This document shows positions 1 to 64,000 of a stretch of DNA of 64,000 bases, piece by piece (the first letter of the stretch is position 1; each line of letters starts with the position of its first letter). The stretch is taken from positions 10,841,001-10,905,000 of the forward strand of contig NC_135258.1 in the NCBI RefSeq assembly GCF_964204865.1. Reading direction: 5' to 3'. The position numbers and the translations under genes were made by a program. The notes beneath the pieces were generated by a model. That model made no database searches, was not told the origin of the DNA, and saw only the letters and a list, made by a program, of their open reading frames with translations. This DNA comes from Styela clava (lineage: Eukaryota > Chordata > Ascidiacea > Stolidobranchia > Styelidae).

Positions 1-540
1 CACCTGTTGGAGTATTTCGGACAATTTTGAATTTAAAATAAATGAAAACCCGACATATAATAATGACGCAAAAGTAAAATGAACATTTATTGAAAAAGTT
101 ATTATTTAAGAAAGACAACATGATCGTACAATTCCGCCAAAACCTCAATGTTCGCAAGTGAGATGATAAATAAATACTTCCCTGTATTCGATCAATTAAC
201 TTTAGCGTATCGTTGTTCTGCCAACAAACAGCCGGGTGCAAAATATTTCCGTCCTGTGATATGCTCACAAATATTCTCGATATTAATATCATACCCTCGC
301 GTATGTACTTTCTATTAGCTCTTTAGTGATCCCTTCCATCCTTGGCCAAGTCATGTTTCGAATATGTGAACATTTTATTCGACCCAACGTGGCCGGCGTG
401 ATGTTAAAATTGTAAACAAGAGAGAGGTAAAATCAATCGCTAATTTCGTTATAACGGCTCGGCTCGTTTACGAATTGTTGCGCCTGTTATCGTCGAAAAT
501 GATTACATTTGTTGTATTTTGAGGCATTTAAGCAGTAATA

Positions 541-667
541 ATTAGGGCATGACATCATCAAAATCGCCAAGTGAGATCTTGAAATTGCAAATTCCGTAAA
601 TAAAATTGTGAATTATTCGGTAAGGAATTCAGCTTTAATGACCGTCGGGGTATTGTTTTGTTGAAAA
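541..667 (+). repeat. Direct repeat copy 1 (partner at 1681-1805)
   Basis: This ~125-bp block begins with attagggcatgacatcatc and ends with gtattgttttgttgaaaa. It recurs in the same orientation at 1681-1805 with clear but diverged similarity, sharing for example taaataaaattgtgaatt. The copies lie ~1.14 kb apart and flank the tandem array. They could be remnants of a dispersed element; I cannot name the family. Confidence 0.7.
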
Positions 668-1039
668 TTATTATTAATGTGAGAGCGCCAAAAACATACA
701 GTCCATACCGATGCGACTGCAATTTATATGGTCGCAATTGGTCTGGCGCGTTTATTAATAGTGTAAAATAAATTAAACGAATATCAATTATAACCAAGCC
801 TGTCAGCGTGTTTATTTTCTGTTGGCAGGAATCATAATATACCATCTTGAGACAAATTCACTCCTATTACAAAATCTTAATTTTCAGTTATTATCGTTAT
901 ACAAATAACGTGTGGCAACTTTTTAATTTATCGTCGACCAAAAAACCGCCCCACACTCGTCCAAACGTGTGTCGAGCTTGAACGACAGGAACAGATTTAT
1001 CGACGACCTTAATTAGGGAAAATATGCATTTTATTGGGA

Positions 1040-1420
1040 ATGCAAAATAAATGTAACTGAACGCATTTTTTTGTGATATAACTTTGTATTTTCGGAAACG
1101 GGTTGCCGTGAAAGGTAAAATTTGATCTAAATTAATCGCAAAAATGTTTTATTTTAAATGTAACAAAACACATTTTGCGATATAATCTTGTATTTTCGAA
1201 AACGGGTGTCCTGGAAAGTAAAATATGATCTAAATTAATCGCAAAAATGTTTTATTTTAAATGTAACAAAACACATTACAACTGTATTTTCGGATACCGG
1301 GTGTCATGAAGAGTAAAATATGATCTGAATTAACCGTAAATAATGTTTCATTCCAAATGTATCATAACGCATTTTTTGCGATATAACTTTGTATTTTCGA
1401 AAACGGGGCGTAACGAAAAT
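1040..1420 (+). repeat. Tandem repeat, about four units of 85-103 bp
   Basis: Four head-to-tail units can be aligned by eye, starting near 1041, 1138, 1241 and 1336. Each contains a variant of aaatgtaacaaaacacatt, then gtattttcggaaacggg, then gtaaaatatgatctaaatt. The second and third units are the most alike. Unit 3 lacks the gcgatataa segment present in the others. Because the units differ, this is an old minisatellite-like array. Confidence 0.8.
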
Positions 1421-1680
1421 TATTAATCTAATGTTTTATCTATCGTCTAACTAACGTCAAACACATCATTTTCGGGGAGAACTCTAGCCCGCGAAACGTC
1501 ATTTAATTTAAAATAGAGAATGTTTCACGCATTTCAAAACGGAAAATCACCTGTAAGTGGACGGGAATTCAACCATCCGGATTCAGTATTCTATACCCCC
1601 GTGTCAGAACTTTCTGAAGAATGGAACAAAGAACATGTCAAACCGCCGTGGAAGAAGGGGGAGTATTTTTTGCACTAATA

Positions 1681-1805
1681 ATTAGGGCGTGACATTATCA
1701 AAATCTTCAAGAAACTGGTGAATTTGCAAATTCCCTAAATAAAATTGTGAATTGCTTGGTAACATTTTAGCTATAATCATCGCCGGGGTATTGTTTTGTT
1801 GAAAA
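1681..1805 (+). repeat. Direct repeat copy 2 (partner at 541-667)
   Basis: Second diverged copy of the block at 541-667, same orientation, starting attagggcgtgacattatca and ending with the shared gtattgttttgttgaaaa. Confidence 0.7.
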
Positions 1806-2699
1806 CACGTTGAAACTTGAGGGAATTAGTTACAATTAGCGCCTGAATTCTATTAGGCACTCGAGCACTCGAAAAAAAAAGCACTCGAGCCCAATCTTTT
1901 TAGCATTAAGTTGCATACGTAAAATATCCTGTAAAAGAAGTGCTGTTCATTAACGTCATCTCGTCTTATGACCACGCAGAAATGCCTTTATATCCGAATT
2001 ATTCAATCACTATTTTAAATCAACATTCAGGATTGGCACAATTTCAGATTTGCGAAGTTTATCGCCATAGAAATACATGAGAAAGTTAATTATCGTCTCA
2101 ATAAATATCTGCATCACGGTATGGACAATAATATTACCATTCGCATAAAATTGGGACGGTAAATTTACAAATCTTGATAGGTAATATTAAAGCCAACGCA
2201 AATGTTAATTTGAGTCCTCAATGTCTTCAACAGCTGTTGCCGATGTGAACGAACGGGTAAACCCGAAATATAAAACTTCAATGTCCGCCGACCCACAAGA
2301 ATTCATATTTGTATAAAAGAGAGGGCGGGAATATAGATTACCCAAAACCTGGATATCGCCGCCAAAACGATCGCTGACAAGAACAATTAGCGATTACAAC
2401 GGAATTAACCAGTAAAAAGGCTTTGTTGCCGATTTTTCAATGTTTCCACCACGTTTATTCGGTACTCCTTAAAAATATTCGATTCAAAAAAATATTGAAT
2501 TTTGCCGACCTCGCATATCAATGAGAAATAGTTCTGTAAATATCGCAAAATTACGGAAAATGCCACTCCTTTCAACATTGTGATTACAATAAAATGGCAC
2601 TTAATAATGGTATTTTGTGAATTTGGTGATTTTGCAAATCTGTGACATGCTGCTAAGAGTTTCGTCTGATTTGAAAATCGTGCAGTTTGGTCACAATTC

Positions 2700-2745
2700 A
2701 TTCAAAGTGACTATAACACCTAACACTTTTATAGTCATTTTGAAT
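2700..2745. repeat. Short inverted repeat (16-bp arms)
   Basis: attcaaagtgactata at 2700-2715 is the reverse complement, with one mismatch, of tatagtcattttgaat at 2730-2745, leaving a 14-bp loop. It lies upstream of the recognisable retrotransposon sequence. It could be a tiny foldback or part of an unrelated repeat; no target duplication was recognised. Confidence 0.6.
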
Positions 2746-3180
2746 TCATCGATATCATTGATAGTCACATGACTACTCTCTTCAAAGAAACGCACTGTGT
2801 ATTATTCCAACATCTGGTTTCAATCACCCGGGAGCTTTTGCGAGAGAAGCGGAATGGGTGTGCTTGTATAATAATCATATTATAAACAAGAATTTTGCCG
2901 TTAATGCAAAAGCTTTATCTCCTATGTCTGCATCTCATAGGTTAGAATTCCGGTAAATATCGTTATGATATGCATAATTGAGTTACAAAAGTACTAGTAT
3001 GTTACTTATTTGTCAACTTAATACTCGAAAATATTTGTTAACTTTGAATTTTTATTCCATTCAAAATCAGAAAAAAGTGCTATTTCTCTTCAAAATCGGA
3101 AAAAAGTGCTATTTCGCAGTCCCTAAAAAAAGTTGCGAAAGTGCTTCGCAATTTTCGCAAAAAAGTGCGCTAATAGTGAA

Positions 3181-3729
3181 CACTGGAGTGGAAGGCTGTG
3201 ACCTAAAACATCATACGCTGTTACACTTTAAACATTCAAAGAATGGACGAAAAAACGCTAAAGTTGACTTGAATAAATCAACTGTCGACGCTCGGTCTGA
3301 GGAGCATGGGGACGTTCATCATCGAAGGAGGCCGGGTCTGAACCAGTTGAAGAGGCCGGGACTCGTGTTTTATCGTCATTTTGTTCATCAAGAGAGACAA
3401 CATCACATATTCGTAGAAAGGTAGTACCAGTTAGATGTTGGGGATCGGATGGCCGATCTTGCGACACGTATGCCTTTCTAGATGATGGTTCTGATGTATC
3501 GCTATGTACAAATGATTTGATGAAGAGGCTTGGCATAAAAAGTGTCAAAGATGAAATTGTTTTGAAAACCTTGGGTGGTGTCGTTAAGACTGACAGTGCT
3601 CGAGTATCATTGAAACTTCGTGGATTGCGTGAAGTGCATTCAATTCACATCAAAGACGTCAGAGTTCTAGATAGACTTCCGTTCCATCCGATCTGGAGAT
3701 TAACATTCCTACAAATGCTGATTCGTTAA
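3181..3729 (+). pseudogene. Broken gag tail and aspartic protease of the BEL/Pao element
   Basis: Around 3181-3230 the frame reads a C-x-x-x-HHTLLH type sequence, like the end of the zinc-knuckle region before the protease in BEL/Pao polyproteins. A frame change occurs between about 3230 and 3300. In the new frame, starting near 3421, the protease core is visible, with an AFLDDGSDVS active-site-like segment near 3475-3505 and a downstream LKTLGG region. A second frame change near 3676-3685 separates the protease from the long pol frame that follows. The protein cannot be read through, so this copy should not make a functional polyprotein without repair or frameshifting. Confidence 0.75.
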
Positions 3730-3788
3730 GATGCAATCACATTCGGGCCCTGAATTTTCCAACGCTTGAAAATGCCAAAGTTGAGATT

Positions 3789-6700
3789 TTGGTAGGCGTG
3801 GATGCTACGGAGGTGCATGTAATTTCTGGGATGAGACGTGGGAAAAAGGGTCAACCATATGCCGCAAGAACAGCTCTAGGCTGGGCGTTGTTTGGTCCTG
3901 ATGATACTTACAATCAGTGCGATGAATCTCATGTTGACAATATTTCATGGATTTCTTTGAACAATGACAAACTGCATGAGCAAATGGAGAAAGCGTTCGA
4001 AACAGAGTTTTCAGGTTGCGATGCATTCGATACTGCTCCTTCAATAGAAGATAAGGCTGCATTATCAATCATGGCAAATACCATCTGTAAAGTGGATGGT
4101 CATTATCAAGTGAGCATTCCTTGGAAAAGTAAAGATCCGAAATTGCCAAATAATATAAAAATTGCTGAGTCACGTCTTACCAATTTAAAGAAAAGATTGC
4201 TTCGTGATCCAGAATTGCATGATAAATATAAGAAGAAAATGGAAGACTACATATCGAATGGGCATGCAAGTAAAATTTCAAATGACAAGTTGAAACACAC
4301 CAAGAAGACGTGGTATCTTCCTCATCACTGCACAGGAGGAAAGTTTCGGATTGTTTTCGATGCTTCTGCTAGATACCAAGACACATCTCTTAATGACAAT
4401 ATTCTATGTGGACCTTCTCAAACTAATTCGCTAATTGGTGTCTTATCAAGATTTCGACAAGAAAAGATTGCTGTGGTTGCTGATATCAAAAGTATGTATC
4501 ACCAGGTTCTGGTTACACCTGAAGATCGCGAAGCTTTGAGATTTTTATGGTGGCCAGATGGTGATCTCAAACAACCAGTAGCGGAGTATCAAATGAACGT
4601 TCATCTTTTTGGTGGAAATTGGTCGCCAAGTGTTGCATGCTACGCTTTAAGACGGGTAGCTGAAGATAATGCAAACCATGAAGATGAAGAAACCTTAAAT
4701 GCGATCAGAAAGAGTTTTTATGTCGATGACTTGGAACGATCTGAGCTGACTGTTCCTCTTGCATTAAAACGAATTAAGGAAGTTTTCGGTTTATTGGAAA
4801 ATGGGGGTTTCCATCTTTCGAAGTTTTCCAGCAATAGCATTGAAGTTATGAATTCTATACCTGAAGTTGACAGAGCTGTTTCATCAGTGAATTTAAATCT
4901 TGACAAAGTGTCATCGCAAAAGGTACTCGGACTGTCTTGGAATATTCCACTAGATTCTTTTGTATTTGAAGTTGATATTCAGCAGAAACCATATACTCGG
5001 AGGGGATTGCTCTCAATGCTGAGTCAAGTTTTCGATCCTTTGGGTATGCTGGGCCCATTCCTGTTGCCGATGAAAAGGTTATTGCAGCGTTTGTGTACCC
5101 AGGATCTCAGATGGGATGATGATCTTCCTGTAGATGCAATTAAACTATGGGAGAATTGGATTGGACAATTATCTGAATTGACAAAAGTGAATGTACCAAG
5201 ATGGCTACATGGAACCAGGTATGATTCATGCAAGATGCAGTTACATACTTTTTGTGATGCCAGTGAATCTGGCCTTGGAGCAGTTTGTTATGTAAGAGTT
5301 GTCGGCACTTCTGGAGCAGTTCAATATGAATTTGTTGCAGGAAAATCTAGAGTAACTCCTCTGAAGGCAGTATCAATTCCTCGATTAGAACTGTGTGCGG
5401 CAGTGGTTGCATCAAAACTGAGTGCTATGATTCAATTGGAATTGGAATATAAATTTGAAAAGATTGTCTACTGGACAGATTCAATGTCTGTTTTACAGTA
5501 CATCAATAATGTGTCAACCCGATTTAAAGTTTTTGTTGCAAATCGAATTGCCACCATCCATGAACTTTCAGAGCCATCGCAGTGGCGTCACGTGGGAACA
5601 AAGAATAACCCAGCTGACATTGCTTCAAGGGGAGTAATGCCCAGGACATTGAACAAGTGCAACATGTGGTTTCATGGACCAAACTTTCTTAGTGATTCTG
5701 AGGAAAACTGGCCTGAAAGACCAAAGATATTACCACAGATTTCAGATAAGGATCCAGAAACAAAGGCGACACGTCAACTGTGTGCAACAACTGGAAAATC
5801 GAAGCCAGCTCTATTCAAGATCTTGGAAAGATATTCATCATGGATAAAGCTATGTAGAAGTGTTGCCTGGTTGTATCGCTTCAAGAAATGTATTCTGTGG
5901 AAGTATGGTAAGAAAGATAAACCTAAATTTCATCAAATTGGATTGAGTGTTGATGAACTCAAGATGGCATCAATTATTATTAGACTTGTACAAGATGAAT
6001 CATTTTCTAGTGAAGATGTGAAACTGACTAAATCATCAAGTTTGAAGAGTCTGACACCATGCTTGATCGATGGGGTAATTAGCGTTGGTGGACGACTTCA
6101 ACGCTCAAGTTTATCTCAAGAATCGAAGCATCAAATGATTTTACCATATCATCATCATGTTACAGACTTGATAATCGACCATTATCACGATCAAGAAGGA
6201 CACAGTGGTGTATTACACATCTTGTCTGTGATCAGGGAAAAGTTTTGGATAATCAAAGGACATTCAGCAATTAGAAATCGAATACGAAGATGTCTAAAGT
6301 GTAAAATCATGCATTCCAAGTCTGGAGCACAAATTATGGCACCATTACCAGAAGTTAGAGTAACACCAGGAAATTCTCCTTTTGCAAGTACAGGAGTAGA
6401 TTTGATGGGACCGGTATTGATCAAGTCTGGCCGGAGTGAAGTCAAAAGATGGGCTGCTATTTTCACCTGCATGGCTACCAGAGCTCTTCATATTGAAGTT
6501 GTCAATTCTTTAGACGCATCAGCATTTCTTGAGGCCTTTGATCGTTTTACTGCAAGACGAGGTTTACCTCTGGAAGTGTTCTCTGACAATGGTACAAACT
6601 TCACTTCCTCTAACAAATATTTGAAGGAAGGTGTTGAAAGATGGAACAAGTCCGTTCATCAGAGTCTCAGCCGAAAGGAAATAAAGTGGAATTTTAACCC

Positions 6701-7265
6701 TCCTGCTGCCAGTCATTGGGGCGGTTGCTGGGAACGCATGATACGGTCTGTCAGAAAAGTGTTAACTGCTCTTGTTGGGGAACGGCAGCTGACGGAGGCA
6801 TCTTTCTACACATTTCTGACACAAGTAGAAAGGATACTGAATAACCGACCAATCACAGCCGTTGGAGATGACCCTAAGGATTTGAAAGCATTGACACCTG
6901 GAATGTTGCTGACTGGACGTCTAGATCCTGCATATTCATCTGACATATTTCTCAAGGCTGATGGATACAGAAAATCATGGAAGTTGGTTCAGTGGATGGC
7001 AGATCAATTTTGGACTCGTTGGGTGAAGGAATATTTGCAAATACTACAGACTCGTCAAAAATGGCAACAACAAAAGAGGAATTTTGCTATTGGAGATTTA
7101 GTGCTTGTTTCGGATGAGAACTCTCCTCGTGGATCTTGGCCTAAAGCTCTTGTGGAAGAAGTTTATCCAGACCAATATGGAAATGTTCGTCGAGTTCGTG
7201 TTAGAACAGCAAAGTCGACTTACATTCGGGACATAAGGAAGCTGTGTTACTTAGAGTCACCTTGA
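3789..7265 (+). CDS. BEL/Pao pol: reverse transcriptase-RNase H-integrase (long intact frame of a defective element)
   Basis: This 1158-codon frame holds the rest of the polyprotein. The first residues (LVGVD-like) finish the protease region. Reverse transcriptase follows, with FDASARY near residue 188 and the catalytic YVDD at about 310-313. RNase H shows FCDASESGLGAV near 487. The integrase has an H-H-C-C zinc motif near 797-840, GVDLMGP near 869, FSDNGTNF near 930 and the glutamate in HWGGCWERM near 982. A short C-terminal domain ends in IRKLCYLE. The ATG at 3789 is only the first in-frame methionine; the native protein would begin upstream. Such a long open frame suggests a fairly recent insertion even though the upstream portion is broken. 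Confidence 0.9.
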   Translation: MVGVDATEVHVISGMRRGKKGQPYAARTALGWALFGPDDTYNQCDESHVDNISWISLNNDKLHEQMEKAFETEFSGCDAFDTAPSIEDKAALSIMANTICKVDGHYQVSIPWKSKDPKLPNNIKIAESRLTNLKKRLLRDPELHDKYKKKMEDYISNGHASKISNDKLKHTKKTWYLPHHCTGGKFRIVFDASARYQDTSLNDNILCGPSQTNSLIGVLSRFRQEKIAVVADIKSMYHQVLVTPEDREALRFLWWPDGDLKQPVAEYQMNVHLFGGNWSPSVACYALRRVAEDNANHEDEETLNAIRKSFYVDDLERSELTVPLALKRIKEVFGLLENGGFHLSKFSSNSIEVMNSIPEVDRAVSSVNLNLDKVSSQKVLGLSWNIPLDSFVFEVDIQQKPYTRRGLLSMLSQVFDPLGMLGPFLLPMKRLLQRLCTQDLRWDDDLPVDAIKLWENWIGQLSELTKVNVPRWLHGTRYDSCKMQLHTFCDASESGLGAVCYVRVVGTSGAVQYEFVAGKSRVTPLKAVSIPRLELCAAVVASKLSAMIQLELEYKFEKIVYWTDSMSVLQYINNVSTRFKVFVANRIATIHELSEPSQWRHVGTKNNPADIASRGVMPRTLNKCNMWFHGPNFLSDSEENWPERPKILPQISDKDPETKATRQLCATTGKSKPALFKILERYSSWIKLCRSVAWLYRFKKCILWKYGKKDKPKFHQIGLSVDELKMASIIIRLVQDESFSSEDVKLTKSSSLKSLTPCLIDGVISVGGRLQRSSLSQESKHQMILPYHHHVTDLIIDHYHDQEGHSGVLHILSVIREKFWIIKGHSAIRNRIRRCLKCKIMHSKSGAQIMAPLPEVRVTPGNSPFASTGVDLMGPVLIKSGRSEVKRWAAIFTCMATRALHIEVVNSLDASAFLEAFDRFTARRGLPLEVFSDNGTNFTSSNKYLKEGVERWNKSVHQSLSRKEIKWNFNPPAASHWGGCWERMIRSVRKVLTALVGERQLTEASFYTFLTQVERILNNRPITAVGDDPKDLKALTPGMLLTGRLDPAYSSDIFLKADGYRKSWKLVQWMADQFWTRWVKEYLQILQTRQKWQQQKRNFAIGDLVLVSDENSPRGSWPKALVEEVYPDQYGNVRRVRVRTAKSTYIRDIRKLCYLESP

Positions 7266-7402
7266 TTTGTACATATTTATGAATTACACATTTTGTTTCA
7301 AATTGCACCTAATGTTAACTAGTGATCGGGAAGAAACTTGTCTGTATTTGTTAAAATGTTTGAAAATAACTTTTGTTCAATTCGTTATTTTGAGGCCGGG
7401 AA

Positions 7403-8024
7403 TGTTACAGACAAAGTTTCTTTGTTTTATTTCATATATATTTGACCTGGGGTTATCTCGAGATAGATCGGTCATTGCACTTTGTCGAATGACCGTTCAG
7501 GAAATTACTCCCTTTAAGGCGATTTCACCATCTGTTCGTGGGCAGGAATGAGCATGTCAGCGTAAAGAAAGTTTGTTATCGGCCTTTTCTTTTTCTCTCG
7601 TTTTTGTTTGTTTATTATTTTGAATAATTGCCAGTCGGCTGTTTACCATTTATTTCGTGTTAAGAGTTAGCTGTTGAAGAAGTGCTAATTTATTCGCCGC
7701 AATGAGCGGATTTGTTTACTTGTCCATCAGTTTAATAATCAGGTTTGATTCATTTTGCCTATCTTGTATTTTAATGTTGCTATTGTTTGCATCGTTTAGA
7801 ATTAAGTATGTTATTAACCTGCCTGTTGGGTTGGTCGTAAACTTTAGCAACCCTCAATATTGTTGTAATCAATTGATTATTGGACCTCAACATTGCTATA
7901 TCAATTTATTCGGACTTCTACATTCTACAATACTGGAATCGTTTGTTTTTTATCACCACACAATTTCCTATTTCACGTGACTTCAATAGATTTCAATCAT
8001 ATTCAAGCTGTGGAGTTGTTAACA
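7403..8024 (+). repeat. Probable 3' LTR of the BEL/Pao element
   Basis: A purine-rich tract (gaggccggga, about 7393-7401) directly precedes tgttacagacaaag at 7403, which is a plausible polypurine tract and LTR start. The right edge is uncertain. A TG...CA-type end occurs at ttgttaaca (8016-8024). No second LTR exists in the window for comparison, so both edges are inferred from terminal motifs only. Confidence 0.4.
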
Positions 8025-9357
8025 GCGAGAAACCAGGCAGGTAATACATAAAAGAAAGTTAATAGCGCGAAGTGTCACCGCCCAACACGTTATAGGCTTC
8101 TTGTAGAGCCTCAACATAAGTACTAAGTCGCTTATAATCTACAGTACCCATACAAACCAGTTAAACATTTCTAGACTTTTATTAGGTTATTTTCTCATTA
8201 TTTCATGGGCTTGAGCACACATAATCAGTGGCGTAGCCAGGAGGTGGTTTTGCGGGTCGAATGCCCATAGAAAAAATAGTTGAGCTGTTATTACGGTTAT
8301 AAAAATAGGATAATGCACTTTTCGCTGACAACTCATATGATTACAACAAAGTTTTGCAAAAAAACTGATATATATATGCTGAACATAACAAAATAGGTCT
8401 TTAAATGTTTTCCATATATGCTAATTTCAACATGTATCATTACGCAATGCATAATACGCAAGCAACAGAAAACAAGCGAATATGTTTTTAGTTTACTTAC
8501 GGAATGCTTTGAATAATATGATTAGGTACATTTACATTGAGGAATTACTTAAGTCAACAAACGTCACGCGCTATCACTGTAATGTCAGAAGAAGGGGATA
8601 TAATTAGCAAAGTCGCTGTTATGCACCCGAATCAAAATCCCTCAAGGTTGAATAAATACAATACATATTAATAAATTACCGTTTAGATGTAGTAGGCCTA
8701 TACTGCCACGAAGAATCGTACTACTAGCGCGATGTTTTCCGATGTGGCAAACGCCATTGAAATGATCTGACATAACAGCCACTAGCAACCTTTGTATCTT
8801 TGATAAAGGAATAAACAAGTCTGTGAAGTCGACTAACATCAAATCAACTGAACTAAAGCCAAATGTGCCTTTATCATCACAATATCATTTTCATGTATCC
8901 CCAACAGCGCCACCACCAATTTTAATCGCAAGTATAGCCACGAGTTATTACCTAATATATATATTCTTTCTAATACATATTTATACCTTGCTTATCTCAC
9001 TTCACCTGTACATTTCCACATAGAATCCCTGAATTTAAATAACGTCTAACCGCAAATAAGGTACGATAACTTATTGTATTGTAAAAAAGTTGTTTTATAT
9101 TTGTACAATAATGATTGGATCAAACAAACATCGTAATTTTTGTGTCGACTGATCAATCATTATGTCGCAGACAACCATATTTTTTAAAGTATCTGATTCA
9201 GTTTAAATATAAAACGAAATATCTTAGAATATACATTGCGAAAGCTAGCTTTTAAAATTGCATCTTTATCTTTCCACTCTAACAGTTCTTGAATCCGAAC
9301 ACTTTTCCATCTTCATTTTTTGTTCTTCCCTTATACCGATATAGTTAACCCCTAGTG
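8025..9357. other. Intergenic, no gene seen
   Basis: Spacer between the retrotransposon and the 3' end of the TPR gene. It holds one hAT-like terminal motif (8226 onward) and otherwise AT-rich unique-looking sequence. Short open frames at 8642-8842 (-) and 8823-9023 (+) have no domain or splice support. Confidence 0.5.
8226..8270. mobile_element. Solo DNA-transposon-like end
   Basis: The string cagtggcgtagccaggaggt resembles the CAGTGGCG-type terminus seen at the complete hAT element at 17072 and the small element at 42690. I could not find the matching right end nearby, so length and superfamily are undetermined. Confidence 0.3.
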
Positions 9358-12300
9358 TCAAACTCGAAAAACACCAACTCGTTGTCGACATTTAATGTCC
9401 GCGACAGGTAGTTTATCTCCAGTCCACGGCTTATAGTACATCCTGGGAGCGTCGTTAACATTCAAAGGCTCGAATACCTGAAAATAAAGTAGCAATGCTT
9501 ATGGCCACGGCTATCATGCTCAAGAACATATTAGTGAGCTCTGAGAATTTCAATTGATTAATTAGGACTCCAACTCGTTCGGATATCCGGCTATCGATTG
9601 ACAATATATTTGTGCTTGTCAAATTTTTACCTCGAATTTACTCCCTATTTTTCACGGATAAGAATCCATGGATTCATGGATAGATAATGAAATTTCGCTA
9701 ACAAACTTTGATACTATCAAATATCAATTTATTTTAGTTTCAAATTTTCAACTTGATCTGACATTTCTAATATCTTGGAGTCTGAAATTTATATTCCGGA
9801 GAGATAATAATTTTTACTCTAAATCTTGCAAGTCATAGAAGACTTCGTGTCCAGTTCTATAACATAAATGCCAGATTACTGACTCCAAATCCAAATTATG
9901 AAAGAATTATAAAAGGACATAACAATAGCCTTGTGTTAAAAATTTGGCTTACTCTAAGACCATGAACTTGATGAGCGTATTCAGAAGCAGATCTTCGCCT
10001 TACAAATGCTACATCACGTTGACTTTTTACCGATGGTGACGGTGTAGCATAAGACAATTTCGTCATTGGAACAACTGCCAGTGAAGCACGTCTCATGGGA
10101 AGTGTGGGGGACAATCTTGTAGAATGTTGTGGATGAACTAAATTTGGTGGGGCGGACATGGTACCGTTTTGTCTGCCGGGGACAGTAAGCAAGGGCCGGG
10201 AAAATGTAACACTTGGTCGTTTCTTTACATAATTTGATGGAGGCCTGGAAAAATACAAGAATGTTTTTTTTTTTGAAATATCATTCATTTTAATTCTAAA
10301 TCTACAACAATGGTAAATTATTAGTACTTTTTTGGGCTTGCAAAAACCAACCTATAGGCTAAGGTCGCAAATATGAGCACACCTGAGTTGCCAGAACTGA
10401 CTGGGTGGCCAAGTTGGCCTGGAATCTTTTATAGATCTCGAGGCATCGTTTTGAACTTTCGGTATTCGGGTAGGGTTACCATATTTTTGTGACCTCAAAG
10501 CGGGACGCCTATACGAAGACCATATCTGTGATTTTTAGGGGCCTACATTCAAAAACATCCCGGCTGTCTTCCTTGACCATATTGTCATCGAGAGTTCATG
10601 CGATGTCCGTCTAAATATCGGTTTCGGTTTGAAAAATAGAAAGGAATTTACGTTGACGTTAAGCACCCTTTTGGCATACGCATGGTAAGCCTGTAATTGG
10701 GCATTCAATAAAGTAAGCCACCATGAAGAATACCTTGGAACAGGACTCGGCGACTGACTTTGTGTCCTTGATGGCAGTATTTGAGTTGTGTTTGCTGTTT
10801 GTGGTCTGGGTTGATTTGCAATAAGTTTTCCGACTTCATTTGTCGCTATAAATCGATAAAAATCAGTATGAAATCCAAAGTTAGCAGCGTTCTATCTTGC
10901 TCTAAAGGTAAACAAACTATCTATCTGAACGCAATCTGTAAGCTGTTTCTGGCAAGATACCTTTTAGAACAGCAGAATATGTGCGCAAAGCTTCTCCGTA
11001 CGAATGCCTCCTCTTGCAATGAACTGAATTGCGTCGAATGGTCGGTGTTCCGCATCTGAAAGGTGTAACTGGACTTCTAGGTGGCTTTTTGGAAAAGTTA
11101 CTCTCTGACGTTCGTGATGGTGTAACTTCTGTTTCTGTTCCGTTAATTTGTATGATCGGCATGGTCTTATTACGGGTTAGTTCTGTGAATATTAGAATAT
11201 TAAAATAAAATATTTCGCCGGTAACAGACGCAGATACAACTAAAAAATCCTCATTTATTTTTTCACATTTCTAATCTGTTTCATTTCTAACTGGGGTAGA
11301 TTGTTACATTCATAACGCTGTTCTAATTAAGGAAAGAGAATGATGAATGCAATCGCCTCTGCCGTAGATCAAATATCAATATATTCACGGTATATATATC
11401 AATAAGAAATAACTACAGGTAAAATATTCGTACCAGGCATCTGATGCGTTGTGCCCTTTGATCGATCCCTTTTAAAACCTTCCATCAATTCTGGATGAAC
11501 AATATTTCTTGGAACGCTTAGAGACCATAGAAATCTAGAACAACAAAAAATTATCAGAGTGGAAAAATCATACAAAGACAGAGATTTTCGTGACTGTTCA
11601 TATAAATATTTTTATTTCTCAAACATGGAAATCTCAGACTGTTGTTAAAAAATGGCGCTAAATGTATATATATCACAGCCGGCTTGCTAAACAATTCAAT
11701 GAGCGCTGTGAAATGTAAAATACTAAGCTAGTTTTGCTCTCATTTACTGACCTGTTCCAGAGCTTGATAAGTTTCTTGCTGTGAATAGTTGTGACATCTA
11801 AAAATTGAACCGCTTGTGGGCTTATCTGCTGGGCTTTTACGTGATCTTTTTTCATTGACTTCTCGTTGTTTTGGAGCCGCAAACCTTCCATGAAATTGAA
11901 TGTCATCTGCGAGGAAATAGAGAATTTAATAAATTCAACTATAGACTATGCTATGAAATCAGTGATGTTTCAGTATAAAGATTAAATATCCTGAACGAAT
12001 TAATTGGGCCGAATAAACAGAAGTCAAACCTCGTTACGAAGCCTTGTGGAGAAAAACTTCCAGCATAATCTAAAATGAGCAAGTCCGGAGCACCCGAATG
12101 ACCTTGAAACATGAAAAATATTATGGGAGTTCGTACATATAGAGCGGAGTTTCAAGACGATTGTGAAATATTGTGTTTTATAAATTAGTAAATGCTATTA
12201 CCGGAACGTGAAAGTCATTATACCCTTTTAAATTGAAGTGGACACATTTTCTCCCTTTAAACCGGATGGCGGGAGGATAGTCTTACGAGAACGTTTGGAG

Positions 12301-14842
12301 TTCCACCGAGACGAGAATGACGTAATACAACTACATTTAACTCACTCAATTGTTTAGTAAATAATATGCATATTACAACTCGTGTGAAAATGTTACCCGA
12401 AACGGCTGGTCAATAGATCCTCGCAACAGTAACGCGCATACATGGCATGGATTGTATCGCAAAGCTCGATTTAGATCATCCACAGCTTTTTCTGTGTCCT
12501 TATTTGTGTTCCACAACAAAGCCCTGAATTTACAAAACGTGTTTGAACACAATGAGAGTAAGCTTTGTAAAAACATCGTGACAGGTTGTCAAAACAAGTA
12601 TGGCCAGTGGAAGGTAGCACCACTCTTTTCAAAATTATGTAATCCTCATGTATGGCATAATTTTAAAAAAAGGATAATAGTCTATGTAATTGGATGTAGA
12701 CCAGACGAATAGGCTGGACCATTGTGTCATAAGGTAATCCATTATTTCGAATCTTTCACCAATAGAAACATAATGGTGTTATTTTAGGACTAATAGGATT
12801 TCCTTGCCATTGAGGTTGTGGGGAATAAATGTCACAAAAATGTAACACAACTTAAAAATGTCCGTATTTATTACTTGAAAACAATGATTATCATTACTCT
12901 TTGGTGGAGAAAGCTATGATTCATTAAATAATCAATTTTACTAATCAAAAATACCTTATACAAAATAAGTCTGAGTTCCTGGTGTCCAAAACAACTGCTT
13001 TTTCGATGTCAACGAAAGCGTTTTTCATATCTCCCGCCCGTGCGTGGGCATACGATCGTTTGGCCAAGACCGGAGTTTGGAAGCAAGAGTTCGAATTACA
13101 TCCAGCTAGACAGCCATTCTGTACGACAAAATTATTACACAAATGTAGAACAGGATTCATGTCTGTTCAATTTCCAAATTGAATTACAATAGAATGACAG
13201 AAAAATTTTCATCAAACACGCAATTATAAAATGCAACTTTATGTGAACTCTGATACATCATAGCAAATTTATTGTACACTTTCGAAACACCATCCGTTAG
13301 GTCTCGATTCCACAATAGTTGCCATCTCCTTATACACATATAAAGAAAAATTTAGACAATAGCAAAAATATATTTCATATTGTTACAGCTATAATAATAG
13401 GTATTATATGTTTAACAGAATTATTATTTACTTAAAATCAATCGATACGAGTCATCACATGTACCTGAAACATAGAATGTAGCGAATTTACTGAAAGTGT
13501 AAGAAAATGGAATTGACCAAACCTTATGAATATTAACAGCGTTCATTGCTTGTGTATATGCACCGATAGCTTCTTTGTGTCGCTCGAGATTCTGTAATGC
13601 CACTCCCAAGTGATAGTACGACTCATATATCAACATCACATAAGAATCTGTTATCGTAAAACCTTGAGGCATTGACGGTCTTGATATCAGTTTCAGCAAA
13701 GCCCTATACACATCAACAACCTGGAATGATAATAACGGAATTGTTTTAATTTGAGGAAATTCTTATGATCGGTTAAATCAATTGGTTAAATCAATTCTAC
13801 AGCGATTGAAAATAGACTTATAGTGATTTTGTTATAACGTCTTTGTCAAAATGAAAAGGGTCGAGCATGGCTTGTATGAAACTAAATTAGTTGACTGGTA
13901 AACGTATATATAAGTCTTGCATATAACACTTCAATTTCCGATATGACAAGATCTGGCGATCAGATCAGAATTCCCGATTTAGGCACGGCAATTATTTCAC
14001 AATCCCCTTAGAATACTACTGTGACAAGCTATATATGTACAAGCACCTAGATATTATTTCGTCTGTTGAAATCAATATTTCCCACTTGACCTTGGTGTAT
14101 ATCAAAATCAAGTATCGTTATAAGAGCGCAGTGATATTAACAGAATACTTATACCACTTATATTACTATTAGTCACAAAGTAAAATAACAGTTTATCTAA
14201 CTTCTAAATGATTTTGAAATGCAACAAAATGTATATGACATATCATTAGCGCGAATATTTGATCGGAGTACACTCTGTATTTTTTTTGAAATAATATATT
14301 TGTAAAACAAGATGTTGCCACTAGAGATTCATAAAGAATTTCATGCTCATTCAATGAAACATAAAAGATCGTAACAAGTTATGTTTCAATTCAGTGAACA
14401 TATTAGTTATCGAAACACTTTAACTGTGACGTACCCCACGTGTACTTATCCCACAGTTATCATATTCATCTTTCAAGTCATCGTATATGTTACGTTCATA
14501 CGAAGATCGATCCTTGCACCCAAGTATTTTAGAATAATAATATGCGAAGTATTTGTAATCTCGGATTTGCATATAAATCATCGTTTTGTAATAGTACATA
14601 AAATTTCATTCTCCTACCTTTTCCCATCTTCTGGCTCTTTCATTCATGATTGCACTTCTGAGATAAAATTCCGCCTGCGACTGGATTTCCACCATCTTTT
14701 CCAGTGGGTCAATCGCCATTTCTTTCGTACGTGTAGGAGGGCGCATGTTGTCGTCACCAAATTCTTCTAAAGCTGTTGATGCTAGACTGCTTGCAATACT
14801 ATAACAAGACGCACGTCTGTTGTCGTTTTCTGAATACCCCAT
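9358..14842 (-). CDS. TPR-repeat protein, ten exons, not identified further
   Basis: Exons in transcript order: 14842-14618, 13720-13523, 13118-12955, 12523-12397, 11906-11752, 11534-11434, 11182-10961, 10845-10734, 10244-9953, 9477-9358. All have GT..AG borders and matching phases, giving 571 residues. The start ATG is at 14842 and the stop at 9358-9360. Exons 2-4 (about residues 76-238) carry tetratricopeptide-like helices, for example ESYYHLGVALQNLERHKEAI and DTEKAVDDLNRALRYNP. This suggests a protein-protein scaffold. The C-terminal half (exons 5-10) is low-complexity, rich in Ser, Pro, Arg and Lys with RRAS- and RRNS-type basic-serine motifs, and looks disordered. The last exon has a compact segment containing MYYKPWTGDKLPV. 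I do not recognise a named orthologue. Exon 8 was located only by phase constraint, so that exon is the least certain. Confidence 0.75.
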
Positions 14843-15783
14843 GATAATTGATGAAATTATAAACCTCGAAAACTTTCTTTTATTTCAGGATATCTTTAAA
14901 CCACGGATTTCATTCAACAGGTGAATAAAAGCACAATTAAGCAATTACTGACGTCGACGAATTCTCCAATTAAAATTCCACACTTTGAACTGGCTTTAAC
15001 TTCTGCTCCCAACTGAACCTTCCATCAATTAAAATAGGATTCGAAAATCTTTGGACGGCCCGATGTTACGGATCTAGTCGCGACTATAGATAGCATGGGG
15101 TCGTATTTATAAATATTCCTAAGCGATTTTTTCTTTGATATTGATGACAGCAATATGGAATTTAATACTTTAGATTTTATTACGAGTAATACCCAGCCCA
15201 TTGGGGCCGCGATATATCATCGAATTTCTATTCATACAACACGATACAATTACAATTGTTTTCACAGGCATTTAATTGTTGTCAAACACGCTTACTAAAC
15301 AAGGTATAGTATTATTTATGGGATTACACAATTCTCGACTAAACAATATCTGGAAACAGATCGGTTTGCCCCAACAAACATTACGTAATGCGGCATTCTG
15401 ATCGATTTTCTGATAAATGAGCGCCATCTATTATGTCAGAATACATATAATTTGAGCGACATCCATTGCGATCATAAAAAATAAAGTTGTGGTGAATTTG
15501 TCAGTCAGTCTTTTAGGAGTAAAACTACAAAAGCGATAAATTTTGGAGGATTGGCCTGATTTTAAAACGATCTCACATGTTATCTGATGTCAAATTTTTG
15601 CAAATTAGCATTTTGTGGGAAAGCATTTTGCAGAAATTCATCATTTCGAGTAACATAAATTTATCAGATACCGAGGGGGTTCTACTGTATTCCAAAGCAA
15701 CGAAATCATGTCATAACCAAAGTTTGTTAACTTTTATCTTCTCCTTTACCCTGTGGCTAATTTACCCCTAAACTCTGTATACT
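14843..15783. other. Intergenic, probable 5' flank of the TPR gene
   Basis: No gene is recognised. This should hold the promoter and 5' UTR of the minus-strand TPR gene. Short open frames here (for example 15577-15771, +) lack any domain or splice support. Confidence 0.5.
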
Positions 15784-15791
15784 GTCTATTC

Positions 15792-16116
15792 CAGAGTTAC
15801 TCAAACTGGGCCCTCGGTCATCCCTAGAGGGTCCCGGAGGGGTTTTTTGGGGAGCACGAAAATCCACTGGTTATCATTTACGATAACTATATCGATTTAA
15901 CGTAAATTACCTGTTGTTTGTTTCATTCTTCGAACGTAATGAACTTATTATTTTACTTTCGTTGGTTATTTTTTATTATTAAACGTCACGGATAAAATAC
16001 CTGATGGAACCGATTGAAAACAAATCCATTTTTTATTGAAGACCAGGTGGTCAGACTCACAAGTATTGAGAATGTTTAGGATGGGCCTACGGTTCATAAA
16101 AATTTGAGATCTACTG
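15792..16116. mobile_element. Non-autonomous hAT-type element (325 bp) with 8-bp TSD
   Basis: The element starts cagagttactcaaactgg and ends aaatttgagatctactg, so the termini are imperfect inverted repeats (CAG-x-G/T-x-x-CTCAAA). It is flanked by identical 8-bp copies of gtctattc at 15784-15791 and 16117-16124. An 8-bp duplication plus CAG...CTG ends points to the hAT superfamily. It contains no coding sequence. Confidence 0.85.
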
Positions 16117-16124
16117 GTCTATTC

Positions 16125-17063
16125 CATGTGTGTTGTAAGTAAGAGATGAAAGAAAATGGCGCTGGGCTAAGACAAATAACATAATAGCATCTATTGCGCA
16201 ACATAGAACGTTGAATTTTGGTCAAATTCACTCCCAAGGCGGAAGTTGGGAACCTCTACTCTGAACGACTTTCACTCGTAAACGTATTTCTCAATATAAC
16301 ATAGAGGATGCTGCAATGTACAGGTCATGGCGAATAATATAAATGCTAAGCATAAGCTAGGGACACATAAACAGATCCAAAGTTACGATTGGTAAAAAGC
16401 ACTAAGCCTGCCTGACTTTTACCTCCCATACGCTTTAATTAACCCCCTTTAATCCCAAAGTATTAAATTCAATAGTTTATTTTTACCGACTCATACTCAT
16501 GATCCAGTCTAGACTTCTTGTCACACTATTGAAAGACGCCTCGAATGTACAGAACTTACATCTCAATATTTGTCAAGTTGAAGCTTTTGTTACATTGTTT
16601 ACTTTAATAAACGAAGCCTCTGAATCGTGTGTGAGCCGGGTTGATTATATATATCAAAAATTGACTTTGCATTCGGTTAGCGTAAGTTATATAAATATTT
16701 GTTCGACTCGTAAGAACGTCACAACGATCTGATTTTGGGCATCCTGGTAAAGGCGCGTAAAATTGAATGGCATGCCATGACTTTCCCTCTGAAGACGCAC
16801 GCGTGGTTTGACCGCTCATCTATCGTAAATAGGGATATCAAAGTAGGGGCTGTAAGAAATTTTTCGGGGTCAAAGGACATCGATACACAAATTGCAGTTC
16901 ATAATTTCCATATATATTCCAAGCGCCTAGAGAATGTCGCTTACCTAGGATATAGCAAGCGAAAATAAAATTATGGCGATGGAGCTTTAGATAAGGATCG
17001 TAATGATGAGCCCTAATACAAAGCAGGCAAACTCCGACACTCACTAATTTATTATATTCAGGT
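16125..17063. other. Intergenic, no gene seen
   Basis: Between the small hAT-type element and the large hAT transposon I see only unremarkable AT-rich sequence. Overlapping short frames on both strands at 16499-17044 have no recognisable domain. Confidence 0.45.
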
Positions 17064-17071
17064 GTAAAATC

Positions 17072-19963
17072 CAGTGGCGGCGCGTGGTCATTTTGACAAC
17101 CGGGGCAAGCTACTGCGGGACCAAGTCACCCCCATCTACGGGGACAGGATGAGCGCTGTAAGTTCTCCCATCATTTTATGAGTATAAAAACCATTCCATC
17201 GGTAACAACCAATCGGCAAAAGCGACAATTTTTAACGATAAGAAAGTGTCTTTAAAATCGGTCCAAGTCAAGGGATTAATAAATATAGACATAGTTTATT
17301 TTGAAACCTCTTTCAAAAGGAAAGGCAATATTTACCCAGATAAATACAATGACATATTAACAGAAACTTCGGGAAAGCAGACAAAACCTAAAATAAGGTT
17401 TAAAACGTTACTATGAAGAAAGGAAAGTTAATGCAAAGATAAGGACATGCGTCGCTCACTCATAGATATATATGCTGGCAATGCTGCTAGACTTCTACTG
17501 CTTGAACATATATGCAACACGCCGCGGTTTCTTGGAAGCAAAATGCTCAATAACGCGCTGATTAAAGTCATGCATCCCAGAAATAACGTCTCTGTGAATG
17601 GATAAAACAGCCAAGGAATTTAATCTATCTTGCTTCATTGTGTTTCTGAGATACGTTTTAATACGCTTCAGCGTGCTGAATGTTCGCTCTGCGTCGGCGG
17701 AGAAATAGGCGTCGTCAAAATGATGTCCAGAAATTTAGTTTGATTGGTGTATATACATCGCAATTCATTTTTCAATTTACCCACGTTTATCATGGGGTAA
17801 AATATGGAGACAGTAGCCAACAAATGGATGGGAAATTGACGTGCAAATTTTGAAAAATTTTTGGGGTTTATCAAAGAGAACGCGGCAAGGTGTTCAGTGC
17901 GCAGACGATCGCCTATTTGATTCACCAGAATGTCACAGCATTCCTTCGCAGACAAAATCAAACGGCGCGGCGTAAAGAAGCACTCCATGTGTCGTCGTAT
18001 TTTATTGTTTCCCGGATACGAGATACAGCATCGCAGAAGTCTGAAATACACGACTGCACAGACGCTCCATTCATTAGCCTTGACTGCAATGCGCCGTATA
18101 ATACATCCACGTGATAGAATATTGTGGAGAAAAAAGCGAGAAAAAATCAAAACTCACCATCTTCGAGCAGACGCTTTAGACCTGCCGCCTCCCTCACAGA
18201 GCGTTCGTCCCAAACCGGAGAGCTCTGAATGCCATTGAAACACTCAATGAGCTCAGACCTAATTTCGGACACGCCCTGCACCACGCGTGATTGGAAGTTC
18301 CAACGTGTTGGTGCACAAGCTGGGAGACGGCGGCTACATATCTGGCGAAGGAGGTCAGAGCGCTTCGGCGAAACGGAAAAAAATGAAGAAAACCCCGAAA
18401 CATTTGCAAAAAATATACGGACGAGAGGGGTATCAAGACACATATTTTTAATAACGAGGTTAAATTGGTGTGCATAACAATGTAAAAAATGCGCATGAGG
18501 AAAATCTTCTTTTATATAAACTTGAACACCATGTTTCGACCCACTCATGACTGCCGCGCCGTCATAAGTTTGAGCTATCAATTTTGACTTCGCGTTGTAA
18601 GGCTGTAACACTTCTTTCAGTACAGTCGATATCCCGCAATCCGTGCGATCAACGATTGGTACAAAGCTGTGAAATCTCTCGGTAGGTTTACCATCTTTCA
18701 CGAACCGAAAAATCACAGCCAGTTGGGAAACGCACGTGATGTCAGTTGTCTCGTCAGACTGAATCGAAAGGAACTGGCAATTCTCAATTTCCAGAGCCAA
18801 ATGTTGTAAATAAATTTTATACATTGAGTCGAGCAAATCATTTTGGATATCCTTAGATGTCCCTTTCGAAACAGTTGCGGCATCAAGATGATCTCTCAAT
18901 ACTGTATCTAGGGATGTGGTGTATTCCACCATATCCAAAATCCCCCTCTATTAGAAGAGCCAGCCTGTTCATCGTGCCCACGGAGGGACAGCTCGTGACA
19001 ACCAATGAACTTCAAAACATCTATCAATCGACCGAGAACATGGCGGTTTTTCTCGACGTTTTGGTTGTGCCGACGAATAGAAACCGCGCGTCCTTCATCC
19101 AACTGTGCTGCAATATTAACATTTCCGAATGTTCGGTATTTTACTGCATTGTCCAGATGCTCCATAGAAGATTGATGATCCGTGGCACGCTCGGAAAGAT
19201 GTTTAAGATCTCTAAAACCAAATTTACACCAACGTGAGTCACGGGCGGTAGCAAAAAGTAGGCAATAAAAACAAAAAAGTGCATTTTTGTCCTCGCTGTA
19301 ACACAACCATTCGTGTTTTTTATATCAAGTTTCTGCGCAGAATGTACGCCGACGCTATGGGATTGTTCCAGTGAACAATTTTTTGGTTGATAAGGCCCAA
19401 GACGTTGTACCTCCAATTTTTGTTCCAGCGGCAGCTGCGAAAACGGAGTGCGAAGTAGTGCATCAACCTTATTCATTATGAGGTCTAAGGCTAAGAAATG
19501 CGAAGTCGGAAAGAAGTGAGGAGCTCAAAAGGAATGTGGAAAATCGAAAGCAAATGGACTAAAGGTCTCTAACTGATTCAAATAGCGAAACAAGCGACAA
19601 AAACGAAGGCGAGGAAACTATCAACTCTTCAAGCAACCAACGAACGAGAAGGAATGCGTGAATATGTCAACACGTTGTTGTAAGAAACGTCGGCATAGTG
19701 TCGTCATAATTTCGGGGCTAGCCCCGATGATTTAGTAAAAGAAACAGAAAACAAACGCGGCGAGTGGAAGATAAAAGAGAGAATACGATATACAATGAGC
19801 AACCGGGGCAAAATCGGCGTCGCCCCGTCGACGTTCGGCGAAGGCTTTGCGAGCGAAAAATGAACCATGTCGGGAGAATATGGCTAGTGTAGACAGTCTG
19901 TGCAACCGATATTGAGGTATTTTTCGAATATTTTTTTTCGGCCCTATTGACGCGCCGCCACTG
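17072..19963 (-). mobile_element. Complete hAT DNA transposon with perfect TSDs and decayed transposase
   Basis: The left end reads cagtggcggcgcgt at 17072 and the right end is its exact reverse complement, acgcgccgccactg, ending at 19963, so the terminal inverted repeats are 14 bp and perfect. Identical 8-bp target duplications gtaaaatc lie at 17064-17071 and 19964-19971. The 2,892-bp element carries one transposase-like gene on the minus strand (17668-19476). The boundaries are seen directly; the hAT assignment rests on TSD length, CAG...CTG termini and the transposase type. Confidence 0.95.
17668..19476 (-). pseudogene. hAT transposase pseudogene (TTF zinc finger / DUF4371 type)
   Basis: Reading down the minus strand: an N-terminal piece from 19476 (MNKVDALL...) leads to a TTF/ZMYM-type zinc-finger segment with ALFCFYCLLFA and W..GF.DL.HL near 19290-19190. 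A DUF4371-like catalytic region follows at 18938-18147, including SIQSDETTDI, YDGAAVMSG and LHCYAHQFNL. Last comes a C-terminal hAT-like segment near 17880-17700 with RTEHLAAFSLI. The gene is broken by a frame change near 19300, another near 18945 in a G/T homopolymer run, an in-frame TGA at 18147-18149 and a further frame change near 17965. It cannot encode a working transposase as it stands. Host proteins such as ZMYM1 and ZNF862 are related, but position inside intact termini shows this one is transposon-borne. Confidence 0.85.
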
Positions 19964-20194
19964 GTAAAATCGATAGCATAATACCTATACACAACTCTAG
20001 TTCTATGCAAACTTATTGGAACAGCCTGCATCTTAACACAGTCAATTAAGTAGGATAGGATTTACATATCCTGGAAGAGAGGAAAGTCGACAAGACGGCT
20101 TAATCATATGGCGAACCTCGGCATCTCGTCCGGTTGCCAAACCATCTCTGTTATGGGATTAGTCAGTCAGTTATTTGTTTTAGGAAGCATGGAC

Positions 20195-20262
20195 TGGGGT
20201 CAAACTTCTTCAGTCAATTGTGATTGAGCAAAGAAGTTCAATTCTTCCCAAGTAAAAAGTAA
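20195..20262 (-). pseudogene. Duplicated relic of CDC123 exon 7
   Basis: Plus-strand 20195-20262 closely matches 21602-21668, which lies in CDC123 exon 7. Both share cttcttcagt.aattgtgatt and agttcaattcttccca. On the minus strand the relic still reads TWEELN..AQSQLTEE with several substitutions and then a TGA stop. It sits downstream of the terminal coding exon of CDC123, so it is not used in the gene model. It is probably a small segmental duplication that has since decayed. Confidence 0.8.
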
Positions 20263-20434
20263 ATTTCACGCAACTAGTTTGATACTCGCCAGAAGATGAC
20301 AGTCCTAACAAGCGGTGAAAAATGCATTGGGCGTACAACACGCATTGAGCAGAGGTACAACACTGGGTATACAGTAAAGTCAACAGCAAGATTTATACTT
20401 TGAGCAAACTCAACCATATCGATATCTGCATATT

Positions 20435-20440
20435 TTTATT
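20435..20440 (-). promoter_or_regulatory. Candidate polyadenylation signal AATAAA of CDC123
   Basis: AATAAA on the minus strand, about 235 nt after the CDC123 stop codon. Position fits; no transcript end is known. Confidence 0.4.
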
Positions 20441-20673
20441 GAATTCTATCGCGGAATCTTGTTCAGTCTCCTGACATTTTGTTCTATATCCGTTTACAAA
20501 AGAAGTATTACAAAATTTTATTATGCGCACAAAAATTTAATTCGAACTATTTTGGCCTATCACATTGCCATGCCATGTAGGCAACATCCAACAGAAGCAC
20601 CAGATCAATTGATCATGCCAATTTCACATCGGCTTTCCATAACACCTAATCATCATTGGAATTGGCTATCTGT

Positions 20674-23600
20674 TCAAGTGTTTGAGTTGGAAGCAGGTAA
20701 CTGCCAAGGTTCATCATCATCAGATGATGAATCGTCGTTTTCATTTTGAATTTTCTGGAAAATATTTGAATTCCACAGTGAAAGAAAGAAATGAAATCTA
20801 GCTGATACAGATCACATTAAATACCCTTTTTCAGAAAAAAGACTATACCAGGTGTTAGCATTCCTAACTAGGCTAACTACTGTACAATAAACTTAGGTAG
20901 TAATATTGAATAATGCTGCATGAGACATTCACAAATTCATTCTGTTATATTCCTGGCCAAAACACCCATAATTTGTAAAACAAATGTGAACTGCTTGTCT
21001 GAGAAATTCTGGGTTCAGTCATAAAAACATTACAGCATAAAATTTGTTAAAAGTTTAATTTAACCTTTGAACCACAAAGCTATAGCTGCTTTGATTTTTA
21101 TCACAGTATCCTTGCCACTAGTGCAATATGGGTGCACCTACACAAAGGCATAGAGCAGAAACGGTACTCCTGAAGTATGCGCATCAAGATGTCGCACAAC
21201 CTGAACCCTAAACTGGTACACAACCGGAGTTCAGGTTGTGCGCCATCTTGGTGGGCATACTTCAGGAAGTCCGCAGAAACAGTAGTTAGGAACACACCAC
21301 CACATTCAATCACTGCTGAGTAAATTCAAAATTAGTTTACCATTCTTAAAAAATCAACTAGTTTTGTTGCGTCTTCACCGCGACTTAAATCTAGGAAATC
21401 TTGTGGCATTCTATAACTCAGCGTTTCACTTGGTTGCATTGTTGCATCTCTCTTAGCAAATCTGAACATTCCAATGGGTTCACCATCTAAAAATAAAACA
21501 ATGTTTTTTCTGACTAAACTGTTCGATTTTATTTATGTGCACATGACCTTGTATCCAGCAAATTCTTATGAAAAATACAATAATATACCTGGTGTAATAA
21601 TGGGACAATCTTCTTCAGTTAATTGTGATTGCACAAAAGAGTTCAATTCTTCCCATGTAAACAGTAATGAATCTGTCATTGAACCCCAAGGATTAAAATC
21701 AATTATCCAGAATTTTCCCTGAAACAAGAAAAATGTTGTTTGTAGGTCATTAAGTGAGCACATTCGACAGTTTACTATGAAACAATAAAATGGGTCTGGT
21801 TCATTACTGAGAAAATAACAGCAAAACATAGAAAGCAATTGCAAACACAACTAGAGTTAGTAAATGAATGAATTTAACCTAAATTCTTAATCAACCTAAG
21901 TCTAGTCATCAAGGTAAAAAGCATAAGCTATATGTCCGCCATCTTGGTTCACATACTTCGGGAATACCATATTTCCTATATTACATCATGATCATCTAAT
22001 TTACCAATTCAGAAATCCGAAACTGAAAAATATATTTTCTAAGAACAATGATCTAGTTAAATCTATTAATACTCACATCTCTCTTCTTGTAGATGTCAAC
22101 AACATCTAAAAAAAATTGGGTTATTCAGTACTTTTGAATCATTAAAATAACACAGGTACTAGAGAGAATAGTAATGTAAAATTTTGCCAATGGTTATGGC
22201 ATATTGGCATTCTCTAATCCTTCATGAGATTCAGATTTGTAGCACTCACACAAAGTGATCATTGGTTTAATAATGATTGTCAAGTCTGTAACATAATAAA
22301 TCATTTTTAGACACTTTATATTTCATTCAATCATTTTCTTTTACAAGATACTCACAATTAGAATTATTAAATTTATGTTGAATTTTTTCTTGAAAAAATC
22401 TGCAAATTTCTACAGGTAAAGACTGTTGTTGGCTTTCAACATATTCATAATATTGTTGATGATGTCTCTGACACGCAGCAATGAGTTTGTGGTTTCGTAC
22501 AAAACATCTGAATTCCATTCCAGGTACTAAGTTTGCCCATTTCCTCAAAACCAACTGAAAATATTTAATAAATCTGATAAGAAAAAAGATACGGTTTTAT
22601 TTTGGATCACATTTTCATAAATTTTATTTTGTATTGTTCCATCTGACCAAAGGCAGACTTCCTCAGACAAACAGTTTACAATAATGATAAAAAAAAAAGA
22701 ACAATTATAGGATGCATTATACATGCATGATATTTATGACAATATTTGCTGATATCAATATTCCGATGCTTGGAAATTGCTGATTTGATGCTGATGCTGA
22801 AATTGTTAATCTAATTTAATAATCAGATTATTAAAATTTGACATCCTTGCAGTGGGAACATGATTTATGTCAATATCATGTAATATAAATCTCAATAAAA
22901 TATTCTAATTTAAATTGAATAAAATTCCAGAAAACATACAATTCGGGTGTGAACATCCCTTCTGGCGGAAAGAACGACATATATATAATTTTGAACAAAT
23001 TATAAAAGATTAAAATCTTACTTCTTTCTGGAATTGTGGATCTGGTATTGAATCATCAGTACATAGTTTAAATGGAGATGTCAAATCGTAAGTGATGAAG
23101 TCGGAACTTTTCATAAGTAAAATGATGTCACCTGATAAAACAATAAATATAGAAAAGAATTCAATTTCACGAAGCAGTATTTTGAACTCTAATTTCTGAT
23201 ATTTGGACACACTTTAAAAAATATATTGCTGTACGAAGATTGTTTATAATTATTAAACAAATGAGCAAGGTGATTCGAGTGCATCATAGGAATAAATCGA
23301 ACAGATTCTAATTGATAGTTCCTCTTTGATGTAATAATATTTGTGTCGGCATGATACGCAATCAGTGAAAAGTTTGAAAATATTTTCAACAACAATTAAC
23401 ATTAACTGCCCAAGTTTTGGCATCAGGCATTCTGTAACAAGCAGAAGCAAAAATGCTAGTAGTAAGCCTCATCTATGTTGGCAATAATGGCTAAGGGTCA
23501 ATCAGGACCATTGTCCTCAGACAGAATGTAACAAGGAAGTAGCCAAACCTAGTTTCAAGTTTTTCCAGACATAGTGGTGTATTCAATAACAACCCTATTT

Positions 23601-25695
23601 CATGAAAAGGGTATAAAAACATAAAGTCACCTGGAGTGTTACACTTCAAACTATTATTCGATGTTATCCAAATAGCATCTTTGGGTGAACTCCAATTCAA
23701 TTTTGGAAATGATTTCCAATTTAATTTCTCTAAAACTTCTTTGATTTGTTCCAGAAGAGCAGTGAATTGAGGTGCCTGTAAACAACAATTGTCTTCTTCA
23801 ATTGCTTCTCCATAAGTATATAAACCACAATCCAATATTTCCAAGCAAAAATATTGCAATCCCAGTACTGGTATATTTTGAAATAGGTATATAATATATA
23901 CATATACCAGAATTTTTTTGTAATAAATCTTCTGAATTAGTAAGTTAGGATAATTATGAATCCATTTTTTCAAATTATGACTGAATTTGGCGTCCCTACA
24001 AAGGCAAGAATATCACAGATTCGAAATCTTAGAAAATCTTCAAACCTCATTTTCATTTTGTGTTTCGTCTTCATCTGACCAATTTTCATTATCATCGAAA
24101 TTACTTTGTATACTTAAATCAGCACCTTTTGGTAATATCAATGGACCATCTTTTTGCAAATATTCAACAAAATCATCCGGCAATGGTATAATAAAGCTAA
24201 AAAACAAAAATCCACAAATGACAGCCATCGATTATTAAACACATTTGAAGTGAACAATTACAGTTCTTCAACATATTCAGTATTAAGAGTTCAATAGCCT
24301 GAAAATTATGAATTTCAATCTAATAGTTAAATTATATTAGGAAATTTAGTGTTATTTACTGATATATGTCAAAAACTAATTTACATTGCATCTAGTATAA
24401 ATCAAATTCACTATATAATTTAAAAGAATCCTCGAAAAATAAATCAAAGAACTGTTGAATTCAAATTAATACGAGAGATTAAAAAGCGATAAATGTAAGC
24501 AAAAAATAGATGAATATTTGTTAAATCGAAATAAAAAGATCATATGTTTTCCTCTGTTGCTGGGCCACAAACTCCGTCAGAAAATTCAGTGCCATCTTCA
24601 GATGGCCACCACATTGGAATATGACATCGAAATTTTAGCTGACCATCTTTTGAAGAAAGTGTCTCTCCTGAGTAGTTCAGTCTCACTAATGCAAGACCTA
24701 CTTTACCATCAGAATGCATTGATCGAAACTTTCCTGCACTTTTTCTCTTCTCTGTGTATATTGAAGACCCAGATTCAATAGATCCTTCTCCTTCTATGCT
24801 CACAGGAACAAGTCGTTTTCTAATGACACCGGTGAATTTGGTACGAGCTGTGAGCTCTTGACCAATATAACATCCTTTATGAAAGCTGACACCATTCATA
24901 AAATCAAGATTGCATTCCAAGGGCAGACAAGTTCCAGGTGGCAAATCTAACGGACCCTCTGGAACACCAATGTAATGTCTTTTATGATGATATGCATTAA
25001 TATCCATGTTAATTAATGCAGAGTCACTTTCTGACATATTTTCAACCACCAGTCTATGCCCGAGCATTGGGACCCTCGGGTCAATGGCAGAAGTGACTAC
25101 ATTGCTGAACTGTGGAGAAATATGAAAAGAATTTCCAGACATTGCCTGCACCACCGATAGATTATCTCTGGGTGTAATACTCAGTTTTTTTCTCAGTTTA
25201 TATAATTTTAAAATTTTAATGATACTTTCGGAATTTGACGACTCACATTCAAGAAGGACTTTGTTTTCTGTGTCGTGTTGTTGATGATATAACATAATAT
25301 CATGCATAATGCGTCCATGTTGGTTTAAAATCATTGCATACATGCATTTCATTTCAGGGAGAAGTTCAACGTCATTGGTTATAATCCCTTGTAAAAAATT
25401 GGTAACATCCCGTCCTTCGAGTTCAAGTAAACTCCGATGTTTCAAATGAGCATATCTGACATTATCCTGATCCTTGTCAACAATATGCATATGCCTTGCA
25501 CTAGACAGCATTTTTGATTTCGAACAGAACCGCGGAAAGATACGTCGTAATAGTGTAACTCTTGACATAGCCAAAGACATTTTAAATAAAATAAGATTTC
25601 ATCAACTCCTACCTTTTTATTGTGATGTCTGAAAATTGTGAATACCATTTTGAGAACATGCAATTCATCACATGTTCTTTTGTTAATGTTGTCAT
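20674..25695 (-). CDS. CDC123: CDC123, eIF2 assembly factor (nine exons)
   Basis: Exons: 25695-25613, 24196-24046, 23775-23631, 23131-23022, 22554-22356, 22105-22077, 21718-21589, 21486-21341, 20754-20674. All phases match, giving 357 residues against 336 in human. CDC123 is a cytosolic ATP-grasp-fold chaperone that binds eIF2 gamma and promotes assembly of the eIF2 complex. Diagnostic segments: KEHVMNC.FSKWY at the N terminus, IIPLP, FPKLNWSSPKDAIWI, KSSDFITYDL, LVLRKW, EFRCFVR, DIYKKRDGKFWIIDFNPWG (ATP-grasp metal/ATP region), DSLLFTWEEL and an acidic tail SSSDDDEPW. Exon 1 was found by homology 1.4 kb upstream; intron 1 contains the whole IBA57 gene on the same strand. Two small foldback element sequences lie in later introns. 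Confidence 0.93.
21163..21272. mobile_element. Foldback MITE (110 bp), copy A, in the last CDC123 intron
   Basis: Starts ggtactcctgaagtatgc and ends gcatacttcaggaagtcc; the two arms of about 45 bp are near-perfect inverted repeats and make up most of the element. Identical 8-bp target duplications gcagaaac flank it at 21155-21162 and 21273-21280. GG...CC ends with 8-bp duplications are consistent with Merlin-type elements; a P- or hAT-related origin is not excluded. Same family as 31562-31796 and 63531-63643. Confidence 0.9.
21931..21968. mobile_element. Partial foldback MITE end (copy D), CDC123 intron
   Basis: Reads tccgccatcttggttcacat followed by acttcgggaatacc, matching the right arm of the copy at 31562-31796. 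No left arm or target duplication was found, so this is a truncated relic. Confidence 0.7.
24540..25580 (-). CDS. IBA57: IBA57, mitochondrial iron-sulfur cluster assembly factor, nested in CDC123 intron 1
   Basis: A single uninterrupted frame of 346 codons. IBA57 is a folate-binding-fold (GcvT-like, COG0354/YgfZ) protein of the mitochondrial matrix that works with ISCA1/ISCA2 in 4Fe-4S cluster maturation. The family signature KGCYIGQE is present at about residues 228-235, followed by LTARTKFTGVIRKRLVPV. The N-terminal part has LLELEGRDVTNFLQGIITNDV, typical of the family. The first ~30 residues are rich in Arg, Ser and Leu with no acidic residue, which suits a mitochondrial presequence. I chose the ATG at 25580; the one at 25565 is an alternative. 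It is intronless, unlike its neighbours, and lies 32 nt after the splice donor of CDC123 exon 1 on the same strand. It ends 343 nt before CDC123 exon 2. Confidence 0.93.
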   Translation of the reverse strand: MSLAMSRVTLLRRIFPRFCSKSKMLSSARHMHIVDKDQDNVRYAHLKHRSLLELEGRDVTNFLQGIITNDVELLPEMKCMYAMILNQHGRIMHDIMLYHQQHDTENKVLLECESSNSESIIKILKLYKLRKKLSITPRDNLSVVQAMSGNSFHISPQFSNVVTSAIDPRVPMLGHRLVVENMSESDSALINMDINAYHHKRHYIGVPEGPLDLPPGTCLPLECNLDFMNGVSFHKGCYIGQELTARTKFTGVIRKRLVPVSIEGEGSIESGSSIYTEKRKSAGKFRSMHSDGKVGLALVRLNYSGETLSSKDGQLKFRCHIPMWWPSEDGTEFSDGVCGPATEENI

Positions 25696-28600
25696 ATTGT
25701 AGTATTGTTGAGTTTCAAATTTTGAGGAAGTTTAAGTATACCTTAATACCAGTCAATCAATAATTTTTCTAAAAAAAGTTTTGTAATCTCATGTTTATAT
25801 TGACTTCAACAATCCATATTTAAAAAAAAAGATATGACTTTATTGGCAAAACTAATATATAATAAAATACAGAATATGAAAGTTCTTCATGACCACTAAC
25901 AGACTACTAGAATTGCATGAACAAGAGGACAAGAGTAAAACTGTAAAATGAGACAGGCATGGTGAAAATAGATACCTGGATCTAAAGAAGCGAGTGCCTT
26001 GACGATTACGCCCCTATCCAGTTATCTGTAAATATAGTAAAGATAGTTGGGCACAATATGTCTATCTCTCAGTCCTCCATGCAGACGCAGTGATGTAAGA
26101 AAGCAATCTGGTATTTTTGTATTTCATTATTTGTCAAACAAGTATTACTGTATTAACATTCTTGAATATCTGTCTGAGCGAAACAAGTGTCTGAGTGGCC
26201 TCACTAACTTTACAGCTTTAATTGTTACGTCAATCTGTCAATATTAACTCATTGCCGATAGGCCATTAGGTATTACTGCATTACGGAAAGAAACATGGAA
26301 ATTGATGCTCGTGGAAACATCCATAGCTTCCTTCACCATCAGATCCTAATTCAGTACGGTACCGGTAGGCTACCGTATTTTCACGCTCCTGGCAATGCAA
26401 ACAAAAACTCAGTCAAAAGGAAAAATTTGTCTCAATTATTGAGTTTATATCTGAGTTATGCAAGTAAAATAAAAAATTAACATAAGCTGCGGCAGACGGG
26501 TCCAAGGACACTTGCAACAACATCGTGATCTTTAAATTTTGTGTCTTACCCGACATCTCTTTCAATTCCAAATATAGGCCATCCATACAAAGGTACATAT
26601 GGTCTTTGGTGCGCACGATGCTAAGCGTTACGGTATCATAGCGCCTGTGATAATCATACACGGCTCGCAGCTGGACTCTTCGCAGTCTGTAGTGGTGGTA
26701 GCAAAATAGTCAAATTAGGGATGGCCGAATACGGTCACTGGGCGTCAAATTGGAGATGGAAACTGCTCGGTAACACCTACATGAAGTCTATACACCTGAA
26801 ACAAATACATGACCAACTTGAGCCACCGTGTGAGAACTGAGAAGATGGTGGTTCTACTCTACACCAAATGCTTATTGTCTGCTACACGGAGATAAATATG
26901 GGAACCTATCCATTTAGTTATGGATCGAATCTTATATTCTTAATCGGAAAAAAACACGTCTGCTTCAGTGAGTCATTATTACATAGTGTTGAGCATTGCG
27001 AATGCAGAATATATCAGGACTGATGCGATTACTGGTACTTGATTTTATGGAAATCATGTGCGAAAACACGGATTCGTTTTTTCCGAAAGCAATGTATGCG
27101 AGAAAAGAACTTCAAAGTAGCGTTTAGTTCTCGTATACCCCCAAAACATTCCGGGACTCTCGTTGGTTCATATTCCACCGAAAAAGAACATCTGTAATAA
27201 GACTAATTATGAGAAATGAAAGATCAATTTCATTGTTATGTCATAAACGTTTTAATGGCATTGCTGCTAACTACATACAGGTATATTACAGTAGTTGACT
27301 TGTCGGCCGGTTATTATCAGTTTTCATTATGGAAATGTTGGTAAGTTTTGTTTTCATTAATTCGTGATTTGGTGACTCACCGAAAAAGCATGCTTCAATT
27401 GCAGTGAGCGTAAGTGGATGTAAATTCGTATTTCTTACTTATGACTAACTGCTTGCATCATTTTGTCATTTCCACCCCTTCTCAAAATGCCCGTTGGACC
27501 TTTTTATTCGGGAAGCACCTCGGCGAGAAAATTATTACGCAACAAACCCTTTGAGAAACCAAGCACCGCCCTGGCAAGTTTGCTCATCGTCAAACATTTA
27601 TCACGTGCCCACGCTCATCCACGTTTGTCTGGTAATTTATTCTCTCCTACAAACGAGAGAAGAGAAAAAATGAAAGATAATGGGACTACTGGAGCATGAC
27701 AGGTGACGTCACCATACAGAGTTATTTTTGCTGGAGATGGTTGGGCGAAGGAAGTCGTTGCCCGCGTTCAATGCTTTGTTCATTGCAGTTAGAGCGGAAT
27801 TTCGGTCATTTGCGTAATGTTGTTAATGAATCTATATGTTAGATGTGAATGCCATGAATTTTGACAGATCGACTTGGTATACCTTACCCTGCAAGCCAGT
27901 TACTACTCCAGTACTCAGCTCAAAAATAGGCAAATCCAGCTGCAGAAGCGTGGTGACGTTGCTGTGATATCCTAGTATCCTGGTATTTAGATGTCATAAG
28001 TTGATACCCATGGTTCGTTTCGTGCTTGTAAAAATGCTGTAATCTTTATTGTTAAGTATAGTTTTTTTCAAATTAATATGGGTAGCCTATGTACCTGATT
28101 TAAAACTTACAAGTGCAATTAATTTCAGCAATACCCAAATCTGTAAATGCAGCCAGGTGTCAAAACATGCCATTTTTGAAGGTTCTATGGTACTAACCTA
28201 GTAATGAAATAGCCTAGCCTACTAACTGCTTAAAAATAAACAGAAGAACATTATTCTAAAACAGATAGCATCTTGTAGTTCAGTAGTTTGTTAGTCTTGT
28301 GTTATTGTATTGATAAGTTCTTCTTTGACCGCTTGAGGAATCAGATGTTGTTGGTTCTGTGGTTTGGGAAGTGGACAGCAGGATTTCCGTATTTGCCAAA
28401 CATATTGTTCACATACGGCCATTTATATAAAATTGATGTTCTACATAAATTATAGAGTAATTTACATTACACAATCAGCACGGCTGTTGAAAAACTAAAC
28501 TAAGATTTTCACATTGTTACGATAGATGTAAAACGAATTAGTTATAGAGGCATTTACTACTAAAATACGGCACACTAAACAGATCGAGAGACATTGTCTC

Positions 28601-29095
28601 GTTCCAAAGAATCCCATTTTGCGGATGAACAAACACTTCTCCTTTCGAGGACGTCTGGACATTGTTGTCCCTCAATATACGTTAAAATGAAATTGGGCAA
28701 AAAACTACAGAGAAGCGCAATCTAAAAACGTCATTGTTGAATTCCTCTGGAAAAAATAATAAGGAATCAGAAGGAAAAACTTTCTACCGTGGCATTCGAG
28801 AGTTTTTAGCAAAAACAGCAATTTTGATCATGCGACGGCCACGATTAATTTACATTATTATCGGGGCACACATGACGCCATATGGCACCTCTATCATTGT
28901 GTTAGACGGCCCTCGTTTGTGAGACAGATGGAGTGTTTGTTTTATTGAACCAAATGACGGGACATTCTTGGAATTCGGAAAGTGTGCTGTACTGTATTAT
29001 TTTTATACTATGTTGAATGTTTTACTTCATTTTTTATATTGTGCAGCTGTTGAAACTTCTGACTAACTTAGTTGACGTCAAAACACAGATCTGTA
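25696..29095. other. Intergenic region between divergent CDC123 and USP44/49
   Basis: Head-to-head spacer of about 3.4 kb that should hold both promoters. A splice acceptor-like sequence (tattgtgcag, ending 29046) suggests that the USP44/49 start codon lies in a second exon after an untranslated first exon. A possible orphan exon on the minus strand is noted at 26550-26686. The plus-strand frame 27463-27699 is in a locally GC-richer stretch but has no recognisable domain. Confidence 0.5.
26550..26686 (-). other. Possible orphan coding exon
   Basis: On the minus strand a candidate acceptor (ccaccactacag) is followed by an open stretch with varied amino-acid composition (RRVQLRAVYDY, TKDHMYLCMDGLYLEL). 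It ends at a strong donor (TCGG|GTAAGA). I found no compatible next exon: the one good downstream acceptor gives a stop in this phase. The YLCMDGLY segment faintly recalls beta-trefoil growth factors, but length and phase do not fit, so I assign no function. Confidence 0.2.
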
Positions 29096-32000
29096 ATGAA
29101 AAACAACGCTAGCAGTGTTCGTATGCCATCACCACGTCAAAATGCCGATAAATCTTCCCCAAAACGAGGATCTAAATCTGATAATCAGAATTTGAAGTTG
29201 CAAGGTGGTTGCAAAGGTGCCAAGCCGTGCACAAAGGTACCTATAATTCCATGTATATTAATTCTATAATAATAACACGAACATATCTATAATTATTGAA
29301 ATTTATTTAGGGTGGAGATACAATTGTTAAACAAGAAGAAAATTATCTGGCGAGATGTACAAATTTTCGGTTGACAACTGGTTATGAATTGAGCATTTGT
29401 AATTGTAAGCATATTCGAAAGATTCGAATTGGAGAACGACATTCGATTGTGAATCCTCAGCGATGGTTATGTGAAACATGCTTCACAACAGAATCTGTAT
29501 GGGCGTGTCTAAGTTGCCCGAATGTAGCATGCGGCAGGTACGTATCTGAAGCCTACACTCTGTATGTTTTACTGTGATATGTTGTTATTTTTCGATATCC
29601 CTGTTGCGTCAATTAGTTTCAATAACACAAATTTTACTTCTGCAAATTCACAAGCTCACTCGCACATGATAGAAACTCACTCAAGAGTAGAGAGATATAT
29701 TTCCTGTTTTGTGTCTTTGTACTCAGCACATTAATAAGGTCTTGTATCATCAATGTTTTTAGTCAATCCTATATACTTTTGAATAAATTATTAACTTATT
29801 GCTTTCGGACATAGATGGACCAGATATTAGCATTCCTAAATGATCAATCAACTGCATGAAAGCTCTAATTTTTTTTGCCATTTGAATTTATATACATTCA
29901 TCATTTGTATATATTTATTTCATTAATTTGGTAAGTGAGATAAAATTTCTATTTGATAAAGGAATGTATTTCAAAATGATTGTATGTGAATGTGTTCATA
30001 CAACTGGGTTCGAAATCAACAAATTTACAAATGTCAGACAATTGTATTTGTTCGATAATTCATCTGCTCGCGTCAGGAAATTATATCTGTCTTTGGAGCC
30101 CTCTTTTTCACTCATAATATGACATCAGAATTTTCCGTTAGTTTTGGCCAGTTGTGACTAAGCTTTAAGAAAGTTCTCCAATACTGTAATTGCTAAGCTG
30201 GCTATTACCAAATATTAGTTTGTTATACTAAATCAAGTTTGGGCCAGACATAAGATATCAAATCATGAAAATATAAGGATGAACTTTCACCTGGTATTAA
30301 ATTGGTTATAAAACAAAAGGTCAATTTGTCCTATATTAAACGAGTGGTTATGCTCTAAAACAGTGGTTCTCAAGATTTTTGAGCCGAGCCCCCTTTTTAG
30401 AAAATCCCAAGTCTCATGCCCCACCTCAAAAATAACTAGCTAACAATAAGCTACGAATAACAGATAGTAAGGCGAAAGTATGTTTTATTTATAAAGCATG
30501 TTGGAAATACGTGTATACGTGTACGTGTATACATAATAAAGAAATGTTTGAGCACTACTGTCTAAAAAAAGGCTTTCTCAAACTTATTTAGTTCCATATA
30601 ATATTAAATAGGCATATTGTTTTTTTATTCGACCTATTTATACACCTCTCTGGGCAAGGCTCTGTATAAGCATCCGATAGGTAAGAACCTATGATATTTT
30701 GGAAGGACCAGATTCCTTGCAATTCGTCATTGCCTATCCAATTTATTACAGTCTGAGTAAGGTGTCATACATAGGATTTGAACCCAAGATTTTTAATCAG
30801 TAATATTACTTCAGCATCTTTACCACTTGGCCATTGCGCCTATTGTATTTGTAACAAATAAACAAGAATACGTGGTACTGAATATATGTAATGTAAAAAA
30901 TTTTGTTTTGCAGGTTTATAAAAGAACACGCCCTAACACATTTTCAAGAATCTGGTCATCCACTGGTTATCGATGTCAATGAACTGTATGTTTTCTGTTA
31001 TAAATGTGATGATTATGTGCTTAATGATAATAATTCCAGTGACATCAAAGTCCTCAGAGAAACTCTTTTGGTAAGAAATTGGAAGGAGTAATGTCGTTAA
31101 GATAAATTTTAATTTAATGCTCTACCGGAAGATATTATATGAATTAATAAAATCAGAACGCAATTTCATATATGTACTATAGATAGAACGGATTCGTGAT
31201 TGAATCTTTGTTGGAAATTTGTTTTAGTAAAATCTGCTAAACAAATTTTGTGATTTTGCCAGAGAAGAAGTAGAAAATTTTTTTATAGTATTGCAATTTG
31301 CAGACATGTTAAGTTTTTTTCCTTACGTTTCCAGATGTCAAACTAATTTTAATTTCACCTCATTTATTATTTTTGATTTGATGTGTTATGTAGTAAAATC
31401 ATGAGACATGTCAGAATGTATTATATAAAATAATCTGAACAAGGCTTTCTATAAGCAACTCTGAAATGAAGGATAACTACTATGTTTCTGGTTTGGCATT
31501 ACCTTACCAACTTATTACACCTTGGGGGAGGTGATTGCCATGGAATCTAAACTCAAGATTTGGGGCTCCCGAAGTATGCGAACCAAGATGGCGGACATCG
31601 GAATGTAATATGTGTACTAGGTTAGGGTTAGGCCATAATTTTATGTATAAATACTACGGGAGGCTCTTGACTAGTCTTCGAACTGATAATAGGACTAAAA
31701 TAAGGAAAATTGGAAAAAATTATCGCCTAACCCTAACCTGTTGCCCATGTTACGTTCCGATGTCCGCCATCTTGGTTCGCATACTTCGGGAGCACCCAAG
31801 ATTTTTATCTGCAATGCCAACATATTTCAGTCCAACCATCGCTTTGATACATAGACTTTTGAACCCACAAAACCCACCCGACCTGATTATATAATTTTAT
31901 ATGACAATGGCAAGTATTTGGCAGCAACTTTTCAGATAACTCTCTATAAAACGACATATAAACTTCACGATTATCAATATAATAAATTCAATTTAGATCG

Positions 32001-35000
32001 TGATTAGTAAATGAACTACCAAGTAATTTCGACCCACCCATATAAATTATTTAAATTCACGATCACCAACATTCATATATTCTCATCCAGGCCATTCGAT
32101 ACCAAAACTTCACTGGAACAACTCGCAGTGGTCATACTTTAAGGTCAGCAATGATCACTGAACAAGTTGATGTTGAAATGAGAAGACAAATGCAACAAGA
32201 ACAATTAGACAGAGATGACAGACTTTTCACTGCTATTTGGCATTCTAGGTTGGTTGTTACTCTTTCGCCTTACCTCTGTTATCAAAAAGTCAATAATCAA
32301 TGAAGTTAAGATATCCATCGTGTTCATTAGTAATACCAAATGAGTTAATAGTCAAGGAAGAAGTCTAGTTACCTTGGCACCAACACAGCCTATTTTAAGT
32401 TATTTGTGCAACAAGCTAGTAAATTTTCGGTTTTAGAACAGCAACATCATTCTACGTGTTATATGGTTAATCATATTACACCAATTATTTTTGCTATTTC
32501 AAAGACTATTCGAAAAATAACCTTAAACACTTATTACAATCAGTGTACTAAATTTCAAACAAAATTAGTATTTAAAGAGAAGATTATATAAGAGATTACT
32601 ATTAAGAGAAGAGATATATTCCACATAATTACTTATCGATTTCAATCGGTAAGTATGTTGATAGGTATTTGTCTATCTGTTCGTCTGTTAGATGCACGCG
32701 ATATCTCATGAAAGCGAGATTGAATCTGCTCCAGATTTTGCATGTGCATTCATCATATGTCGGACCAGAAGCCTATTGATTTTGGATGAATTATGTCGTA
32801 TAATTAGCGAGTTATTAATTAGTGATGGGACACAAGGTGTCACTATGGAGTAAGAACGCTGTTTTGGGGGATCCCCTAACTTTCGATCGATAAGTCTTCG
32901 GTCTCTGACCGATATTCTCTTTTCGTTCTCATTGTATACAATTTTTTATTTCAAATTTTTTATGCATTATTCTTTTGTCTTAGGTTTGTTAGACAACGAA
33001 AAGCATTCCGACGATGGGTTCGATATATTCATTGGAAAAGAACAAAAACTGTGTTCCCATTAGAAAGTAGTGATGATGACACTGAAACTGAAAGCTCAGA
33101 TATTGTAATGGAACCACCAGATCTCACAGGTAAAATAGTCTGTCCATTTTGATATGAACACTAATTAATTATTGACTTGAACTCACCATCTTTGGCTTGA
33201 AAAATTGCTTCTTTCAACAGTTTTCCATGTCGTAGTGACTTGAACTGGCCTGTAATGCTCCACCATAAATGTATACTGTTTGTCATTTCAGTTGTTCGTA
33301 ACTTTTCTTGGAGAGGAGTCTCTTTTACTTTTGAATGAGTCCACTCGACTCCGATTTGAGTAAATCCAAAAAATTAGTAAAGCGGGTGGTATTGGTGGTA
33401 TATAATGTTTTAGATAGTAACAGATTTTTTTATATTTGAGCTGAATCACAGGAGGGTTCATGTGACTGCTGTACGGTCCGTTACTGCTGTAAAGTTATGC
33501 ACCGGGACTGATTGAAGGGGCTGTGATTTGCCATAATTTCCAAGCCTAAATAACTAACAAAGATTGTTATATCACATCTTTTTTTAACTGAAATAATAGA
33601 ATGTTTTCGAAGTGGCATATTTCGCACAGTATTGAGCAATAGAAAATTACTTTGCTGTACTAAAATTAATTCATTTTTAGAATCATGCCAATCTGAACCG
33701 CTCATTTCTTTGCCGACTAAGGAATCCGATATCAAGGTGCTGTCTTCTTCACATCATATTGATAGTGATGATGAGAATAATTTACTTTTACCTGAAATCT
33801 CTGTAAATTCTGAATCGGATACAAAATCAGATACAACGGACACTGATGTTAGTGATTTTCCAAATATAAAATCTGACTTGCCTTTAATAGAAGAAGATAT
33901 CCAAATGGATGTATCATTATCGAATATGACGGAATTATCTGAAATTACTGAAATATCGCTTACAAACTCGGATGTTATATCTTATTTGCCGCAGACTTTT
34001 TCTTCCAATCAAAGTACATCGCAGGTTATGAAATTACCCAGCGTCGATAATAATGAAGAATTTGCGATGTCCGATGCATCATCATGTCATTTGTCATCTA
34101 ACGAGAGTTTACCTGGAGTAAATGAGACCGCAGATGTTATTGTTGATGTCATGCTAACTGATGATGTCATCAAAGATGATGTCACAAAAGAGGAAGAAAA
34201 TTCTGATGTAACTGAAGTTCCTGTGATTCCTTTGAATATTTTATCGAGACCAAAAAGATCTAATGCGGCTGCAAGGTATTGTGTAGATCGTTTATATACT
34301 ATTATTTTTTGCCGGTTTTTCCATGCATGAGTAAGCTTCAAGTCAATGTGTATATAAAGCAATATTGCTTTGAAAAATGTAAGAATAGTTTAAAAAGATA
34401 ATTGCCACTGTAAAATTCCCTGTTTTGGAATACTCTGCACCTCCCAATTTAATTTTTATAAATTTGCAAAGATTTTTTCAAATTTTTCTGTTTATTTAAT
34501 GTTGATTGCTCAATCAAGAATATATTCGAAAATACCCCTTTAAAATATATTCCCATTAGTAAGATATTCTATTTTGGCCATCTTTGACCTATTGACAAAA
34601 GAAAAGCACCTAAAAATTAAATCATTTTTCCTAATTATTCCCACTCAGTACCTTTGTGAAAAGAAATCGCATTTTTTTTTCCAGATACAAGGAAATTTTT
34701 GGCAGTTTAAATAGAACTTCAACAGTAAAAAGAGAAAGAAATATACCCTCGCAACCAAAGTTCGGTGAAGAAGGTTCTCCTGAACAAAGAAAAATGAGTC
34801 TCAGACCAAGACCGTCCGGTCGGCGCAGCGATCGAATAAAGAAAATTAACAAAAAGAAAGAGAGAGCATCAACGACATCTAAAAAGAAAGTTGTGCAAAG
34901 AAAACCGCAACAATCTGTAAAATTAATAAAACAAAGACATCCACCACCAAAACGGAAACGAATCGTTCCAAAGAAAACTAAGTATGCAACTTAGTAACTT

Positions 35001-38000
35001 ATGTGAAAATAAATACCTTCATTATATGGAATAAATATTTTGTGTTATTTTTTGGATTGGATGATGTCTACTCTTTTTAGTCCAAACAATATCATGTAAG
35101 CAGCTGAGCAGACGCGGACCAAACCTGGCTCGACTGATGCTTCCACCACCAACCTAAAACCAAATTTTGACGTTCTATCAGAAAAATAGCTCAAGGAATT
35201 TTTTGAGATTGCGATTAAATTTAGTTTTGGCACGAAGCTTATTGTTTGTAACACTGTGAATATTGTTCATAAAATGTAACTTTTTAAGTCACACTCGCAT
35301 CTGTACATGGCCCATCAGTCTTTGTGGGCAAATTTTTGGCCCCTGGTCTAAAAACCTTGCCCAAAGAGCTAGGCCATTGCAGTTACTACATGGGCATTCT
35401 CCCTGTTCAATTCAGTCTTGCATACAAGTGAGTTGAATTATGTTTCCATGCATTTTTAGCTTTTTCATGTATTTTCCTTTATTCAGGCCTCGACCAACAA
35501 AAAATTCGATTCGATCAATCCAAGATAAACAAAAAAAGAGAAAGAAACAGCAAGCCGCAGCACAAACATCACACCGTACTAGACGTCTAATAAGTGCAAG
35601 CGGATCGAGACAGGAACGAAAAAGACTGGATTCTTACCGACCGCCATCATTATATGATAATATACCTAATAAAGCTGTTACTTCATTGATTCCTGGTGTC
35701 ACAGGTCTACGGAATTTGGGAAACACCTGTTATTTGAATTCAATAATTCAGGTATATATAATTGAGTATTTCGAAGTTACTAACTCGTCAAAATTATATA
35801 AATAATGGCTTATTGAAAGTCAAACCTCGTTAGTGGAATTGTAAATTATAAATCTTGTTTAGAATATGTTAAATTGTCTATTTATTCATACTTAACACAT
35901 TTGCCATTACCCATACCCATTTCTCAATTAAACAACCTTTTTCCCTGTGCAACACATTATTTTGTCGGAATATAAAATAAACTGGCGAGTCAATGCTCGT
36001 TTACATTTTCAAGTGGGTCACAAACCTATTAAAAATTGTTTGGTATTGATAAATCAGTTCAACTTTGATTGTAGTAGCATTGAATGATGATGCTGTTTAT
36101 GCTACTGAGTGGTAAAGCTCATTTTAATTATTAAATGGAAAGTGCCACATAATTTTTTGTGCGACAAAAGTGGGTTACAAAAGAAAAAATTCAGAGAAAC
36201 ACTGGCTTAGAGTAATAACTTTATTTGCTATTCAGGTTTTAGGTCACCTACAGAAATTCAGACTGTGTCTTCTTGCATTGAGGGAACTAGAGTTCCGTGA
36301 AGCATTTTCCCTCGTTTCGAAAGAAATTTCTACTAAAAATATAAGTGATAATTTTGTGTTTTCAACACCGCAAGCAAAACCAGCACGTACAATGAATCGA
36401 AGAACTACTGTTGAACTTTATAACGAACAGAATAAACCAACACCACTGTCTGTGAGAAACTCAGATAGAGCTAGATCAGGTTTGTCAAATTACTCTCAAA
36501 TCATAGTAAATTCACCAGAAATTTTAATAGCAAAATTTCCATTTTTCATTCAATCAATGAACCCAGATTGTAACTGTGTTATATAACAATATTTGCCTTT
36601 TGATTGAATTTTGAGATTATTATACAAGAGGTACATATGGTCCAGTATAAAGGATAAAATTAGGTATAGGAGTATTCTTTATTTAAAAATTGTGTAATGG
36701 GAATCTTAATGGACCAATTTTACCGCAAAAACATGATTTTCCAAACCAAATTTCCCATGTAAATTTGATTAATAAACAAAGCTTCTGTTGTGAAATGACA
36801 AGTTTTAAAGTAACGATAATCTCCAATATCTGAATTTATTGAATCTGCCACTGATACCAAACTATATGTGAGGAGCTACCTTCTTTGGAAGGACTGAATC
36901 TTTGCAATTTGGCATTGCCTAGAAATCTATAACACCATGGATGAGATGGTGAAATGGGATTTGAATCCGAAGTGTGTAACCTGCGAGCCAACACGCTCAC
37001 TTTTTCTGTTCTATACTAATTGTACATATTCTCTGTAATATCCTCACTTCATAAAACTTCATTATTTGACCTGTTTTATTTCTCTGATCAGGTCTTAACG
37101 GAGGTCAGTCATCGAACAGCATTACTGAACCCTTGCCTCCTGTATCGCCACCCTCTCCCAGCAGAATCAACTGTCGCTCGCCATCATCAGTGACAGGATC
37201 TGAGCCTTGGTCATCTTCTCTATCTCTTTGTAATGAACTAGATCACTTGTATCAAGTGATGTGGTCCGGGAAATGGAAACTGGTGTCTCCTTATCACTTC
37301 TTACATTCCGTTTGGAGTTTGATTCCATCATTCAGGGTTCGTATAAAAGCTATTTGAATTGTATAGTAGAGGAATTTTTTTTTTGTTGCATCAATGACTA
37401 ATTCGTCTTTGCTTGCTTGATGATAAAATTGGATTTTATAATTCTGGTCAATTTGGTGATTTTAGTCAGTTTAAATCACGATTTATTGCAAAAAATTCTT
37501 TGCTGACTAAACATAGTTAGGATACATAGCTGTAAGAAGAGTGAACAATAGTTTCTTACATTTGTTTCTTTGGGGTTTTACATGTTTACTATGAATAAGC
37601 TCAACCAGTGTTTAGCCCTGAGTGAAGTCGAATCAAAGGTCATTAGAGTCCGAAGTCGAACTAATCACTGAGTTGAGTGTTACTGGTAGTCTACGAAGAG
37701 TCTGTGTCTTAGATGTCTCAAGTCTTCGAAAATTGTGACTCGAGCCACCCCAACAATGGTAGAAACAACATTTGGAACAGTATGACACATGTATTTTTGT
37801 ACAAATTACGATCATAACTGAGTTTATTTTATACTAAAAGGGTTATACACAACAAGATGCTCAGGAGTTTTTATGTGAGTTGCTCGACAAGATTGTGTCA
37901 GAACTGGAAAGATGTCGAAATACTGAAAATAAATCGGTGCTTAGAATACTGGAGGTAAATTTTTTGAATATGATAATCTAACAAAATTGTCATGTGCATG

Positions 38001-41000
38001 CTTTCAAAATTTACCTTCTGGATTTATGACTCCTGTCCACCAGAAGTTGATAACACCAGGTATATTTAAAACAATTCTGTGGAGTCAAAGATAGTTTACA
38101 CTCGGCTTAAAATCTTGACATTCAAAAAGCGACTCCGACTCTAGGCTTGCAAACTTGGATTAAGACTCCCTGACCCTAACTAACAAAATTTTGAAGAAAA
38201 AATAATTTGGTGTATGCATACCTTGTTTAATTGCCTGTTGAGAATGTTTAGTCAACTTATGGCTTTCTGAGATTCTGTCAGAAATTGTTACTTCTTTTTA
38301 GTATCATTATAATGCTATAATCCCTATGATAATAATTCAAAATTTTGACTAGAAATATGTTTATATTCGAATCAATTTTAAATTATAATATTCCTTGTCT
38401 TATTGAAATTCTCAATAGCTATTTAAATTAGAATAACTTCAATCTAAATATTATCAAATGCCAACCCTAAAAAATAGAATACCGATCAATCTATCGACAA
38501 AATCCTTGACTGCTACATGACCAATGTCTAACATGATTCAATTTAGAATATATTCAACATTCCATATTCGAAAATGTATTCAGAACAGTAGATTATTTGG
38601 TTTTGACTATACTCGTTGACCACTACATTGTATAAATTTATGGTCGCTAAAAATATCCGAATTCCATAAAAATAATTTTATTCATCAACCAACCTAAACC
38701 ATGATTTCTTGTGTCAATAGAAAGTGGTTTCTCATTGATTTATTGATGTTGTTGAAATGTGATTTTTTATGATATCGATGGCTTCAAGAATACCGTAACA
38801 ATATTTGCATATATTTTAAAAATGCATTTGACATTCAGGTTGTTCAAAAGGTTTTTGAAGGTCAATTAAAGAGCAGAGTTCGATGTCTGGAATGTGGACA
38901 TGTTTCATCAACCGTTGAACCATTCTGGGATTTATCGTTAGAATTTCCTGAACGTTATCACAAGATTAATTCAACCAAGTATGTTGTGTTAGATATGATA
39001 GGACAAAGTATTTCGAATTCCGCCATAGTATGAGAAATGGACGATAACACATATTATTTGATATTTCATGATCGAAAAGTTTCAGTTTAAGATTTGGGGC
39101 CAAAATCTTATTTATATAATTGTCTTTTTTAATTTAACTAATGTATTAACCAAATACTCAAAAAAGTTACATCTTGTCATAGCTTTCAGTATTGGCTTGA
39201 AATCTATCATAAGGCCAAATGACAAATAACCTTTGATTCACTCCGCAGACGACGGCCTTCAACAAATTCCAAAGCTCCACCTGTGCCTGTTGACACGTGT
39301 ACATTGCATGAAATGCTCCAGAATTTTACTGCACCGGAAACATTGGAAGGAGGAAGAGTTTATGGATGTTCTAAGTGCAATTTTTTTCAACAACCACCTA
39401 TCATAAATCCGGATGTAGCAGGTAGTCAGAAAATATATCCATTTTTTATGCGAGTTTGTTCAGAGAAATGTTGCAATTTATCATATAAAGCAGGGTTTCT
39501 GGAACTAGGCACTCTCCTGGGGGCATTGGCCTTCACTAGTTACCTTTTGCGATGACTACATCAATTTAAAGTAAATTGTCGGTAATTTGTTCGATTTAAT
39601 GACCTTAATTATTGAACGAGGGAGGAAGTCACAACTAGCGTTGATGTAATTTGATGGGGGCTGTGGATTGTGTATATTTGAGAACCCCCTGATATAAAGC
39701 AATTCCTGGTTTGCCTGATAGAATAGTAACAAACATACATTGCCATGCTAAAAAGTATATTTCTCTGTATAAGTACGATTTACATTTTACCTTCGATATG
39801 AAAGAGTATTCAAATAAGGAACCACCAAGATACAACTTGGCCCTCAAATTGACTTGAAGTTAGTATTGGCCAATTCCTAGACCGGACAGACCGTTTTTTC
39901 ACTTTGTACCCATTCTGTTAACTCTGATTTTATATTTGAATCATGACTTTATTTTCCAGGTTCAACACAAAAGAAAAGACCTCCATTTCGGAAAAATTCT
40001 CAAAAACTCACTGAAGCTGAGAAACAGCTCAAAGTACTGGAATTGCCACAGGTAAGGTATATCACTACTACCATGGGTTATAGAATTTCAACCCACACTC
40101 AAGCAGTTTAAAAATACCGTTCCATCCAAAGCCAAGTGCCTGTTTACTGGTAATGTCTATTCTCCTAGGTTTTGAGGTTTCATTTGAAGAGATTTCGATG
40201 GATAGGACGAAATCACAGAGAAAAAATTGCTGTTCATGTGGATTTTCCGCCTGAACTAGATATGCGACCATACTGTTGGAATAACGGAAATGTGAGTTGT
40301 GGTATTATAGTATTTATTTGCCTAATTTTTTCTGCATCAGAATTTTAAAAAAAAATGGACCACACTTTGGAATTTGGCAATTCTGCTTTACTTGCGCGAT
40401 ACAATCGACTCTTGGAAGTACTGATTTATCTCTGTGTTTATGCATAGTTTACATAGTTGTAATCAGGCTGCTAAAAAGCCCAAAACAAATACGATATTTT
40501 AGGTGATCGTGATCGATTAGATTCATTAATTTAATTTTCAGCATTAAGTTGGCTTAAAAAATTATCAGTTTGAGTAATTATTCTTTATTCAAAAATAGTA
40601 TTTTAGAACATATTCAGAGTTAAGTTTTGAATTTTGGCTATTATATCATGATAATATAAACGTTTTGAATTCCAGGATTGTAATAATGAAGTACAATACA
40701 TGTACGATCTTAGTGCAGTTGTTATGCACCATGGACGCGGATTCGGTTCAGGTCATTACACTGCCAACTGTTGGAATGATATTGGAGGTACTTGTTTTTC
40801 TTGTTTCACAGTAAAGGCAAATGGCGCTCTTTGTATAAGAAAACTTATCAATATATCACATTTCAGAATTGATATACATACAAAGTATGACAATATTTTC
40901 CTTTTTAATTTAATATTTAGACAAGTGGTGATATTATTAACGACACCGTACAGTATTGAACAACATTTCATTCTTGATTGCACATGCGTATAGCAAGGTT

Positions 41001-41239
41001 GACCTCTTGTGCCTATCCTATTTCTCCTTGCACTAATTTATACAATTTTCATTCCAGAATTTTGGGTCCACTGTAACGATTCAAACCTTGAACTACGTTC
41101 GATCGAAGATGTGATGATGTCACAAGCCTATATTTTATTCTACACCCAGCGAGGTCTCGACCCACAACCTCACATTTTAAGCCCACCGCAAACACCAAAG
41201 GTCTCATCACCTACACACACAACACCGCCTCCATCATAG
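29096..41239 (+). CDS. USP44/USP49-type ubiquitin hydrolase with enlarged central region (17 exons)
   Basis: Exons: 29096-29236, 29311-29537, 30914-31070, 32091-32248, 32984-33129, 33681-34275, 34685-34981, 35487-35751, 36236-36479, 37092-37336, 37841-37954, 38839-38978, 39249-39421, 39960-40051, 40169-40291, 40676-40787, 41058-41239; all phases close, 1136 residues. A zf-UBP domain (about 80-160: [37 protein letters not shown]) precedes the peptidase. The Cys box is [13 protein letters not shown] (Cys655), then [15 protein letters not shown], a C-x-x-C zinc pair each side, and the His box [11 protein letters not shown] (His1066). Vertebrate USP44 and USP49 deubiquitinate histone H2B and are ~690-710 residues. 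This one is longer owing to an acidic Ser/Asp/Glu exon (about 277-474) followed by a Lys/Arg-rich exon (475-574), plus an N-terminal extension. An in-frame TAG precedes the chosen ATG. Confidence 0.92.
30361..30560. mobile_element. Non-autonomous hAT-type element (200 bp), USP44/49 intron 2
   Basis: Starts cagtggttctcaagattttt and ends gtttgagcactactg, an imperfect inverted terminal pair. The flanks ctctaaaa and tctaaaaa are near-duplicates, so the TSD has decayed or the edge is off by one. The interior matches, in reverse orientation, the 282-bp element at 44465-44746 (shared ttattgttagctagtta), so both are one family. Confidence 0.75.
30640..30845 (-). repeat. tRNA-derived SINE, USP44/49 intron 2
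   Basis: On the minus strand the head looks like a tRNA promoter: A-box-like tggccaagtgg (plus 30823-30834) and B-box-like ggttcaaatcc (plus 30774-30784). A body follows containing ggcaatgacgaattgcaa and a gtccttccaaa segment. A second copy with the same body lies at 36868-37000. The tRNA-like part does not fold as a convincing intact tRNA. Confidence 0.65.
31562..31796. mobile_element. Foldback MITE (235 bp), copy B, USP44/49 intron 3
   Basis: Begins ggggctcccgaagtatgcga and ends with the reverse complement tcgcatacttcgggagcacc; arms are about 46 bp with two or three mismatches. Flanked by perfect 8-bp duplications caagattt at 31554-31561 and 31797-31804. Between the arms lies a segment with ggttagggttaggccataat that also occurs in the elements at 47229-47442 and 61906-62097, tying the two subfamilies together. 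Confidence 0.9.
36868..37000 (-). repeat. tRNA-derived SINE, USP44/49 intron 9
   Basis: The minus strand shows an A-box-like tgttggctcgcaggtt and a B-box-like ggattcaaatccc (plus 36956-36968). A body with ggcaatgccaaattgcaaag and gtccttccaaag follows, the same order and sequence as the copy at 30640-30845. It appears 3'-truncated or diverged at its end. Confidence 0.6.
39491..39691. mobile_element. Non-autonomous hAT-type element (201 bp), USP44/49 intron 13
   Basis: Left end cagggtttctggaacta, right end tatttgagaaccccctg, imperfect inverted repeats with CAG...CTG ends. Perfect 8-bp duplications atataaag lie at 39483-39490 and 39692-39699. It starts 69 bp after the exon 13 donor. No coding sequence. 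Confidence 0.85.
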
Positions 41240-41270
41240 ATCTGTTTGTTACTTTTTCAGTCTAGTTTTT

Positions 41271-41276
41271 ATTAAA
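41271..41276 (+). promoter_or_regulatory. Candidate polyadenylation signal (ATTAAA) of USP44/49
   Basis: ATTAAA variant 32 nt after the USP44/49 stop codon. Position is plausible, but many AT-rich matches exist nearby. Confidence 0.3.
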
Positions 41277-42689
41277 GTAGTGAAATATGAATAATCAACC
41301 ACTGAAACAAGCGAGATTTTGAAATACTAAGTTACTCCTCGGGGGTTACATGAAATAAGAAACTAATCTGCCATTTTAGGCAATCACTTCAAAAGTGCAT
41401 TCATCACCATGGATAGGCTTTATTAAAATAAGATACTCTTATCTCAAAAGCTTCAAATATGTGATACAGTCTTTCTTGTAGTTACCTATTTATTAAACAT
41501 GATACTTTTATTTTAGACTTAATTTAGATAACGCTAAGTTCTTTTTCGACAAATCTCCGATGAAACAAGTTCTTTGTCTTCTCACTATATATCATTGACG
41601 TTAAAAGAAATTGGTCATTTGTCCAACTGTTGCGGCATAAAGTGTTTCTTTCTCATCGATTATTTTTGGTTGTTTAATATCAGGGATTTACTTGGACGAA
41701 TTCCTAATCAAGGACCTTTTTTTTTCCTTCTGTTGCCTTGCAGATCTAAAATCTTTGATCATTAGAAATTATTACAGATCCAAGTCCAACCATATACTGT
41801 TCTATACAAAAGTGCTATAGACATGGAGTGCTTGTAACATGTACTATAAGCTTTGTTTTTCATGTTTGTTTGGGTTTTGCAGCCATTAAAATTCATTGAT
41901 CCATCAATCTGCCAATGTTTATCTCTTTTTTTTCAGCTACCTTGCTTTTTTCATTTTGGGACCAAAACCAGCCATAAAATGAAATTTTGCTTGATTTTGA
42001 AATTCCTTTTTTTTTAAAATAAAACTCTTTGCTCAAAACTGGTTACCATTATTATTATAAGTTTGAAGCGACAAAGCAGTTCAACAGGTAATTGAGGTAT
42101 TTTTTTCATGACACCGTGCTATGGCTGTATGGGGAGATTGGAGAACTTTCACTCTAGTCTTAGGAATGAACGCATGAGGCTGATAATGGAAATTTGGATT
42201 TGGAAAAAAACCTTGTTTGAAATTTTTGAAAAGTAATAGGCTGAATTGGTTTTGAAGATAAATTTTGTGAAAGGGAGACTTGATATTCGCCTTTTTACTG
42301 CATGTATTCGTGATATGTGCCAAATTAAGGAGGCCAAAAAGATTTGTTTTCAAGTCTGGGTATGAAGCAGGAGTTGCACAATTAAAATTGAACCCAAAAT
42401 GTTTTCCTCCAATCTCCCATTCACCCTGTCGCCTTCGTATTAGACTGCAAAAGACTATGTACTTGGTCTGCGGATAATTGTATCACAATAGCTCGTATTT
42501 TTGATTGAGAGCATTGAAAAAAAAATTTCGCTTTGAATTGCTTCCAGTTTTTTGGTTTCAAACACTGCTGCCGAAAACAGCGTTATTTCTATTTAATGTA
42601 ATAGTCGCTGTAATCTATGAACTAGCCTCTGGCAGATCAAACCTTAACTTTGCCAACAACGCACGAAGTCCTTAAGATATAGTTACAAC

Positions 42690-42861
42690 CAGTGGCGGGA
42701 TTCAAATTTTTCGTCGGCCTGTTTCTTCACAAAAGACATATATATTTCAGCCGGTTCTGTTACCGGCAGAACACTGACAGTAACCAGTAATTCTAACCGG
42801 TTCGCTGATCCCATAAAATTACTTGAGACGGTTCTATAGAACCGGTTGAATCCCACTACTG
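42690..42861. mobile_element. Non-autonomous hAT-type element (172 bp)
   Basis: Starts cagtggcgggattcaaattt and ends ggttgaatcccactactg, so the ends are inverted repeats of about 16 bp with two mismatches. The flanks gttacaac (42682-42689) and gttacaca (42862-42869) are near-identical 8-mers, a slightly decayed target duplication. The interior contains several copies of the accggtt / aaccggt motif in both orientations. Confidence 0.85.
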
Positions 42862-44464
42862 GTTACACACTGTCCTACTGACACATGATATAAATAGGTG
42901 ATAAACTTCCATTACATATGTTGTTCTTGGAATACAATAATGAAAATATAAAAACCCCACAAGATGCAGCTACATTGAAGATCAGGTAGCATCCTATCCT
43001 TTCCCTGCAAAGTATTAACACTATACTTTTGAAAGTCAAACTACTCTGGCATGGTGGTGGTAAGACATCAATTCATTATGGTTTTGAACGCTACCAATAA
43101 ATTTAGGTCAGCCCCATCCAACTGGCATTAGAAGTGTGGCTTTTCGCCAATATTGCTAAAAGTCAAGAAGATCAACCTAGTAACCGATGTACTAACATTA
43201 TCTCAAGGGGTGACTATAGATCGCTTGCGGGCATTGGCAACAAATTATTAGATGGCATGATCTACCTCTGTCAAATAGTTTTTATTCTTGGTGTATTTAA
43301 ACATAAACGCTTGAATTCAGAAAAACATTGTATCGTACTTAAGCAAAAATAACCGCTTCCACAATGATGGTGTTTTTCATAAAAATATGCACAAAAATTA
43401 AAAGAATCTGAATAAAAAACAAAAAGATTGTAATAGTATGAATCAATTTGGCATAGGATGGAACAAATATCATCAAAAAATCGCAACAACATTTAAATGG
43501 ACGGATCACTAAGCAATGAACTTCATCATAGATTTTATATGTTAATCTATTAATAAATAATAACCATTTCCAATACACTGCAGGGCAATGAAATGTTATC
43601 TTAGTAAGAGTAATATTAACACCAGGAGAGGAGTTGGAATAAATACGCTTGTAAAATGCACATAACGGATTTAAAATTTTAAGCTCTTGACTGACATTTT
43701 TTCAAAGCCACAATTTATACTTTACATAAAGTTTGATAAGTGGATATAATAGTTATTGGATTTTCATATTTACTGTGAATGGATAAAAAGACTCACCGTA
43801 ATCATATGGCCAACCAAGATCACCTCTGTCGTTAATTATAACCAATTAGGTTTTTTATATTGGTAAAGTGTATTAGAAAATATCCCCACATCTGTGTGAA
43901 CGAAGTACAATAATAATATTTTGATTGTCATAAACCGATCCCAAGGTAATTCCCAGTACCATAAAATTAGTTGGGAGTATTTTTCGAATATAGAAATCAT
44001 GACAATTACTACTATTTTCATATAAGTGGATGAGATGACAAAAAATACTGCATATTGGATTAATTTATATAACAATAATATTTCAGGAATGTAAAAATGT
44101 AGCAGCTTTGCGATGACCAGTCACTCGAATGCACCAATATCCATTTTAGATACTTAAAAATGGTTAATAGTATTTTCAAAATCATTATCAAATATAGAGT
44201 ATACAATATTAACACAGCAAAAGGTAAAATTCATAGCTTCCGAAAGCTATGGAGTTAAATTTCTTGCCGGAGTCGTTTTTTCAAATTCAATTGAGGTCCC
44301 TGGAGTTGAATAATAACACTTTTCAATATCAAAGTGTTAAAATTTTCCAAATAAAACATGCAAATGGCAATGCTTTCATAGTTAAAATCAGGAATATGCT
44401 CAGGTGTATGTTTATATGATATCTCTAGACCCAGAAGCCAGACTGATCTTTGGACATTCTAAAT

Positions 44465-44746
44465 CAGTGGGTCTCAAAAATGGAGCGCGCCCCACAAGGG
44501 GGGGAAAGACCATTTTTTGATGAGGCAACTAAAACTAAAAAAAAAATTGTTAGATTCGATCTTGTCCACCTTATTTTGGATATTTACATTCCATCCCCTT
44601 ATTTTCAATGTGTTTTTTGAATAAAACATACTTTCGCCTCACTATCTGTTAATTGTACCTTATTGTTAGCTAGTTACTTTGGAGGTGGGGCACGAGACTT
44701 GACAATTCTAAAATGGGGCATGGCTTACAATGTTTGAGAACCACTG
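44465..44746. mobile_element. Non-autonomous hAT-type element (282 bp) with perfect TSD
   Basis: Begins cagtgggtctcaaaaatgga and ends aatgtttgagaaccactg. Perfect 8-bp duplications ttctaaat lie at 44457-44464 and 44747-44754. The interior (ttattgttagctagttactt, gaggtggggcacgagacttg) matches the reverse complement of the element at 30361-30560, which is a shorter relative. Confidence 0.92.
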
Positions 44747-46011
44747 TTCTAAATTGTTGGGAAGAAGTCCCAAAATGCCACGTAAGCTAAAACTCACTGG
44801 CGGTTAGTTGATGACAAGCAGAGTTATCCACTTTTGATGACTCTGGTTACTTTAAGTCTTTGATAATTGGTCACTTGAGCCTCCCTCCCCAACATTGGTG
44901 TCAAAATTTACGAGATCTTGCTTCGTGGTTGACACTATATATACATACACCTTTGTAAAATAGCAATCAAAGGACTGTGCACAAAATTAATGCTCACAAT
45001 ATATCATGCATACTTCAATACTTTATATGAAATGGTAGATTTTCAGCATAATCGCAGATAATGACTTGATCGCTATTCGAGAGTTTTTGACAACTCAACA
45101 ACCTTTGTACGTTTAACAACTATTAAAAAAGATGAAACTCAATGTAAAAAATAACAAACGAAATTGCCTTTGCAACAAGTTTGTAACCATATGAACATTT
45201 CTCCAATCAAATGAGTTTTTTCATCCATGAATCAAACCATGCAACACAACAAAAAACGTATTTGGTAGATGAATATATCATATGTCAAATAAGTTTTGTA
45301 CTTTATAGACCACTGATTTAATATTCCAATAAATCACTTTCAAAAATAAAAAAAACTTTATATTATGAAAAATGTACAATTAAGTAGACTTGAATAAGTA
45401 AAAGATAAAGGTTAAAACAGAATTAAATACAACATGCCATGGCAATAATTTTTGTCCTGTTGGCTCTGAAGGGGACTTTAACAGCAGCCACTCAGACATA
45501 TAGAGCTAGTAAATTACAAACGACACAGATTGCCAAATTTATCACAGGAGTGACAAAATTGCTAACTGGAATCATCACAAAATTTTGAATCGTAAATCTG
45601 AGAAAATTGACAGTAAAATTTCACTCCATTTAAAAAAAGGTTTTCAAATTCATTATTCAATACCCTCAACCGACTGCATTATCAGCCTTGATTTATCCAA
45701 AAATGAAAATAAATCGTAACTTTTTATAAAAATTATTCAATTCGATTATGTGGTGTTGTTCAACAATATATATACTCATTGTACAAACTGGCATATATGA
45801 CATCACCGTACATTCTTTCCAAAAAATTGAAATACGAATTATAGAATTTCACAATTCAACAAGTTTGTACTTTCACTTTCAGTAAAGCAGAAATAGGTAT
45901 AAAACATTTCTTAAATTATAAAGAACTGCATATACAACTTAATTTATATTCGACTTTGCAAATTAGAGTGCAATTTTCATTTTTTTTTTCTTTTCGCTTT
46001 TCGAAACACCA

Positions 46012-49000
46012 TCATGAATCGATTGCGCAAGACATTCCTAATAAAGCTCCGACAGCCCCAAAATATCCTTCATGTTCAAGAAAAAGTGCTTTCAAGGATC
46101 CGCCCGACCAGTAGTCCATAGCATATGCAAGAAGTTTCATAGATATTGGATTGACTCTCAAAAAGTTTCCAACAAACACAGCTCTGTCAATATTCTAGAA
46201 AAGCAAGTTAAAACAATTATATCTTTAGTATGGATGGCCAACTGTATAAGTTATATATAGCTATGAAACAGATTCAAATAATGTCTTTTGAGTGGATTTA
46301 ATTATTAATTCAATTCCTAATTTTACCCCATTTTCTTATATCTTCGTTAGCTTGCTTGATGTCAAGTTTTTAAGTTTGAAAACTTATTATATTTAAAAAA
46401 ATGGTGAAATATAAAATGAAAGAATTGCCACCATATTGAAATTTTCACTAATTACATGATATGGTGAAATCTTGAATGGTATTTGCTCAATCTGTCTTTC
46501 ATAAATTGAAAATGTGCACTCACCTCACGAGCAGCACAATTCATTACAATGCTTCCAATATTGTTTGTTATGGTGACAAGTGTTGCTTTAGCTAAATCTT
46601 CTTTTGTTGTTGCATTACGGAGTTCTTTTTGATTCATTTTACCAAAACTGAAACAAACATAAAATAATACTTTCAAAACGGTGAATTGAACGTTTAATTC
46701 ATAATGTTTATGTACCCAAGAATCAAACGGCTGCAAAAGAGAAGACCGATAGCCCATCTGTAAGAAGCCTTTCAAACTACAATTGAAAACACCATTTATC
46801 ATATTGCAATTCACCAGGGGGTCACAAGCAAAGTCCTTCGCTATGTACCTCACATATAAGCCTACCTCAAGCGACCATGTGTATGGCAACTAATCACAGA
46901 CTGCTAAATTTATACACGTTAACGAATGGACATTACTAAAAATATTTAGGAGTAGAGTAGAGTAGTAGCCATTAAAAGAACAAGTCAACTCTTACCTGGA
47001 TGCCACTGTGTCGCCAGACAAATTGAATTTTTTATAATCCCCTCCGTAGATATCACGAACTAACTTGTCAACTTTAGTACTGTCCCCATGTGTTGCAAGT
47101 TCGATTGCTTCTTCAAATGTCTCACAACCAGTCAATAAACAACATAGCCCAAGGAATGTTCCTCCTCCTAAACTGGTCCCTGAGAAGTAGGCAATAATGA
47201 AAAAGTATTCAAAATGGATACAATTTCCGGTGCTTCAGAAGTGTACGTACCAATATGGAGGTAACTAATTTTGTTCGCAAATTTTACATCAAGTTGTGTA
47301 AAGGGACTGAAGCCTATGGGCAGGGGGTATATTCACTTGGCTAACACAGACAGTCCCCAAACTCGTAATAGAACTAAAATAAGGTAAATCGGAATAAAAT
47401 TATGGCCTAACCTTAACCTGGTACACACACTACAGGAGTACCCAAATTCCATTAGCAAAATAGGGATAGGATAAAGATAGATGAGAATAGATAATGATAG
47501 GTGCCTATTCAACAGTTTAATGACGGAAATAAACTTTTTTACATCTTTAAAATAAATAATGTAATGAAATAATTCAGATATCACAGCGATAAATAAATAA
47601 AATATAGGTATTTGCTCCGTAAAAAGCATTTGTCATTATGACATAACAAGTTTTTTTACAATTTCTAAAGCCTGTACCATACATATTCAGATATTAAAAT
47701 ACTCTCACTGATAGAGATTTATTTGAAGTCAAATAATAAAATCCTTTTAACCCTGCTACCTGTCAAATATAAAAAATTTTAACAAAGGATTTCATTGATT
47801 AGACAGTAACAATGGGGAACAGTCGTTAATTTTAACAACTTGAATTCAAACACGCCTCCATTTTCATGATTATAAAAGTAATTTCATTGGTTGCTATAAA
47901 AACATTACACTTGTGATAGTCAACGACACTGACACGCCTACACGCCCACAAAAATTTTCCCAGTATATACCTATACTAGTTTATTTTGTACTAAATATGA
48001 TGGTATCCTGATATGTGATTGTGTTGTGAGACTAATCTAAAATAAAATTACGTTTAATTTTCAATTATATCTCAAAACAGATCAAACAACAATGACCACT
48101 TCAAAAATGATATAGAACACTCGATAGTAAAACACTTCAATTACAAAACTTTGTAAGTGTTGTGCACTTTTACTCTATAAAAAGCCTATAATGAGAAGTC
48201 ACTTGTGTGTGGAAAAATCGTAACTTCGTAAGAGTGAATAAGAGTTTTGGTATAAGCTAATACGTATTCTTGTCTCGATCAAATTTTGTTATGAAGTTAC
48301 TCCTTAATATATCTTCACCAGGTTTGATTTATTTTAATCAGTTTTGGTGTTTTTTTTACTTCATTTGATACACCTTCAGTTGCGAGAAGTACATCAAAGT
48401 TCTTTAACCAAATTTACTAGATATAGGATCTTCAAAAATACCTTAGCACGCACAATACAATTTCCGCAAACGATAGAATAAACTTGAAACACAGTGAAAA
48501 TTAAGTAATCAACTGAATTTTTTTTTTGTTTCCAAAATTCTTCATCACAATACCTGAAACCCTTTTGCATTCTTGTTGTGAATATACCGCCATTATGCTC
48601 ACACCCGATCCAATATTGCAGACGAGGTAAGGATAAGGATTTCGGAAATTGTATGGTTCTTTTTTCAGTCCGCCAGGGTCTAGGGGTTGTGCAAGAGAAA
48701 AACATTCAGATCTTCCATTGACTTCTGTATTGTGGTCGATAAAATGAATTCCTGTCGAAAACAGTAAAATAGTTACTTATTAACAAAGTATTTACAGTTG
48801 TATTTAAAGAGCAATTAATTCTGATATCCCAATCTAGAGTAACTATGAACCATTGAAGTTGCATAAAAGCAAATTTATTTATTTAGCACAAATATAACCG
48901 ACGGTTATCCACAAATCATTTATGACATTAAACTAATATGCATTATGAAAAAACACAGTAAAAACATGCCACAACAGCAAAAAATATTAGTTAGTCATTC

Positions 49001-51692
49001 ACTATTTATTAAGGGCTTGAAAAAATTTTGAAAATATCTAAATGATATTTGAATTTTTGCTTAGTTACAGTATTTTCTTAAAATTTTGGCCCTTTGGCAA
49101 AATAACAATGTCAAATACTTGAAAAATTTGACATATCTTGTGAATTCACATCGTATTTTAGTATGTTATTTATTGAACTTATTAATATTATGAAATTCAA
49201 ATTTGAAAGCTGAATTCCATGATATGAAATCAACAAACTCCTATGTATTGAATTTGACTAAAATGAATAATACGACAATATTAAATTTTACCACGAATGA
49301 AAGAATCCTCACAATGCAACATTGAACTTGTTTATAAAAGCTTTCGAGGCTTATTAAAACAAACAAAAATCATCTCATAAGGATTGACTTGCAGTATACA
49401 TCCTGATCGATCAGAACAAAAACATAAGAGACAGATGTACAGGCACGGAACTCTTTTCTTGGAGCATAACACATATTAAGGCTCTTAATCAATACTTGAA
49501 ACTACATAATATTCTTAGGTGCATATAGTAAAAGATAGTACCGGTAATATAACTGGTGTCGTGCTGCAATCATAGTTGGAATGATGTATGTTCTTCATAA
49601 TTTCATTGGTATTAGTGGTATGTTGGCAAAAGTATACCTTAACTAAGGAACTCCAACTGTATATTACATACAATGGATGAAAAAAAAATCTGGCTATTCT
49701 CAATATCAAATTATAAACTGTCATACACGCAAGTGAAAACGTACTAATTAAAATTGAAATATTTCCGCAAAAAATTGAAAATATCAATTGGTATATTTGG
49801 TCACAATATGAGAACAAAATATGAGACAAAGAAGAAAGACAACAATTTACATAATATGCGAGTTTATTCCATTCTAGCAAACAAACATATCTTATTAATA
49901 AGCTATTTCAACATGATGACGTCGGTATTATTAAAATATGTCAGTTTTATCAATAAGCTATTTGCAAAAATCTAACTTCGTTAATTGAAACCATAATTGC
50001 TACCACAAAAAGTTTATAAAAATCTTGATTTTTGTCAAGTTCCATAATACACTAAGACATTCCTGCAAAACACAAATGCCCGCTTACCTCAACTGTAGCT
50101 AGGCACATAATTAAACTATCTTTGGAAATATTTAGGGGTTCTCTACAAAGTTGCAATGTGCTATCTTTACAAATTTTTAATCTTTTATTTGGTTCGTCGT
50201 TCGTGGCATATCAACATTAACTTAGATCTAGGGTGTATTTAAAGATATTTGATTATTATTAACTTCTTCAATATAGCAACTACCATATATGATGAGTAGC
50301 CATTGAAGGGTACTTGTGGAAAAATTTTCAATTGACAGACTGAAGGGCAATTTGGGGAATTTCTAGTCTAAGAGCTAGGCTCTTGTTTCGAGGAACTTTC
50401 ATGTAGGTTTCTCGTCTTTATTGAGTTGATAAAAATAGCAACGCATTAATTAAGTTTAAGAGTTGTAATTAATTTAGCCCATTGAATCATAAATTTTTGA
50501 TTGTGCTACAAGAGCTGATGCGACAACGACAAGATTAGGTTACAAGAATCACATTCATTTTATTTTAGAGTGTGTTCAACATAATGTGTAATATGTCACC
50601 AAAATAGAATAAAATATAAATACTTGAAAGAGATGAGAAAAAAATTTAAAATCAAACCTCGTTAAAACTACCAGAATTAGTAAACAAAAAAAATTTTAAT
50701 TACCCTTTATCAGACATTGAAATTCGTCCAACTTGTTGAGTCTTAGATTAATCTCCTTCAAAAATTTTTCTTCAAATTTATAAGCTCCTCCTCCAGTTGC
50801 ATGACATATATTATGCATGGTTGAAAATTCTTTCTCTTTGACCATTCGAATAAAACTATCCATCCTGTGTGTTGGAAATCGAAGAAAGTGCATGTTGCCA
50901 ACATAACCGTTGAATTTCAATCCCTGAAAAAGATCAAACTGTTAGAGAACCAGGGACATTGTTTGATTATTCTTCCATGGTAAAAGTAAAACTATAAACA
51001 GGGGGCACAAAATCAATGGAAAATTTAAAAAAGTACGGTAGTAAACATTTTTGATTTTAAAAAAACTTAAAATATTTTTAAATTTAAATTTAACCTCTGC
51101 CGTTCACATAACAAATAAACTGAGTTTTACCTCGTGCTGTAAAAAAGACTATTACGGTAATAATCAAAACAATGTTTATCTCAAACATTCTACAAATTCA
51201 ATTCCTATTAATTCACAATAGCTTGTTATTAATGGTGACATCTCAAGATTGCGCTTCCTTTTAGTTCATTGCGCACTGACGGTTTGCCAATTTGTATCAA
51301 TATGAATACCAAGATTGTCTCGTAAATGAGGGGTTTGCACTGACTGTTATTATTGATGTCTTTTAACCTAGGGGCTATCCTTGAAACCGGAGAACTGTGT
51401 TGATTTTATAACTTAAATGATTTTTTATACAGCTATATTAACAAAGCAACAAAAAACCATGAACCTTGATTTCTAAATGAGCATCCCGCACTCCAGTTTG
51501 TCCATACGCAATACTCGATAACAAGGTTTCACGAATTACTTTCAAAGATTCTTCTTCATCTCGTACTTCTTGTTTCGTCATTGAAGTTGGTTCAAAATAA
51601 ACGAGTTTAACCAGAGTACCTCCTATATCAATCCCATACCAAGGAAATGGTTGACGTCCTTGTGGTGAATTTGTGGCATCGCTTGTAGCCAT
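46012..51692 (-). CDS. PANK: Pantothenate kinase (six exons)
   Basis: Exons: 51692-51465, 50923-50704, 48751-48554, 47179-46996, 46647-46524, 46194-46012; phases close to give 378 residues, close to vertebrate PANK3 (370). The enzyme phosphorylates pantothenate with ATP, the first and rate-limiting step of coenzyme A synthesis. Diagnostic segments: [21 protein letters not shown] (acetate/sugar kinase-type phosphate-binding start, residues about 15-36), [78 protein letters not shown] and [15 protein letters not shown]. There is no long N-terminal extension like that of human PANK2, so this form is probably cytosolic. An open frame at 52345-52602 upstream could be an alternative first exon but is not joined here. 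Several methionines precede the chosen ATG in an AT-rich frame; I preferred the one at 51692 by homology. A MITE sits just before exon 4. Confidence 0.93.
47229..47442. mobile_element. Foldback MITE relative (214 bp), copy E, PANK intron 3
   Basis: Left end ggtgcttcagaagtgtacgt, right end acacactacaggagtacc, inverted repeats of about 23 bp with mismatches. The flanks caatttcc (47221-47228) and caaattcc (47443-47450) are an 8-bp duplication with one difference. The interior shares ttttagttctattacgagt and the ggttaaggttaggccataat stretch with copies B and F. Its edge is only 49 bp from the acceptor of PANK exon 4. Confidence 0.85.
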
Positions 51693-52904
51693 TTTTATAT
51701 AAATAATATAAAATACTAAGGAATAAATAGCAATGTTAAGCAACTTCAAGACCTTATAGATACCTCTATTCTATGTTCGACTCTTTTTTCTCAGTATGAT
51801 TTAATGTTAGACTCCGTCTTAGGCTGTTAGGTGATGCTGTTCGATAACCATCACTGGTTCATTGCGTCTCATTTCACACTGAAATGCATTTCTCTTATCT
51901 TCTTAATTATGTTTGTACAATGTGTGCTTTCGGCATGTGATAAAATAAACTACTGACCTCAGCCGCTGTAAGTTGTGCATCATTCAACATATCAAGGGGT
52001 GATACAGTGATACCGTACCTTATTAATGCCAATATCCAAATTTAGTACATGCATTCATAGCATCACAGACAGGGCGAATGCTGCAATATCAATCAAGCCA
52101 GCCTACTTTGATACTAAATTTTATATAGCCTAGTTATAGTTTTAATTGGACATTTCATAGGCTACATTCAGAACCACATTCAATTTGATCTAAATTTAAG
52201 AGGGACAAATTCCACACCACCAAAGTATTCATTGCATTTTCATTATTCGAAGCCCTCTAATAACATTGGTTACCGTACTAACAATACAGCAATTTAAATC
52301 CACGATCAAATTGAATAGATCATTTTATATGTTAGTACCCGGTACTACCGTACACAGTACACACAAGTCACACAATCTCGGAGCGATAAAAATAATACAA
52401 AAATGCAAGATCGTTTAAAAATCAACGTATTCTGAAATAATAAATATGCCCAGTCTTTCAATGGCAATGCAGTAATAATGCAATTTCCATTAGTAACATT
52501 AACGAAAGAACGCGATACCGGCGTTGTCGAACGCGAATTGAATGGTGATTTTGTTTTGGTTGGATTTTGGGAAACGCGGTCCGCGCTTTGCTTGCGCATC
52601 ATGACTCATGAGGTACGAATTATTGCTCTCTGTCGGAAGCTAGAGGCTGTTTGAAATGATGCATATGGCTAATTTTCGTACTTTAATCTGTGTGACAAAA
52701 TTACCCAAGAAACATTTTAATTACCACACTTTACTGTAATTCGATTTAATTGTATATGTCTTTTATAAATATTGTGAAATTTTAATTTTATACCCTGTCT
52801 AAATAACCACTGGGGCATATCGGTGACTGCAAACAGTGAAAGTCACGCTGGTCTGGCAGGTGCTCCGGTTTAGAAGTTAGGGCGCTTGGATGCTGATAAA
52901 AGAA
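51693..52904. other. Divergent PANK / CHCHD4 intergenic region
   Basis: About 1.2 kb between the two start codons, presumably holding both promoters. A minus-strand frame at 52345-52602 (starts MMRKQSADRVSQNPTK) has non-AT-biased composition for its first ~50 codons. It might be an alternative or untranslated PANK first exon, but I found no convincing donor and acceptor pair. Near 51911-51985 there is a diverged dispersed repeat also seen near 59446-59530. Confidence 0.5.
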
Positions 52905-53914
52905 ATGTCCTACTGCCGTAAAGAAGGTTAGTTTCAGTTATTTCATCTAAAAGCTATTCTCACTCGCATGGAATATGACTATAAAATGTTTTGTTTGTTC
53001 AGGGAAAGACATAATAATATTCGCGACAGAGGACGATTTGTCCAGTCCCAGTACGGTCACACTTCTCCCGGATAATCCCAGCGATGTAGATACCAGCCAT
53101 GAAGGTTAGCAATGCCTTTTTTATTATTTGAATGCTCGAATATACGAGTATAGGTCGTAAATCAAATGTTATAAGCAATTTATCCATGGGATTTGAGCTT
53201 GACGCATATTAATTACATTATTTCTATAAGATTCAAACGGTGGATACCCCTACTGCCCTATACTTAAAATTTGTACCCGTCTCAAACCACATTATTAATG
53301 TCCTCATCAAGTAGTGGCTATATTTTTCATGTTTAATTTTCTTGATATTGCATATGACTTGATTGAAGAATTGTTACGAATGCATATCTTTTTGACTTTA
53401 CAATTCCTGTACTTATTTCTGGCTGCCTAATATCAAGGCCACACACCATGATTTTCCATATAGTTTCGTCGTATTTCATTTGCCTTGTGGTATGGGTATG
53501 AAATCGTATTGTAAAATTATTGACAATATTTCATTATTCCTAGGCGCAATACTTCCGAATGGAGATATAAACTGGGATTGTCCATGTCTTGGAAATCTAC
53601 CAAATGGACCTTGTGGCCCCTCATTTCGTGAAGCTTTCACATGTTGGGTGGAAAATCGAGACGACCAAGATTCTTTTGCGGAAAAATGTTTTGATAACTT
53701 TTCTAAATGGGAAGATTGTTTATCAGAAAATAGAGACATTTATAAACCATCATCTTCAAAGCAAAATGACAATGACGATAATTTAAATATTGAAGCTAAT
53801 GCTTTAAATGAGACTGAAATTGAGAACTCAAATGGTTCAGAAACGGTTAATATGAAGACCGAAAACAGACCTGCTATTGCTGCTGCATATATCGGAGATT
53901 CTAAAGAAAAATGA
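52905..53914 (+). CDS. CHCHD4: CHCHD4 / MIA40, intermembrane-space import oxidoreductase (three exons)
   Basis: Exons 52905-52926, 53003-53104, 53544-53914; phases close to 164 residues (human 142). MIA40 sits in the mitochondrial intermembrane space and oxidatively folds small cysteine-rich proteins, passing electrons to ALR/GFER. The N terminus MSYCRKEGKD matches the family. The redox CPC motif is in NWDCPCLG and is followed by the twin CX9C helices CGPSFREAFTC and CFDNFSKWEDC. The C-terminal tail is longer than usual and rich in Asn, Glu and Asp. The first coding exon is only 22 nt, so it was placed by homology and phase. Confidence 0.93.
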
Positions 53915-54163
53915 GTTTGTTTGCGAGGTTCTGTATTAAGACAAGTTTGATTGGTATTTTCTGGAATACTTTGTTACATTTTTTTACACGATTCCACAAG
54001 TGAGTGAATGCTTTCAAAGTGCAGTTTCCCCACTAAGGGCTGTTCTTATCTATTATTAAACATAACTGAATTGTGGCCGCTGGGTCCTAAGTGCTTTTCA
54101 GCGGTACTCTCACATGAACAAATGCTAGTCCAATCTTTTGCGACTACGGCTTTCTAACAAAAT

Positions 54164-54169
54164 AATAAA
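54164..54169 (+). promoter_or_regulatory. Candidate polyadenylation signal of CHCHD4
   Basis: AATAAA 250 nt after the CHCHD4 stop, in the convergent spacer. Confidence 0.4.
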
Positions 54170-54347
54170 GTCTCATTACCCAGTTGAAAGAAAATTATAT
54201 ATTTGAAAAACAACAAATTTTTAAGTGCTTAATTCTAGCCTAAAAACACCATGCGAAAAAATGATAAATAGAGTAGCATTAAAAGCAAGCAGCCTGGACT
54301 AGTAATTAATTATATAAGGTGTGCACTTAAGTGTTTATTTTGTGATT

Positions 54348-54361
54348 GGGGGGGGGGGGGG
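54348..54361 (+). repeat. Homopolymer of 14 G
   Basis: An uninterrupted G tract in otherwise AT-rich sequence, located between the two convergent polyadenylation signals. Confidence 0.9.
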
Positions 54362-54493
54362 AGCATTTTATACTTCCCAGGCCGCTAGATGAAGGCAAAA
54401 AATTACTTTAAAACCAGATGCTTGCAATAGAGATAGTTATTACTAATAGGTAACACTGCTCGCTCCACTGTGGATTTTTAAAAATAAATATTC

Positions 54494-54499
54494 TTTATT
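54494..54499 (-). promoter_or_regulatory. Candidate polyadenylation signal of KLHDC10
   Basis: AATAAA on the minus strand, 127 nt after the KLHDC10 stop codon. Confidence 0.45.
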
Positions 54500-54626
54500 A
54501 GGGAAGAATGAATTTTTTTGAGGTATTTCCGATACCACAACATCGATAGCAACATTTTATCTGTCCAAAACCAGCAATGATGAATCAGTTCAATGACTCA
54601 ACCATGTACAGCACACTTTATCTTGA

Positions 54627-57600
54627 TCATGCTCCTACTGGGTAAGGCAACTGACTGGTCAAGCTTCTGTTCACACCAAGCTCAATAAGTTTTTTGTGAG
54701 GTAATTTTTTTAGTTGGGGGAAAGAATTGAGCAACTTTTGCCAACATAATGTTTGAAGACTTGGTAGTCTCAACCACATTCTATAACAACTTGCAGTTCG
54801 AATGTTTGGTTCAATGCAAGAAACACCACCAAATATATACATGCGTCCATCCTAGAATTGAGGAAAATATGAAAAAATTAACTTGAGTTTTACCCAAGGC
54901 TGTAAAGAATCACAGCCTCATTGTTGGGCCTTGACTTTTTTTGGTATGGTCACTACCGTGAAATATAAAAATTGTGCAGACTTTCAAATCAATATTATAA
55001 ACTGAACTAATATGATAAGCTGAGTCTGATAAGTTTTATTATTTGCATTCAGCACTACAAAATCATAAATGTGATAGAAAAAGTAGCTGTTTAGCAGCTA
55101 GAGCCACTAAAATTTCTGGTAGCACCTGGCTCCAGCTCTTTAGTCTTGATTTTACTTGTATTATTCGTCTTACCTCCCATCACAAAATCTAGCTTTACAT
55201 ACATACCGGAGTCACAGTTGCAGAATGGAAATAAACTGGCTCTATCATATCAGTTATTTTTGTCCATTGCATAGTTCGTAAATTGATTTTCCAAACATCT
55301 CCAGTAATACGGATACCATCATATCCACCACTTATTACGGCTTCATCTTGCAATTGCACACAACCATGGCAACGTCTGGGTGCAGGATAACCTGTAACAA
55401 ACAATTAATACTAATTAGCAAAAGTAATACTTTCCCACAGCTTATTTGATATTCCATAACTAGCATGACGGGCGATTATATAATTGATTATAGAATCAGG
55501 AGAGCAAACAAAACTTCAAATAGGGTTTAAGGGTACAGAATTCAAATTTGTGTTGCCAAAAGAAGTACATGTACACTCACCTAATAATATCAAATTGGCA
55601 GAGATATATTAAAATTTATAAAAAAAATGCGAGAAACTTGAGATAAATACCTGGTAAAAAAAACTAGAAAAATAAATAAAGATTAGGTACTTGCCACACC
55701 ATATAATAATACCATTACCATGCATAATGATTTTGTAACAGTCCCAAATTGAATACTGAATTAGTAAACAGTAAAGAAAAATATTTATTAAAACAAAGAA
55801 GATCAATCTTTACCAATTGTAATATGATGTATTCCAGAAATGAACCTTGGAATATATTGGATAAATGCATTCCATTATCAACCAGCGGTATTATCTGATA
55901 AAAAAAAATTGATATACCCCGTTGTTTGAAAAGTTGAATTACTTACCAGGGTTTTGTAAAGTATCTGGTTTTGTGACACGACATGTCCACCGTGTTGTTT
56001 TAAAATTGAAAGAATGCAATATTCTTAGATTATTGACAGAATTTGATGTTCCCCCGCCCAGGATAATAAGATTGTCTTGAAATAATGCAATTTCATGTCT
56101 GTACCTGCAAAAATAAAATCTCACAATATATCTATAGGCTTATCATAAATTTCAGAACTTTGTCAAAGTGAACAGCGCCCATACTTTTCCAGTGATTAAT
56201 AGAGTTAGTTAGCTTTACGACTCTGATGAAAGACTTGTACCATTTGAACAAATAAATTAAATCTGGGGTCACAAGGCCTCCCAGTAAAATATTTTTCAAC
56301 ACCAACTTATGTTAATAACAATCAAATTTGGAACCAGTAGCAATTATTTATACCAATTGTAACTATATTATCATTGAATTGAAGTAAAATCAATAGTAAT
56401 TAAACAACCTTTCAGCTGGCATTTCAGAAAACACGTTATTTGGTATGATTCTGTTCCATTTTAATGTCTTCAAGTTTAATTTGTGTAGATCAGTATTATA
56501 AAAATATCCAGATGTTCCTCCATGAACAATTAACTTTCTTTTGTAAAGTGTCATCGCCTGAATGAAGGTAAAGAAGGAGTTTTTATAATCATTAAAAAGG
56601 AATGTAGTCTGGCTACAATAAATTTGGTAGGCTATGCCAAACCAGGAAAAATAAAGTAGCTCTTTGAAAGACATCATATATCAAAGGTGTATAAAAAAGC
56701 AACCCAGGCCAAGCAAAAGAGACTTGGTCAGGACGAGCACAAAGATTAGAAGCATAATTGTTAATTCATAATTGACAAAATAAAGAGATGTATATATATC
56801 CATGATCGAGATCCTGAGGGGCCGTACATGAGCCCATGTGAAAAGTGATTGTATCAATATTTTATATGCAGCGACAATATCATTTTGTTTTGCGACTGCA
56901 TATTTCAACAAACATTCAGAGAAATATTAAATCTGAATCCAAGTTTTTTATGAATAGCCTTTTAATAAATGAATATTTATATACCGGTACTTGAAATCAC
57001 TATCAATTTCCAATATGTATCAATTTGTCTTATGCTCACCTGTCCATACTTTTCATCAGGTAGATTTCCATCACATTTTAGTTCTCTCCAAACACCTGAT
57101 CGCAAGTTACATACACTCAATTTATTGCTACTATTTATTCCAAATGGATATCCGGTTCCACCAAATACAAGCATGTGACTGTTATCGATGATGGCTTTAG
57201 AAAAATAGAAATAAACACGAAAATCAGTATGTATTGTACTAAATATAATTTGAAAGCATATCTAAGAAAAAGAAAAAATATTCAAAATAGCATTAGTACG
57301 ATTTTTCTGGACCAAGGATGAATATGTAATAACACCAAAGAAAATATTCATAGTTCATTAGACCTGTGATTAATGAACTAACAGAAACAGAGTCTTCAAT
57401 TACTCTCACATAAGAACAAATACAAACACTATCAGGGTTGGGCCCCAAGTACCTAAATCCCAAGTCACAAAACATCAGAGTCATGAATCAAGTTGAGTCA
57501 CAAATCATGAAAAATTTCAATAACAGTGAGATGGACATTCATATTGAAAATAGTAATTTCTATATATTTTTCGAAAAGCAGGAGTTATTTATGCATTGTC

Positions 57601-58781
57601 ATCAACACAATGCAGCTATTTCAGGTCAATGTTACACAAGCTAGTAAGTTTTTGATTCGAAAAATAAGCCATTTTCGTGGGGACTCAAGTCATTATATTT
57701 GATGCTTAGTTAAAAGGTGAAGCTGGTCAGTCGAAAACTTTACCCAATAAATGGTATCCAAATCACTGTACTGTACCCAGGTTCAGAGATACAGATCTAA
57801 AATAAGTGATCAGTTCAAGATTCCAAAGAATAAAATGTTGTGAGACTATACTTGAATGCGACGCAAGTTCCCCTGGCATGTCTCCTTCGCACTGCATTAA
57901 ATTCCATTGTCCTGTTGCAATATTCAACCTCCAAATTTCCCTGAATATAATGGATAACAATACAGCAGTAAGATAACGACAGATTGCAATCGAAATTTGT
58001 CGAGCTTGTAAGAAAACAATCAAATAGTGAATTACCTGAAAAGCGGTGTATTGACATTCCCGGGGTTGTACCCCCCAAGAACCCACATGTGGGTTTCGTT
58101 AGCGACAGCTCTGTGACCACTTCGTGCAGAGGGTGAATCTACAAAACAACATAATGCTTATTTCTATTTGGAATTTTGAAATACACCAACAAAAACCTGA
58201 AAATATCCATTGATTCCGCATGTTTGGTGTAGTTTCATACCTCAAGTATCGGTACTTTTAGTGGGCGTAGCAAAACAATTTTTGCTTATGTCACTCCCAA
58301 GCCTCACCTGACTGCGTTCACCCAAAATCGTGCTTGCTATTTCTTTCATTTTCTTGTCGTAACAATCACGATATGAGAGAGATCGCTGCCATTAGTGAGT
58401 TCATTATCGTCGGCACAGATGCCATTTCGGCCGATCATAGGTAGGCAAGCTCAATGACGAGATTGTGACATCATGATAACATAATTTTTGGATGGCGTAC
58501 GTAGTCAGGTCAGGTGGAGGTTAGGATTGACATGACCCGATTGTCAGTTTGTGCTTTTGCTATTTTTGCAAAATATAGTCTACAATACATACTACAGTAC
58601 CGGTACTGACATATGAATTTGACAACGCTGTTAAATCATCAAAAGCAAACACAGTTCATCAGTTAAACAAAATCACCAGTAACTTTAGAACTTAACAATT
58701 TAATATCTCACCTTGGCCTGTTGAAGGATTCAACCTTATCAATTTATTGACGCCAACAATGGTGTCATCTTTGCAATCCAT
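54627..58781 (-). CDS. KLHDC10: KLHDC10, kelch-repeat substrate receptor (eight exons)
   Basis: Exons: 58781-58712, 58138-58036, 57940-57852, 57194-57040, 56557-56409, 56104-55947, 55391-55207, 54851-54627; phases close to 377 residues (human 442). KLHDC10 (Drosophila slim) is a six-bladed kelch propeller that serves as substrate receptor of a Cullin-2 ubiquitin ligase reading C-terminal degrons, and has been linked to ASK1 signalling. Kelch blades are visible as HMWVLGGYN, HMLVFGGTGYPFG, KLIVHGGTSGYFYNTDLHKL, NLIILGGGTS, EAVISGGYDG and RMYIFGGVS, each followed by a W about 20-30 residues later. The C-terminal segment LPSLQTLCWQKLLNSFPQL corresponds to the BC/Cul2-box region of the human protein. 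The N terminus is shorter than human, starting MDCKDDTIVGVNKL, so an extra upstream exon is possible. It is tail-to-tail with CHCHD4. Confidence 0.92.
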
Positions 58782-60954
58782 GCCGAATAGGCTATAACAT
58801 CAATTTTTTTCAGAATGCTTGCGTAAATGTGTAGAAGCGAAACAATCAAATGCCTGCACCCAGCAACATCATTGAAAACAAAACAGAATTAACTGTACAA
58901 GTTTTGTCTATATTTCAAATGCAGACTTTTATCAGCATTTCATTTGTCCGTAAACAAAGATGAGAAGAATCATCAGCTTTGGGCTTAAGCTTTACAGTAG
59001 CCTACAGACGCGAATCTGAAAACTGTGGAAATGAATTTCTTCAGAATAATTTCACGACCTTTGACCCTCAGTAAAGTTCAATTTCTTTTTATCAACGACT
59101 AACTTTTTGAGGCTTTTGATATAAATATTGAGGCAGCAAAAAATATAGTGCTGAATATTATAAATTGCAAAATAATCCCAATTTTTGGGTTTTTATAAAT
59201 GTCTCCCTGATCCTCGACCGCAAAGAAATCTCCCAATGATTTATCATCGCGATAATTTTTATGCTTATTTCAAAAGTGCTTTTACGAGTTGTCGCTTACA
59301 AACTGGTTTACATGTTAAATCATTATTTATTCAAAATATTTACCCATCTGCCGTTTAAAAGTGCGGATGACTAATTTTATCTTAGTCCATCGCAGCTTAG
59401 TTTTGTATTCCTGCAACTCTCTCTTTTTTCATACCTCATTTAAATATGTTTGGTGCGTATTTTCAGCATGGTGAAGAAATAAACTACTAAATATTACTGT
59501 CTGAGCGGCTTTACTGATTACAGTTGTTACATCATCGTCACTTAGTTAAGGAAGAATGAAAATATGATATATGGAATGCACACCGGAAAAGATCTGATTC
59601 AATGTAGCTACTTTTAATGGAAAAAATGGGATTAAAATCAAAGCTACGTCTAAGGGCCGTAATCTACTTATCTGGGAATGTGATATCTTTAGAAGAAGCT
59701 CGCGATAATCATAAAGAAACAAAAGTTATCCGAACTGTAGATCAGATCAGATTTTCACAACTTGATTTTCAAGCGTTTGACAAAAAGAAATGATAGTTTA
59801 GGATATCAGCCGACCTGTTTGCATACTGAAGATTTTGGTTTGGTAAAACTGGTTAAAAAGGAGTTAATTTCATGGCTTATCGTCATTGGCAAATTCTCAA
59901 GATTATAAATTTTTAAATGAAAACTTTCCAAATTCGGACCATTTCTTTAAACAAAAAGCAACGCCCGAAACTAGTTTTCGAGTTTTTACATTTGTTTGTT
60001 GACTTTTTAGCTTTGTTTATTTACTAAGAAAAACAGCAGCTGATGCTAATCACTTAGATTTCATTATTGGGATTCGCATTTTGGCACATGCACCAACACA
60101 TACCTCTCATTCTACTTATTTCGCAATCTTCACCACTTTCACCCACCAAACTTATATACAACTGTAAAAGTAAGCTTAGCCCGTGAATATAACTTTCTCG
60201 TGTTCATGTATGCGGTTTATGAACTTTTCTTTTAGTTAGATTGTCGTGATGTGTTTTTTTCACTTGTGTGAGTGTTTGTGAATGGGCACACACGCTGGTT
60301 AAAGCGTTCGCTATGACCGTTCTCTAGGTTTTGCCCATTTTCCCGGCTCTTCTGTCGCCATTGTATGTCTATTGTTTTTTTTTTATGCGCGTTCAGTGTT
60401 GTAGACGAAAGATAGAAATAAAGTTGTATTGTATTATTGTAGTTATGCAGGGCTTTGTGGGCTAGCCTACGAAATTGCGTCATGAGATGAATAACAATAG
60501 CAAAATGAAAATATCTACCACTATGGTGGGATTGAGAAAACATCGTGTTAATGGTTTATTTTCCTACGTCGTTAATGAGTTGAATCAACAAATACTCGTT
60601 ATTCTATAAATACTTAACACGTGGTGTATTTTTCCAGATGTAAAAACAACAACTTTTTGATTTCTCGTTCGTTTGGGAACCACTGTGATAGAACATTGAG
60701 AGATTTGTTGTAGGTATTTAATAGTTTTCCGAAGCCGCTTCAGATTACAGAAGGTCAACTAAATCTTCTCCGAAGACGGAACGACAACTAAGTTCTTCAA
60801 TTTCTACATGGGTATAGGGAAAATAGAAAAGTTACAGAGGAGTCAATATTTACATCAACATTTCATGTTGAAAAATCTGTCGAGTGAAAAAAGCGTTCTA
60901 GGTGTTTAAATGAATTTCGATTATTGTGCAACGGTTGAATTCTAATCGTAGAAT

Positions 60955-61227
60955 TCAATAAATTATTTCAAAATTCTGCAGTAAAACGCTATCACGGAAG
61001 ACGAACTCCTCCACTTCATCAAACGTGTGGCAAACAGGCAATAACACTTTCTCACATTTTACAACATCAATATAAAACAGAGGCAATTTCATGTAACGGG
61101 AAGGACAACTTTTCCTTCGTGTGTTGGCTATATTGGAGCCTTGGTTATTACCCCGCGTATCGAATAAACCATCATGGGCCAGCGTTAATTCATATTCTTG
61201 TATCACCTCCAAGTAAATTAAAAACAA
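60955..61227 (-). other. Unassigned open frame, possibly a coding exon
   Basis: A 90-codon minus-strand frame whose second half (YMKLPLFYIDVVKCEKVLLP, TFDEVEEFVFRDSVLL) has protein-like composition rather than the Asn/Lys/Ile/Phe bias of chance frames here. It ends with TGA. The possible acceptor (acttggag, before GTGATACAAG) is weak and I found no partner exon. I do not recognise it. Confidence 0.25.
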
Positions 61228-61905
61228 TAATCAACATAAAACCAGTGTATTTCAGTTCATTTTATTACAAAATATGATGTAACTAGATGCGTGTAAAGAG
61301 AACTTATCTATTTGATTTCATCATCACAACATGACAGGGATGCTTAATCAATCTTGATAACACGCTCCAGTTTAAAAAAATCAACAGAAAATTGAGTTAG
61401 GAAAATAAACATCAGAAAATAGACAACAAAAATTACCATCATTAAAAACACAGAATGAATAGAAACAGAAAATGAGGTTTGAATTCTTCTCGAAATTCCG
61501 CCATTTCAGATTCCGAACAATTCGGATATTAAGAAGCATTTCGCTTATAAGTTTTTTCTCACACACAAAGCTAACAAAATAGCACCTCCTACTTTTACAT
61601 TTTTATATCATTTTTGTGACATACTGGAAAACACATTAAAAACGTGATAGCGAGCGAGTGTACTGCAAGCGAGCGAGTGAAGTACTGTACAAATGTCAAT
61701 GTAATATCTCAAATATAAGCTAGCATTATATAGGAAACATTGTAAATTCTTTCAAATAAAAGTGTCTCCAATATTCAGAACACTACAGTTGGTATGTATA
61801 GGGTACACCTGAAGATTAAAGAGGTTTAAATGAAGGTAGAATTAGATGTTTTGCTATTTATAAAACATATTACGGGAATTCGGACAATGAAAATACCTGT
61901 CATTC

Positions 61906-62097
61906 AGTACTTCCGTAGTGTATGTGCCAGGTTAGCGTCGGGCCACAATTTTATTCCAATTTTAGTTATATTACGAGTTCGGGGACTGGCTATGTTAGCT
62001 AAGTGAATATAGGTTTCAGTCCATTTACACAACTTGATGTAAAGTAGGCGAACAAAATCAGTTATCTTCATATGGGTACATACACTTCTGGAGAGCC
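61906..62097. mobile_element. Foldback MITE relative (192 bp), copy F
   Basis: Begins agtacttccgtagtgtatgt and ends tacacttctggagagcc, flanked by perfect 8-bp duplications tgtcattc at 61898-61905 and 62098-62105. Along most of its length it is the reverse complement of copy E at 47229-47442 (shared ttacgagtt.ggggactg and acacaacttgatgtaaa). The first base differs from the GG-type terminus of the relatives, probably a point change. Confidence 0.88.
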
Positions 62098-62535
62098 TGT
62101 CATTCTTGTGAAGTTTTCAGGCCAATTTCGTCCTAAACAGTGTAAAACTACTTCATATGGCATCAGTTGGATACGTATGTGTGGAAATAGGTAGCGAGTG
62201 TTGGAAGTATTTGAAATGAATTACAAGATTTTCGTCAAATCTAGTTAGGCAGATTTGATAAAAAATTATTACAATGGTAATGTTTGTTCAGATGTGACAA
62301 AATTTTCTATATCTTATTTCTCGTTTCTTGAAAATAAAAAAATTCTTGAAAATTCGTCTTTGGGTGTGATATTGGTTCTTGCATAGTTGATATTCTGGAA
62401 AGTTTTGGTGTGAAAAGAACTTTCTTTTGTTCAAGAAAAGCTAAAAAGTAGCACTAGGCTCTGGCATGGGGCATGTACAAATGTAGTTTTATCTATGTAC
62501 CATGTATGAGCCGAGGTACCAAAAGTAAAGGTTCG

Positions 62536-63981
62536 TTATGTGGCGATCAGTAGAAGCACATACATCACTCCGGCACTGATTAGCCCCGATACTGGCACAG
62601 TGACAAACCAAGCGATTGCAATGTTACGTACAGTACTCCAAGTTACAGCACTGCGGGATCGAAACCACCCGATAGAGACGACAGATCCAACCTAAATGAA
62701 ATGAACAACGAAATTAAGATATTATGATCGGTTAAGACTTTTTTTTTTTAAATAAAGAGCACCTGTACGTGTACCGTAAGGTAAGATATCTTATCTGACT
62801 GGGCACTGATTTTGCTCAAAAAAAGGCGGGATAGAGTAAAAACACTCCCATTCTACGAACACTCATTCTGTGGAATTTATTTTCGTATAACATCATGAGG
62901 GTGGTAGAAATATTCATGTCTAAACAGATTTCTTACCTTGCAATGTGTAGTTGATACAGGTATTCCAATGTTTGAGGCAATTAGTACAGTCAATGCAGTC
63001 ATAAGCTCGATACAGAAACCCCTGAAAAGTGAGAAAGGGGGAATATTATATCGGTATATCCAGTTATAATGCAAGGATGTCAGTGAAAACGTCAGTTTAA
63101 GTCAAAAGCAGTGATATTTGAGAAATATCAATCCTAAGAATCCAGACATTAGAATTGTTGTTTTATCTTTAGACTAGCATAAAAATCAATTTAGAATACC
63201 CAAAATCGCATGAGTATTCACAAGAATAGACTTATCATAACGGCCAGAATTGCAGCAGATACATAACTAGTATTAATGCCACAAATATATTTTAGGGGGT
63301 ACGTGAGCTTTGAAAGTACAAGTAACCTAAATGGCAAAATGAAAATATTGGCCATTCGACAATGTAGAGCAACTTGGAAAGATGACAAATCAAGGGCAAC
63401 TAGGCTCACAGCATAACGAAATATGTTATTCATTTAATTATTAACGAACAGGTTCGTTTCCTCAAGCCTTATCCACGTTGTCATTTGATCAGATCAATGG
63501 TGCGTTTGACAATGATTTATTTGCGGCACTGGTGCTCCCGAAGTATTCGTACCAAGATGGCGCACAACCTGAACATAGTATGAGTACCAGGTTAGGGCTG
63601 TTCAGGTTGTGCGTCATCTTGGTACGAATACTTCCGGAGCGCCGCGGCACTTGTATATTAATTGCTTTTGATAGGGGTCTAAAGCCCTCAAAAAAACAAA
63701 GAAGTCTGTGGCGCTGAATGAATTAGGAACCACTGACTAAAATGTCTAAAAGGATTGGACAATACCGAAGCGACCAATCTCAATTCTTAGCATACCTGGA
63801 AGGTGTGATTTTTGTCAAGTCGCTTCCTATCGTTCTGATCACCCTTCTTCCAAGAATCCACAGCCCAGCAATGATCCCCAATCCCCCATATAATAACAAA
63901 TACCACGGTGTAGCTGCCTTCTGAACAACATTGCCAGAATGGTAGATCAACCAAAGTGCGATGAGTGGCCCAATTGCATTG
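62536..63981 (-). CDS. SLC20 (PiT-type) sodium-phosphate symporter, last three exons, gene continues beyond the window
   Basis: Exons in transcript order: 63981-63796, 63021-62937, 62691-62536, with matching phases; earlier exons lie past position 64000. The family imports inorganic phosphate with sodium at the plasma membrane. The visible part is the C-terminal repeat: [35 protein letters not shown], an ITPSR-G joint, [27 protein letters not shown] (the C-terminal PiT signature), then [15 protein letters not shown] and a final hydrophobic helix ending LLLIAT. About 140 residues are seen. Vertebrate SLC20A1/A2 end with the same order of elements. I cannot decide between the two paralogues. 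A foldback MITE occupies the intron between the first two visible exons. Confidence 0.92.
63531..63643. mobile_element. Foldback MITE (113 bp), copy C, SLC20 intron
   Basis: Begins ggtgctcccgaagtattcgt and ends acgaatacttccggagcgcc; the arms are about 44 bp and nearly perfect inverted repeats, so the whole element folds back. Perfect 8-bp duplications gcggcact lie at 63523-63530 and 63644-63651. Internal cacaacctgaac / gttcaggttgtg is shared with copy A. Confidence 0.93.
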
Positions 63982-64000
63982 CTGAAAAGAATAAGATGAA

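Follow-up and report, generated by a model that had tools for sequence, protein, structure and literature searches.

A single-exon IBA57 gene nested in the first intron of CDC123 in Styela clava

Introduction

What decides which protein is made when a complete gene lies in the first intron of another, on the same strand, and begins almost directly behind the first exon of its host? The question is raised by a locus in a 64,000-nucleotide stretch of DNA from the ascidian Styela clava (the whole stretch is called the window here), in which a single-exon IBA57 gene is nested whole in intron 1 of CDC123. IBA57 is a mitochondrial Fe-S factor. CDC123 is described as an eIF2 assembly factor (PMC8844851). 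We analysed the structure of both genes and weighed the ways in which the two products might be obtained from one locus.

Results

The host gene CDC123

CDC123 is intact and runs on the minus strand from 25695 to 20674. Its nine exons encode 357 amino acids, and all junctions are GT-AG and in phase. The gene is composed as follows:

25613..25695, minus strand: CDC123 exon 1, 83 nt, codons 1-27 and two bases of codon 28
24197..25612, minus strand: CDC123 intron 1, 1,416 nt, GT-AG, phase 2
24196-24046, 23775-23631, 23131-23022 and 22554-22356, minus strand: CDC123 exons 2-5
22105-22077, 21718-21589, 21486-21341 and 20754-20674, minus strand: CDC123 exons 6-9

The other seven introns are 102-586 nt long. 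Intron 1 opens at 25612 with the donor AAG/GTAGGA, which matches the consensus at six of nine positions (seven if A at -3 is allowed), the other CDC123 donors having 5-7 matches. It closes with the acceptor TTTTTGTTTTTTAG/C, from which exon 2 begins in phase at 24196.

Profile PF07065 (D123) matched the product with an E-value of 4.6e-94 over residues 17-317, covering profile positions 1-300 of 300, and human CDC123 (8phd) was aligned by phmmer over residues 4-339 (E 9.2e-99), unbroken across the exon 1/exon 2 junction. The full-length domain and the conserved N-terminus place the protein in the D123 family. The residues specified by exon 1, TLTKEHVMNCMFSKWYSQFSDITIK, can be aligned with the N-termini of both human and fission-yeast CDC123, which shows this exon to be genuine rather than open by chance. 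A preliminary description of the locus had let exon 1 (25695-25613) end at a GT donor and join exon 2 in phase, and the spliced frame, which aligns through the junction, bears this out; the exon 1 tract was misread there as KEHVMNC.FSKWY and is in fact KEHVMNCMFSKWY.

About 0.4 kb behind the CDC123 stop, a 66-nt piece on the minus strand (20197-20262) is 86% identical to exon 7 (21667-21602) and is probably the relic of a partial CDC123 duplication. Short inverted-repeat elements with a common motif like GAAGTATGCGAACCAAGATGGCGGACAT are found at 21162-21274, 21925-21972, 31558-31799 and 63530-63645, two of them in CDC123 introns; they are perhaps a MITE family. Searches with the CDC123 protein gave four pattern matches in viral contigs and five in prokaryotic genome contigs, none of them confirmed, and with this scope are silent on animals. 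A repeat pattern had no match in the viral or prokaryotic contig collections.

The nested IBA57 frame

Intron 1 of CDC123 contains a complete open reading frame with its own start and stop codons, followed by candidate polyadenylation signals:

24540..25580, minus strand: IBA57 open reading frame, 346 codons plus TGA, single exon, wholly inside CDC123 intron 1
24333..24360, minus strand: candidate poly(A) hexamers behind IBA57 in intron 1, AGTAAA starting at 24360 and AATATA starting at 24338

The frame takes up 73.5% of the intron, leaving 32 nt between donor and ATG (25612-25581) and 343 nt behind the stop; the start codons of the two genes are 115 nt apart. Human IBA57/CAF17 (6qe4) matched it with an E-value of 3.9e-50 over residues 46-327, as did the profiles PF25455 (1.1e-14) and TIGR03317 (2.3e-20). 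The KGCYIGQE motif, which is important for IBA57/CAF17, is present with its cysteine intact. The CAF17 C-terminal barrel, the GCV_T fold domain and this motif assign the protein to IBA57/CAF17 of the YgfZ-GcvT superfamily, and its arginine-rich N-terminus looks like a mitochondrial presequence. AGTAAA and AATATA are the only ones among eight poly(A) hexamers sought behind IBA57 in intron 1; AATAAA and ATTAAA are absent there.

The preliminary description had placed a complete 346-codon IBA57 in this intron, on the same strand and filling about three quarters of it. Its coordinates were reproduced, and both proteins found their human counterparts. An assembly artefact, or a pseudogene or dead copy of IBA57, would be another way to account for the arrangement. 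It is countered by both frames being fully open, by the intact cysteine motif, by a clean donor and a clean acceptor of intron 1 and by the chance of 346 open codons, which is ~2e-11 at the given base composition; we regard it as very improbable.

The window holds a gene for another mitochondrial factor, a CHCHD4/MIA40-like import protein (52905-53914, plus strand); a GCK domain was found in it, and CHCH fell below the cut-off.

Upstream frames before IBA57

If exon 1 is left unspliced, the CDC123 frame runs for 28 codons from 25695 to a TAG at 25611-25609, 28 nt before the IBA57 ATG. These figures and the 32-nt gap had been given before and were recomputed unchanged. IBA57 had however been placed behind this frame only, and there are three more. 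One of them, from ATG 25673, has a single codon; the other two are:

25442..25648, minus strand: upstream frame of 68 codons from ATG 25648 (A at -3, G at +4), which runs in another reading frame across the start of IBA57
25582..25602, minus strand: upstream frame MKSYFI from ATG 25602, 6 codons, its stop 1 nt before the IBA57 ATG

RNA retaining intron 1 carries all four (25695, 25673, 25648 and 25602), the 68-codon frame being present in any such RNA that begins upstream of 25648. The context of ATG 25648 is the best among eight start codons compared; the IBA57 AUG has A at -3. From this arrangement, ribosomes scanning an RNA with retained intron are expected mostly not to reach IBA57. A short distance between a stop and the following start, here 28 nt, would also disfavour reinitiation.

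These frames bear directly on one explanation of the locus, namely that a single promoter serves both genes, with CDC123 translated from spliced mRNA and IBA57 from mRNA retaining intron 1, by reinitiation or leaky scanning. The geometry of the two genes suits such an explanation, and a donor that resembles the other CDC123 donors (6/9 against 5-7) makes some retention possible. It would nevertheless have to overcome four upstream frames, among them an overlapping one in the best context, and the 28-nt spacing; moreover, unless a poly(A) site in the intron is used, CDC123 exons 2-9 would become a long 3' UTR. We consider retention unlikely. The proposal of one promoter with a splice-controlled pair of products is hence sustained as to the geometry, with starts 115 nt apart, and weakened as to retention by the overlapping 68-codon frame. 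The two alternatives named along with it, a promoter in exon 1 and trans-splicing, fit better than retention, and the IBA57 ATG is preceded at a distance of 48 nt by an acceptor-like TTTTCAG.

Acceptor-like sites around IBA57

Two acceptor-like sites lie on either side of the nested frame:

25628..25642, minus strand: acceptor-like site TTCACAATTTTCAG/A in CDC123 exon 1; its use would give an exon from 25628, with 48 nt ahead of the IBA57 ATG
24299..24313, minus strand: the other such site, ATTCATAATTTTCAG, downstream of IBA57 in intron 1, identical to 25643-25629 at 14 of 15 positions; no exon boundary in the gene model

Sites were scored with a matrix built on 20 acceptors that had been picked out by eye in six window genes, CDC123 contributing eight of them; a first version of the matrix used 8 acceptors. 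Leave-one-out scoring of the 20 training acceptors gave a median of ~6.7, with two poor values of -2.35 and 0.87. On this scale the 25628 site reaches 9.22, a score that places it among the best 1.1% of window AGs and is attained by 4/20 true acceptors in leave-one-out; with the 8-acceptor matrix it scored 7.86 (top 1.7%). Of the ATGs in the window, 3.2% have an equally good site no more than 60 nt away and 5.8% one no more than 100 nt away, figures to be read with the fact that the site had been noticed before testing. As a candidate splice acceptor for IBA57 the site is suggestive only. The site at 24299 scored 11.88 with the 20-acceptor matrix (top 0.35%).

Such sites would allow the two products to be chosen by acceptor. 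One primary transcript would receive either a spliced leader in trans or a distal 5' non-coding exon in cis, joined to TTTTTTTAG at 25769 for CDC123 or to TTTTCAG at 25629 for IBA57, the latter with a 48-nt genomic leader. In addition to the score at 25628, that at 25768 is 7.50 (top 2.3%) with the 20-acceptor matrix and 9.43 with the 8-acceptor matrix. Splicing at 25628 would remove the upstream frames at 25695 and 25648, leaving only that of 6 codons. Two general features of related systems also fit: single-exon genes are described as common in Ciona operons (PMC2760879) and the flanks of spliced-leader acceptors as AU-rich (PMC11155486).

This choice of acceptor is opposed by the weakness of the proximity statistic (3.2% and 5.8%), drawn up after the site had been seen, and by the donor, which would remain 16 nt on after splicing at 25628. 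Nor did the starts of four other genes in the window show an excess of acceptor-like sites (p_ATG 0.31, 0.44, 0.61 and 0.15 at 100 nt; 0.11 for CDC123), and an enrichment of such sites ahead of gene starts was therefore rejected as an indication of spliced-leader use. The Ciona spliced-leader sequence occurs in the window at chance level, with 3 occurrences at 3 mismatches against 2.9 expected, a result of little weight since spliced-leader genes need not be located in this stretch. Taken together, we regard acceptor choice as rather unlikely.

The site at 24299 would be of use in a further arrangement, an operon of the Ciona type with IBA57 as first and CDC123 as second gene, the latter trans-spliced onto exon 2 (24197) or onto the 24299 site so that exon 1 would be dispensable. 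In its favour, a single-exon gene is reported to come first in 60% of Ciona candidate operons (PMC2760879), and ATG 24228, behind the very good acceptor at 24299 (11.88), is in frame with exon 2. It is contradicted by the conservation of exon 1 to human and fission yeast, by the first in-frame Met from exon 2 onward being residue 133, and by two out-of-frame ATGs (24274 and 24244) ahead of 24228. An operon with CDC123 starting at exon 2 was rejected on account of the missing Met before residue 133 and the conserved exon 1, and operon organisation as such appears hardly credible.

Splicing of exon 1 into the IBA57 frame to give a CDC123-IBA57 fusion was likewise rejected. Over the 312 nt that follow the donor no in-frame AG scored above 1.44, and over the remainder of the frame none exceeded 4.04, a value below 18/20 true acceptors. 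As a separate observation, the segment 24298-24228 on the minus strand, between the 24299 acceptor-like site and ATG 24228, could yield a form of CDC123 with a different N-terminus.

Origin of the nesting

With coding sequences of similar length (1,041 nt for IBA57 and 1,074 nt for CDC123), IBA57 has no introns and CDC123 has eight. Because it is without introns, IBA57 probably arrived as a retrocopy or lost its introns. Other hallmarks of retroposition were sought around IBA57, with no clear flanking duplication and no A-tract or A-tail found, and tblastn detected no second IBA57 copy within the 64-kb window. The near-repeat of 25643-25629 and 24313-24299, which flanks the gene, was rejected as a sign of duplication, a repeat as good being present in 16% of 200 simulated segments.

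Other features of the window

A BEL/Pao-type retrotransposon is represented by a long open frame on the plus strand (3675-7265) with Peptidase_A17, integrase zinc-binding and DUF5641 domains, the integrase core being below the cut-off. Broken transposase-like frames, which we presume to be hAT-like, lie on the minus strand at 17495-19324, one of them with a DUF4371 domain. Three further multi-exon genes, all with approximate ends, encode a zf-UBP ubiquitin protease (29096-41000, plus strand; UCH just below the cut-off), a pantothenate kinase with a Fumble domain (46450-51692, minus strand) and a protein with a weak kelch-repeat match (56390-58138, minus strand). A tandem repeat at 1090-1372 consists of three copies of an 85-nt unit, the second and third being 88% and 64% identical to the first. 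A tRNA scan (bacterial code) and an Rfam scan of the window returned nothing at their thresholds.

Discussion

In the explanation we favour, CDC123 or IBA57 is made according to where the RNA begins, with one promoter region serving both and IBA57 being a retrocopy or a gene that lost its introns. We give it a probability of about 45%, judging from the sequence features described above. With starts 115 nt apart, both genes would depend on a common promoter region if neither has distal 5' exons. RNA begun upstream of 25695 would keep exon 1 and its donor; intron 1 would be removed together with IBA57, and CDC123 would result. IBA57 would come from RNA whose start lies in exon 1 (preferably downstream of 25648) or in the leader of 32 nt and whose 3' end is formed at an intron 1 poly(A) site. 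From any one RNA molecule the two products would be mutually exclusive. Splicing onto the TTTTCAG at 25629 would be another route to an IBA57 5' end.

For translation of IBA57 we favour an RNA that begins downstream of 25648, because longer retained RNA has several upstream AUGs, one of them strong and overlapping. RNA begun in exon 1 before 25613 would retain the donor, leaving intron 1 open to removal and IBA57 to loss; full escape from intron 1 splicing would require a start within the 32-nt leader. Promoters of VAChT reportedly lie within ChAT intron 1, according to the title of a paper, and we counted this in favour of an internal start. A promoter scan with a bacterial model gave no excess (6 against 6.8 expected). 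Against the favoured explanation also count the missing AATAAA behind IBA57 in the intron and, as to origin by retroposition, the lack of a flanking duplication or A-tract around the gene.

A more far-reaching form of the shared-promoter explanation is a true two-protein switch, in which a single promoter is used, the RNA 5' end or the splicing of intron 1 chooses CDC123 or IBA57 for each molecule, the overlapping upstream frames tie IBA57 output to initiation-factor activity, and the locus arose independently of the insect Su(var)3-9/eIF2-gamma pair. We think this decidedly unlikely. If it were true, cytosolic translation capacity would be coupled to mitochondrial Fe-S maturation. If the two mRNAs do arise from one promoter region, the locus would offer a compact natural case for the expression of a host and an intronic gene with one product per RNA. 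It would also stand beside insect Su(var)3-9/eIF2-gamma as an eIF2-pathway gene that houses an unrelated one. Should IBA57 simply be transcribed from a start site of its own, this would be one more nested gene.

Comparison with known systems

Nesting of IBA57 in CDC123 was named in none of the papers listed by searches of the open-licence literature on CDC123, IBA57, nested genes, trans-splicing and known loci.

For insect Su(var)3-9/eIF2-gamma, retrotransposition has been proposed, and the mRNAs are described as sharing promoter, start codon and ~80 N-terminal residues by alternative splicing (PMC1435931, PMC4528330). In both cases an unrelated single large exon lies on the same strand in an intron of an eIF2-pathway gene, retrotransposition being suggested for the insect locus in those accounts. 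The shared start codon and N-terminus that define the insect locus are missing here: IBA57 starts from an ATG of its own, the frame of exon 1 is closed by the stop at 25611-25609, and no coding sequence is shared. The eIF2-pathway parallel may be a coincidence.

In the VAChT/ChAT locus the genes run in the same direction and VAChT has its own start codon. VAChT lies inside ChAT intron 1, with several promoters and alternative splicing, and the arrangement is described as conserved in nematode, Drosophila and mammals (PMC3053374). CDC123/IBA57 is like it, as far as that description goes, in that the first intron of one gene harbours the whole, single-exon ORF of another. It differs in that the first exon of CDC123 is coding, and in that both products there are said to serve acetylcholine signalling, whereas CDC123 and IBA57 have no known pathway link.

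Mouse Mcts2 is reported as a retrocopy in intron 4 of H13, imprinted and with its own CpG-island promoter, whose transcription ends that of the host early (PMC13309782). Here too a gene sits inside a host intron, a known retrocopy in that account and perhaps one in ours; unlike Mcts2 in intron 4, IBA57 starts 32 nt behind the first donor. With Ciona-type operons, as portrayed in the source cited above, the locus has in common a single-exon gene shortly ahead of the bulk of another gene on the same strand, but CDC123 starts upstream of IBA57, and the genes are nested rather than tandem. The nested layout is known in kind from the VAChT/ChAT and Su(var)3-9/eIF2-gamma loci, and the CDC123/IBA57 pair is a new example of it.
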